Below are positions 1 to 37,639 of a stretch of DNA of 37,639 nt, piece by piece. The first letter of the stretch is position 1, and each line of letters begins with the position of its first letter. The stretch comes from a virus. The notes beneath the pieces were generated by a model. The model saw nothing but the letters and a program-made list of their open reading frames with translations, was not told the origin of the DNA and did not search any database. The translations under genes and the position numbers were made by a program. The stretch lies in the IMG/VR virus record IMGVR_UViG_3300029923_000054, positions 1 through 37,639 of that record. One strand, 5' to 3'.

Positions 1-40
1 ATCTCGATCTGCCGAACTGAGTTTTTCTGGAATCCGCCAG
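1..40. repeat. Copy A of a 40-nt dispersed direct repeat
   Basis: This stretch matches 14466-14505 at 31 of 40 positions in the same orientation. The best conserved blocks are an ATCTCGAT head, a near-palindromic AACT(G/C)AGTT core, a T-run and TGGAAT. It begins at the window edge, so it may extend further left. It lies just after the last gene of the leftward lysis cluster, as the other copy lies just after the tape-measure stop. I see no hairpin plus T-run that would make it an intrinsic terminator. Its role is unknown. Positions 41-51 show nothing recognisable. Confidence 0.6.
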
Positions 41-51
41 AGCAGACGGAA

Positions 52-201
52 TTACCCGCTCACGAAATCGACGAACGCTTGGTGAGCGATCCGCGCTGCC
101 CCGCGCGCGCAGCGGAACACCACGTAGGCCACGAAGCCCACGCCGACGAGCGCAGGCACCACGGTTTCGATCGCGAACCGTTCGACCACATGCTTTTTCA
201 T
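52..201 (-). CDS. Small single-pass membrane protein, 49 aa
   Basis: Short ORF with one hydrophobic segment (about residues 11-30, TVVPALVGVGFVAYVVF) between a basic N-terminus (MKKHVVER) and a basic C-terminal half. The start at 201 is preferred because AAGGTGA lies about 7 nt upstream and because the ATG overlaps the previous stop as ATGA. A longer upstream reading to 276 would run through the preceding small gene in another frame. It is the last gene of the lysis cluster seen here. A second holin or a holin antagonist is possible by position and topology, but no family is recognised. Confidence 0.6.
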   Translation of the reverse strand: MKKHVVERFAIETVVPALVGVGFVAYVVFRCARGAARIAHQAFVDFVSG

Positions 202-377
202 CTTGGATTCACCTTGGGCAACGCGGCCCCCTTCGCGGCAAGCCGGAGCATCATTTGCCGATAAGCAGGCGGGCACTCGCGCCAGTCGCGCACGAGTAAC
301 GCCGCCTGCTGTTGCTCGGTAAGCAGCTCGATACGCGGCCGCGTTGGCGGCTCCGGCTCGAAGTCGCTTCGTTTCAC
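198..377 (-). CDS. Small hypothetical protein, 59 aa, GTG start
   Basis: This short gene begins at a GTG that overlaps the upstream stop as GTGA (374-377). It ends at a TGA that overlaps the next start as ATGA (198-201). The linkage at both ends is the main evidence that it is real. The product is soluble and charged: a Pro-rich start (FEPEPPTRPR) is followed by a probable helix (ELLTEQQQAALLVRDWRE) and a CPPAYRQMM segment. No signal peptide, membrane segment or known domain is visible. It sits between the coiled-coil membrane protein and the 49-aa membrane protein, so a minor lysis-cluster role is possible. Function unknown. Confidence 0.6.
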   Translation of the reverse strand: MKRSDFEPEPPTRPRIELLTEQQQAALLVRDWRECPPAYRQMMLRLAAKGAALPKVNPR

Positions 378-685
378 GCGCCCGGTACGGGATCGAGCGC
401 AGTCTCTACTTCGGCGTCGAGCGCCGCGAGGTCTGCATCGGTGGTTCCCGCGGCAGCTTGCGCGGCCGAGAGTTGAGCGGTCAGCGTAGCAATCTGGGAA
501 TCCTTGTCGGACTCAGCGGCTTTCAGCTGCGCGTTTTCGGTAACCAGCTCGAGCTTTTCTTTCTTGAGCTCGCGCACGTGTTGAGTGAGTTGTTCGAAGG
601 TGGGCGTTGACATGTTGGAAACCTTTCTAGCGAGGTAAACGGTTGCGGCCGCGAGCGCCGCGATAGCGATGGTGTCGGCGAGCAT
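374..685 (-). CDS. Membrane-anchored coiled-coil protein, candidate inner-membrane spanin
   Basis: With the start at 685 the product has 103 residues: a hydrophobic segment at 3-19, a basic stop-transfer (ARKVSN), then a charged coiled coil at about 35-75 (ELKKEKLELVTENAQLKAAE). This is the layout of Rz-like i-spanins, which sit in the inner membrane and span the periplasm to an outer-membrane lipoprotein. It directly follows a gene for a Pro-rich lipoprotein, as Rz1 pairs with Rz. There are other in-frame starts at 721 and at 613. The 613 ATG (MSTPTF) has the better ribosome site (AGAAAGG, 8 nt spacing) and would give a soluble 79-residue coiled coil without the membrane segment. Two products are therefore possible. 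Spanin identity is inferred from layout, not similarity. Confidence 0.65.
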   Translation of the reverse strand: MLADTIAIAALAAATVYLARKVSNMSTPTFEQLTQHVRELKKEKLELVTENAQLKAAESDKDSQIATLTAQLSAAQAAAGTTDADLAALDAEVETALDPVPGA

Positions 686-693
686 TGCTGCGC

Positions 694-1032
694 TCACATA
701 CAGGCGCGCGCGATCGAGCACGACTCAGCCGCCGCAACGCAAAACGGCACGAGCGAAGTCCCATCGGGACCGGTTTCGTTGTTGACGCACACCTGCGTGC
801 ACGTAGCGCCCGCCGCAGTCGGCTGCGCCTCTGGACAGCCAAGCGCGAGCAGCTTCGCGCACGCCTTGCCGCACGGCGAATCGTCGGGCGGGCTTGGTAC
901 GGGCGCCGCGTCGCTCGGGTTGTCCCATGGCGACGGCGGTTCGGGCTGAGGCGGCGGCTTCGGGAATGGGCCGAGCTGGCAGCCAAAGACGGCGACCACG
1001 AGCAGAGTCATCAGAATGAATATTTTTCGCAT
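694..1032 (-). CDS. Proline-rich, cysteine-rich small lipoprotein, candidate outer-membrane spanin
   Basis: The 112-residue product starts with a type II signal peptide (MRKIFILMTLLVVAVFGC, lipobox VFGC, Cys18). A Pro-rich stretch (about 22-48) follows, then a compact domain with eight cysteines (about 54-112). The start at 1032 has GAGG 6 nt upstream, and the longer reading to 1131 lacks a sensible signal. A Pro-rich lipoprotein beside a coiled-coil membrane protein is typical of o-spanin/i-spanin pairs. The Cys-rich tail is not usual for Rz1 and resembles Cys-rich modules of deltaproteobacterial and myxobacterial lipoproteins. It may instead be a lysogenic-conversion or surface protein. Confidence 0.7.
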   Translation of the reverse strand: MRKIFILMTLLVVAVFGCQLGPFPKPPPQPEPPSPWDNPSDAAPVPSPPDDSPCGKACAKLLALGCPEAQPTAAGATCTQVCVNNETGPDGTSLVPFCVAAAESCSIARACM

Positions 1033-1040
1033 TGGATGCC

Positions 1041-1763
1041 TCAGAGGTGGATGGCCCAAAGATCGGTGAATGTGGCCATGAAGCGCGGCGACACGCGGAG
1101 GAACCCGCCGTCCGCATAGCTCGTGCCCCACGAATTGCAGAGCGTGAACGATTGCGCGTCGTAGCCAACAACGGTGAGAGCGTGACCGCCCACGCTCGGC
1201 TCGTTGGCGCTCGGATCGTAGATGTCTCCGGCGAGCACGCCGAAGATCGAGTTGCCGACCGACGCGCCACCGACGACGGGCTTGCCAGCCGCGATCGCTT
1301 GCTTGATTTCGGTCAAACCGGTGACGCGCAGATAAGCGCTCGGGCCCTTATGATCGTAGCCCTCTTTGTACGCTTCCCATGACGGGCGCGCGACCAGCGG
1401 ATCATGCTTGAACGGGCAAGCCGATTCGGGTGGACGCCCGAACTTGCCGAGCCCCTTCGCGCAGCTGCGGAGCTGAGTTCCCTGGTCCACGAACCCGCCG
1501 CCGTCGTAGGCGAGCGAATTGAAGTACAGGAAGTCACGCGCCGAGAGCTGCGGAGCCGCAACGCCGGCAATCCTGTCGGCGATGCGTAGCCCCTGCGCGA
1601 AGCTGTGCGCCACGCACTTGGACGTGTCGCCCTGATCGAGCACCTCGACGACGTACTGCCGTAGCGACGCCGAGGCGGGAACGGCCGACGAGAGGCCGAG
1701 TTTGGCCAGCCCATGATCGCGCGAGTCGGGCGCGTCGGGGATGTAGCCGAGACGCGGCATCAT
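1041..1763 (-). CDS. Papain-like (C1 family) cysteine peptidase in the endolysin position
   Basis: The 240-residue protein carries the C1 signature in order: oxyanion Gln44 and nucleophile Cys50 in LDQGDTSKCVAHSFA, His194 in GGHALTVVGYD, and Asn210 in LCNSWGTSYADGGF. Its length fits a mature papain-fold domain with no propeptide and no signal peptide, so it would be made active in the cytoplasm. The ATG overlaps the stop of the upstream membrane protein (ATGA), and a spanin-like lipoprotein follows 8 nt after its stop. That is the usual endolysin slot, and no lysozyme, amidase or transglycosylase is seen in the window. It could cut peptide cross-links or envelope proteins. It could equally act on host or virion proteins. 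Fold and active site are clear; substrate is not. Confidence 0.85.
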   Translation of the reverse strand: MMPRLGYIPDAPDSRDHGLAKLGLSSAVPASASLRQYVVEVLDQGDTSKCVAHSFAQGLRIADRIAGVAAPQLSARDFLYFNSLAYDGGGFVDQGTQLRSCAKGLGKFGRPPESACPFKHDPLVARPSWEAYKEGYDHKGPSAYLRVTGLTEIKQAIAAGKPVVGGASVGNSIFGVLAGDIYDPSANEPSVGGHALTVVGYDAQSFTLCNSWGTSYADGGFLRVSPRFMATFTDLWAIHL

Positions 1764-2311
1764 TGCTCGCTGTGCCCCAAGCGCACGGCGCCAGCGCGCC
1801 CCATGGCTCTGTTGGCAGAGTCGAGGAACGGCGCGACTTGCTCAGCGGTCGAGCAAAACGCCTTTTCCACATCCTCCGGACTGATGCCCTTAGCTTGCGG
1901 TTGCTGCGCGAAGAACACGTCGCACAAGATGATCGCGGCCTGGTCGACCGACTTAACGAAGGGTTTCAGGCTCGCGCACGCGCCCAAGGTGAGGGCAAAA
2001 ACGAACGCCAGCGCAAAGCCGAGACCTGCCGAGTTCGGACCATTCGGCGGCTTGATCGCGACGGTATGCGAGTGGATGCCGGGGGCTACTAGAGCGGCCG
2101 CGACCAAGAACGCGACAGTCAGGTCAGTCCACGATTGCGCGCCCGTGAGACCCTGCGCGAGCGCCGGCAATGCCACGATGAGGCCCGGCAACGGACCGGC
2201 AACGACCGGAGGCAAGAAGCCCCATAGCGGCTTGCTGGCACCGAGAATGCGGGTCGCGGCGAGCGCGAACGCGATGGTAAAAGTGACGACTTGAACGACT
2301 TGAAGATGCAT
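1760..2311 (-). CDS. Multi-pass membrane protein with lipoprotein-like C-terminus, holin candidate
   Basis: The 183-residue product has hydrophobic segments at about 5-23, 32-54, 62-79 and 95-111, followed by a soluble tail. The last hydrophobic segment ends in LGAC (Cys112), and CASLKPFVKSVDQAAIILC after it resembles small phage lipoproteins that start with a signal peptide and CASLK. The gene therefore looks like a holin-type membrane protein fused to a lipoprotein-like module. I found no in-frame start that would make the second part separately. The start has CGAGGGA upstream. It is the first gene after a strong terminator and is coupled by ATGA to the peptidase. Holin function is inferred from position and topology. 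Confidence 0.6.
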   Translation of the reverse strand: MHLQVVQVVTFTIAFALAATRILGASKPLWGFLPPVVAGPLPGLIVALPALAQGLTGAQSWTDLTVAFLVAAALVAPGIHSHTVAIKPPNGPNSAGLGFALAFVFALTLGACASLKPFVKSVDQAAIILCDVFFAQQPQAKGISPEDVEKAFCSTAEQVAPFLDSANRAMGRAGAVRLGHSEQ

Positions 2312-2336
2312 GATTGTCCCTCGTGTTGTGTTGGTG

Positions 2337-2420
2337 AAAAACCGAGGCGCTGAAGGACGGCACTCCGCATGCAGAGCGGAGGGGAGGCGCCCGGCGAAGT
2401 GCCGTTCTTCAGCGTCTCGG
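2337..2420 (-). terminator. Strong hairpin terminator between fibre and lysis genes
   Basis: Positions 2342-2364 and 2398-2420 form a 23-position inverted repeat (21 Watson-Crick pairs). In the leftward transcript it is followed immediately by TTTTT (complement of 2337-2341). The 33-nt loop holds a second hairpin (CTCCGC/GCGGAG). The structure starts 8 nt after the last fibre gene's stop and ends about 25 nt before the next ATG, leaving little room for a separate promoter. Lysis genes downstream would need read-through or antitermination. The two imperfect positions are A-C in the leftward RNA and G-U in the opposite strand. Confidence 0.85.
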
Positions 2421-2428
2421 GTTGGTTG

Positions 2429-4279
2429 TCAGTGCTGAGTTGGGGCGTGCAGCGCGAGAACGAAAGCAGCGTCGGTGCCAGTCGCCCCGAGCTTCGTCTT
2501 CACCCGCCAGCCGCCAGCGATCGGAAACACGCGCGCCCGATCGATCTCAACGTCTTCGACGATTGAAAGCTCGATCGGCCGCAACGTTTCGCCCACGTAC
2601 TTGGAAATCGTCAAAGACGTGTCGCCGTTGCCGTTGTCAGTGATCGTGAAGTCCGCCGGCACCAGCGACGTGTTCAGCGCGACCACTGCGGTCACGCTAG
2701 GCACGCTGGCCGCGAATTCCACTTGAATTCGCGCGCTAGGCGCAACCGTGGCATCGGCAACGATCTGACGAACGAACTGATTGAAGATGTCCGCGTGCGG
2801 GACCGTCCGCGGGTCGCGCGGAAGAGTTACGTTCTCTTGGGAACCGCCGCCGAGCTCGTCGATTCCAGGCCGATGCCACGTGCTCTGATCGTACGTGAGG
2901 ACGCTGCTTAGACCATTGCTCGGCGGAATAATCACCGTGACCGCCAGCAGGCTCAGCACTGCCGCCTGATAGACCGGCAACAAAAGCGCGTTTCCGGCTG
3001 CGGTGGGGTGCGCGTGATCTGACTGGTAATTGGTCGCGTTGTTCGAGTCTCCGAACGCCCCCATCCCAGCGACGCCAGCAACGTCAATGATCACATCGGC
3101 GTGAAGTCGCCCGTTCGTCAGAACATCAGCATTGTAAGCGACGCGCTTTGCTTCGAAGCCTGCGATTAGCCCAGCATCCGAACGCGGCAAAACCGTACAC
3201 AGCGCGACCAGGTTGCCGAGCGCGCGCGACGCATCACAGAGCGCGTATTCATCGACTAGGCACTGCGCCGCCGTTGCTGAGGTAGCCAGGGAGTTTGTTG
3301 CGACCTGTATGACGTGGACGTTCTTGTTTCGAGAAGTCGAGTATCGCGGCGCAATGCTAGCCGTGAACTTGGCCGTCTGCCCCGCGATCGTATCGCTGGG
3401 AACGGACATATTCAGGATCTTGATTTGTGGGCCAAGCGCTTGCAGCGCTGGCAGCATCGCAAACGCTGGGCACTGGTAGCGCCGAGTCCCGTAGCCTGCG
3501 CCGATCGAGTCGCCCGACCAAGCGACAAGATTCACGTTTGCCGGGAATGCTGTGGCTGTCGCCTGCGTCACCAGCCACGCAAGCAGCAAGTCGCGATCAG
3601 TGTTGTTTAGCGCGCTGCTTACGCCGACGATTTGAGAGATGCTCGCGTGTGCCCCCTCGTCGGTCTGCGGGAATAGCCCCGCAGTAATGCTCGCGATCGT
3701 GCCAGCCGGGATGGTGGCCGCCGTCGAGTCACTGCTCGCAACGCCGCCGATATTTGCGCTGACATCGAGCCCCGTAGGGGTGACGCGCATCGCAACGTCG
3801 ACGCGGGTCTCGAGCGGGATCGTGATTGCGCTTTGCCAGAGCAGTCCAACGCCGTAATAAAAACAAAGCTGGCCGTTCACAATGCACGGGCCAAACGGGC
3901 GGCCGGTAACGTTGTCGACGCCGGCTAGGAGCCCGCGAACCATGCCCGGCTGCACCTGCGGCGACGTTCGGTCGATGAACGTCAGGCCAATCGTGCAAGC
4001 GTTCGCCGGCAAAGTCGAACCGGCAGGCGCGTCGAGCGCATGCCCGCCATAGTTGCCGGTTGTTGGCACCGGCTCGAAGCAAAACGAAGCAGCGTCTCGA
4101 AACGGTCTGGCGTCAGTCGTGTTTTTAGCGAGCCAGTAGCCGGACAGCGGCGCGGGCTGATTTACCCGCGCGACACGACCCAAAGGCGCGGACGCGGAAA
4201 CCGTACCGGCTGCATCAGAGTATGCCTGTTGCGTTCCGTCGAGTCTCAATGACGGCGTAATCGATCCTGGAAAAGACAT
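2429..4279 (-). CDS. Tail fibre/spike with SGNH (GDSL-type) hydrolase domain
   Basis: The 616-residue protein has three parts. Residues 1-225 are beta-rich and lectin-like (jelly-roll style). Residues 250-445 are an SGNH hydrolase: GDSIGAG (Ser258), a Gly at about 300, ATNS (Asn329) and DHAH (Asp421, His424), which are the four conserved blocks in order. Residues 457-616 are a domain duplicated as the stand-alone gene at 7702-8202. SGNH enzymes remove acyl or acetyl groups from glycans, so this is probably a receptor-binding spike that deacetylates host surface polysaccharide. It is the last structural gene before the terminator and starts 1 nt after the preceding fibre gene. No signal peptide, as expected for a virion protein. 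Confidence 0.8.
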   Translation of the reverse strand: MSFPGSITPSLRLDGTQQAYSDAAGTVSASAPLGRVARVNQPAPLSGYWLAKNTTDARPFRDAASFCFEPVPTTGNYGGHALDAPAGSTLPANACTIGLTFIDRTSPQVQPGMVRGLLAGVDNVTGRPFGPCIVNGQLCFYYGVGLLWQSAITIPLETRVDVAMRVTPTGLDVSANIGGVASSDSTAATIPAGTIASITAGLFPQTDEGAHASISQIVGVSSALNNTDRDLLLAWLVTQATATAFPANVNLVAWSGDSIGAGYGTRRYQCPAFAMLPALQALGPQIKILNMSVPSDTIAGQTAKFTASIAPRYSTSRNKNVHVIQVATNSLATSATAAQCLVDEYALCDASRALGNLVALCTVLPRSDAGLIAGFEAKRVAYNADVLTNGRLHADVIIDVAGVAGMGAFGDSNNATNYQSDHAHPTAAGNALLLPVYQAAVLSLLAVTVIIPPSNGLSSVLTYDQSTWHRPGIDELGGGSQENVTLPRDPRTVPHADIFNQFVRQIVADATVAPSARIQVEFAASVPSVTAVVALNTSLVPADFTITDNGNGDTSLTISKYVGETLRPIELSIVEDVEIDRARVFPIAGGWRVKTKLGATGTDAAFVLALHAPTQH

Positions 4280-4280
4280 T

Positions 4281-5522
4281 CTAGACCTGTACGCCTGGCC
4301 CGAACCACGTGGTTACAGCAGCATCGAGCGCGGGCAGCGCAGCGAGAAACGTTGCGAGGGAGGCGCTAGAGAACAGCAGCAGAGCCAACTCGCCATGCAT
4401 CCAATTGGTGCTCCCATCGTAAAACAAATGCCGCGTGCCGGAGCTCGCGGCATTGCCCATTGACGCCCCGGTCACTGGCGTAGCCGAACCCCACTTGATG
4501 ACATCGGACGCCGACCCGGTGAACGAGACGCGCCCGCGCGCCCATGTATTGTAGCTCTCGGCGCAACTGAGGAATGACCCATCGTAGCCCTGCAGAAGCG
4601 CGCCGCTCGACGGAGCAGCGAATACAAGCAAGTCCAGCGAGCTATCCGATACAAGCACCTGATTGGCGCCTGCGTTGGGGATCGTATACACCGCGTAGAC
4701 GTGGAAATTGGTCGTAGCTGGCGCGACCAGGGCTAGGGTGTAGTCTCCAGCTTGCGTTGTGCCGTTGGGTGCCAGACTCGGTTTTCCGCCGACCCCCGTA
4801 CCGACGTTGGCAATGCCGACACCGGCAGAGTGCTCGGTGATATTCCCTGCTCCAGCTACCTGATTGTCCCAGGTGTTAACGATCGATCCGGTCGTGTGCA
4901 GCCCGAGATCACCACGCCAATAGCCGATGCAACTCGGCATGAGAGCGCCGAAATTAGTCGACGTTCCCGGAACCCACGTGGGTACGCCGCCGACCAAGCT
5001 GAGCACGTAGCCATCGGCGACGCTCGTGTAGTCGGGCAACGCGCGCTTCGCCATTCGGCGGATGTTCCGTTTATGCGGACCCATCCATTTGCGCTTTGAA
5101 TCCCACTGGTTCGTCTCGCAATAAGCGATATCTTCGAACCCGTTTCCGCTCGGATCTGGAGTGCTGACCACCGTTGTCGAATCGATGAACTGCGTTTTGT
5201 CCAGCCCGCTGGTGCCCGGATCGCCGTGGTTGACCGTCAGTCGGAATAGGAGCTTCCCCCAAAGCGGCAAAGCGGGAAGCGTGAACGACGGCGGGGTTAG
5301 CCCGGAGTATGAATAAACACCGCTCGTCGCGTCGAGCGACCAGCCTGTTGGCGTAGGAAACCCCTCCGGGTAGTCGACGATCTCATAGAGCCAGCTTGAC
5401 CCGAGGCCAGCCGGATCCTGTGAGAGCTGGCACGTTGCCCCGGCCGCTCCCACTAGCGCGCCGGACAAGTTGCCCGCGCTAGCGATGTTTGCGCGCAACT
5501 TCGCGTAGGGTGCTGTCGTCAT
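4281..5522 (-). CDS. Tail fibre protein with lectin-like (concanavalin/LamG-type) C-terminal domain
   Basis: The 413-residue product has an N-terminal part (1-175) rich in Gly, Pro and aromatic residues that probably attaches to the baseplate. A linker (about 175-205) contains GGVPTWVPG, a phrase common in phage fibre repeats. The C-terminal part (205-413) begins IGYWRGDLGLHTTGS and has the spacing of LamG-like jelly rolls, with NFHVYAVYTIP and LFYDGSTNWMHGELALLLF strands. Such domains bind host glycans. It lies between a beta-propeller protein and the SGNH fibre. Function is assigned by position and fold style; no catalytic residues are recognised. Confidence 0.65.
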   Translation of the reverse strand: MTTAPYAKLRANIASAGNLSGALVGAAGATCQLSQDPAGLGSSWLYEIVDYPEGFPTPTGWSLDATSGVYSYSGLTPPSFTLPALPLWGKLLFRLTVNHGDPGTSGLDKTQFIDSTTVVSTPDPSGNGFEDIAYCETNQWDSKRKWMGPHKRNIRRMAKRALPDYTSVADGYVLSLVGGVPTWVPGTSTNFGALMPSCIGYWRGDLGLHTTGSIVNTWDNQVAGAGNITEHSAGVGIANVGTGVGGKPSLAPNGTTQAGDYTLALVAPATTNFHVYAVYTIPNAGANQVLVSDSSLDLLVFAAPSSGALLQGYDGSFLSCAESYNTWARGRVSFTGSASDVIKWGSATPVTGASMGNAASSGTRHLFYDGSTNWMHGELALLLFSSASLATFLAALPALDAAVTTWFGPGVQV

Positions 5523-5544
5523 TTAGATTGTGACTCCGTGGCGA

Positions 5545-6741
5545 TTAGGAAGAACGAAGCGAGAGCGCCACTTCAATATTTGAGCCGGTCTCGTGGGCGA
5601 CCATGAACCGGTTGTCACCGGCAAGTATCCGCTTCCAGCCGGCGGTCGCGACGCTGTGGTCACCGACCGACGGCCCCCGCGTCCAGCTTGCCCCCTTGTC
5701 CGTTGACCAGGCCAGCCCCCCGTAGTTGGCGGTCGTTGTGGGCATGATCCATAGCGAGTTGAGACAGGCCAGATCGTTGCCGACCGTGTACAGCGTACCA
5801 GTTGGAGCGACCCAGGTGAGGCCGTCCGACGACACCGCGCCGTTCCCTAGATTGGAGGCAACGGCCATCCAAAGTCCGTCCGTTGCGCTGTACGCCACGC
5901 CAGTCCAGAGACCCGCCGCCGGCAGCGTTCGCTCGGTCCAGTTGTTTCCGTCAGGACTCGTTAGGCACTTGTTGTAGCTAGAGACAGGCAGCGCAACGAA
6001 CAGCGAACCGTTCCACACTAGTCGTTTGCAGCCGCCCGAATTTGAGGTCCAGGTTGCGGGAAGCGTTGCGGCGCTCGACCATGCCGACATAGCTGCAGTC
6101 GTGTCGCCTGTGCTGAAAGCCTGGGTACCAACGAAAACCCAGAGATGCAGTGAGGGCGCGTAACATGGCACGTTTGCGCTCGTCCCAGCCGGCCCGCCAA
6201 CACGTAGGGTAGAGACAGAGCCGCTGACGATTGTGTAAAAATTCGCACCGACGCCACCGTTAGTCATGAGCGCTGGCACGCCATCGAGCATTCCTGCCGC
6301 CATCTCCGGTTTTGTCGTGGAGCAATTAGGGAGAGTCAGAATTGCGTTCCAGCTCAGCGCATCCGCGGACACGTACAGTGTTTTACTCGTGTTCAGAATG
6401 CCCCAAAGTGAACTCGAGGTACCTCCAGTTGTAGGTAGCCATGCGACAGCAAAATCCGAGTTTACTGCAGCTATCGAACCAGGGCCGATTCCACGCTCGG
6501 GCCAGTTAGTAGCAACCATTCGCGCAGAGAAGAACGAACTCATCGCACGGAATGGGGCGAGTACGTCCAGCCCATTCGCTCCGGAAATAGTGATCTTCGA
6601 CGATGGTATCCAAATCCCGCCCGCGTCGCCGTCGATTGAGGAGAACTGCGCCGCGTCTAAAGAATCATAGTCGGTACTGAGCACGGCCGAGCCGTTCGTC
6701 CATGCCGCAAGGCTCGGCCTGATTCTCGTTCGATGTGACAT
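5545..6741 (-). CDS. Beta-propeller-like tail protein
   Basis: The 398-residue product contains repeated blade-like motifs of the BNR/sialidase style: SPDGNNWTERTLPA, SSDGLTWVAPTG, STDKGASWTRGPS, with regularly spaced strands such as LWMAVAS and LWIMPT. These Ser-x-Asp-x-Gly-x-x-Trp motifs mark successive blades of a six- or seven-bladed propeller. Propellers in phage tails usually bind or cut surface glycans, but I see no clear sialidase Arg triad or Asp box set to claim hydrolysis. It lies just after the gp48-like baseplate gene (1-nt spacing) and before the fibres, so it is probably an adsorption-apparatus part. Confidence 0.65.
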   Translation of the reverse strand: MSHRTRIRPSLAAWTNGSAVLSTDYDSLDAAQFSSIDGDAGGIWIPSSKITISGANGLDVLAPFRAMSSFFSARMVATNWPERGIGPGSIAAVNSDFAVAWLPTTGGTSSSLWGILNTSKTLYVSADALSWNAILTLPNCSTTKPEMAAGMLDGVPALMTNGGVGANFYTIVSGSVSTLRVGGPAGTSANVPCYAPSLHLWVFVGTQAFSTGDTTAAMSAWSSAATLPATWTSNSGGCKRLVWNGSLFVALPVSSYNKCLTSPDGNNWTERTLPAAGLWTGVAYSATDGLWMAVASNLGNGAVSSDGLTWVAPTGTLYTVGNDLACLNSLWIMPTTTANYGGLAWSTDKGASWTRGPSVGDHSVATAGWKRILAGDNRFMVAHETGSNIEVALSLRSS

Positions 6742-6742
6742 T

Positions 6743-7702
6743 TTATAAGCTCACGTATGCGGTTGTGCCGATTGGCACGATGCCAACGCTCGGCTGTCCG
6801 ACTAAGATCGGGCCACAGATTCCGGGTGTAGTTTCGTGCACAACGTCCCACGTTGACGTCCCGCCGAGCATTCGCGAGAGCAGATCATTCACTCTCGCTC
6901 GCAAGGTCGGGTCGGTTGCCCTTCCGTTCTTCACGATTACGAGAGAGTTCTTCTTGAAGCTCGACCAGTTCGGAAACGAGCCTGTGAAGGCGAGCGCTCC
7001 CGCTTCATGCCCATTCGTAAACTGCGCTACCATCATGCCGATTTTCGCGCCTCCGGAAGTGCCCGCGGTCGGAGTGCCGAGCACCGTGATCGCCTCTTGA
7101 ATTCCGTTCAGCCCAGGATCGACGACTAGTGTCTCTTGGTCCTGAAGATCAGTGGAGTCGCCGTCGATGGGCAGATATCGCATGTAGATCGGGGCTGCTA
7201 CGCTCAAGACCGGATCTAGAAACTTGACCGTCTTGAAGCGCGCCGTCGGAGCTTTGCAAAGCGCAATCGGTATTGTATCCGGAGACGGATTGCATACCGG
7301 ATTCGGGGCCCAAGCCACGAAGTCAGAGCCGAGCAGTAAGCGCAATGCTTGCGTAACGTTCTGCTGCGACGGCTCAAGCGCAACCGCGTAGCGCGCCGAG
7401 AGCATGTCGCGCCGTGTGTTTGCGCTGTCGCTAGCGCCGGGTGCGAGGCCATACATGCCCTCCAGCACCGGCAATAGCTCATGCACCGTTTGCGGGTCCG
7501 CTTGGTTCTCGGAGCGCTCGAGAGTGTCGCGTGCCGCGCCGGCAGCCATCGCGATCGCGTACCACTCCGCGCAGATGGGCCCGCTGAAAGTGTCATCGAA
7601 GTTGCCGCCGTTTATCGAAACGAGCGACTGGTAGATCGACTGCGCTCGGGGCGTAGCGCTTGAAAACTCGAGCATTCCCCAGCCGGTAAACGCGGAAAGC
7701 AT
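6743..7702 (-). CDS. Baseplate protein, Mu gp48-like (DUF2313 style)
   Basis: The 319-residue product follows the gp47-type baseplate gene and a small gene and precedes the tail fibres, as gp48 does in Mu. Residues 65-110 (TVHELLPVLEGMYGLAP followed by a run beginning TRRDMLSARYAVAL) match the usual start of that family: a leucine-rich helix ending in GL, then an RR-containing helix. Mu gp48 is about 200 residues. Here the second half (about 165-319) is longer and beta-rich and may hold a fibre-docking domain. The start overlaps the upstream stop by one base (TGATG). Family assignment rests on this pattern and gene order. Confidence 0.6.
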   Translation of the reverse strand: MLSAFTGWGMLEFSSATPRAQSIYQSLVSINGGNFDDTFSGPICAEWYAIAMAAGAARDTLERSENQADPQTVHELLPVLEGMYGLAPGASDSANTRRDMLSARYAVALEPSQQNVTQALRLLLGSDFVAWAPNPVCNPSPDTIPIALCKAPTARFKTVKFLDPVLSVAAPIYMRYLPIDGDSTDLQDQETLVVDPGLNGIQEAITVLGTPTAGTSGGAKIGMMVAQFTNGHEAGALAFTGSFPNWSSFKKNSLVIVKNGRATDPTLRARVNDLLSRMLGGTSTWDVVHETTPGICGPILVGQPSVGIVPIGTTAYVSL

Positions 7703-8202
7703 CAGTTCACCTGAAAGACGAAAGGCGCATCGACACCCGTCGCGCCAAGTTTCGTTTTGATGCGCCAGCCGTTTACGAGTGGGAACACGCGCGCTCTATC
7801 GATCTCCACGTCGCCGACGATCGTTAGTCCGCTCGGTCGAGTGAGTTGCACCGGTATTAGCGTGAGTGGAATCGTGATCGACGTATCTCCGTTGCCATTG
7901 TCCGTCACGTTCCCGCCTAGAGCGGTGAAAGTCGAAGCGGATAGGGCAGTGCCCATCGCGACCAGTTGCGTGATAGACGGCACTCCGGCGACGAATTCGA
8001 CCTGAATCTTCAGGCTCGGAGCGATTCCGGCAAGCGCGACCACTTGCTTCATCGCCTGATTGAACATGCCGGCGCTTGGGTGCGCGGTCGGGTCTGGCGG
8101 GCGTACCGCGTCGTCCTGAAACGCGCCTCCGCCAAACTCCGCGATCGTTGGCCGATGCGGCAAGGCCTGATCGTAGGTGAGAACGCTGCTGAGTATTGTC
8201 AT
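7702..8202 (-). CDS. Stand-alone copy of the SGNH fibre's C-terminal domain
   Basis: This 166-residue protein aligns almost end to end with residues 457-616 of the SGNH fibre encoded at 2429-4279. Shared blocks include LSSVLTYDQ, IQVEF, TDNGNGDTS, DVEIDRARVFP and KTKLGATG. The two DNA stretches are also visibly similar, so this looks like a duplication rather than convergence. It overlaps the stop of the J-like baseplate gene by ATGA, so it is coupled to it. A structural role is likely, for instance a baseplate adaptor for the fibre. A chaperone or assembly domain is an alternative. Exact function unknown. Confidence 0.75.
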   Translation of the reverse strand: MTILSSVLTYDQALPHRPTIAEFGGGAFQDDAVRPPDPTAHPSAGMFNQAMKQVVALAGIAPSLKIQVEFVAGVPSITQLVAMGTALSASTFTALGGNVTDNGNGDTSITIPLTLIPVQLTRPSGLTIVGDVEIDRARVFPLVNGWRIKTKLGATGVDAPFVFQVN

Positions 8203-9704
8203 GGGAATACGGCAATCTCTAGGAGTGTGCGCTGGTATACCGTTATGCCTGGCGTCCCGACAGTGATCGGCGCCGTGCCTTCGACGACCGCTGCGCTCTG
8301 TACGCTGCGCAAACCGAGAATCGACATGACAGCGTTGTTTGTGACGCTATTCGGGTAGTTCTTCGGAGGCACCGGATTGCGCCGCTGCCTGCGGCCATCG
8401 CCCGAGAAGCTGGCGAACATTTCACCCGGGCCGAGGTTGTTGAAGTAGTCGAGCACCGGCTTCGCCAAATCGGCTAGCGAGTCCGACCACGGCATCGCGC
8501 GCGCGCCGACGGCCGGCGCGTATGTCGTATCGCTCCCGGTCAGCCCAACCGGATCCGCAGTGATCTCGTACGGGCCGGCACCGGTGACTCCGATGATCAG
8601 TTTCTTGCGAAACTTCAGCGCGACAGAGTCCCAAAACCCGATCGATTGCCCAATTTGCGGCGCGGAAATGCCGGTGTAGTCGCCGTTTTCTGTGCTGAGC
8701 TCGAATGCTATCGCGGCCGGGGAACCCGTCACTAGCATCGCGCCGGCTGTGCCGGCGGGTAGCCCGCGCGCCCTGTACGGAGGCCATGGCGAAGCGTCGA
8801 GCCATCCGGAAGAGCCTGGATCCCAGGCTAGTTGTAGGGTGAACGTCACCGGCAGTTTCACAACCTGCGCGCAGAAATAGGAATCATCTCCCGGCATTTG
8901 CCCGGTCAGCCATGCGAGCGCCGCGAGACGCTGCGACGTATTTGGCACGCGCAAATCCGGGCTAGCGTCGGCAGGTGTCGCGAGCAGGAACGCAAAGGCA
9001 TACGTCCCTGGCCCGAACACACAGGGGTAGGAAAAGACCGACGCGATCGCAAGGCCAGGTGTAGACCTGACCGCCGCCTGAATCGCGGCATCATTGTCCG
9101 CGTTGGGCGGGTTGCGGCGCGCCTCGCGTATGAGCGCGAGATAGGTCGCGTCGTCGGCAACGTCAGCGCCGCCAGTGAGACCGCCAGGGGCGACAGTAGC
9201 GGTCTGTCCGATGCCCTGACGCGGCGAGCTCCACTGCAGAGTAGTCCCCTCTGGAAGATTGGTTGCCGGGCCCGTGTCGAGCCCAATGATTCGGATCGGC
9301 GCGCCGTCAGCAAGCGTCTTTGACTCGATCGCCTCATAGCGTTTTTTTGTTAGCCGATTCTTGATTTCGTCGCGCAGCTGAACCGTGCCGCCGCTTGGAG
9401 CGGCAGAGACATAGACGTACCCGGATGCTCCTACGGCCTTCGGGCGAAACACCTTGTATCGCGCGCCGACACGATCGAGACGGTCGCCGGTTGCCGAATC
9501 CTCATTGATGCCGTTGGCAATCAGCACCGCGTCGGAGTAGATCGGGAGCAGAGTTATCGCGACGGTCTTGGCCAGGACGTCGGGCTGCGTGCCGTCGCTG
9601 GTGTCTGACTCCGGCGAAACGATGCCGTAGTCTCGGCGGAATTGGGTTTCGATCTCCCCACGGGTCGGGGTCTCGAGCGTGCCGGGTAGATCGTCGAGTG
9701 CCAT
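8199..9704 (-). CDS. Baseplate wedge protein J-like (Mu gp47 family)
   Basis: The 501-residue product begins with the usual signature of J-like proteins: a helix with QFRRDYGIVSP, a segment about leaving the cell of origin (QPDVLAKTVAITLLPIYSDAV), then a Gly-rich beta domain and RLDRVGARYKV. A second motif (ADDATYLALIREARRNPPNADNDAAI) matches the conserved central part where Mu gp47 and P2 gpJ have a YR.R...... helix and a variant of GT..D. Gene order (gp45-, gp46- and gp47-like) supports it. It is a wedge component connecting the tail hub to the fibres. The stop overlaps the next start by ATGA. Confidence 0.8.
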   Translation of the reverse strand: MALDDLPGTLETPTRGEIETQFRRDYGIVSPESDTSDGTQPDVLAKTVAITLLPIYSDAVLIANGINEDSATGDRLDRVGARYKVFRPKAVGASGYVYVSAAPSGGTVQLRDEIKNRLTKKRYEAIESKTLADGAPIRIIGLDTGPATNLPEGTTLQWSSPRQGIGQTATVAPGGLTGGADVADDATYLALIREARRNPPNADNDAAIQAAVRSTPGLAIASVFSYPCVFGPGTYAFAFLLATPADASPDLRVPNTSQRLAALAWLTGQMPGDDSYFCAQVVKLPVTFTLQLAWDPGSSGWLDASPWPPYRARGLPAGTAGAMLVTGSPAAIAFELSTENGDYTGISAPQIGQSIGFWDSVALKFRKKLIIGVTGAGPYEITADPVGLTGSDTTYAPAVGARAMPWSDSLADLAKPVLDYFNNLGPGEMFASFSGDGRRQRRNPVPPKNYPNSVTNNAVMSILGLRSVQSAAVVEGTAPITVGTPGITVYQRTLLEIAVFP

Positions 9705-9707
9705 GGT

Positions 9708-10166
9708 TCACTTCACTGTCGCGGTAAGGATGTTCAGCGGGTCGAGAGCCAGGTTTCGATAGTGCACAGCGACCCCGGTCTCGCCCTTCTTTGGGTCGGC
9801 AACTTGCACGCCTTCGAACGCGATCTTCCCTTCACTGATGAGCCGCGAGAATGGGAAAGCGTTCTGCGCTCGAATGTTCAAATCGTTTTGCTTCGCGACA
9901 CCGGTAAGTGGTGGGCCGTCAAACAGCGTGTGACCGACGCGCCTGTCGGCCTTGTGCGTGCCGCGCCGAATCGCGAAAGACCATTGTGCAGCCTGATCGA
10001 CCGGGTGCATTTCGGCGAACGTGCCATCCGCGTTTAGTTTGAAATTTCGAAGCTCGAGATCGAGATATGCCGCGGCCGGCGGATCGTTCGCCGACGGTGC
10101 AGAGGGCGCAGCTACCGGATCTTCGCCCGCCGGACCGTCGCCGGCCGCAAATTGTCCAGCTCCCAT
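9708..10166 (-). CDS. Baseplate wedge protein, Mu gp46 / gp25-W-like
   Basis: The 152-residue product has an extended Ala/Pro-rich N-terminus (1-32), then a compact domain beginning YLDLELRNFKLNADG. Central motifs (HPVDQAAQWSFAIRRGTH, then RVGHTLFDG) fit the small gp25-like lysozyme-fold wedge proteins that sit just upstream of the J-like protein in contractile tails. It starts 1 nt after the small Pro-rich gene and ends 3 nt before the J-like gene. No enzymatic activity is expected in this family. Assignment mainly by position, length and general pattern. Confidence 0.6.
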   Translation of the reverse strand: MGAGQFAAGDGPAGEDPVAAPSAPSANDPPAAAYLDLELRNFKLNADGTFAEMHPVDQAAQWSFAIRRGTHKADRRVGHTLFDGPPLTGVAKQNDLNIRAQNAFPFSRLISEGKIAFEGVQVADPKKGETGVAVHYRNLALDPLNILTATVK

Positions 10167-10167
10167 T

Positions 10168-10419
10168 TCATTCTTTCGGGCAAGGGATGGTGAGAGAATT
10201 TAGGAACGTCGTGATTTGGCTCATCACCTGATTGACGATCGCAATCACTCCCGGGTTGATCGTCAGCGGAGGCAACGGCGCTGCCGGTGTTGCCAGCGGG
10301 AACGGGAGCATCTTGCAGCACAGATCTGCGTTGAACGACGCCGACGGCTGCGGAGGAGTCAGCGATAGCCCGCCTGGCAGCGTCGGAAGCGGGACCTTTG
10401 GGAGTGGTGTGCATGCCAT
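10168..10419 (-). CDS. Small proline-rich baseplate-region protein, 83 aa
   Basis: The product is Pro-rich (PLPKVPLPTLPGGLSLTPP at the start) with a paired-Cys motif (DLCCKMLPF, about residues 33-41), a central PLPPL stretch, an amphipathic helix (VIAIVNQVMSQITTFLNSL) and a final IPCPKE. There is no signal peptide. It lies between the gp45-like spike and the gp46-like wedge gene and overlaps the spike stop by one base. Similar small Pro-rich proteins with a CC pair occur at this place in other Mu-like tails. Function unknown; tip or spike assembly is a guess from position. Confidence 0.65.
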   Translation of the reverse strand: MACTPLPKVPLPTLPGGLSLTPPQPSASFNADLCCKMLPFPLATPAAPLPPLTINPGVIAIVNQVMSQITTFLNSLTIPCPKE

Positions 10420-11252
10420 CAGGTCACAGATGATGAAGAGGCGGGGATCAGTGCTTCGAATGCAGTGAGCGACGAGGCCAGCGTCGTCACCGCAGTCGCA
10501 AGAGCGCCAGCGGCAGTAACGGCCGCCAGGTTTGCCGGCGTGAGCGCGCCAGCAATTGCAGTGACCGCAGTTGCCACAGCGGCGAAGCCTGTTGATATTG
10601 CAGCAAGCGCCGCGACAGTCGGATCGGCTTTTGCTACTGCGGACGCGACTCCCGCCGCCGTCCCGCCCGAAATAATGCTCGCCTCAGTCGAGGCCATGTT
10701 GCCGGTTAGTTTGATGTAACTGCTGAGCGCGCTGAACGGCACTGGAAGCCCGCCAATCGCGCCGAGGTCAATCGCGGCGCCTGAGCTGTGCAGCACATGA
10801 AAGCCGGTTGCGTCGAAGGTGATCTTTCCCCAGGGCGCGCTGAATAGCAGACCGTCGGGCTTGATTTGAAGCGCGACCGTTTTGCCGTTCGGCGTGTTGT
10901 CGTCGGTCGTGAAGAGCGAGATCCGACCATCCTTGTGAAAGCGAGCGAAGTTGCCGGAAGCGCCATGGACGAGCGTCTCGCCGCGCTTGAGCGACGGCAG
11001 CACGACTCGGCTCCGAGGGTCCGAGCAGAGCCAAGCGTGCGGCTCGTCGCCGTCGTAGCCGATCAGCGCCAGACAGCTGAATGCGCCATTCGCGTCAGGA
11101 TCCGGCGGATTCGCCATGAGCCCAAACGGGTGGTGCACCTCGACCGCCGGGACTCCGCTATTCTCCTCGCCGAAGCCGTCGTACTGGATGCCGATGAACC
11201 CGCTTGCGTCGACCTCGGAGTAGGTGATCGTGTGTAGGCGCCAATCAATCAT
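10419..11252 (-). CDS. Baseplate spike, Mu gp45 / gpV-like
   Basis: The 277-residue product has an N-terminal beta domain (1-110, with VEVHHPFGLMANPPDPDANG and PHAWLCSDPRSRVVLPSLKRGE, typical of the Mu gp45 OB fold). A short beta-helix-like stretch (about 110-165: DGRISLFTTDD, KITFDATGFHVLHSSGAAIDLG) follows. The C-terminal 85 residues are an Ala/Thr-rich helix-like low-complexity tail. Such spikes form the trimeric needle at the tail tip. It overlaps the hub gene stop by ATGA. The long Ala-rich tail is not part of the Mu protein and is odd; it could be a trimerising or anchoring segment. Confidence 0.75.
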   Translation of the reverse strand: MIDWRLHTITYSEVDASGFIGIQYDGFGEENSGVPAVEVHHPFGLMANPPDPDANGAFSCLALIGYDGDEPHAWLCSDPRSRVVLPSLKRGETLVHGASGNFARFHKDGRISLFTTDDNTPNGKTVALQIKPDGLLFSAPWGKITFDATGFHVLHSSGAAIDLGAIGGLPVPFSALSSYIKLTGNMASTEASIISGGTAAGVASAVAKADPTVAALAAISTGFAAVATAVTAIAGALTPANLAAVTAAGALATAVTTLASSLTAFEALIPASSSSVT

Positions 11253-12454
11253 GTTGGTTCAGATCCCGGGTCCGCGAAGATTAGATCTTGCGGTCGCATG
11301 AGGTGGACCGTGCTTTCGGTCTCGCGTAAGCGCGTGTGCGTGACGGCCTCGACGTAGAACAGCCCATGAATTCCGAGCTCGTCGTCGTCGACCTCGACCA
11401 TGGTGTCGGGCGTCCAGATTGCTCGTGCGTCTCCGCCACCAGTGAGTGACGGAGCGGAGTGCCCGGCCATCTTGTAGTTGAGCTGCCAGCCGTTTCGGTT
11501 TGCCTCGGCGATTTTGCGGCGCGCCATTGCTGCGGCCGCTTTCGGGTCGCGCGCCTTCGGGTCGTGGACCTGCAGCGTCTTAACGTCGTCGCCGCCGAGC
11601 AACGCGGCCATCTCCGCGTCAATCCACTCACCGTGATTTTTCGAGCGGCCGAAGTTGCGGCCTCCGCCGTGCCCGGCGACGATGCATTTCGTAAAACGCC
11701 GCCCGATGTTGTTTCGGAACTTGTGGCCGAGCACGTTGGCCGATTCGCTCTGACCACGCTTGCGGACAATGCGATAGACAGGCTCTTGGTTCGGGTTCGG
11801 CGCCGTGATCACGAAACCGCCGGAGCAGTCGGCCCACCAAAAAATGCCGCCGTGGTCGAATTGCGTCTTCAGGAACTCGCCCCAACGAGTGCCAAACTTG
11901 GCCGTTACGGTCTGGAATACGGTGCGCGTCGTGCCCGGTACTATCTGCTGCGGACCAGCGCTACCGTCCTCGAGCGTCGTTTCCTCGATCGTCGGAGCTG
12001 TCGCAACGATGGTTTTACCGACGTGCGACTTTCGGTTCGCGTTGTTGTCCGGGTGGATGAACGCATCGGGAAGACCAACCGCCTTGAGCGCAATCCTAAG
12101 CAGTTCTGTAAACGTAGTGTCCGCGGGAAAGCTCAGATCGGCCGAGACATACGCATCGTGAATGCGCGCCCCGAGGTCTCGCCCCTCGAAGTTAACCAAC
12201 GTTGCGCCGCCCGCGTCGCCAGTGTCGGGGCCGTCGGTGAACCCGTATTGAATCGGCGCCGCCCCAATATAAAGCTGAAATTGAGTGTTCGGCGGATACT
12301 TGGCGAGTAGCTCGCGCGTTACTGCGGCATTGCCGAGCCGAATCGCGAACGACGACGGCTGATTGAGAATGCCCTCACGGATCTCGTAGCTCTCGACGAT
12401 CGCGAGATCCTCGCCCCCCAGCACGAGGCGAACCGGGTCATAGTGGAGGGACAT
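11249..12454 (-). CDS. Baseplate hub protein, Mu gpP (gp44) / gpD-like
   Basis: The 401-residue product begins with a beta domain (SLHYDPVRLVLGGEDLAIVESYEIREG) and contains the family markers FAIRLGN, QLYIGAAPIQYGFTDGPD and VNFEGRDLGARIHDAYV. Together with the LNYKMAGHS block near residue 330 these match the gp27-like hub proteins of Mu and P2. Position between the N-like protein and the gp45 spike agrees. The hub forms a trimer that joins tail tube and spike. It is separated by 3 nt from the upstream gene and overlaps the next by ATGA. Confidence 0.8.
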   Translation of the reverse strand: MSLHYDPVRLVLGGEDLAIVESYEIREGILNQPSSFAIRLGNAAVTRELLAKYPPNTQFQLYIGAAPIQYGFTDGPDTGDAGGATLVNFEGRDLGARIHDAYVSADLSFPADTTFTELLRIALKAVGLPDAFIHPDNNANRKSHVGKTIVATAPTIEETTLEDGSAGPQQIVPGTTRTVFQTVTAKFGTRWGEFLKTQFDHGGIFWWADCSGGFVITAPNPNQEPVYRIVRKRGQSESANVLGHKFRNNIGRRFTKCIVAGHGGGRNFGRSKNHGEWIDAEMAALLGGDDVKTLQVHDPKARDPKAAAAMARRKIAEANRNGWQLNYKMAGHSAPSLTGGGDARAIWTPDTMVEVDDDELGIHGLFYVEAVTHTRLRETESTVHLMRPQDLIFADPGSEPT

Positions 12455-12457
12455 CGG

Positions 12458-13342
12458 CTAGAGCGCTTGGTAGATTTTGAGGATGGTTCCGCCGGGAATG
12501 GCGAAAGCATCGTCGATCGGATTCAGATTGAGGATCTCGCTCGCGCGCGTCGTATCGCCCTGGTAAACGAGCGCTGAAACGTCAATTACCGACATGGTGA
12601 CAGGCACTCGGAACTTGACGATCTTGCCGCCCGTGCGTTGCGTGTCTGTCAAGATCTCTTTTGCCGCGGCCCAAAGATCGCGCAGAGCATCCAAGATCCC
12701 GTGATTGGTTGCGTCCTGGAGCTCGATTCGCTGGTCGGCCTCCCTGCACAGCGCAACGAGCCCGAGGATTTTTGCTTCGAGCAAGCCGCCGTAGACGTTG
12801 CCCTGATCAACTATGGCCATCACATCATTGACGGCATTCAGCACGCTGTCGAAGATGCTTGGGTTCGGTAGTGTCTGGCTAAGATTGGTTAGCCGGCTCG
12901 CCTTGGTCGGCAGCGACTTCGGAGTGCTCACGAGATCATTGAGCAGGAACGAGTCGGAAGAGTCTTCGATAAACTTGAACGTCGCACGCTCACCCGAAAG
13001 GACTTTCGCCGTCATCTCCTGATCCCACTCGCGGCACATGCAGAACATGGGTCCGATCGATGGGATCATCAGATCCGCGGATGTCTCCTGCTCGAACAGC
13101 TCGCGGAGCTGCGCGAGTCGCTTCGGCCAAAGGTCGGGCCACTTGGCGAACGTGGTCTGAAAGTTCGAGACCATTTCGATCTCGTAGGGACGGCGCCCGA
13201 GTTTCTCGAGCGCGGCCGATGGCGAGTGCGAATACTCGTGCAGATGGTCCCGAACACCGCCGCGCACGCGCACGAGCTCGACCGGAAACTCGAGCCCCTG
13301 GAATGCCGCCCGGGGCAGGAGGATCAGATCGTTGACAGCCAT
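12458..13342 (-). CDS. DNA circularisation protein-like tail protein, Mu gpN
   Basis: The chosen start at 13342 (MAVNDLILLPRAAFQG) gives 294 residues. A longer reading to 13405 would add an Arg-rich lead not expected here. The first 140 residues have the N-family pattern: RAAFQGLEFPVELV, HEYSHSPSAALEKLGRRPYE and MVSNFQTTF. The rest is helical, ending in a short domain with ILNPID-like and GTILKIYQAL stretches. In Mu, gpN is a tail protein between the tape measure and the hub. Upstream lies the divergent gap that also serves the plus-strand lipoprotein gene, so this gene may start a new transcript. Confidence 0.75.
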   Translation of the reverse strand: MAVNDLILLPRAAFQGLEFPVELVRVRGGVRDHLHEYSHSPSAALEKLGRRPYEIEMVSNFQTTFAKWPDLWPKRLAQLRELFEQETSADLMIPSIGPMFCMCREWDQEMTAKVLSGERATFKFIEDSSDSFLLNDLVSTPKSLPTKASRLTNLSQTLPNPSIFDSVLNAVNDVMAIVDQGNVYGGLLEAKILGLVALCREADQRIELQDATNHGILDALRDLWAAAKEILTDTQRTGGKIVKFRVPVTMSVIDVSALVYQGDTTRASEILNLNPIDDAFAIPGGTILKIYQAL

Positions 13343-13414
13343 GGAATTGTCGGGATTTCTGCCGAATTCGGCCCGCCGCCTTGACGCGGGGCGCCGGCGA
13401 CGCACTGTGATCTG
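13343..13414. promoter_or_regulatory. Divergent intergenic region with possible plus-strand promoter
   Basis: This 72-nt gap separates the leftward N-like gene from the rightward lipoprotein gene. On the plus strand TTGACG (13381-13386) is a good -35, followed at about 17-18 nt by a poor -10 (around 13404-13410). If used, transcription would start almost at the ATG at 13415, that is, a leaderless or very short-leader message. This agrees with the lack of a ribosome site there. An imperfect inverted repeat (GAATT..CGG / CCGAATTC, 13344-13369) lies at the left. Weak evidence. Confidence 0.3.
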
Positions 13415-14200
13415 ATGAGGACTGGTGTCTGGGCGCTGTGCGCGTGCTTGGTGTGGGTCGTCGGGTGCGACGGGGGCGGGGTTGCCCTCGCGCCGCCGGA
13501 TGCCGAGGCGGGCGCAGCAGGAGCGCCCTACGTGCCGCCGGTCGGAGGCCAGTCAGGGGAGCAGGCGGTGAGCGGAGCTGGAGGCGCGCCGGTCGCCGTC
13601 GCTGGCGCCGGCCAGGGCGACGCCGGTTCGCGACCGACCGGCGGAACGTCTGCTGGCTCGGGAGGCGATCCGGTTGCGAGTGGCGGCGGCGGAGCCGGAG
13701 GCATCGGCAGCGCATCGGGTAGCGGTAGCGCTGGCGCCGCGTCCACGTGCTTCGATGGTGACCCGCAGACCTACGGAACTTGCACCTACCACCTGCGCAG
13801 CTGTACGGGGACCACGGCGATCGACTACGTGACGACCGACGGGGCAACCTTTACGTGTCCGACGATTAGTAACTGCACCTCCGCAGTGATAGCGCTGCAA
13901 GAGCACTGCACGGCAGGCGCCGGAGGATCGGGCGGGACTACCGGTGGAATCAGTGGCTCGGGTGGCGCGCCGGTCGATGATCCCGCATGCGGCGGAGCCG
14001 ATCAGTACAGCAACCCAGACAAAGGGCTTTGCTGCCCGGCGCTGCTTGCGAAATACCTCGCCGGTCCGTGTTGGCCGCAATCGCTGCCATGGCAGTCATG
14101 CGCGGCCGCTTGCCTACCTGGTAAGAATGTGGCTTGCCCGACCAACGGCCCGCCCCTGTGCGTCTGGGATACCGTCGAGCAGTGCAACAAATGCGGCTGA
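13415..14200 (+). CDS. Cysteine-rich surface lipoprotein, moron-like
   Basis: This 261-residue protein runs against the surrounding genes. It starts with a lipoprotein signal (MRTGVWALCACLVWVVGC, lipobox VVGC, Cys18). An 80-residue Gly/Ala/Ser-rich linker (25-110) follows, then a Cys-rich module (112-166), a second Gly-rich linker (168-186) and a second Cys-rich module (191-261, ending CNKCG). The layout is typical of myxobacterial surface lipoproteins and points to a Myxococcota host. It lies between the tape-measure and N-like genes, a place where phage morons are found. A role in surface masking, exclusion or host fitness is possible; none can be shown. No ribosome site is visible before the ATG. 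Confidence 0.75.
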   Translation: MRTGVWALCACLVWVVGCDGGGVALAPPDAEAGAAGAPYVPPVGGQSGEQAVSGAGGAPVAVAGAGQGDAGSRPTGGTSAGSGGDPVASGGGGAGGIGSASGSGSAGAASTCFDGDPQTYGTCTYHLRSCTGTTAIDYVTTDGATFTCPTISNCTSAVIALQEHCTAGAGGSGGTTGGISGSGGAPVDDPACGGADQYSNPDKGLCCPALLAKYLAGPCWPQSLPWQSCAAACLPGKNVACPTNGPPLCVWDTVEQCNKCG

Positions 14201-14454
14201 CCCCTCCGCCACGCCTTCCCCCGATCGACCCGCTCGAGTCCGAGCTCCAAGAAATGTCGATCGCGATCGATCGCGGCTTTCCGCATTTCCCGCCGCCACC
14301 TCCGCCGCCGGTCGATCGGCATTCGCTCGCGCGCGTTGCGCCGTCCGCTCTCATGCATCGCGAAGAGACGATCGACTGGATTAGGCTTCTCGCGCGCATT
14401 CTCCTATGCACCGTGCTCGCGCTCCTGCTTTTCGCGGCCTGGAGCCTGTATTGA
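14191..14454 (+). CDS. Small membrane protein with C-terminal anchor, coupled to the lipoprotein
   Basis: The ATG at 14191 lies inside the end of the lipoprotein gene (10-nt overlap). The 87-residue product is Pro-rich at first (RLTPPPRLPP and a run of seven prolines near residue 37) and ends in one hydrophobic segment (about 65-86, LLARILLCTVLALLLFAAW) followed by only Ser-Leu-Tyr. This is a tail-anchored or C-in topology. A longer reading from 14134 is possible but lacks a ribosome site, and the overlap favours translational coupling. Together with the lipoprotein it makes a two-gene plus-strand unit spanning both membranes. Function unknown. Confidence 0.6.
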   Translation: MRLTPPPRLPPIDPLESELQEMSIAIDRGFPHFPPPPPPPVDRHSLARVAPSALMHREETIDWIRLLARILLCTVLALLLFAAWSLY

Positions 14455-14465
14455 CGAACTCAAGT

Positions 14466-14505
14466 ATCTCGATCCGTTGAACTCAGTTTTTTTGGAATTT
14501 TCCAA
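14466..14505. repeat. Copy B of the 40-nt dispersed direct repeat
   Basis: It matches positions 1-40 at 31 of 40 bases in the same orientation. It fills the gap between the convergent plus-strand membrane gene (ends 14454) and the tape-measure stop codon (14506-14508), ending exactly at that stop. The core is AACTCAGTT here and AACTGAGTT in copy A, a palindrome differing only at the central base. An A/T-rich half palindrome (TTGGAA/TTCCAA) borders it. No standard terminator is formed on either strand. Confidence 0.6.
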
Positions 14506-16773
14506 CTACTGACCACCGGCAACGGGCGCCTTCGGCGGCTCAGGAGGCGGGAAGTTGCCGACGATCACCTTTAGACCACCGCTATTCATTTGCTGTAGCA
14601 GCGTGTTCATTTTGACAAGCTCAGCCTTGAGCGCAGCCGTCTCCTTCGAGTCCGCTCGACTGCTGTTGTCTCGGTCCTGTCCGAAGTCGGCGCCCATCGG
14701 ATCGGCGGCAATCGCTACGTCGTTGGTAGAAGCTTCGTCGATTTGCTTCTTGACGTGAGCGGCTGCCTTTTCGAGATCTGCCTTTCCCTGCGCGGTGAAT
14801 TCGTGCTTGCGCGCGTGGTTGGTAGCGTTCGCCAGCGCGGCGCCGTCGTTTCCGGTTTGCGTGCCCTCGGCGTTGGCCTCCGCATCTTTTGACTTGAAAA
14901 AGTGCGCGATCGCAACCTCGCCCGCTTGTTCGATTGCGTACGCGAGCGCACCGATCACAGCGGCCGAAGTGAACAGGCCGAGAAGTCCGCCAGCTTGCCC
15001 GACGAGTCCGCCGCCCTTACCAGGAAGCGCCGACGTGCCGGCGACGTTCTTGATTATTGTCTCGATGCCGTTGCGGAACGCAGACTCGATGCCAGCGCGT
15101 AGAATCACGACGCCGATCGCGTCGATGATCGCCGTTCCCGGGTTCGATGCCGCCCACGCTGCAAGGTCTCCAAGATGACCAGCTAGCTTCAGCGCCGGTT
15201 CTTCGAGTTGCTCGAGCACCGGCAAAAGCTTTGCCATCACTCCGTGCGTGATGTTCTCCAGTTTTTGGTTGAAGCGCTCTGCTTTTGATTCCGTTGTTTT
15301 GAGCGCCTCAGCGAGTGCGCGCGAAACCTCAGTCGTTGAAATGTTGGCGTGGCTGAACTTCGCCAACTCGGCGTTCATCGCGTCGAGGCCCTTCTGGCCG
15401 CCGCCAGCCTCATTGAACGTCATTTGAAGGCCGGTGATCGCCTTCATTGATCGAGCGTCGCCAACCGCAGACTGCACGCGGTCCAGGCTCGAGAGCCCTG
15501 ACTTGCCAGTCTTCTTATCCCTGCTACCGGCCACGATGAGCGCTTTTGCGAGCTTGAGCGGGTCACTCAAAAGCGAATGCTGGTCGTCTGCAAACTGTCC
15601 GTTCTTGTTCCCGAGCAATGCAGCAATCGACTTGAGCCGCGCCGGCTTCTTGAGCGTGTTTGCGAGGCTATCGATCGCACCGAAGGCCATGGCCGGAGTC
15701 GAGGCGCCGCCGTGCATCTTCGCGATCTCGGCTAGCGCAGTAAGCTTGCCAATGTTCTCGGCCTTGTCGCCCTTGAACATCGCCGCCGGTGCCGCTGCTT
15801 TCGCCGTGTACTTGGCGAAGTCCGAGAAGTCCACGCCTCCGATCTTGCCTTGCCCGCCGGCAACGCGCAGCAGGTCAAGCACGGCCTTCTCTTTGTTCGG
15901 CACATCGCCGATATGCGCCGCGAATTCCGCCGCAGACTTTGCCGCGTCCTCCTGATTCACGCCGAACGCCTTCGACTGGGCGATTACGCCCGGCATGATT
16001 TTTCGCCAGAGGTCCAGATCGCCAGTCAGACCAACGAAGGCGTGCCCCGCGGAGATGATGTCTACCGGGTTGATCGCGAAGTCCTTGCCCGCCTTCCGCG
16101 CCTCGCCCTGCAGCGTGTCGGACGCGACGACCTGACCGTTGCCACCCTTTGCCCCCTCGATAAAGCCGCGGTTAGAGAGCGCTGTTGCGCCCTTTTCAAT
16201 GTCTACACCGCGCCGAACCAAGCCATCGATCGATGTCTCGACGCCCATGCCGCGCAGCACTTCGGAGCCCGCACGCCGCGCCATGCTCATGATCGGCATG
16301 TTCGGCATGAAAAACCGCGTCGCTCGGTGAGACGTGCGGTCGGCAAACTTGTTGATCGCGCTCTGACTTGCCGCGGCCGCGCTTCTCTTGTCCTTCTCGA
16401 GCTGCCGAGCCGCCTGGAGCTCGAGCCGATTGTTCGCGTTCAAAATTCGAATGCGCTCTCGCCCGGCTTCGTTTGCCAGACGGATCGCGGTCGAATACTC
16501 GCGTTTGCTTTCCTGCTCAGCTGCCCGCGCTCTCTGCTTCGCTTGATTCGCGAGCTGGCGCGACATGTCTTCGCCGGCCCGAGTCGTGTCGGCGAATACC
16601 TTCCGAGCGGCCTTGCCGCCGTCGGCGAAGCTTCCCTTCATGCCGACGGAGAGCGATGCAAATTCCTTCTGAACTTGCTTTCGCGCTTCGATCGCAGCCT
16701 GAACGAGCGGCTTGAAAACCGTTCGCATCGACTGGTCGACGGCCGCGCCGATCTTGATCTTGATTTCCGCCAT
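14506..16773 (-). CDS. Tail tape measure protein
   Basis: The 755-residue protein is the longest in the window. It is mostly helical: a charged coiled-coil region (about 20-145) is followed by a Gly/Ala-rich central part with phrases common in tape measures (GVDIEKGATALSNRG, AFGAIDSLANTLKKP). A hydrophobic segment follows at roughly 540-640 (AIIDAIGVVILRAGIES, GLLGLFTSAAVIGALAYAIE), then a charged tail ending in a Pro-rich PPPEPPKAPVAGG. Tape measures set tail length and are ejected with the DNA, and the hydrophobic part may enter the host membrane. Its length would predict a short to medium tail, on the order of 110 nm by the usual 1.5 Å per residue. It ends at the 40-nt repeat. Confidence 0.85.
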   Translation of the reverse strand: MAEIKIKIGAAVDQSMRTVFKPLVQAAIEARKQVQKEFASLSVGMKGSFADGGKAARKVFADTTRAGEDMSRQLANQAKQRARAAEQESKREYSTAIRLANEAGRERIRILNANNRLELQAARQLEKDKRSAAAASQSAINKFADRTSHRATRFFMPNMPIMSMARRAGSEVLRGMGVETSIDGLVRRGVDIEKGATALSNRGFIEGAKGGNGQVVASDTLQGEARKAGKDFAINPVDIISAGHAFVGLTGDLDLWRKIMPGVIAQSKAFGVNQEDAAKSAAEFAAHIGDVPNKEKAVLDLLRVAGGQGKIGGVDFSDFAKYTAKAAAPAAMFKGDKAENIGKLTALAEIAKMHGGASTPAMAFGAIDSLANTLKKPARLKSIAALLGNKNGQFADDQHSLLSDPLKLAKALIVAGSRDKKTGKSGLSSLDRVQSAVGDARSMKAITGLQMTFNEAGGGQKGLDAMNAELAKFSHANISTTEVSRALAEALKTTESKAERFNQKLENITHGVMAKLLPVLEQLEEPALKLAGHLGDLAAWAASNPGTAIIDAIGVVILRAGIESAFRNGIETIIKNVAGTSALPGKGGGLVGQAGGLLGLFTSAAVIGALAYAIEQAGEVAIAHFFKSKDAEANAEGTQTGNDGAALANATNHARKHEFTAQGKADLEKAAAHVKKQIDEASTNDVAIAADPMGADFGQDRDNSSRADSKETAALKAELVKMNTLLQQMNSGGLKVIVGNFPPPEPPKAPVAGGQ

Positions 16774-16780
16774 TTTGGGC

Positions 16781-17080
16781 TCACGGACTCGTGAAGCCCG
16801 AAGCCTCCACGCGGAATTTCAACTCGTCGACCGCGACCAGTGAGCCGCTACCCACCCAACGCGCAAGCCATTCGCCACGCACGCCGAGCGTTACGTCGAA
16901 GTAATACATGCCAGCCGATGCGCGAATCACCTGCGCGCCGGCCAGCGTGTAGACCGTTTCAGTGCCGCTCGGATCTCGTAGCTTGAGAGCGACGGTCGTC
17001 GGATCTGATACCGCGCCGGCAATCAGATCCGTGAACGTCACGCTGAAGCGCGCGCGCTGTCCAAACTTGAATGTCTGCAT
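16781..17080 (-). CDS. Small beta-rich (Ig-like) protein, 99 aa
   Basis: The short product looks like one Ig/fibronectin-like beta sandwich: alternating strands such as QRARFSVTFTDL, TTVALKLRDPSG, MYYFDVTLGVRGEWLARWVGSG and VDELKFRVEA. There is no signal peptide. It starts directly after the stop of the 731-residue repeat protein with no gap and ends 7 nt before the tape measure. Beta-sandwich proteins of this size are common decoration parts of capsids, tails or fibres. The role here is not known; coexpression with the repeat protein suggests they work together. Confidence 0.6.
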   Translation of the reverse strand: MQTFKFGQRARFSVTFTDLIAGAVSDPTTVALKLRDPSGTETVYTLAGAQVIRASAGMYYFDVTLGVRGEWLARWVGSGSLVAVDELKFRVEASGFTSP

Positions 17081-19276
17081 TTATTCGCACGCGGTGACAG
17101 CGGTTGACGCGGAAGCGGTCGGGGCGATTGTGCTGGCCGCGCTTGCCAGAGCGGTGATTGAGCTGTGCGCGCAGCCGACCGACGACGACGGAGGCGGAGG
17201 GGCGACGCCGAAGAATGCGGCGAAGCTTCGAACCCGACGCCAGAGCGAATCAAGAAACGTCTGCTCGGCTGGCGATGAGTCCTCAGCGATCGGCCTAGCG
17301 CGCGCCGTCGGCGGAGGATCGACCCGCCAGAAGAACGCCGACCACGGCTTGCGTTGCAGTGTCTCGGGGAAATGCTCGTCCGAGATCGGTCGCGCTCGAG
17401 TCGTCGGCGGAGGGACCGGCGGAGGGGGCGACGTGGGGAACCACGGGCGCCGCTGCGTCGGTTGCTCTGCTGGAGACTCCTCGGTTTGCGGTCGAATTCG
17501 GATTGGCAGCTGAGCCGCGACGGCAACCGGGAGCGGAACCAGTCCGCTTCGCCGCTGTAGTGGCTCGTCCGCCTGATCGTCGGAGATTGGCCGAGCACGC
17601 GTTACCGAGGGAGCGTCGACCCGGGCAAAGTCCGGAGCCCACGGCTTGCGCTGGAGTGGTTCCGGAGATTGCTCGTCCGAGATGGGGCGAGCGCGAAGAA
17701 CCGGCGGAGCGCTCGGCACGAGCCCGCTGGTCGGCAGCCATGGGCGGCGTACTAGCGTTTCGGGTGATTGCTCGTCGCTGATTGCTCGATCCCGCGTTAT
17801 CGGCGGGTTCGACGGGACTACCCCGCTCGTCGGGATGCTAATGCGGCGCTGCAGATCGTCCTGCGTCGCATTTTCTTCGAGCGGTCGAGCGCGAGTGACA
17901 GGTGGCGCGTCGGTGGCGCGGAGGGGCGCCGGGCCTTCGCGTTCCTGAATCGTGTCGGGCGCCGTAGGCTCGTCCGCGATCGCGCGCCGTGCGGCGAACG
18001 GAAAGGCGACGGGCGCCGCCGCCTGTGTTGCAGGCGGCAACGGCCGCAGCCGGATCGGCTCGTCGGCAATCGGCTCGTCGGCGAGACGCGGCTCGCGCTC
18101 GGCTGGTGGCCCCGCTTGCGGCGCAAGGGTTACCAGTGGCGAACGGAGCTGGATCCGTTCGTCGGCTGGCGAGTCGTCCACGAGCGGCTTTCGCGCTCGG
18201 AACGGTGTCGCGGTAACCGGCGGAGCTCCCGTTGGGAACGCTCGGCGAGTGATGCGCTCGTCGAGCGGAGCCGCGTCGAGGTCTGTCGTGTCGTACGCTA
18301 CGAGCGGAGGCGAATCGGGTGGCGGAAACGCCGCCTCTGCGCCGCTACGCAGTGGCAAATCGGGTGCCAGTGCCTCGTCGATCACGGCCCGCGCGCGTAG
18401 CTTCGGCGGAGCACTCGGCACAAGCCCGCTCACTGGCCGCCATGGCCGCCGAATCAGTGTCTCGGGCGATTGCTCGTCGAGAACCTGTCGCGCGCGTAGC
18501 TTCGGCGGAGCGCTCGGCGCGATTCCGCTTACCGGGATCCACGGCTTGCGTTGCGGAGCGTCGACGAACTGCTCGTCGAGCATTGCGCGTCGACGCGCGG
18601 GGGGATTGGCGGCGCCGCCCCCTGCGCCTGTCTGCGCGAAGATCGCGATCGATATGTGCGGCGCGGTCGTACCCGTGAACGTCGCGTCGATCGGCGACGT
18701 CGTAGTGACCTGGATGTGCTCGAAGCGAGCGCTCGTGCCGCCTTGGTCGATGTCCCAGCCTGCGCCGTCGTCGGTAAACCCTGCGCCCGCGGTGGCCGCG
18801 TTGGTTGCGGGGTTCGTGTCCATCGACACGCCGAATAGCCATCCGGTGCCCGCGGGGGTGAGCTGCGTCGAGCTGAGTGCTGTGGCGCCGCTCTGGAGCT
18901 GGCTAGCGAACTGGAGCGCGCTAACTGGGTCCGGGCACTCCCAGACAGCCATCCCACGAAAGCCTGCCGCAACCGACCATGTCACCGCCGGCAAAATGCT
19001 GACAGCCGTCACGCCGGTGAGAATCGCGAAGACCTCGACCTGCTGCTGGTTGCCTGTGTCCTGCCGGGTGTGCCGAACGGCGCCATAGCTGCCATTCGTT
19101 GGATCCGTGGCGCTCGCGGTGCCGCCGCTCGTCGTGTCGTTGGTGCAGGCGATAACGATAGCGGCGCCGGCTGCAGGCGTGAACGCGACGAGCGTTCCGT
19201 GCGTCGCTTGAGACGGCAAGGTCGTGATCGACGACGCGCCCGCGCTGACCTGACCACGGAAAATCGGGGTCGTCAC
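17081..19276 (-). CDS. Large protein with jelly-roll-like head and 14 proline-rich repeats
   Basis: The 731-residue protein has three parts. Residues 1-225 look like a beta-sandwich (strands such as GTLVAFTPAAGAAIVIAC and APHISIAIFAQTGAGGG). Residues 227-692 are about 14 tandem units of 32-34 residues. The best units read ARPISDEQSPETLQRKPW, then a stretch such as PTSGLVPSAPP. The last 38 residues are Pro then Ser/Thr/Ala rich with two Cys. There is no signal peptide or membrane segment. It overlaps the stop of the upstream gene by 4 nt and abuts the next. Its place between chaperones and tape measure suggests a virion protein, possibly an adhesive filament. I do not recognise a family. Confidence 0.75.
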   Translation of the reverse strand: MTTPIFRGQVSAGASSITTLPSQATHGTLVAFTPAAGAAIVIACTNDTTSGGTASATDPTNGSYGAVRHTRQDTGNQQQVEVFAILTGVTAVSILPAVTWSVAAGFRGMAVWECPDPVSALQFASQLQSGATALSSTQLTPAGTGWLFGVSMDTNPATNAATAGAGFTDDGAGWDIDQGGTSARFEHIQVTTTSPIDATFTGTTAPHISIAIFAQTGAGGGAANPPARRRAMLDEQFVDAPQRKPWIPVSGIAPSAPPKLRARQVLDEQSPETLIRRPWRPVSGLVPSAPPKLRARAVIDEALAPDLPLRSGAEAAFPPPDSPPLVAYDTTDLDAAPLDERITRRAFPTGAPPVTATPFRARKPLVDDSPADERIQLRSPLVTLAPQAGPPAEREPRLADEPIADEPIRLRPLPPATQAAAPVAFPFAARRAIADEPTAPDTIQEREGPAPLRATDAPPVTRARPLEENATQDDLQRRISIPTSGVVPSNPPITRDRAISDEQSPETLVRRPWLPTSGLVPSAPPVLRARPISDEQSPEPLQRKPWAPDFARVDAPSVTRARPISDDQADEPLQRRSGLVPLPVAVAAQLPIRIRPQTEESPAEQPTQRRPWFPTSPPPPVPPPTTRARPISDEHFPETLQRKPWSAFFWRVDPPPTARARPIAEDSSPAEQTFLDSLWRRVRSFAAFFGVAPPPPSSSVGCAHSSITALASAASTIAPTASASTAVTACE
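17201..18598 (-). repeat. Tandem array of about 14 diverged ~100-nt coding repeats
   Basis: The repeat region inside the 731-residue gene has a period of about 96-102 bases, read in frame. In the leftward sense each unit encodes a basic (R/T)AR start, a (P/A)(I/V)xDE centre, a (Q/R)RxPW stretch and a Pro-rich end. Units at the two ends of the array and in the middle (RARPISDEQSPETL type) are closest to each other; others have drifted. This is a gene-internal expansion, not a CRISPR: the units are all coding and have no constant spacer structure. Confidence 0.8.
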
Positions 19277-19497
19277 GGCAGCAGGATCCCGTCGACGTGA
19301 TGCAACTCCTCATGGCCGTCGGCGAATCGAACGCGCCAGACGTACGGGTTTTCAGTCGCCCCGATCACCGTGGCGGAATGATTGCCATGCCCGTGCCCCT
19401 CACGGTAACAACGAAGCTTGACGATCAGCCCGTCATGCCCTGCCTGCAGCTTGGCGATCGTGGATGCGCGCGCGGCGTCTAGGGCTGGTGATTTCAT
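19273..19497 (-). CDS. Small His-rich protein, SH3/Tudor-like pattern, 74 aa
   Basis: The product has a short helix, then a small beta domain: GLIVKLRCYREGHGHGN, SATVIGA, VWRVRFADGHEELHHVDGILLP. The VxFxDGxxExxxxD pattern recalls SH3-like or Tudor barrels, and seven or eight His residues might bind a metal. It overlaps the upstream lectin-like gene (19494-19497) and the downstream repeat gene (19273-19276), each by 4 nt, so the three are translated in a chain. Function unknown. Confidence 0.6.
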   Translation of the reverse strand: MKSPALDAARASTIAKLQAGHDGLIVKLRCYREGHGHGNHSATVIGATENPYVWRVRFADGHEELHHVDGILLP

Positions 19498-20213
19498 GGC
19501 AGTTTATTTCCGCTCCACGAGGTGAGGCAGTAGTCCGAGCTCGCCAGATAGTTGCCGAAACCGATCGAGCCGGTAGCGAAATAGGTAGCGGCCAGTGTCG
19601 TCACGTCGAAGTTGTTCACGTATTGCGTGCGTGTGGACGCATGCGTGAGCCACACCGACACCAGGCTGCCGATGATTTGAGCTTCGAAGAAATCCCCGTC
19701 GGCAATCGCGAACCCGACGCTCCCGAAATTCTGCATTTGGAAATCGCCGAGGACTGTCCCGCGCGCGCCCGAGGTGACTCCGCCGACGTTGATTACCTCC
19801 AGATATCCGCCGTCGAAATTCAAGTTGATCTCGTACGCCGTCATGAAGTGCGGGCCGAATGTCGCGCGCAGTAGCAGCTCGCACTCAACGGATCCCGATA
19901 GCCCGTTTGCGCTCCGATGAATGACGGCGGAGGCGTATTGGTTAGGTCCAATATTGAATTTTGCCGGGTCTAAAATGACAACCGAATCATCAAAGTTGGG
20001 TGATGAAGTACTTTGCTTCGGTACGGCGAACCCGCCCGACACAGCAAAATCCGTCCAATCCAATGCCGTGACTCCGCCCGATAGCCATATGCCACCCTCG
20101 GATAGAGTGCCTTCGGGAGTGCTGAGCGTCGTGGAATACGACGTGGGAAGCACAACCGGAGCAGCCGGCGCCGGCTTGCCCGACCGCGCCATTCGCATTC
20201 GACAACCGGGCAA
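19494..20213 (-). CDS. Lectin-like (jelly-roll) structural protein, TTG start likely
   Basis: The 239-residue product has a short Pro/Ala-rich head and then a long beta-rich domain (about 30-239) with concanavalin-like strands: VECELLLRATFG, TAYEINLNFDGGYLEVINVGG, FEAQIIGSLVSVWL and SIGFGNYLASSDY at the end. Such domains commonly bind glycans. The TTG at 20213 is preceded at 7 nt by GAGAGGG, the best ribosome site; ATG codons at 20198 and 20192 in the same frame are alternatives and lack one. It is the first gene after a GC-rich hairpin. Probably a virion adhesin; the exact role is unknown. Confidence 0.65.
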   Translation of the reverse strand: MPGCRMRMARSGKPAPAAPVVLPTSYSTTLSTPEGTLSEGGIWLSGGVTALDWTDFAVSGGFAVPKQSTSSPNFDDSVVILDPAKFNIGPNQYASAVIHRSANGLSGSVECELLLRATFGPHFMTAYEINLNFDGGYLEVINVGGVTSGARGTVLGDFQMQNFGSVGFAIADGDFFEAQIIGSLVSVWLTHASTRTQYVNNFDVTTLAATYFATGSIGFGNYLASSDYCLTSWSGNKLP

Positions 20214-20242
20214 AGTGATTCCCTCTCAAAGCAGCGCAGCAA

Positions 20243-20270
20243 GCGCCGCGCCCAACCAAGAGCGCGACGC
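20243..20270 (-). other. GC-rich hairpin in the gap before the lectin-like gene
   Basis: Complementary arms GCGCCGCGC (20243-20251) and GCGCGACGC (20262-20270) form a nine-pair stem with one G-U in the leftward RNA and a 10-nt loop. No T-run follows, so it is not a standard terminator. It may protect the end of the upstream message or slow read-through. Confidence 0.5.
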
Positions 20271-20287
20271 AAAGCTGCCAGAAGAAC

Positions 20288-20779
20288 TTAGCCGACTTCG
20301 CGATACGTAACGCCGAAGTTCCATCCGCTTAGGCTGGATGGTGCCGCCTGCAACTTCATGCAGAAGGCTTTCGACGCCGCTGAGTTGACCTGGATCGATT
20401 CGCCCCAGTTCATGCTCGGGGTCCAGATCCAGCCAACGAGGTTGTTGAACGAATCGGGGTAGATGATCGTGGTAGCGCCCGCGCCTTCTGCCGAAGCGTT
20501 GATACCTGCCGTACCTGCCGCGCCGGCAGTGCCGCCGGTGATGAGCGACACGGGGTCAGAGCTCTTGAGCTTGCCCGGGGTCGCCGACACGAGAGTCGGA
20601 AACGCGGTTGCCTTGAAGTTGAGCTCGATACCGTACATCGCAGAAGTCGCGGTACCGACTTGGTTCGCCCAGCAACGCACGACTTCGATCGTCTGACCGG
20701 ATGCGGGGTTGATGCACACGAGCGTAACGCCCGCGTTTGCAATGGTGATGTTCTCACCGGTGACCGTAAATTCACGCAT
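20288..20779 (-). CDS. Beta-rich structural protein, 163 aa
   Basis: The product has an N-terminal stretch (MREFTVTGENITIANAGVTLVCINP) rich in beta strands, a central Gly/Ala linker (TGGTAGAAGTAGINASAEG) and a C-terminal beta part (NLVGWIWTPSMNWGESIQV, KAFCMKLQAAP). It has no signal peptide. The style matches phage decoration or head-fibre proteins, in particular the 215-residue protein encoded at 32496-33143, though I cannot show homology. The start has a good ribosome site (AAAAAAGGA, 8 nt). A virion surface role is likely. Confidence 0.6.
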   Translation of the reverse strand: MREFTVTGENITIANAGVTLVCINPASGQTIEVVRCWANQVGTATSAMYGIELNFKATAFPTLVSATPGKLKSSDPVSLITGGTAGAAGTAGINASAEGAGATTIIYPDSFNNLVGWIWTPSMNWGESIQVNSAASKAFCMKLQAAPSSLSGWNFGVTYREVG

Positions 20780-20819
20780 TTTCGTAGTCCTTTTTTGGCG
20801 CGAGCGGAGCCCGGCCTAT

Positions 20820-20872
20820 GCGGCGCGAAGGCCGCTGTTTCGATTTGATTGGGGCGCTCGCTAGTCAGCGAG
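20820..20872 (-). other. Two hairpins in the leader of the 163-aa gene
   Basis: The first is GCGGC-GCGAAG-GCCGC (20820-20835), with a six-base loop. The second is CTCGCT-AGTC-AGCGAG (20857-20872), with a four-base loop. The first has the same loop and nearly the same stem as 21194-21209. They lie 41-56 and 78-93 nt upstream of the start of the gene. Possible mRNA processing or stability elements. Confidence 0.45.
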
Positions 20873-20892
20873 GCGGGGGTCCGGTCAGCAGA

Positions 20893-21147
20893 TCAGAGAG
20901 CGATCGAGGCGCGGAAGTGAGCGCGGCCGTGCGAGTCGAAATCCACGCCGTCGGGAGTCGACGCGATCAGAGTGTCGGGGAGCTCCGTTTTGGCATCGGC
21001 GATCTCCTCGGCCGTGGGCCTCTCCCATGGCGGCATGTTGGGGCCGCCGTTCGCGTGAATACCGAATTTGAAACCCTGCGGGTGAACTTCGAGAATCGTC
21101 ACCGGGATCATGACCACGTCGCCGACTGCGTACTTCTTCGTTTCCAT
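20893..21147 (-). CDS. Small hypothetical protein, 84 aa
   Basis: The product starts METKKYAVGDVVMIPVTILE, a beta-strand pattern with a VGDVV turn, then carries GFKFGIHANGGPNMPPWERP, a helix (TAEEIADAKTEL) and a C-terminal beta stretch. It has no signal peptide. The ribosome site AACGAGGCAA lies upstream of the ATG, a motif also seen before the gene at 21791-22522. It lies between the chaperone-like gene and a structural gene. Function unknown. Confidence 0.6.
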   Translation of the reverse strand: METKKYAVGDVVMIPVTILEVHPQGFKFGIHANGGPNMPPWERPTAEEIADAKTELPDTLIASTPDGVDFDSHGRAHFRASIAL

Positions 21148-21172
21148 TTTGCAATTGCCTCGTTAGTTGTCG

Positions 21173-21209
21173 GCCGAACAAAGCTCGGCACTTGCGGAGC
21201 GAAGTCCGC
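21173..21209 (-). other. Two hairpins in the leader of the 84-aa gene
   Basis: GCCGA (21173-21177) pairs with TCGGC (21185-21189), and GCGGA (21194-21198) pairs with TCCGC (21205-21209) around the loop GCGAAG. The second hairpin recurs at 20820-20835 at a similar distance from the next start codon. Confidence 0.45.
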
Positions 21210-21234
21210 GGTTGGTCGTTGGTTTTCGAGCGCG

Positions 21235-21798
21235 CTAGCCGGCTACTTCAGCGAGCCCAGAGCGGCAGAGCTCGAGCAAGCGCCGGATGCGCGCTCCCTC
21301 GGGCTTATCGAGCAGGGCGAGCGCGTCGCGGTGAAGAAGAGCGAACAGATGCGCGATGCCCTCGTCGTCGATCTCCTCGACCGACGGATTCGAAGCCTCG
21401 TGAAGTGCTTCTATCGCGTGCCACAGCAAACGGACTCCCTCGGCCGTCATGCGCTGGCGGATCTCGAACTCGCCCATCACGAAGTGCGGGTCTTCCACGT
21501 TCGTCGCCGAGCAAGTCCCGTGCTCCGCAGCGAACCGCATGAGAGCGCAGTTGTACGCCTCGATTCGGTCGTCCTCGGTGCCGACCGGTACGAGCTCGAC
21601 GGCGACCTTGGCAGCGGCCGCGCGAGCCGCGCTGGTGTCCTGCTCGGAGATGAGCCGGATTCCGATCGTCACTGGAGTCCGTGGCTTGTCCGAGCGCGAA
21701 TCGGCCCACGCGGATAGCGGGAGCGTGACGACGCGCGCCGGCGGTCGGATCGCATGGGTGCCGCCGCCCTTTTGCAGCAGCGAGGAGAAGTCAGCCAT
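21235..21798 (-). CDS. Tail assembly chaperone-like protein 2
   Basis: The 187-residue product has a beta-rich head (1-60, ending VTIGIRLISEQD) and then an acidic helical body (AARAAAAKVAVELVP, VRLLWHAIEALHEASNPS, RIRRLLELCRSG). It lies right after the tube gene block and before the tape measure module, where tail assembly chaperones sit. Its ATG overlaps the stop of the upstream gene by 8 nt (ATGGCTGA), which would couple translation. No slippery heptamer is visible in the overlap, so a programmed frameshift of the P2/lambda type is not supported. Assignment by position. Confidence 0.5.
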   Translation of the reverse strand: MADFSSLLQKGGGTHAIRPPARVVTLPLSAWADSRSDKPRTPVTIGIRLISEQDTSAARAAAAKVAVELVPVGTEDDRIEAYNCALMRFAAEHGTCSATNVEDPHFVMGEFEIRQRMTAEGVRLLWHAIEALHEASNPSVEEIDDEGIAHLFALLHRDALALLDKPEGARIRRLLELCRSGLAEVAG

Positions 21799-22522
21799 CC
21801 GCGGCGCCCTCAGTCGAGTCCGAGATCTTTACCGTCGGGGTCGTACTGCTTTTGCCACTGCTGTCGGTCGTAGAGCCAACAGGCGACCTGTCCGTTGGTG
21901 AGAGTGCAAGCAGCTTGATCAAAGTGTGCACGTAACGCCACAGCGTAGCGGGCCCGACAAGCTCGAAAAAATCTGACGGAGACTCCGACTCCGCGACTCC
22001 AGTGAGCCAGCGCATAAAGTCATCTTCGGTCGTGTTCTTGGCACGCGGCGAGATCTCGTCCTGCCAAAACTCGTGCTGAGCGAACAGGTGCGTTATCTGG
22101 TCGCGGCTCAGGCTCCTCATGATCTGCTCAGCAGATGAGAAGAACGGAACCGGCGCATCGATCGGAGACTCGTTGTCCACGCAACCGAAGAGCAGCGTGT
22201 GAACCATGACCTGGAGATCATAGATCGGCTCGTTCGGCTTCGGGTCAGTAACGCCAGCCTTGATCGCGGCAGCGCGCGCAAGCTCTAGCGATCTTGTCTC
22301 TTCTTCGCCATTCAGCACGACAAGCGCGACGAGATTTTCGTCTTCGGGTGCTGTTGGCGCGTCACCACCTGATTTGGTAGCGCCGCGTTCCGCCGCATCG
22401 GCGAGCCGTTGTGCTTCGAGCTCTGGCAGTGGCACCAGGAGCGGGCAACGGGTGTTGAGCATTGGGAACGCGACGACACGCCGCGCCCTTTTGCCCTGCT
22501 GAATCTGTGAAAATCGCGCCAT
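21791..22522 (-). CDS. Tail assembly chaperone-like protein 1
   Basis: The 243-residue protein begins MARFSQIQQGKRARRVVAFP, then a charged helical middle (about 60-130), aromatic helices (ITHLFAQHEFWQDEIS, WRYVHTLIKLLAL) and a Ser/Thr-rich disordered tail. It is the first gene after the tube protein and is coupled to another acidic helical protein by an 8-nt overlap. That two-gene arrangement matches the chaperone pair that loads tube subunits on the tape measure in other phages. No sequence family is recognised; function assigned from place and pattern. The leader is 103 nt with no strong hairpin. Confidence 0.5.
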   Translation of the reverse strand: MARFSQIQQGKRARRVVAFPMLNTRCPLLVPLPELEAQRLADAAERGATKSGGDAPTAPEDENLVALVVLNGEEETRSLELARAAAIKAGVTDPKPNEPIYDLQVMVHTLLFGCVDNESPIDAPVPFFSSAEQIMRSLSRDQITHLFAQHEFWQDEISPRAKNTTEDDFMRWLTGVAESESPSDFFELVGPATLWRYVHTLIKLLALSPTDRSPVGSTTDSSGKSSTTPTVKISDSTEGAADG

Positions 22523-22625
22523 TGTCTTGCCTCGTTCGAACAGAGAAAACCCTGCCGATCTCGTCCCCTCAGACTCGATCGTCGCGTGTCGAAATCAGTC
22601 GCTCACACAGCTTTTTTCGCGCTCA

Positions 22626-23000
22626 TCAGCCCGTCACGTCAGGCTTGCCGCCGTGGAACTCGAACGTTCCCTTCAGCGAGCCGCTCTTGGAGTCTGACTT
22701 GTAACTGGCAGTCATCGGGTTCATGTCGATCTGATGCATCTTGCCGCCGCCGACCCAGCCGATCGTCAGCGTCTCTTTGTTGAGTAGCGCGCCCTCGAGA
22801 GTCGAGGTCATTCCGGCGACCGGGATGATCACGTTGGTCGTGATCTTGGTCGTGATCTGACCCTTCGAGAAGCCGAGTAGGCCCTCGGTGCCGTGGTGCG
22901 CTTCGTCGCCTGAATCGATCGTGTAGTCGGCCGATTCGACCTCTGCGACCTTCTTGCCCCGTGCATACACCGCCGCCGCGCGAATAGTCGTAGTCGCCAT
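22626..23000 (-). CDS. Tail tube protein, Mu gpM-like
   Basis: The 124-residue product has the strand pattern of contractile-tail tube proteins: TIRAAAVYARGKKVAEVESAD, then YTIDSGDEAHHGTEGLLGFSKG (the loop with G.EG..G), TTKITTNVIIPVAGM, and SGSLKGTFEFHG at the end. It follows the sheath gene directly, the usual order of sheath then tube. Length fits the family (about 115-130). Tubes stack as hexamers inside the sheath. The leader holds two hairpins. Confidence 0.8.
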   Translation of the reverse strand: MATTTIRAAAVYARGKKVAEVESADYTIDSGDEAHHGTEGLLGFSKGQITTKITTNVIIPVAGMTSTLEGALLNKETLTIGWVGGGKMHQIDMNPMTASYKSDSKSGSLKGTFEFHGGKPDVTG

Positions 23001-23023
23001 ATTGGGACTCCTGAAAATGGAAC

Positions 23024-23079
23024 CGCGCGCACTCTCAGCGGCGCGCGAAAGCTGGTGAGTCAGGCCGCTACGCGCGGCC
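23024..23079 (-). other. Two hairpins between sheath and tube genes
   Basis: CGCGCGC (23024-23030) pairs with GCGCGCG (23041-23047) over a 10-nt loop, and GGCCGC (23063-23068) pairs with GCGGCC (23074-23079) over five bases. They fill the 84-nt gap after the sheath stop. Such elements can set the different amounts of sheath and tube made from one message. No T-run is present. Confidence 0.5.
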
Positions 23080-23084
23080 CGTCA

Positions 23085-24602
23085 TCACATTTGGCGAAGA
23101 CTCACGCCGATCTGGTGATTGCGTGGCGACGGCACGATCGGAATCAACGACATGGGTCGCTTAGCAACCGGGTCCCAGCCGGAGCTCGGCAGGTTCAGAT
23201 CGACGTCGATGATCTGCGGTATGCCGCTTGTCACAATGTCGCCGCGCTCGAACCGCTTGAGCCTCTGGATTACTCGGTCGTTCCAGCGCTTCGGCGTTCC
23301 GACGCCGCTGATTCGCTCGCCCTGCTCTGGCGCCGGGTCGTCGGCGAGCACCGGGTTTTGGTTCTTCCACTCGGGCCACAGGCTCGAGCCGATGTCGACT
23401 CGAATGAAGTCCGTCACGGACGCCCATCCGGTGTCCAGCACGCGATAATCCGGCGCGGTGCCATTGAGGCAGCGCGTCGTGATTGACCGAGTGATGAGCG
23501 CCTGACCGTTCGACGTGTATATCGGGGTGAGACCGGTCTGCAGCGCGGCCAGCTTCGTCGATCGTTGCGGAATTTGCGACGTGTACCGGTGCGGGGCGAG
23601 GCCGACCAAAACCTCGTCGTCGTACTCCGAGCCCGGATCGCCTGGCTCGGTCGCGGTGCGCAGCGCGGCCACGAAGGCAGCGATCTCGGCCGGGTGCGAC
23701 TCGCCCTCGAGCATCCAGACCAATTGAAAACGACCGTTGTTCAGGGTCGTTTGCGAAAGGCTCTGAGCGTTGCCGAGCGTGTCATTGCTACCAACGACCG
23801 TGTATTCCGGACGCCCCTCGAGCGGCCCAGCCTTGGCGTTTTCGTTCGCGAGCCAAACCGCGAGATTCGCGGAATCGTTCGGCGCGAATGCCACGCGCTG
23901 ATACCAAGCGGGGAACGTTGCGGTCGACACCGCGGTCACATCGTCGACAGTTGTTCCGCCTCCGAAGCGCTTGCCGCCGCTGGTGACCGACGTGCCAGAG
24001 CCGCCAAGCGTGGAACCCATGACTGTCGGGCCCTGCGTCACGTCCTGCACCACGACGCCGAAGTTGCCGCGTGGACCCTTCTGCTTGCGCGTGAGCGTGA
24101 CGACTCCGGCAGCGTTGCCAGCGGTGACTGGCAGAAAATCCTTCTGTCCAATCAGCGCCAGCAGCGTATTTCCGGCAGCCGTTGGCGCGTCACCGAGCGC
24201 AACCGGGACGTCGATGCGTTCGCCGTCGATCCAGTACGTGAACGTCCCGGCGCTCCCAGCGGTCCCGGTAAACGAGATCGTGACTGTACCAGCGGCGCCC
24301 GCGCTCTCGGTGACCGGCGAGCACCAGATCTGAATGCCGGGTACACGGAGCGCAGCGCGCACCATGCGATGCAGCTCGGAGCCAGGACCAAAGAACGTAC
24401 GCGCGTCGTTCTCCGAAAAGACCTGCTTCGTGTCGACGTTGGGAACGGCGCTCCCCGTGGCCAGCATGTTGCCGACCAAAAGCAGCTTGAAGACTGCGTT
24501 GCCCGACGTAGCCGGGCCGGCGCCCAAGACGGTCTCGCCCACGAAACCGGGGACGAAATCGGTGGACGCGAAGCCGATGATCGAGACTGGCGGTGCGGTC
24601 AT
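23085..24602 (-). CDS. Tail sheath protein, Mu gpL-like
   Basis: With the start at 24602 (MTAPPVSIIGFASTDFVPG) the protein has 505 residues, close to Mu gpL. It shows the sheath pattern: an N-terminal strand for subunit linking, a variable beta-rich insertion (about 105-215) and a conserved C-terminal part with VLVGLAPHRYTSQIP, LITRSITTRC and DFIRVDIGSSLWPEW. The upstream reading to 24782 would add an Arg-rich lead and overlap the gp38-like gene far too much; the chosen ATG overlaps its stop by ATGA. It forms the contractile outer tube. Confidence 0.88.
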   Translation of the reverse strand: MTAPPVSIIGFASTDFVPGFVGETVLGAGPATSGNAVFKLLLVGNMLATGSAVPNVDTKQVFSENDARTFFGPGSELHRMVRAALRVPGIQIWCSPVTESAGAAGTVTISFTGTAGSAGTFTYWIDGERIDVPVALGDAPTAAGNTLLALIGQKDFLPVTAGNAAGVVTLTRKQKGPRGNFGVVVQDVTQGPTVMGSTLGGSGTSVTSGGKRFGGGTTVDDVTAVSTATFPAWYQRVAFAPNDSANLAVWLANENAKAGPLEGRPEYTVVGSNDTLGNAQSLSQTTLNNGRFQLVWMLEGESHPAEIAAFVAALRTATEPGDPGSEYDDEVLVGLAPHRYTSQIPQRSTKLAALQTGLTPIYTSNGQALITRSITTRCLNGTAPDYRVLDTGWASVTDFIRVDIGSSLWPEWKNQNPVLADDPAPEQGERISGVGTPKRWNDRVIQRLKRFERGDIVTSGIPQIIDVDLNLPSSGWDPVAKRPMSLIPIVPSPRNHQIGVSLRQM

Positions 24603-25231
24603 TTGTCGGCTCCGTTGGCGACGCGGCTTGCGCGTGCGGCTTTGGCGTCGGGGGTGGCGGCGGCGGTTTCTGCGTCTGACGGGGCAGGGCGGGCCTCTGC
24701 CAGCGTCGTCAGCACGGGCGCCGCGCTGGTCAGGGCGGGCGCTTCGGCTGACTTTGCGGGGGCGCCAGCGAGCTCGGGGCACAGCTCGGCGAACGTGCCC
24801 TCACCGAAGTGAGACTCGAACACCGCAACGCCGGCCGCCTTGGCCTCCGCGAGGCTCGCGAATCGGCAACCGTTCTCGCCAGAGCGCTCGTCGGCGGGGA
24901 TCAGATCGCCATCGCGCAAGCGGTCGAGGTAGTACGGCGTTTTCGGTAGCTCGATGCCGCGTTCGAAACCCGGAGCCGGGCCGAGCAGCGCAGCGTCGAG
25001 CGAGGGGAACGCCCACGCTTGTACGTGCACATTGAGCCGCGTCTCGTTCGGATCTGACTCGTAGTTGTGCACGAGCTTCGTGCGCTCTTGGTCCTGCTCG
25101 GCGCCGATGAAGCGCGGAGTCGAGCCGCGGCCGCCCGTATCTTCGTGACAATGGCCTTGCGGGCCGAGGTCGTGGTGGATGAACCCCCACGGATTCGGGA
25201 AAACCCGGACGGTCGATTTCGGTAGGGGCAT
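24599..25231 (-). CDS. Mu gp38-like (DUF2635) protein with extended N- and C-terminal parts
   Basis: The 210-residue protein sits directly upstream of the sheath gene, as Mu gp38 does. Residues 95-112 (LPKTPYYLDRLRDGDLI) match the short conserved end of DUF2635 proteins (YWxRRLxDGDV). Those are usually about 70 residues. Here there is an extra N-terminal part (1-90, with HHDLGPQGHCHED and LVHNYESDPNET) and a long Ala/Pro-rich C-terminal tail (about 155-210). The extension makes it unusual for the family. The start has no strong ribosome site visible; a hairpin lies in the leader. Function of the family is not known. Confidence 0.55.
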   Translation of the reverse strand: MPLPKSTVRVFPNPWGFIHHDLGPQGHCHEDTGGRGSTPRFIGAEQDQERTKLVHNYESDPNETRLNVHVQAWAFPSLDAALLGPAPGFERGIELPKTPYYLDRLRDGDLIPADERSGENGCRFASLAEAKAAGVAVFESHFGEGTFAELCPELAGAPAKSAEAPALTSAAPVLTTLAEARPAPSDAETAAATPDAKAARASRVANGADK

Positions 25232-25246
25232 GGCGCTCCGTTTGCG

Positions 25247-25270
25247 ACGACGGCGCGAGGCTCGTCGTCA
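25247..25270 (-). other. Hairpin in the leader of the gp38-like gene
   Basis: GACGACG (25247-25253) and CGTCGTC (25264-25270) are perfectly complementary around a 10-nt loop, 16 nt upstream of the ATG at 25231. A further weaker pairing (CACCG/CGGTG, about 25275-25318) lies next to it. The hairpin could limit ribosome access or mark the end of the upstream message. Confidence 0.5.
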
Positions 25271-25332
25271 GTGGTTTGGTATCAGCACCGAGGCCAAGCG
25301 TTACCGCTAAGCCCCGGTGTCGTGAATGTGTG

Positions 25333-26076
25333 TCAGCCGATTAACTCGGAGAACGGAACCGCGGGCAGCGGGTTACCGTCGGTGTCTTTGGCGCCGTCGA
25401 TCGCGAACATGGCGTCGACTGACGAAGGGTTCGAAATGTCGGCGAAGCCCTGCGTTATCGACTCTTCAAACTCGAACGTGACGTCGAGCGCTTGATAGAC
25501 GCGCCGCGCCGCACCTTCGCCGATTTGGATCGCTAGCTTCGCTAGCTTCCACTGGAGAAACTTGATCCAATTCAATCCAGCGGCGCGAATGACGACCGTG
25601 CCCTCGGCCATCTTCGTCGGGTCGGGGTCGTTCGCGAGCACATAGCAAGGGTCTCGTACGCGATCGATCTTCAGGTCAATTAGCTTGCCAACGGCCTGAA
25701 TGATCGGGCTGCGCCGTCGATCGGTATCGGGGCTGCCTGGCGGGAGAACCCAGAACAACCGCACGCCGTCGGTGTGGATTCGGTAGTCTTCCGATAGGTT
25801 CTCGGCGTTCCTCGCGCTGCCCGTGCGAAACATGTACAGCGCAGGCAGGTCGTTTTGATTGAACTCGTACTCTTGCGGGTCGTGCGTGAACGCGCGCCGG
25901 ACGATTGGCTCGCCTGGCGCTACAGAATGCCAAGCCGACTCGGCATAGGTCCGGAGAATCGCCGCTAGGTAGCCGACCACTACGTCGAGCGCGTAGTCCG
26001 TGACCGTATCGGTTTTGCTCGACACCCCAACCAACGGAACAGCGCGCCCGCCGATCGTGCTTCCGTCTGCAGTCAT
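25333..26076 (-). CDS. Tail terminator/neck protein, Mu gp37-like position
   Basis: The 247-residue protein is mixed alpha/beta: a helix (ALDVVVGYLAAILRTYAESAW), a strand-rich middle (RLFWVLPPGSP, GTVVIRAAGLNW) and a final helix plus tail. Its place between a neck protein and the gp38-like gene matches Mu gp37 (tail terminator). The short DVTFEFEESITQGFADISNP near residue 205 is a typical edge strand of such proteins. No motif decides it. It is separated by 6 nt from the upstream neck gene and followed by a 101-nt leader with hairpins. Confidence 0.55.
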   Translation of the reverse strand: MTADGSTIGGRAVPLVGVSSKTDTVTDYALDVVVGYLAAILRTYAESAWHSVAPGEPIVRRAFTHDPQEYEFNQNDLPALYMFRTGSARNAENLSEDYRIHTDGVRLFWVLPPGSPDTDRRRSPIIQAVGKLIDLKIDRVRDPCYVLANDPDPTKMAEGTVVIRAAGLNWIKFLQWKLAKLAIQIGEGAARRVYQALDVTFEFEESITQGFADISNPSSVDAMFAIDGAKDTDGNPLPAVPFSELIG

Positions 26077-26081
26077 CGGGG

Positions 26082-26549
26082 TCAGCCTTCCAAGAAGTGC
26101 TCGAGGTCGGCGACGCCGATCTCAATCTCGCGAATCATCACAGCTTCGGCCTTGAAGTAAGCGCGACTCATGAACCCGTCTGGCTGCGTCCCATGGTGGT
26201 TCACCATGGGAGTCGAAACCCAACGGCCGCCGATCTTGAACGTCAGAAGCGGGTTGCCCCAAATCTCATGCGGTCGCGTCCCGTCGTTCACGTAGCTCGC
26301 GTAATACGTGTACGCGCCGATCTCGCCAATCGCGCCACCAGGGACCGAGATCTCGACCCACCCCTTCGTCATCGACGTTAGGAGGGCAGTCCGGTCCTTG
26401 TAGTGACGGGTGTTGATTGCTTCGATCGGCGCTTCGACTACGGCTCGAGCTACTGCGCGCCGGGCAGCGTCAGAGAGCTTGATGAGGCCGCGGTCCCACT
26501 CTTCTTCAAGGTCGAAAAGCGGCTGCAGGTCGGGGAAGACCTGGAGCAT
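26082..26549 (-). CDS. Head-tail joining protein, HK97 gp10-like
   Basis: The 155-residue product shows the gp10-like pattern: a long N-terminal helix, RRAVARAVVEAPIEAINTRH, then strands around GEIGAYTYYASYVNDGTRPHEI (the conserved Y..YVNDGT..H loop), a TFKIGGRWVSTP strand and a C-terminal helix after QPDGFMSRAYF. Proteins of this type close the neck between the connector and the tail. It starts 8 nt after the upstream connector gene. Position between the gp36-like gene and the tail terminator fits. Confidence 0.75.
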   Translation of the reverse strand: MLQVFPDLQPLFDLEEEWDRGLIKLSDAARRAVARAVVEAPIEAINTRHYKDRTALLTSMTKGWVEISVPGGAIGEIGAYTYYASYVNDGTRPHEIWGNPLLTFKIGGRWVSTPMVNHHGTQPDGFMSRAYFKAEAVMIREIEIGVADLEHFLEG

Positions 26550-26557
26550 GGGTCACC

Positions 26558-27022
26558 TCAGTAGTCGCCTGTTCCGTCGAGGAAGAGTTTATCTCTCGGC
26601 GTCTGGTCGTTTGGATCGCCGCTGTCCACGTCGCCGCCCTGGTTTGCAGCTGGCTCGGGCGGGTCTTTCGTGCCGAGATTGGTCAGGCCTTTGCGGAGGT
26701 TCTCCAGCTCCTTTTCGGCCTGCGCCATCGCTTTGTATCCGTCGACTCCGCGCATGAACTCCGGGTGCCGCTGCGCCGCGTAGGCTTGGCAAACGTCCTT
26801 CACGAGCCTCACGACTGCGTTCTGCTGTACCGCGCTCAAAATAGCTACGTCGTAAACAGGACCTAGCCACTCGAGCACCTTTGACGAACCGTCGGCGATC
26901 AGTCCGTTCACGGCATCAACGTCTGCGACTCCGTCGTTGTCGTCGTCATACAGGCGCATCAGAGTAATCGCAGAGATGCGATCCTCGAGCTGCGCCTGGT
27001 CGATGAGTAGGACAGCAGCCAT
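26558..27022 (-). CDS. Head completion/connector protein, Mu gp36-like (DUF1320)
   Basis: The 154-residue product begins LIDQAQLEDRISAITLMRLYDDDNDG, the usual DUF1320 start (helix, then a D-rich turn). It continues with AVNGLIADGSSKVLEWLGP and a helix (VVRLVKDVCQAYAAQRHPEF) matching the middle of the family, where a QR.PE motif is often seen. The C-terminal 45 residues are Pro/Asp-rich and disordered. In Mu-like phages it joins head and tail. It is the first gene after the tRNA. Confidence 0.75.
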   Translation of the reverse strand: MAAVLLIDQAQLEDRISAITLMRLYDDDNDGVADVDAVNGLIADGSSKVLEWLGPVYDVAILSAVQQNAVVRLVKDVCQAYAAQRHPEFMRGVDGYKAMAQAEKELENLRKGLTNLGTKDPPEPAANQGGDVDSGDPNDQTPRDKLFLDGTGDY

Positions 27023-27042
27023 CGCTTTACCTTGTCAGTTAG

Positions 27043-27117
27043 TTGCGGAGAGCTGGATTTGAACCAGCGGCCTCTTGGTTATGAGCCAAGCGCGCTACCA
27101 GACTGCGCCATCCCGCA
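27043..27117 (-). tRNA. tRNA with CAT anticodon (Met-type or CAT-Ile2)
   Basis: Read leftward, the 75-nt stretch folds with a D-stem GCGC/GCGC, anticodon stem CTTGG/CCAAG with loop CTCATAA (anticodon CAT) and T-stem GCTGG/CCAGC with loop TTCAAAT. The acceptor arm TGCGGGA pairs with the 3' end with one extra base and a G-U, so it is slightly irregular. The CCA end is not encoded. The anticodon stem lacks the three G-C pairs of an initiator. It lies inside the head gene cluster, between the 228-residue gene and the gp36-like gene, so it is a phage tRNA. Whether it reads AUG or AUA depends on modification. Confidence 0.85.
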
Positions 27118-27157
27118 ATGTCGCCGAGCGCGCGTTTTGATTCGCGCTCGGCATTGT

Positions 27158-27844
27158 TTAGACCTCTACGACCGCTTCGCCCAGGCTGCGCGCGTCGTCC
27201 TCGTTCAGCTCGAGCACCTCGCCCGCGTGGCGGTGGCGACCGTCCTTGTAGACGGAACCGGGGCCGGCGACGGTGTACTTTCCGCCCTTGCGCTTGTTGA
27301 TATCCCGCGGCTTTGGCGGAGCCGTACCGGGCGCGACCACCTCGGGGCCAAGGTCGAGCGCTTCGGAATCCGTGAGCAGGATCGGATCCTCGTGCTCGTA
27401 CCGATCGCCGTTGAACATCACCGACCCCTGCGAGACGACGTGGTGCGGCTTCCGGTTCTTCTTTCGAAGCGCCGAAATCTGCTCGTTGAACTTCGGCAGC
27501 TCGTCGACAGTGCTGCTGGCGAGCGCGCCGCGCAACTCAGAGAGCGACTTTTCGTTCGCGCCGGCCAATCGGGCATCCTCGACGAGAGCGTCGATCGTGT
27601 CTTCGTCGATCGCTTTGGCTGCGCGCACAGCCTCGATCTCCGCTTGCCTCTGTGCGGTCAGCCTTGTCTCGGCTTCTTTTTCGCGAAACGCTTTGAGTTC
27701 AGCCGCGTCGTCGGCGGCTTTCTTGGCCTCCGCCGCTTTCGCGTCCGCCTCAGCCTTCAGCTTCGCCGCGTCAGCGTCGGCCTTCGCCTTCGCCTGTTCC
27801 TGCTCGGTCTTCAGCTTCGCCGCGTCGTTCGTGTTGTCTGCCAT
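27158..27844 (-). CDS. Coiled-coil protein with two copies of a small C-terminal beta domain
   Basis: The 228-residue product starts with an Ala/Lys/Glu-rich coiled coil (about 8-75). A helical middle follows (80-130), then two related units of about 35 residues: SQGSVMFNGDRYEHEDPILL (136-170) and AGPGSVYKDGRHRHAGEVLE (191-227), each ending in a short helix DSEALDLG or EDDARSLG. The repeated GS-V-x-x-x-G-x-x-x-x-G-x-x-x-x-L pattern resembles a small phage domain found in head proteins. It follows the major capsid gene and precedes the tRNA. A scaffold or head-fibre role is possible. Function unknown. Confidence 0.6.
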   Translation of the reverse strand: MADNTNDAAKLKTEQEQAKAKADADAAKLKAEADAKAAEAKKAADDAAELKAFREKEAETRLTAQRQAEIEAVRAAKAIDEDTIDALVEDARLAGANEKSLSELRGALASSTVDELPKFNEQISALRKKNRKPHHVVSQGSVMFNGDRYEHEDPILLTDSEALDLGPEVVAPGTAPPKPRDINKRKGGKYTVAGPGSVYKDGRHRHAGEVLELNEDDARSLGEAVVEV

Positions 27845-27881
27845 GGTCTCGGTCCCTCAGAAAAAACTTGATGGTTGGGCA

Positions 27882-27901
27882 GCGGCGCCCCTCAACGCCG
27901 C
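27882..27901 (-). other. Hairpin after the major capsid gene
   Basis: GCGGCG (27882-27887) and CGCCGC (27896-27901) pair over an eight-base loop, with an outer GGG/CCC extension. It follows the capsid stop by about 26 nt. A T-run lies 14 nt further on rather than directly after, so it is not a classic terminator. Such 3' hairpins often stabilise capsid messages. Confidence 0.5.
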
Positions 27902-27927
27902 ACCCGGTTACGCCGCGTCGACTACGA

Positions 27928-29031
27928 TCAGCCGATCGGCGTGGTGACGAGGTATCCGGCGAACGCCGAGATCACCTTTTGCTGGTCGCTGAGCGTGCAG
28001 CGCGCCAAGTACGAGCCCTTCGGTCCGCGGTCGTTGATCCACATCAGATCGGTTTGCGTTGCCGCGTCCTGGAACGTGGTGCCGAAGCACACATTCCGGA
28101 GGCTCGGCGAGGTCGACACGCGGAAGAATCCGAGGATGTCGGGCCACATGCGGCCGTAGCTGGCTGCCGCGTTGCTGTTCGCGACATCCTTGCGTGCGCG
28201 ACCGACCAAGAACTCGTCGACCTCGAAGTACTCGGCGAGCATCTTCGTGTTGGCCATCTTCGGGCCTTCGGCGCCGACGCCGTACTTGAAGGTGTCGAGG
28301 ATGCGCGGGTGGCGCTTCAGCACGTTGTAGACGCTGAGCGATGCAACGGCGACCGTCTTGCTCGGGCCCATACCCTGCCAGAGGTTCGCCATCGCCGTGT
28401 CAGCGACGCCAGCGGGATCGCCGCCAGCCGAAGTATCGAAGCGGTCAGAGCCAGCCAGCGCCACAGTGTTCGCGCCGAAGTTTCCGGGGGTCGTGGTCGC
28501 CGCGATGATGCGTAGCTCTTGGTTGAACGCCAAGCCGTCGAGCACATGCGATTGTACGTCGATCAGCTCGTTCAGCGGAGCACTCTGGTTCTGGATCGTC
28601 ATCCAGTCGAGGTACTCGCGCAGTGAGCGGATCCCGAGGCTGAAATTGCGCTTGGTGCGGCCCTGCCCGAGCTCGTTCGCGTTGACGCGATCGGCTACGG
28701 TGTCATCCGGGTACGCCAGGCGATCGCGCTGATTGTATTCGTAATAGATGCCGCTCAGAGCGCCACCCGTGAGCACGCGCGGCATCAGTTGCAAGCCGAT
28801 GTAGTCGTCGTTGACGTACTGCACTGACATCGACGTGAGGACGGTGTCCTGGTGCACGTCGCCGGGACGGAGGTCCTTGACTGCCAGGATGTCTGAGTTG
28901 CGTTCTGCGAACTCCGCCATCTCGGCGTCGTCGCCGCGCGACTCGATGCCCTTGACGTACTTGACGAGTTTTTCGTACTCGAGACCTGCGGCGGTGCGTT
29001 GCACCGGCATCGCGTTGTCGGTTCGGATCAT
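27928..29031 (-). CDS. Major capsid protein
   Basis: The 367-residue product lies directly after the decoration protein gene and the protease. Residues 45-110 (DLRPGDVHQDTVLTSMSVQ then DYIGLQLMPRVLTGG and YYEYNQRDRL) and the end (FGTTFQDAATQTDLMWINDRG, ISAFAGYLVTTPIG) have the strand and loop pattern of HK97-fold capsid proteins. The start MIRTDNAMPVQR has GGAG 10 nt upstream; a second Met at residue 8 is possible. The protease could remove an N-terminal part, but no cut site is evident. Family subtype not certain. Confidence 0.8.
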   Translation of the reverse strand: MIRTDNAMPVQRTAAGLEYEKLVKYVKGIESRGDDAEMAEFAERNSDILAVKDLRPGDVHQDTVLTSMSVQYVNDDYIGLQLMPRVLTGGALSGIYYEYNQRDRLAYPDDTVADRVNANELGQGRTKRNFSLGIRSLREYLDWMTIQNQSAPLNELIDVQSHVLDGLAFNQELRIIAATTTPGNFGANTVALAGSDRFDTSAGGDPAGVADTAMANLWQGMGPSKTVAVASLSVYNVLKRHPRILDTFKYGVGAEGPKMANTKMLAEYFEVDEFLVGRARKDVANSNAAASYGRMWPDILGFFRVSTSPSLRNVCFGTTFQDAATQTDLMWINDRGPKGSYLARCTLSDQQKVISAFAGYLVTTPIG

Positions 29032-29090
29032 TTGAGTTGGCTCCAGTTACTTTGGTTGCGAAAGAGGTTGAAAGGTCGGCGCGCGAGCGC

Positions 29091-29519
29091 TCAGGACCCG
29101 ACGGTGGCGGACGCCATTCCGAGGTTGAGGCCCGCGTATTCGCCAGCGGCGCCGGACTCGACCCACTGACCGTGAACGACGAGCTTCGTGGTCGCGCCAC
29201 CGACGGTGGCGTCGGTCAGTCCGTCGCCAGCGCCAGCCCATTTCGCGAAGCTGCCGGGAGTGGCGGCGCCAGTTCCGACGAGACCCTGGACGATGCCCTT
29301 GCCGTAGTGCACGACGCGAATGCTGGTCGCGCCGGCTACGCCAGCAACGTCGCCAGCGTCGAGTGCGATACCGATCGTATTGTCACCGATCGCCACGCCT
29401 TCGATCACATTTGCGCCGACGCGCTTGACCGGGAAGCCCTTGCGGACAGTGCCGGCGTTGACGGGATAGATCCGAATGTCTGCGCCTTCGAGGCGCTCTT
29501 GTGCACGCGGGTTAGCCAT
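29091..29519 (-). CDS. Capsid decoration protein (DUF2190-like)
   Basis: The 142-residue product has the pattern of DUF2190 proteins: an N-terminal strand (RLEGADIRIYPVNAG), a VKRVGANVIEGVAIGDN turn, a Gly/Ala-rich middle (VHYGKGIVQGLVGTGAATPG) and a beta end (TKLVVHGQWVESG). Such small beta-tulip proteins cover the capsid surface and stabilise it. The gene lies between the protease and the major capsid gene. The start has the ribosome site AAAAAAGG. Confidence 0.75.
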   Translation of the reverse strand: MANPRAQERLEGADIRIYPVNAGTVRKGFPVKRVGANVIEGVAIGDNTIGIALDAGDVAGVAGATSIRVVHYGKGIVQGLVGTGAATPGSFAKWAGAGDGLTDATVGGATTKLVVHGQWVESGAAGEYAGLNLGMASATVGS

Positions 29520-29594
29520 TTACTTGGAACCTTTTTTCTGGTGCCGAGTGACCCCGGCGTTGAGTTTTTGAGGATTGGAGTCGACGCGCGCGGC

Positions 29595-30704
29595 TTACTT
29601 GCCGGCCGCGGACTTGCGAGCGTTGCTGAGAATGCCGGAGCTGCTCTTGGACTTGCTCGACTTGTTGTCGTCGGCAACGAGCGATTTAGTGTGCGGCATG
29701 TCGGCTCGGTTCGCGACCATCGACTTGAACCGCTTCGGGTCGGTCGTGCGCAGAGCAATGAAGTCGGCTTTCTCGGCGGGGGCGATCTTCTTGCCGACGA
29801 GAGCGTCGACCTCGAGCTCGATGAGTTTGGCCTCGCTGGCCTCCTTCTCGGTCGTGGTCAGCGCGTTCTTGGCTTTGAGCTCTTCCAGCTCGGTTTCCAA
29901 GGCTTTCAATGCGGTTTCAGAGGTTTGTAGAGCAGTTTGCGCGGTTTCAGCGGCCGTCTTGTGCTCGGCGCTGAGCGCCTTTTCGGTCTCGATTGCCTTG
30001 GCGGCTGCGACGAGATCGTCCTGGGCTTTCTTCAATTGTTCGGCAAGGTCCATTTGGATCTTCGCTTTCTCGGCCAAGGCCGTGAGATTTGGTTCTTGCG
30101 CGGCACGGGCGCGCGCGCGGAGTCGTTGACGTTCGCTACCGGACTCGGCGGACAGAGCCACCGCATCGGCGTTTGCTGGCATGGCAACGGCGCTGATTTC
30201 GTACAGCTCGTTGTCACAGAGCCGAAGGATCTCGACGTCGTTCTGCTTCTCTTCTCGGACGCTGTGCGGCATGAAGCCGACGGACACCGCGCGAATCGAT
30301 CCTTGCAGAAATCCCTGCCAGACCTTCTCGCCCATTGGGTTCGCCAGATCGTCGACGAAGTGCAACGTCGCTTCGAGGTGGCCGTCCACTATTCGAACAT
30401 CGCTCGCGCTGCCGATCGGCAGGGTGTCGCAAGCTGCGCCGCCCATGCCGAGGAAGCCTGACTTGTTGTGATTGTAGAGAACTACCGGGTTCTTCTTGTA
30501 GCGGCCTAGCCGCTTTTCCCAGTCTTGCTCGACGATCTCGTCGTAGCTGTCGATCGAGTCGGTCGACGCAATTACGCGCACGCTGCGCGCTTTCTTGTCG
30601 ATCGTGTCGGCCTTGACGGTCACCCCGAAGGTTCGGTGAATGATTCCGTCGTCACCCTTCTCGCTGAGAGCTGAGAGTAGTTCTTGAATCGCTGCTTTGC
30701 TCAT
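29595..30704 (-). CDS. HK97-type prohead protease fused to a scaffold-like coiled coil
   Basis: The first 185 residues are the protease: HRTFGVTVKADT, His79 in VVLYNHN, Ser141 in GSIRAVSVGF and an acidic ELYEISAVAMPAN near 172. These are the usual active-site blocks (family U35). Residues about 205-320 are a long coiled coil rich in Ala, Glu and Lys (LKKAQDDLVAAAKAIETE), followed by a basic tail. This length (369) and layout match protease-scaffold fusions, where the scaffold guides capsid assembly and is then digested. It follows the portal gene. Confidence 0.85.
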   Translation of the reverse strand: MSKAAIQELLSALSEKGDDGIIHRTFGVTVKADTIDKKARSVRVIASTDSIDSYDEIVEQDWEKRLGRYKKNPVVLYNHNKSGFLGMGGAACDTLPIGSASDVRIVDGHLEATLHFVDDLANPMGEKVWQGFLQGSIRAVSVGFMPHSVREEKQNDVEILRLCDNELYEISAVAMPANADAVALSAESGSERQRLRARARAAQEPNLTALAEKAKIQMDLAEQLKKAQDDLVAAAKAIETEKALSAEHKTAAETAQTALQTSETALKALETELEELKAKNALTTTEKEASEAKLIELEVDALVGKKIAPAEKADFIALRTTDPKRFKSMVANRADMPHTKSLVADDNKSSKSKSSSGILSNARKSAAGK

Positions 30705-30758
30705 CGGGTTCGAACTCTCGGAGCTGCGCGATCGGCATAGCCGGGCGCGTGCACGTGT

Positions 30759-32207
30759 TCAGGGTGACGATTGCGCAGCTCGTCGAGCGCCGCTCTTGGG
30801 TTTGCCTTTCGGCTTTCCCTTGGGATTTGCTGGTTCGGGCTCGGCGTCGTCGCCTTCGGTTCCGGTGTCTTTGTCGCCATCGGGGTCGGGCTCCACGCCG
30901 GGGTTCTTGTCGCCCATGCCTTCGCCAAGCAGCTCGTCACCTTCGTCGCCCTCGGGGATGCCAGTCTTCTCGTAAACGTACGAGGACGGGATCTTCAGGC
31001 CGGCGTTGCGGAACGCTTGGATCGACTGAGCGAACTTGAGGAAGTCGAGCGGGTCCTCGGTCAGAAACAGGAACTGGCCAGGCTCGATCGATGGGCCGTA
31101 ATTGAGCGCATAAAACGGCTCGATCACGTACTTCTGAACGGCCGTTGATAGGCCCACCGCATCAGCGTCGCGTCGGTCTTTGCGCAGCTCGTTACGGGCA
31201 GCCGTTGCAGCGCGCGAACCATTGGCGCCCGGCGACACCATGTCAGTTTGACCGAGAACGGCCTTCGACATTTCGTCGCCGAGGAAGTCGGCCAGTTCTT
31301 TGTGATTCGAGACCTTGGCGCCGGCTTGCTGCGGCCAGAACAGCTCGATCGAAGTGTTGTCGGGGTGCGTCGCCACGCCGTTCGTGGTGAGCGCCTGCAT
31401 GATCTTCCGGAGGTTGTCCTTGTCCGGCTTGCTCGCCTCTTTGGCGTACTTGCCGAGGCGCCAAGGCTTCCACGCGAGCTCCGCAAGCTGCAGCCAATCG
31501 CGCAGATCGAACGTCCGAAAAAGCGAAAGCCAGATGATGAGTCTGGACAGGCCCTCACGGACCAGTGTGTCGCCGTTCACGCGCGGCTGATACGTTGAGA
31601 ACTTTCCGATCGGGTACTCCTCGATCAGATCGACACCGAGCGCATCAACCGCGTTGCCGTTGCCGCTCGTCGTCGGATCGAAAAGCAGCTTTCCGTCGAC
31701 TTGCCGGAAGCCGAAGCGCCGACAGTTGATCTGCTTGAACACCGACGGCACCAGGAGGCCGTCCTTGTCTTTCTTCCAGACGTTCTCAGAGTACGCGTAA
31801 CCGAATGCGTTGCCCTCGCCGACGAGGTGAGCGCACATCTCGCGGAACGTGTCGCACGCGAGCAGCGCTTTCATGCACCGATCGCGATACTTGCTGTCCC
31901 GTTTCTTCTTTCCCTCGGGGGCGATGATGTCGAACGGCAACCCAGACACCGCGAGCTCGCGCGTCTGAAATATCGACTGGACGTGACCTTCCTTCTGTCG
32001 GCACTCGTGGAAGAGATCGACAAGTCGGAAGGGGCGGCCAGCGTCCGCCGATTGCAGAATCGACGAGACCTGACCCGGGGTGAGGTTGCCGCCAACGCGC
32101 TGGAACTGCAGCGAGAGAGCGAGATCGGCAACGACCGGATCGACGTAAGACTTCTTCTTGGACGCCGTCCGCTCCTGCGCGCCGGCACCCACGCGCTTGG
32201 TGGCCAT
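30759..32207 (-). CDS. Portal protein, Mu gp29-like (DUF935)
   Basis: The 482-residue product has the DUF935 blocks: ECRQKEGHVQSIFQTRELAV (the two-helix start), CAHLVGEGNAFGYAYSENVW, a turn with INCRRFGF, then LSLFRTFDLRDWLQLAELAW, KPWRLGKYAKEAS and the C-terminal QTDMVSPGANGSRAATAARN. Portals form the ring where DNA enters and leaves the head. It is preceded by the small structural genes and followed by the protease. The last 70 residues are acidic and Pro/Lys-rich, probably disordered. The start at 32207 has GAGGGA upstream. Confidence 0.85.
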   Translation of the reverse strand: MATKRVGAGAQERTASKKKSYVDPVVADLALSLQFQRVGGNLTPGQVSSILQSADAGRPFRLVDLFHECRQKEGHVQSIFQTRELAVSGLPFDIIAPEGKKKRDSKYRDRCMKALLACDTFREMCAHLVGEGNAFGYAYSENVWKKDKDGLLVPSVFKQINCRRFGFRQVDGKLLFDPTTSGNGNAVDALGVDLIEEYPIGKFSTYQPRVNGDTLVREGLSRLIIWLSLFRTFDLRDWLQLAELAWKPWRLGKYAKEASKPDKDNLRKIMQALTTNGVATHPDNTSIELFWPQQAGAKVSNHKELADFLGDEMSKAVLGQTDMVSPGANGSRAATAARNELRKDRRDADAVGLSTAVQKYVIEPFYALNYGPSIEPGQFLFLTEDPLDFLKFAQSIQAFRNAGLKIPSSYVYEKTGIPEGDEGDELLGEGMGDKNPGVEPDPDGDKDTGTEGDDAEPEPANPKGKPKGKPKSGARRAAQSSP

Positions 32208-32227
32208 GGGTTCCCTCGTTCAGTTTG

Positions 32228-32494
32228 TCAGGAGTAGTGAGCGACGATGCCAACGGTTGCAACCGAGCCGGTCGCATACACGCGCCGAATCAGCGTCTCG
32301 TGCATGACACCCGCCGCAAGCTGCAGCGTGACCGGTGCCGAGTCGGAGTGAGCGATCACCTGATAGGCGCCGGCCGTGGTGACCGAGATACGCGCCGAGC
32401 CTCCAGGAAGGTCGACGGTATCGCTCGCGACGACTGCGGCCAACGATGTCGGTGTGCTTCGGTATTTGAGACCGAGACCCTTTTGCGCCGCCAT
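32228..32494 (-). CDS. Small beta-rich protein, 88 aa, possible head decoration
   Basis: The product is almost all beta strands with Ala, Val, Thr: SLAAVVASDTVDLPGGSARI, SVTTAGAYQVIAHSDSAPV, TLQLAAGVMHETLIRRVYA. There is no signal peptide or Cys pattern. It begins one base after the stop of the 215-residue gene and ends 20 nt before the portal. Small proteins here are often capsid or connector parts. Function unknown. Confidence 0.55.
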   Translation of the reverse strand: MAAQKGLGLKYRSTPTSLAAVVASDTVDLPGGSARISVTTAGAYQVIAHSDSAPVTLQLAAGVMHETLIRRVYATGSVATVGIVAHYS

Positions 32495-32495
32495 G

Positions 32496-33143
32496 TCAGT
32501 TTATGAGTTGCGCGGCCACGTGCACGAAGCCGTTGCCAGCCGTGAAGCCAGCGGTCTGAACATCGAGACGGATCGTGTTCGTGGGTACGAGCGCGATCAG
32601 TCCGTTGGTGCCGAACTTCGCGCCGATGGTGCCGCCCTTGTAGGGACTGCCGGTCTGCACGAGCGTGGCCGCAACGTCGCCAGTTGCGCCGCCTAGGATG
32701 TCGCCCTTGGTCGAGAACGCGGCGTTGTTCGAGCTCACGCCGATCGCGCCGGCGCCGCCGGTGAACGACGCAATCACCTCCCAATACGCGCGCAGCAAAA
32801 GCAGATTGAACCCCGTCGGAACGGTCAGTAGCGCCGTAGCGTCCGCCGTCCCGAACGCGATCGGCAGCTTCAAGTCGACGAAGTTGTCGACACGCAGCCA
32901 TACGCCGCCGAGAGCATCATTCGGGGTGACGACGAGATTTTGCGTCGCGTCGACGGCCACGCTCGCGAGACTGAACATCCACTCGGAGCGGTCGGACGCG
33001 ACCTTGATGATCTGTCCGTCGGCGCGCGCCTGCTTACCGAGGCCCGCCAGAGTAGCGCGGTCGGCAACGGTTCCGCCGATACGACTCGAGATCTCACGCG
33101 CCGCGCGCTCGCCGTACTTGATGATACCGACTGAAGGTTGCAT
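32496..33143 (-). CDS. Beta-rich protein after the terminase, possible head fibre or decoration
   Basis: The 215-residue product starts with an amphipathic helix (GIIKYGERAAREISSRIG), then a VADRATLAGLGKQARADGQI segment seen in collar and fibre proteins, then a long beta-rich domain (80-215) with short Gly/Ala loops (GGAGAIGVSSNNAAFSTKGD). It has no signal peptide. It lies between the large terminase and the 88-residue protein. The style suggests a virion surface protein. No family is recognised. Confidence 0.55.
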   Translation of the reverse strand: MQPSVGIIKYGERAAREISSRIGGTVADRATLAGLGKQARADGQIIKVASDRSEWMFSLASVAVDATQNLVVTPNDALGGVWLRVDNFVDLKLPIAFGTADATALLTVPTGFNLLLLRAYWEVIASFTGGAGAIGVSSNNAAFSTKGDILGGATGDVAATLVQTGSPYKGGTIGAKFGTNGLIALVPTNTIRLDVQTAGFTAGNGFVHVAAQLIN

Positions 33144-33164
33144 GAGTGTCCTTGCGTGTGTGGG

Positions 33165-34829
33165 TCAGCCGTATCCGCGGCCGTCGTAGTTGCCCCAGCG
33201 AGGTGCATCGTCGACGAACTCGTCGTCGTCCTCGCCGGAGTCGATCGGCGTTGCTACGCCGTCGAAAATCGCTAGTAGGAAAGAGTCCGCGAAATCGGGG
33301 CTCTGATTGCTCGGTGCGCGCTTCTTGATCTCGTCCTTCGACTCGACCTTGCGTTGCGCTTTTTTGGTGAGCGAGTAGGTGGGCGCGATTAGCTCGGACT
33401 CGAGCCGCGGATCGCTGAAGAACGCGCCGCCCTCTTGCGCCCACTCTCGAAACGAAAACCAGATCTCGTCACGCAGTAGCGGGAACTCTTCCGGCTCGGT
33501 CGAGACGCAAGCGACGTTGATTTCGATTATCTGCACGAACTCATCGAGATCGCCGTTTTCCTGCAGCTCACGAAGCCGGTCAGCGACAGCGCCGCCATAG
33601 CCGCCAGCGGCGTCGAGCTTGATTCGAACGCGCTCGCCTTTGGTGCGCAGCTTGCGCATGACCAGCAGTACCAGCCCGCAGACCTTCGTCGAATCGTAGC
33701 CGCTCGCCCAGGATTCGATCCCATGCTGCGCCTTGATCCAAGCAGGCGAGTAACCGACGAGGCCACGGCGCCCAGTAACGACCGAGAGATCGTCTCCGAA
33801 TCGAGCGACGTCTACGCCCAGATCGAGCGTGCCACTCGGCAGCAAGTCGCCAGATTCTACCGTGTCCCAGCGCGCCGTTGCCGCCTCGAGCATGCCGAGG
33901 CCAATCACGGCATTCGCGACCTGAGTCGGAAAGTCGCCACGCACACGAACAGCGACGAACGGCGAGTCGTCGCCGTAGGCCCTGACCATTTCGTCCACTG
34001 CCTCGCGCGTTGCGAGCCCAGGGACGAGGCGCTGACCGCTGCAGTAGTTCGGCGAGTCGTAGCAGGTCAGATGGATCTGAAACCAGAACTCGCGCCGAGT
34101 CGTGAACGTCTCGTAAAAGAAGCCGGACGTTTGCGTCGGGTTCGATAGGGCAAGCACCTTCGCGCCGCCAGTCGCGTTGCCGATGAATGCCTCGGCGATC
34201 TTTGCTTCGATGCCGCTCGCTTCGTCGAGGATGAAGAATAGCGCCGGCCCCGAGATACCAGCGGCGTTCTCCGGCGTCTTAGTGGCGAAGCCGCGCATGC
34301 TGCGCCCGTCGTCCCAGCGGCACCCGGTTGCGGGGTCCAGTGGCACATTCGGTAGCAGCTCGACGCCGCGACGCTTGAGCGCCCGGTTGACCTCGTGAAG
34401 CTCTTTCCAGAGGACGTTTTTGACCTGCGGATCGGAGCTCGAAGTTAGGATGCACTCGCCGCGGTCGCGCGTGCAGACCCACCAGATCGCCAGGAGAATC
34501 GCGAGCAGTGACTTTCCCGTCTTCTGCCCGCTGCGAATCGTCACGCGCTCATTGGCGCAAACGGCTCGAGCGGCTTTCGCCTGGTAGTCGCAAATCGTGC
34601 CATCGGGCAGCGGAATCTCGAGCTCGTAGCCGAGAATGTCCCGGATGAACTCGACTGGTCGGTCCGCGTATTCGTAAAGCGGGTTTGTGTACCGCCTGAT
34701 CTTCGGCCCGGTGTCAGCCTTCGCCGCCCTCTCCTGGATCCTCGCCTTCGCCAGCTTCGCGAGCAGCAAGGCGGGCGAGGATTGCCTCGTAGCAGCCGCA
34801 ATCCTTCGCGCCACAAACCCGCTCGACAT
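33165..34829 (-). CDS. terL: Terminase large subunit
   Basis: The 554-residue ATPase/nuclease that packs DNA has Walker A SGQKTGKS (100-107), Walker B FFILDEASG (Asp202, Glu203) and an ALSNPTQ coupling motif. A C-terminal RNase H-like nuclease has acidic residues in LDLGVDVARFGDD, IKLDAAGGYGG and SPDFADSFL. Residues 46-90 match the usual start (YADRPVEFIRDILG). The start at 34829 gives a 116-nt overlap with the small subunit gene in another frame. No later ATG or GTG with a ribosome site fits, so the overlap may be real. Confidence 0.9.
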   Translation of the reverse strand: MSSGFVARRIAAATRQSSPALLLAKLAKARIQERAAKADTGPKIRRYTNPLYEYADRPVEFIRDILGYELEIPLPDGTICDYQAKAARAVCANERVTIRSGQKTGKSLLAILLAIWWVCTRDRGECILTSSSDPQVKNVLWKELHEVNRALKRRGVELLPNVPLDPATGCRWDDGRSMRGFATKTPENAAGISGPALFFILDEASGIEAKIAEAFIGNATGGAKVLALSNPTQTSGFFYETFTTRREFWFQIHLTCYDSPNYCSGQRLVPGLATREAVDEMVRAYGDDSPFVAVRVRGDFPTQVANAVIGLGMLEAATARWDTVESGDLLPSGTLDLGVDVARFGDDLSVVTGRRGLVGYSPAWIKAQHGIESWASGYDSTKVCGLVLLVMRKLRTKGERVRIKLDAAGGYGGAVADRLRELQENGDLDEFVQIIEINVACVSTEPEEFPLLRDEIWFSFREWAQEGGAFFSDPRLESELIAPTYSLTKKAQRKVESKDEIKKRAPSNQSPDFADSFLLAIFDGVATPIDSGEDDDEFVDDAPRWGNYDGRGYG

Positions 34830-35169
34830 CGTTTAGCAACACTTCGAGGCCTTCCTCGAGTTTGACGTTTAGTCGCGGCGCGTAGTGCTTCGGGCGCGTT
34901 CTCTCGAGCAGCCAGCGAGCCGATTTGTCGGGGTCGCCCTTCCTCACATCGTCGAAAAGCTGGCCTTCGCCTATAAGGAACGCGCGGGCGACGGCATTGG
35001 TAAACTCCGCGTGCAGCTCGGAACCGCGAGCCGCTTCCGCCTTCCAGTGCGCCAGAGTCGACGGGTCAACGTCGCATTCAGCGCAAGCAACGTCCAGCCG
35101 CTTACCTTCCGACAGGAGCTCGCAGATCTTAGTCTGCAGCTCGGGAGTCAGCTTGCTTGGACGGCCCAT
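34714..35169 (-). CDS. terS: Terminase small subunit
   Basis: The 151-residue product begins MGRPSKLTPELQTKICELLS, the HTH start of many small terminase subunits, followed by the second helix-turn-helix part (AECDVDPSTLAHWKAEAARG). Then come a charged helix (FLIGEGQLFDDVRKGDPDKS) and the end motif RWLLERTRPKHYAPR, usual for the family. It binds the packaging start site. The tail is Cys- and Glu-rich. It has GAGG 9 nt before the ATG and overlaps the large subunit gene by 116 nt. Confidence 0.85.
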   Translation of the reverse strand: MGRPSKLTPELQTKICELLSEGKRLDVACAECDVDPSTLAHWKAEAARGSELHAEFTNAVARAFLIGEGQLFDDVRKGDPDKSARWLLERTRPKHYAPRLNVKLEEGLEVLLNDVERVCGAKDCGCYEAILARLAAREAGEGEDPGEGGEG

Positions 35170-35172
35170 GAC

Positions 35173-35481
35173 TCATCGCCTCGCCCATCGCTGGGCTTCC
35201 TGGAACTCCCGCCGCACTTCGATTTGCAGCCTGGACCAGGGACGCTCAGCCGGGGTTGCCTTGGGGACGACGAACAACTTTGCGAGCGACCTTGCAATCG
35301 CTTGGTCGGTTGAGTTCGGCCCCTCTTGCCCACATGGCTCGCTGGGCGTCGGTCGGAGCCGGCGCAGTACTGGCGCGCCGAGTAGCTGGATTCGCGGTGT
35401 AGTCAAAGGTGCTGACTTCTTGCGCGATCGTTGGCCGGAACTCGAACACGGTTGCGCTTTCGGTTGGGCTCGTCGCGTCAT
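35173..35481 (-). CDS. Small hypothetical protein upstream of the terminase
   Basis: With the start at 35481 (MTRRAQPKAQP) the product has 102 residues and ends 3 nt before the small terminase gene. The second half (AIARSLAKLFVVPKATPAERP, then RLQIEVRREFQEAQRWARR) looks like a genuine helical protein; the first half is Arg/Pro/Ser-rich and less convincing. Another frame (35246-35449) has a more natural-looking sequence in its first part (EFRPTIAQEVSTFDYTANP), so a frameshift in the DNA or the read cannot be excluded. A short ORF from an upstream ATG ends in ATGA at this start. Function unknown. Confidence 0.4.
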   Translation of the reverse strand: MTRRAQPKAQPCSSSGQRSRKKSAPLTTPRIQLLGAPVLRRLRPTPSEPCGQEGPNSTDQAIARSLAKLFVVPKATPAERPWSRLQIEVRREFQEAQRWARR

Positions 35482-35539
35482 GAGCACGGGGTCGTCGTCG
35501 TGACTGCTCCGCCGTGGGTGCTCATTCTCTGCGCGGGCC

Positions 35540-35590
35540 CTTATAGGTATATGGGGGGTGTGCATTCGGGTTTCCCTGATTCGCCTGATT
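35540..35590 (-). promoter_or_regulatory. Possible leftward promoter and repeat element before the terminase genes
   Basis: In the 127-nt gap (35482-35608) the leftward strand carries an A/T-rich box with two -10-like hexamers: TATAAG (35540-35545) and TATACC (35546-35551). No good -35 is found at 17 nt. Just upstream CCTGATT occurs twice (35575-35581 and 35584-35590) in tandem, a possible operator or activator site. If real it would start the late genes. Weak evidence. Confidence 0.25.
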
Positions 35591-35608
35591 AGACCGAGCT
35601 GCCCGGTT

Positions 35609-35812
35609 TCAACGCGCAAGTGATTGGAAAACATCGGGAAATGCTGACATGAGCCGGCCCCTGGTCGTGTAGTACCGCCCGCCTTTTTTCAGCGCCGCGC
35701 CTTCACGCTTCAGCCAGTTAATGGCCTCATCCGTGGTCTTGAGCTTGAGTAAGAGGCGCACGTCGTTCGTTGTGAAATATTGTTTTTCTAAATCGACAGT
35801 CGTTCTTTTCAC
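35609..35812 (-). CDS. Small winged-helix DNA-binding protein, excisionase-like
   Basis: The 67-residue product (GTG start) has the pattern of small MerR/excisionase-type winged helices: YFTTNDVRLLLKLKTTDEAI (HTH), NWLKREGAALKKGGRYYTTR (the wing, with GRYYTTRGRL) and a short last helix. Its start overlaps the stop of the zinc-finger gene by GTGA, so the two are coupled. It may regulate the late genes that begin just downstream. It could also direct recombination, but no integrase is in the window. Confidence 0.65.
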   Translation of the reverse strand: MKRTTVDLEKQYFTTNDVRLLLKLKTTDEAINWLKREGAALKKGGRYYTTRGRLMSAFPDVFQSLAR

Positions 35813-36987
35813 TTGGCGCCCCCTTGGTCGGCGAGAGCGTTCGCCAGACTGACGAGCCCGAGCTTGGTTGCCCGCTTCACCAGCGACCGCGTGACGCGCT
35901 TCGGCGTGCCCTCGTTGGCTTCGTTCCAGGCGACGGCTGCGCGCTGGTAGAGCTCCTGTGCATGAGCGCCAGCGGTGTCGAGCAGTGCGGTCCGCTCGCG
36001 CTTCGGCTGGTCGCGGTCGAGGTCGGCGCGCACCCCGATTCGCTCCGGCATGGTCAGGTCGTCGGCGCGCTGTGCTTCGGGCAGGCTGGCTCGTTCCTTG
36101 TCCGAGATCGCTTGCCGCGAGAGCTTCTTACCCGGGCCGGTGAGGTGGTAGAGCGCGAAGATCCGACCGCGGTTGGTCAGCCCCCAGCGCGTACCCACAT
36201 CGCCGTAGTAGGCGACGAGCGCCATGAACAGGGCAGGCGACTTGGCCCGCACGCGTTGTAGGCGACGCGAGGTCAGCGCGAATTTCGTGAGTGCGCTGTC
36301 GTCGGCGCCTTCGCGTCCGCTCGCCCCGTCAATGCCCGATGGGTGCACGCTGACCGGTTCCGTGCCAGTTCCGAGGCAATTCCGGCAGTTCCGGCACGCT
36401 TTTGCGGCAAGGCACACCTTGCACGTCCCGCAGTTCTTGCACTTGCGAGCGGAGCGCGTACCCGGACACGAGCCGCACGCCGTCGGCTTGCCGCCACGCC
36501 GGTCGATGCTAGTGGCACCGGTCCCGCGGCACGCTGGACACCACCCGCCGTGTTCGACGTTCGTCTGGTAGCTGGCCTCTCGACCGCGGCCGCGGCACTG
36601 CGGGCATGCCTTGTCGGTGCCCGGTTCGGAGCCGTTGCCCTTGCACCTGCGGCATGTGTCGTCGACGCGAAACCCGCCGTCGTTCAGGATGCCCTCGCCC
36701 TCGCAGCGTGCGCACGGGTGCGAACCCATGGCGCCGTACTTCAGCCGGTCGATGATCGCGCCGAATGCGCTGCGCTCGTAGATGCCGACGCCCCGAGCAA
36801 AGAACCAGTTTAGCGCCGACTCGTCGCCGAGACTGATCACGTCGAGGCGCTTGGCAATCACCGGCGCATTGCTCCGGATCGGCGACTCGTGTTCGTCGAG
36901 ACCGTGATCGTCTTCGTGTCCGTGAGCAGGCGCGTACTCGCCGTCTCGCAGTGACGAGTGAACAGATTCGCTTGTTTGTAGATTCAT
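35809..36987 (-). CDS. Cys-rich DnaJ-type zinc-finger protein, candidate late-gene regulator
   Basis: The start at 36987 has CAGGAG 9 nt upstream; a reading to 37053 is less likely. Of 392 residues, 92-208 carry CxxCxGxG motifs of the DnaJ zinc-finger kind (C92/C95, C112/C115, C128/C131, C150/C153) plus more CxxC pairs (C171/C174, C183/C186, C189/C192, C198/C201/C204). The C-terminal part has SPALFMALVAYYGDVGTRW and GRIFALYHLTGPGKKL. There is no J domain. Zinc-bearing Q-type antiterminators have similar CxxC.G.G clusters and sit just before late genes, as here. That identity is a suggestion only; a different nucleic-acid-binding protein is equally possible. Confidence 0.65.
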   Translation of the reverse strand: MNLQTSESVHSSLRDGEYAPAHGHEDDHGLDEHESPIRSNAPVIAKRLDVISLGDESALNWFFARGVGIYERSAFGAIIDRLKYGAMGSHPCARCEGEGILNDGGFRVDDTCRRCKGNGSEPGTDKACPQCRGRGREASYQTNVEHGGWCPACRGTGATSIDRRGGKPTACGSCPGTRSARKCKNCGTCKVCLAAKACRNCRNCLGTGTEPVSVHPSGIDGASGREGADDSALTKFALTSRRLQRVRAKSPALFMALVAYYGDVGTRWGLTNRGRIFALYHLTGPGKKLSRQAISDKERASLPEAQRADDLTMPERIGVRADLDRDQPKRERTALLDTAGAHAQELYQRAAVAWNEANEGTPKRVTRSLVKRATKLGLVSLANALADQGGAK

Positions 36988-37033
36988 TGTGTGGCACTCC
37001 TGGTGAGGTACGGCATCGACCTCGGAGCGCGAG

Positions 37034-37068
37034 ACCCCGGCAAGACTCCACATCTTGTCGGGGTTTTT
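37034..37068 (+). terminator. Plus-oriented intrinsic terminator
   Basis: The 12-pair stem 37034-37045 / 37053-37064 (one G-T) with a seven-base loop is followed by TTTT (37065-37068) on the plus strand. That is a complete intrinsic terminator for rightward transcripts, yet no rightward gene ends here. In the leftward message, the same stretch lies in the 87-nt leader of the zinc-finger gene and would form a hairpin with one mismatch and no T-run. Confidence 0.75.
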
Positions 37069-37074
37069 CCGTTT

Positions 37075-37299
37075 CTATGGCTCGAAGTATTCCGCCGCAG
37101 AAACCTCCAATGTATCGGTGTCGACGGAGTTGAACCAGGCGACGCTACGATGCCCTAACTCGTCGCGGCTTCCGTTCTTCCGCGCAAGCGCTCGCGCCTC
37201 CTCTTCCGATTTGACGATCTCGTCGAGATCACCAAGCCCGCCGGACCATTCAGCAATTGGGCCGCTGATTGGAGCGCTGAAAACGAAGTATAGCTTCAT
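37075..37299 (-). CDS. Small hypothetical protein, 74 aa
   Basis: The product has a beta start (MKLYFVFSAPISG), an acidic middle helix (DLDEIVKSEEEARALARKNG) and a C-terminal beta stretch (VDTDTLEVSAAEYFEP). It has no signal peptide or membrane segment. The start is preceded by a poor ribosome site. The gene stands between the 70-residue gene and the zinc-finger gene. Function unknown. Confidence 0.55.
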   Translation of the reverse strand: MKLYFVFSAPISGPIAEWSGGLGDLDEIVKSEEEARALARKNGSRDELGHRSVAWFNSVDTDTLEVSAAEYFEP

Positions 37300-37311
37300 G
37301 GTTTTTGCATT

Positions 37312-37524
37312 CTAGCAATGCACACACGGGAGAGCTGCCACCAAGAACGTGAACAGCCCCGGAGCGAATTGCGTCGGCTTAAAGCCGTCGATCCGCGCAG
37401 CCTCACGCTCCATTTCGCGTTGCGCGATGGTAGCCTTGACGGCCGCTTCTCTGCGGCTGGATTCCTCAGCCTCTTTCCGCTCATGGCGCTCGCGCACTGC
37501 CTTGTCGATGTCTTTTTGGTTCAT
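37312..37524 (-). CDS. Small coiled-coil protein, 70 aa
   Basis: A highly charged helix (KDIDKAVRERHERKEAEESS and on to about residue 45) is followed by a short hydrophobic end (PGLFTFLVAALPCVHC). The start overlaps the upstream stop as ATGA. The stop codon lies in the loop of a small hairpin (TGCATT/AATGCA, 37306-37322). A membrane-associated or DNA-binding role is possible; no family is recognised. Confidence 0.5.
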   Translation of the reverse strand: MNQKDIDKAVRERHERKEAEESSRREAAVKATIAQREMEREAARIDGFKPTQFAPGLFTFLVAALPCVHC

Positions 37525-37639
37525 GCTTTGCCACCGGTCAAAAGTTCAGCCATGCGATTCACGATCTTCACTTGTTCGATGCCGCGCACGGTTTCATCGT
37601 TTCGTAACCTGCGCAGCGCCTCACGCAAGATGCTCGGCT
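37521..37639 (-). CDS. C-terminal end of a gene cut by the window edge
   Basis: An open frame runs from the right edge to a TGA that overlaps the start of the 70-residue gene (ATGA). The last 38 residues include LREALRRLRNDETVRG and VNRMAELLTGGKA, a helical pattern. The upstream part lies outside the window, so no function can be given. The coupling to the next gene is the main evidence that it is real. Confidence 0.6.
   Translation of the reverse strand, partial: PSILREALRRLRNDETVRGIEQVKIVNRMAELLTGGKA

What the first reader, a model, noticed from the sequence alone, without database searches (positions are those of the whole stretch)
1041..1763. Papain-like peptidase occupies the endolysin slot
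A complete C1 active site (Gln44, Cys50, His194, Asn210) is encoded between a holin-like and a spanin-like gene, and no known muralytic enzyme is present in the window. C1 enzymes are not usual phage endolysins. It may be an unusual lysis enzyme that cuts peptide cross-links or envelope proteins.
Basis: partly seen in the sequence, partly recalled or inferred. Interest (0 to 1): 0.75.

Follow-up and report, generated by a model that had tools for sequence, protein, structure and literature searches.

The report
Phage papain-like protease beside membrane genes
This virus fragment really does carry an intact papain-type protein-cutting enzyme wedged among small membrane-protein genes, but such enzymes are already known in phages, often accompany rather than replace the normal wall-cutting enzyme, and nothing yet shows that this one bursts the host cell.

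Summary
The minus-strand ORF 1041-1763 encodes a 240-aa papain-fold (C1A, xylellain-type) peptidase with Gln44, Cys50, His194 and Asn210 intact. It overlaps by 4 nt (ATGA) an upstream four-TM gene and is followed by a lipoprotein gene and a TM/coiled-coil gene. 'Holin' and 'spanin' rest on topology only; neither neighbour has a recognised homologue. No muralytic family is found in the window, but the record is a fragment: the Mu-like structural module without replication genes, cut 51 bp after the last cassette gene. Absence of an endolysin therefore proves little.

Relatives: about 350 viral contigs and many bacteria carry this peptidase type. Phage copies lie beside small membrane-protein genes about twice as often as size-matched genes (24/65 versus 12-14), while bacterial copies do not (13/62 versus 12-13). 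That supports a lysis/envelope-zone role in a subset. In THSA-485A and one IMG/VR contig, however, the peptidase sits directly next to a canonical endolysin; 19 of 50 C1-bearing records tested encode a recognised muralytic domain; and the closest relative lies outside any lysis cassette and lacks the catalytic Asn.

Best reading: an accessory, holin-released envelope protease. Sole endolysin is possible but unlikely. New member of a known kind.

The parts
1041..1763 (-). C1A papain-fold (xylellain-type) cysteine peptidase, 240 aa; Gln44, Cys50, His194, Asn210; no signal peptide, no long propeptide
   Evidence: Pfam PF00112, PHROG 16701 'peptidase', 3ois, alignment with 39 viral relatives, AlphaFold pLDDT 89.8 and Foldseek TM 0.87 to 3ois
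1760..2311 (-). 183-aa protein with four hydrophobic segments, the last ending in a lipobox-like LGAC; holin-like by topology only; its stop overlaps the peptidase start by 4 nt
   Evidence: no homologue
694..1032 (-). 112-aa lipoprotein (signal with lipobox VFGC, Pro-rich stretch, 9 Cys); o-spanin-like by topology only
   Evidence: no significant homologue
374..685 (-). 103-aa N-terminal TM plus likely coiled coil; i-spanin-like by topology only
   Evidence: only a weak PHROG 3671 (unknown function) match; no match
198..377 (-). 59-aa cassette ORF of unknown function
52..201 (-). 49-aa single-TM ORF, last gene before the record is cut
2429..4279 (-). GDSL/SGNH-type esterase, tail-fibre-like; upstream boundary of the cassette
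   Evidence: Pfam PF13472 33.2 bits

Best explanation
The gene makes a xylellain-type C1A cysteine peptidase that a Mu-like tailed phage expresses in one operon with small membrane proteins. Shown: the fold, the conserved active site, the lack of a signal peptide or long propeptide, the 4-nt overlap with the upstream four-TM gene, and the membrane-gene neighbours. Inferred: it is made late, builds up in the cytosol, is let into the periplasm when the holin-like protein opens the inner membrane, and there cuts host envelope or surface proteins, helping release alongside a conventional endolysin encoded outside this fragment. Papain-type enzymes typically cut L-L peptide bonds (own knowledge), so a protein substrate is more likely than the D-amino-acid cross-links of Gram-negative peptidoglycan.
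For: Family, fold and active site. Operon packing and TM/lipoprotein neighbours. Virus-specific enrichment beside small membrane-protein genes: 24 of 65 non-redundant viral loci versus 12.2-13.9 expected, and 8 versus 1.0-1.7 with two or more such genes (0 of 2000 permutations reach either); bacterial homologues 13 of 62 versus 11.7-12.8. Next to canonical lysis genes: GH25 endolysin in THSA-485A, M15 endolysin in L052, Rz-like spanin two genes from the C1 gene in L018. C1 fused to Rv2525c-like GH and peptidoglycan-binding domains in MMB025. Accompanying rather than replacing: 19 of 50 C1-bearing records other than the window carry another muralytic domain, at a similar rate whether or not membrane genes are near (7 of 18 versus 12 of 30).
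Against: Most viral neighbourhoods are not lysis cassettes (tail fibres, homing nucleases, capsid, portal, unknown). The closest relative (L184, 37%) lies outside any recognisable cassette and has Ser in place of the catalytic Asn. The window protein is a long-branch, divergent member, differing at 19 of 57 positions at least 90% conserved in other viral copies, so function may not carry over. The membrane neighbours have no recognised lysis homologues.
Confidence: 0.5

Rival explanations
1. It is the phage's endolysin: the only lytic enzyme, released by the holin-like protein and cutting peptide bonds of the wall or wall-anchored proteins so that the cell bursts.
For: Position between a multi-TM gene and lipoprotein/TM genes; no muralytic family in the window. 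In contig L021 (54.6 kb) the C1 gene also sits with lipoprotein and TM genes and none of ten muralytic Pfam families was found. C1 fused to wall-binding domains in MMB025.
Against: The record is a fragment cut 51 bp after the cassette. In Mu the lysis genes lie upstream of the packaging genes (own knowledge), and here only about 2.5 kb of that side is held. 19 of 50 C1-bearing records tested have canonical muralytic domains, two of them directly adjacent to C1. No peptidoglycan-binding domain here.
Confidence: 0.15
2. It is a host-takeover or counter-defence protease that works in the cytosol and merely sits in the late region as an accessory (moron) gene.
For: No signal peptide; scattered contexts in jumbo and other phages, including beside metabolic and replication genes; mixed virus/host tree.
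Against: Does not explain the virus-specific enrichment beside small membrane-protein genes or the overlap with a four-TM gene.
Confidence: 0.25
3. It is a virion-associated protease near the tail-fibre/esterase genes that clears surface proteins at entry.
For: The cassette directly follows a GDSL-esterase tail gene; several relatives lie next to tail-fibre or structural genes.
Against: No fusion to or shared domain with tail proteins here; it overlaps a multi-TM gene instead. In jumbo phage XacN1 the C1 peptidase is not among the lytic enzymes reported as packed in virions (PMC5852040).
Confidence: 0.1

Closest known systems
Xylellain (Xylella fastidiosa C1A cysteine protease, PDB 3ois)
   Same: Same papain fold (TM 0.87), same N-terminal GYIPD..D.RD motif, same active site
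   Different: About 28% identity; a bacterial protein of unknown substrate (PMC12090721); not known from a phage operon
Peptidase C1A of Thermoanaerobacterium phage THSA-485A
   Same: Shares the unusual DQGxxSxCVAH active-site stretch; lies in the lysis region
   Different: 25% identity; sits directly after a GH25 endolysin gene, so it is clearly not the only lytic enzyme
Alicyclobacillus phage MMB025 CDS0095 (annotated endolysin)
   Same: N-terminal C1 peptidase with the same catalytic residues
   Different: 753 aa, fused to Rv2525c-like glycoside-hydrolase and peptidoglycan-binding domains; called an endolysin in silico only (PMC13141910)
XacN1 jumbo-phage C1 family peptidase (ORF382)
   Same: Phage C1 peptidase listed among potential lytic enzymes (PMC5852040)
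   Different: One of many candidate lytic enzymes in that 384-kb genome; function untested; sequence not compared here

Membership tests
Peptidase family C1A (papain family) | Catalytic Cys/His/Asn and oxyanion Gln in order Q-C-H-N | tested here: met
   Q44, C50, H194, N210 invariant with 39 viral relatives
Peptidase family C1A (papain family) | Papain fold and significant family-profile score | tested here: met
   PF00112 31.5 bits, cut-off 20.7; model pLDDT 89.8, Foldseek to papain and cathepsins
Peptidase family C1A (papain family) | Proteolytic activity | not testable with these tools
   Needs purified protein
Xylellain-type short bacterial/phage C1A peptidases | Short, propeptide-poor single-domain protein with N-terminal GY.P..D.RD motif, nearest solved relative xylellain | tested here: met
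   divergent long branch
Phage endolysin | Known muralytic catalytic family or wall-binding domain | tested here: not met
   Only Peptidase_C1 and PHROG 'peptidase' are found in the protein
Phage endolysin | Encoded in a holin/spanin lysis cassette | tested here: inconclusive
   Membrane and lipoprotein neighbours by topology only
Phage endolysin | Degrades peptidoglycan and is needed for lysis | not testable with these tools
   Needs zymography and gene removal
Phage endolysin | No other lytic enzyme in the complete genome | not testable with these tools
   Record is a fragment without end repeats or recognisable replication genes

The most novel reading that the evidence does not exclude
A C1A papain-type protease has taken over the endolysin role: holin-released proteolysis of envelope proteins (or wall peptides), with no muralytic enzyme, is what breaks the cell in this phage lineage.
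Probability: 0.1. Interest if true: 0.75.

Novelty: new member of a known kind. Interest (0 to 1): 0.35.

Why it matters
Xylellain-type C1A peptidases in tailed phages have been noted (PMC10380794), but I found no report that tested their role. The virus-specific enrichment beside small membrane-protein genes found here gives a quantitative hint that part of them act in lysis or on the envelope, and this window offers a compact, testable operon. If a protease could replace the endolysin it would be a new way of phage lysis; if it is an accessory, it would add a protein-cutting step to lysis, distinct from spanins.

Tried and rejected
Single-protein searches with the C1 protein, the holin-like protein and the baseplate protein gave no relatives in viral contigs, nor did the C1 protein in genome contigs. 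Kin of the phage were found only over the head/tail half, so the lysis slot of close kin could not be compared. An alignment of five distant relatives was too diverse to search with. I suspected a distinct lysis-linked 'CVAH' subgroup shared with THSA-485A; a scan with the two-sequence alignment brought in only L184 and another THSA-485A record, L185, and a DNA pattern for the DQGxxxxCVAH stretch brought in no further C1 gene, so no such subgroup could be established. L186 was a marginal match and was dropped. I tested whether C1 phages with membrane neighbours lack canonical lysins more often than the rest: they do not. The tree does not place the window protein reliably because of its long branch.

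Full report
What is there. The window is an IMG/VR virus record, linear, without end repeats. All convincing genes lie on the minus strand: small terminase, terminase (33165-34829), a Mu-type portal (30759-32207), prohead protease, major capsid protein (27928-29031), sheath (23085-24782), baseplate genes, a GDSL esterase (2429-4279), and then the cassette of interest at the left end. No replication genes are recognisable, and the cassette is cut 51 bp after its last ORF. The record is therefore most likely the structural module of a Mu-like myophage, not a whole genome. Contigs 99.9% identical over 17.9-37.0 kb and others about 72% identical over the head module exist, but none reaches the cassette.

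The peptidase. ORF 1041-1763, minus strand, 240 aa, matches Pfam Peptidase_C1 above its cut-off, PHROG 16701 'peptidase' and xylellain 3ois at E 6e-22. An AlphaFold model (pLDDT 89.8) finds 3ois first at TM 0.87, then cathepsins and papain. Gln44, Cys50, His194 and Asn210 are invariant in an alignment with 39 viral relatives. There is no hydrophobic signal segment and no long propeptide, so the enzyme should be cytosolic until released. Compared with 37 other viral copies it has changed 19 of 57 positions that are at least 90% conserved, and it sits on a branch of 4.9 changes per column against a median of 0.42.

The neighbours. The upstream ORF 1760-2311 has four hydrophobic segments and its TGA overlaps the peptidase ATG (ATGA). 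Downstream come a 112-aa lipobox protein (694-1032), a 103-aa TM/coiled-coil protein (374-685) and two small ORFs, all tightly packed. The codon-position GC of these ORFs resembles that of the phage's other genes. The three main neighbours have no lysis-family match in Pfam, PHROGs or NCBIfam, and no significant match by tblastn in 50,697 phage records. 'Holin' and 'spanin' are therefore topological labels, not identifications.

Relatives. Alignment-based scans found 353 viral stretches and at least 526 in bacterial and archaeal genomes that encode relatives. Annotated phage relatives at E below 1e-5 are few: FLC9, a 595-kb uncultured phage, THSA-485A and MMB025. That such short bacterial C1A peptidases were acquired by tailed phages is already published (PMC10380794), a C1 peptidase is listed among potential lytic enzymes of jumbo phage XacN1 (PMC5852040), and the MMB025 fusion protein has been proposed as an endolysin (PMC13141910).

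Is it a lysis gene elsewhere? I compared the neighbours of C1 genes with those of size-matched genes in the same loci. In viruses 24 of 65 non-redundant C1 genes have a small membrane-protein gene on the same strand within two genes, against 12.2-13.9 expected; 8 have two or more against 1.0-1.7; none of 2000 permutations reached either. In bacteria it is 13 of 62 against 11.7-12.8. The measure relies on a simple gene caller and hydropathy, and signal peptides count as membrane segments, but these errors affect observed and expected alike. The loci came from a pattern-seeded search, so they are a sample, not a census. Direct lysis neighbours are rare: GH25 in THSA-485A, M15 in L052, an Rz-like spanin in L018. 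Most other neighbours are tail fibres, nucleases or unknowns.

Does it replace the endolysin? I searched 50 C1-bearing records besides the window with eight muralytic Pfam families, and a subset of lysis-like contexts with two more. Eighteen of the 50 have a hit above a cut-off, and THSA-485A adds an annotated GH25 enzyme (19 of 50). MMB025, with its fused domains and an M23 hit, is not in that count. Presence is no rarer where C1 has membrane neighbours (7 of 18 versus 12 of 30). Many records are fragments, so these counts are lower bounds. Contig L021 (54.6 kb) is the best parallel to the window: C1 with lipoprotein and TM genes and none of the ten families found. The closest relative of the window protein, L184, is not in a recognisable cassette and has Ser at the catalytic Asn position.

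Conclusion. The enzyme is real and probably active. A lysis- or envelope-related role is plausible and has some statistical support at family level, but as an accessory rather than as the endolysin. The absence of an endolysin from this fragment is not evidence that the phage lacks one.

Noticed in passing
window 7702-8202 and 2429-4279 (minus): The 166-aa protein shows 58% identity to the GDSL protein over the aligned part, which looks like its C-terminal end; a duplicated tail-fibre domain is likely.
   Followed up: no
window 17081-19276 (minus): 731-aa protein with many imperfect Pro/Arg-rich repeats of the type RARPISDEQSPETLxRRPW; no family match.
   Followed up: no
window 27042-27117 (minus): tRNA-Met (CAT) gene inside the structural operon, between two structural genes.
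   Followed up: no
window 35809-37053 (minus): 414-aa protein upstream of the terminase with DnaJ-like CxxCxGxG zinc-finger repeats.
   Followed up: no
L184:9947-10726: Closest relative of the C1 protein (37%) has Ser where the catalytic Asn should be.
   Followed up: partly
L003:7917-10178: MMB025 'endolysin' is a C1 peptidase fused to Rv2525c-like glycoside-hydrolase and PG_binding_1 domains.
   Followed up: partly
L021 (IMGVR_UViG_3300047199_000011, 54.6 kb): C1 gene followed by a collagen-like lipoprotein, a C-terminal-TM protein and a two-TM protein; none of ten muralytic families found in the contig. Best parallel to the window.
   Followed up: partly

What the first reader, a model, noticed from the sequence alone, without database searches (positions are those of the whole stretch)
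13415..14454. Two plus-strand genes form a moron-like cassette inside the tail operon
A Cys-rich lipoprotein with Gly-rich linkers and a small tail-anchored membrane protein lie against the direction of all neighbours. They sit between tape measure and N-like genes and overlap by 10 nt. Such cassettes often alter the infected host's surface. The pair could mask a receptor or exclude other phages.
Basis: partly seen in the sequence, partly recalled or inferred. Interest (0 to 1): 0.7.

Follow-up and report, generated by a model that had tools for sequence, protein, structure and literature searches.

The report
Reverse-strand envelope gene pair in phage
Inside the tail genes of an uncultivated phage sit two backward-facing genes that probably make a lipid-anchored surface protein and a small inner-membrane protein; they look like a known kind of phage accessory cassette that alters or protects the host cell, but their families are new and their job is untested.

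Summary
A 261-aa lipoprotein ORF (13415-14200, +) and an 87-aa C-terminally membrane-anchored ORF (14191-14454, +; 10-nt overlap) sit between a tape-measure-like gene (14506-16773, -) and an N-like gene (12458-13342, -; phrog_184, DNA_circ_N). From 4281 to 20213 the minus-strand genes are packed with gaps of -4 to +22 nt, except for this one 1163-nt break. The lipobox and the C-terminal TM are each unique among 240 ORFs in the window, and a second contig of the same phage carries the pair with one base change. Neither protein matches PHROGs, Pfam, NCBIfam, PADLOC, PDB or phage records, or any other viral contig. Best reading: a moron-like accessory cassette that remodels the host envelope, most likely for superinfection exclusion (lipoprotein outside, small protein in the inner membrane). 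That function is inferred from topology and context. Own promoter, own terminator, foreign codon usage, an empty site in relatives, temperate lifestyle and a myxobacterial host could not be shown. Spanin and SitA-like toxin roles are disfavoured. New member of a known kind; modest interest.

The parts
13415..14200 (+). Lipoprotein gene, 261 aa: signal peptide with lipobox (Cys18), ~90-residue Gly-rich linker, six-Cys domain (aa 109-167), short Gly linker, second Cys-rich domain (aa 190-261)
   Evidence: domain 1 alone folds at pLDDT 80
14191..14454 (+). Small tail-anchored membrane protein, 87 aa, Pro-rich N-terminal part predicted cytoplasmic, TM at residues 66-84
   Evidence: codon score 0.37 bits/codon
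13343..13414 (.). 72-nt divergent intergenic stretch between the N-like start and the lipoprotein start; the promoter of the pair would have to lie here. A TTGACG at 13381-13386 is present but no acceptable -10 at 16-18 nt
14455..14505 (.). 51-nt convergent intergenic stretch with a T7 run; no terminator-like hairpin before the T run on the + strand
14506..16773 (-). Tape-measure-like flanking gene, 755 aa (by position and length; no family hit)
12458..13342 (-). N-like (Mu gp43-like, baseplate hub/DNA_circ_N) flanking gene
   Evidence: phrog_184 E 6.7e-14, PF07157 E 1.1e-4

Best explanation
The pair is a moron-like accessory cassette, lying against the late transcript between the tape-measure-like and N-like genes, that makes two cell-envelope proteins rather than virion parts. 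The lipoprotein would be exported, lipidated at Cys18 and carried on a ~90-residue flexible Gly-rich tether that presents two disulphide-rich domains at or outside the outer membrane. The coupled 87-aa protein would insert by its C-terminal helix into the inner membrane with the Pro-rich part in the cytoplasm. The likeliest benefit is superinfection exclusion or a related surface change in an infected or lysogenic cell: the lipoprotein interferes with adsorption or tail passage, the small protein with DNA entry. Shown here: both ORFs, their topology signals, the overlap, the orientation and the unique break in the operon. Inferred: expression, localisation and the exclusion function.
For: Opposite strand within a 1163-nt break, where all other gaps from 4281 to 20213 are -4 to +22 nt, apart from none larger. 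Lipobox and C-terminal TM each unique among 240 ORFs. 10-nt overlap suggests translational coupling. Pair preserved in a second contig of the same phage, 1 difference in 1424 bases. Known precedents from papers: loci antisense to lytic genes are characteristic of morons (PMC7067206); Ltp of TP-J34 is a prophage-expressed lipoprotein that stops DNA injection (PMC3952083); HK97 gp15 is a predicted inner-membrane exclusion protein (PMC10883804).
Against: No E. coli-type promoter or terminator of its own. GC3 equals the phage's; the raised GC comes from Gly/Ala codon positions 1-2. No match to any known exclusion, defence or phage family. No relative with an empty site. No evidence for lysogeny. 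Asp at +2 would retain the lipoprotein in the inner membrane by the E. coli rule.
Confidence: 0.42

Rival explanations
1. Host-directed lysogenic-conversion cassette without exclusion function: a host-type lipoprotein captured by the phage that changes adhesion, extracellular matrix or cell contact of the carrier cell.
For: Architecture (lipobox, long Gly-rich linker, Cys domains) looks like a secreted bacterial lipoprotein. Ala at +7 after Cys18 and no Lys at +2 would, in Myxococcus xanthus, mean extracellular matrix sorting (PMC3222651).
Against: No chromosomal relative found, though that scan reaches only close relatives; host unknown, so the Myxococcus rule may not apply; Ala is frequent in this protein.
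Confidence: 0.25
2. Structural or host-contact virion proteins that happen to be transcribed from the other strand.
For: Location next to tape-measure-like and baseplate genes.
Against: Opposite strand from the late transcript; export and lipidation signals; Cys content unlike the other tail genes (0-2% apart from an 83-aa ORF).
Confidence: 0.06
3. A second lysis or spanin-like pair bridging the two membranes.
For: Lipoprotein plus small membrane protein in overlapping genes, the same general make-up as the candidate spanin pair at 374-1032.
Against: The small protein ends three residues after its TM and has no periplasmic domain; a better candidate pair (TM plus coiled coil, Pro-rich lipoprotein) already lies beside the lytic peptidase.
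Confidence: 0.07
4. Lipoprotein toxin and membrane immunity pair of the SitA kind.
For: SitA lipoproteins occur on prophage-like elements with a downstream immunity gene (PMC5562445).
Against: SitA families have a ~375-aa escort domain and C-terminal nucleases (PMC8546572); this protein is 261 aa in all and has no nuclease match.
Confidence: 0.05
5. One or both ORFs are not genes, and the break is non-coding or the antisense frames are used.
For: Long ORFs are cheap at this GC (5.3% of shuffles); one antisense frame scores as well on codon usage.
Against: Unique lipobox and C-terminal TM; the antisense frame is Arg-rich and overlaps the N-like gene.
Confidence: 0.05

Closest known systems
Phage morons lying antisense to lytic genes (for example STMMW_20121 of prophage ST64B, PMC7067206)
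   Same: Small accessory locus on the strand opposite the late genes, dispensable-looking break in an operon
   Different: Those have transcripts from their own promoter; none could be shown here, and no sequence relation was tested
Ltp superinfection-exclusion lipoprotein of Streptococcus phage TP-J34 (PMC3952083)
   Same: Phage-coded lipoprotein anchored outside the cytoplasmic membrane
   Different: Ltp is 142 aa, lies in the lysogeny module of a phage of Gram-positive hosts, has repeat domains; no Pfam or PHROGs match links the two
HK97 gp15 exclusion moron (cited in PMC10883804)
   Same: Predicted inner-membrane phage protein coded by a moron
   Different: No family match of the 87-aa protein; partner lipoprotein not described for gp15
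SitA lipoprotein toxins of myxobacteria (PMC5562445, PMC8546572)
   Same: Lipoprotein with a following partner gene on prophage-like elements
   Different: No ~375-aa escort domain, no nuclease domain, much shorter, Cys-rich

Membership tests
Phage moron | Extra gene(s) between late genes that do not belong to the operon | tested here: met
   Opposite strand; only break of 1163 nt among gaps of -4 to +22 nt from 4281 to 20213
Phage moron | Own promoter | tested here: inconclusive
   No sigma-70 type match at 12900-15000; the host's promoters are unknown; a lone TTGACG at 13381
Phage moron | Own terminator | tested here: inconclusive
   No + strand terminator-like site directly behind 14454; RNA fold z-score -0.20
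Phage moron | Composition differs from flanks | tested here: inconclusive
   GC 66.5% in the break but GC3 same as phage genes; excess comes from the Gly/Ala linker
Phage moron | Absent at the same site in related phages | tested here: inconclusive
   No relative contig covers the junction
Phage moron | Expressed in the lysogen, dispensable for growth | not testable with these tools
   Needs RNA and a cultured phage
Bacterial lipoprotein | Signal peptide with lipobox and +1 Cys | tested here: met
   LVWVVG|C18, unique among 240 ORFs
Known superinfection-exclusion, defence and phage families (Pfam, PHROGs, PADLOC, NCBIfam models) | Profile match | tested here: not met
   No match for either protein above cut-off
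SitA lipoprotein toxins | ~375-aa escort domain plus C-terminal nuclease | tested here: not met
   Whole protein is 261 aa; no Pfam nuclease; definition from PMC8546572
Spanin pair | Inner-membrane partner with N-terminal TM and a periplasmic domain | tested here: not met
   TM at residues 66-84 of 87, nothing beyond it

The most novel reading that the evidence does not exclude
A two-tier exclusion unit of a new kind: one overlapping operon codes a surface- or matrix-exposed Cys-domain lipoprotein on a long tether and a tail-anchored inner-membrane protein, blocking incoming phages at both membranes, with no relation to known exclusion families.
Probability: 0.15. Interest if true: 0.6.

Novelty: new member of a known kind. 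Interest (0 to 1): 0.33.

Why it matters
If the exclusion reading holds, it adds two unrelated protein families to the small set of phage-coded surface modifiers, in a phage lineage with no cultured relative, and marks the tape-measure/N junction as a place where accessory genes are accepted against the late transcript. If the host is a myxobacterium it would bear on how phages change the surface of social bacteria. As it stands the evidence supports an ordinary moron-like cassette made of orphan proteins.

Tried and rejected
Homologue searches in viral contigs with the lipoprotein, its first Cys domain, the small protein, and the N-like, tape-measure-like and J proteins returned only the same phage or nothing. 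Genome contigs with the lipoprotein and with a capsid alignment: no relative, so no bacterial genome could serve as a centre for wider search. tblastn: no match for either protein in phages or for the lipoprotein in plasmids. AlphaFold2 on both Cys domains together was poor (pLDDT 47); domain 1 alone was fair (80), but fold searches gave no significant match (Foldseek best E 0.59 in PDB, 0.19 in BFVD; VIA-align best Z 4.4). Repeats around the break: only Gly-codon repeats and chance matches, no flanking repeats that would mark a transposition-like insertion. No Rfam RNA. Antisense ORFs inside the break were considered: the 175-aa ORF (13553-14080) lies in a frame that scores about 0.01 bits/codon; the Arg-rich 285-aa ORF (12990-13847) lies in a frame that scores 0.22 but overlaps the N-like gene.

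Full report
Context. The window is a 37,639-base linear IMG/VR virus record. It holds the head, tail and lysis genes of a contractile-tailed phage on the minus strand: terminase large subunit 33165-34829, portal 30759-32207, head protease-type protein 29595-30704, major head protein 27928-29031, sheath ending at 23085, tape-measure-like 14506-16773, N-like 12458-13342, hub 11249-12454, baseplate J 8199-9704 and a papain-like peptidase 1041-1763. Cultured phages are only remotely similar: capsid about 25% identity, terminase 28-32%; the hub has no tblastn match in phages. Four IMG/VR contigs are the same phage at >99.9%; three more share the head genes at 71-73% nucleotide identity and three are more distant.

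Check of the observation. The lipoprotein reads MRTGVWALCACLVWVVG|C..., then about 90 residues of Gly/Ala/Ser-rich linker, a six-Cys domain, a short Gly linker and a second Cys-rich domain. The second ORF starts 10 nt before the first ends and codes a Pro-rich 87-aa protein ending in LLARILLCTVLALLLFAAWSLY. Open frames by themselves mean little at this GC: 5.3% of Markov shuffles give one of >=261 aa. The features do mean something. Among 240 ORFs of >=60 aa the first-start lipobox is unique and shuffles show one in 0.2%; the C-terminal TM and the highest hydrophobicity peak belong to the second ORF alone. Codon preference fits the phage (0.20 and 0.37 bits per codon), though for the first gene one antisense frame scores 0.22, so the lipobox, the Cys content and the overlap carry the case there.

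The break in the operon. From 4281 to 20213 the minus genes follow each other with gaps of -4 to +22 nt; the one exception is 1163 nt between the N-like start and the tape-measure-like stop, and the pair fills it. The N-like start is placed at the ATG at 13342 because the PHROGs match begins just after it (residue 30 of the longer reading). A second contig of the same phage carries the region with one difference in 1424 aligned bases, at 14410 in the TM of the small protein (Thr74 to Ala). No promoter of E. coli type and no terminator behind the pair were found. The raised GC of the break comes from codon positions 1 and 2 of the Gly/Ala linker (0.84/0.79), while GC3 is that of the phage. The layout looks like an insertion, but recent foreign origin is not shown.

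What it is. Neither protein has a family match in PHROGs, Pfam, NCBIfam or PADLOC, or a significant PDB match; the weak PRIMA1 hit of the small protein is far below its cut-off and reflects a Pro-rich part plus a TM. tblastn found nothing for either protein in phages or for the lipoprotein in plasmids. The first Cys domain alone folds in AlphaFold2 without an alignment at pLDDT 80, a small sheet followed by a helix, with no significant structural neighbour; the weak hits are unrelated to each other and are not interpreted.

How it most likely works. Export and lipidation signals on the first protein and a tail anchor on the second make both envelope proteins, and the opposite orientation keeps them out of the late transcript. 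Phage-coded envelope proteins of this general sort are known to exclude other phages: Ltp is a lipoprotein transcribed in the prophage state that stops DNA injection (PMC3952083), and HK97 gp15 is a predicted inner-membrane exclusion protein (PMC10883804). Moron loci antisense to lytic genes are recognised in transcriptomes (PMC7067206). I take a surface or entry modification, most likely superinfection exclusion, as the best reading. Where the lipoprotein ends up depends on the host: by the E. coli rule Asp +2 would keep it in the inner membrane; by the Myxococcus rules absence of Lys +2 and presence of Ala +7 would send it to the extracellular matrix (PMC3222651).

Rivals. A host-conversion lipoprotein without exclusion function cannot be separated from the best reading by sequence. 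A spanin role is unlikely: the small protein has no periplasmic part, and a better candidate pair lies beside the lytic peptidase at 374-721 and 694-1032. A SitA-like toxin fails on length and domains. A virion role is unlikely given strand and export signals. Spurious ORFs are unlikely given the unique features.

Verdict. It is a new member of a known kind, made of orphan proteins, of modest interest.

Noticed in passing
window 374-721 and 694-1032 (-): Candidate spanin-like pair beside the lytic peptidase: a Pro-rich, Cys-rich 112-aa lipoprotein (MRKIFILMTLLVVAVFGC...) overlapping by 28 nt or so a 115-aa TM plus coiled-coil protein. The lipoprotein has no match in phages or plasmids.
   Followed up: partly
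window 1041-1763 (-): The peptidase in the lysis region is papain-like (PF00112, E 2.3e-7), an unusual type for an endolysin position; its role was not tested.
   Followed up: no
window 2429-4279 (-) and 7702-8202 (-): The C-terminal ~160 aa of the 616-aa GDSL-lipase-type protein is 55% identical to the 166-aa protein at 7702-8202, a duplicated domain within the tail-fibre region.
   Followed up: no
window 27042-27117 (-): A tRNA-Met(CAT) gene lies between head-tail genes.
   Followed up: no
window 35809-37053 (-): A 414-aa protein with repeated CxxCxGxG-type zinc-finger motifs as in DnaJ, next to the terminase genes (motif seen by eye).
   Followed up: no
L009 4858-11864 against window 19-27 kb: The relative that shares the head genes at 72-73% identity has an unrelated tail module (different sheath and tape measure), a mosaic boundary just after the capsid gene.
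   Followed up: partly
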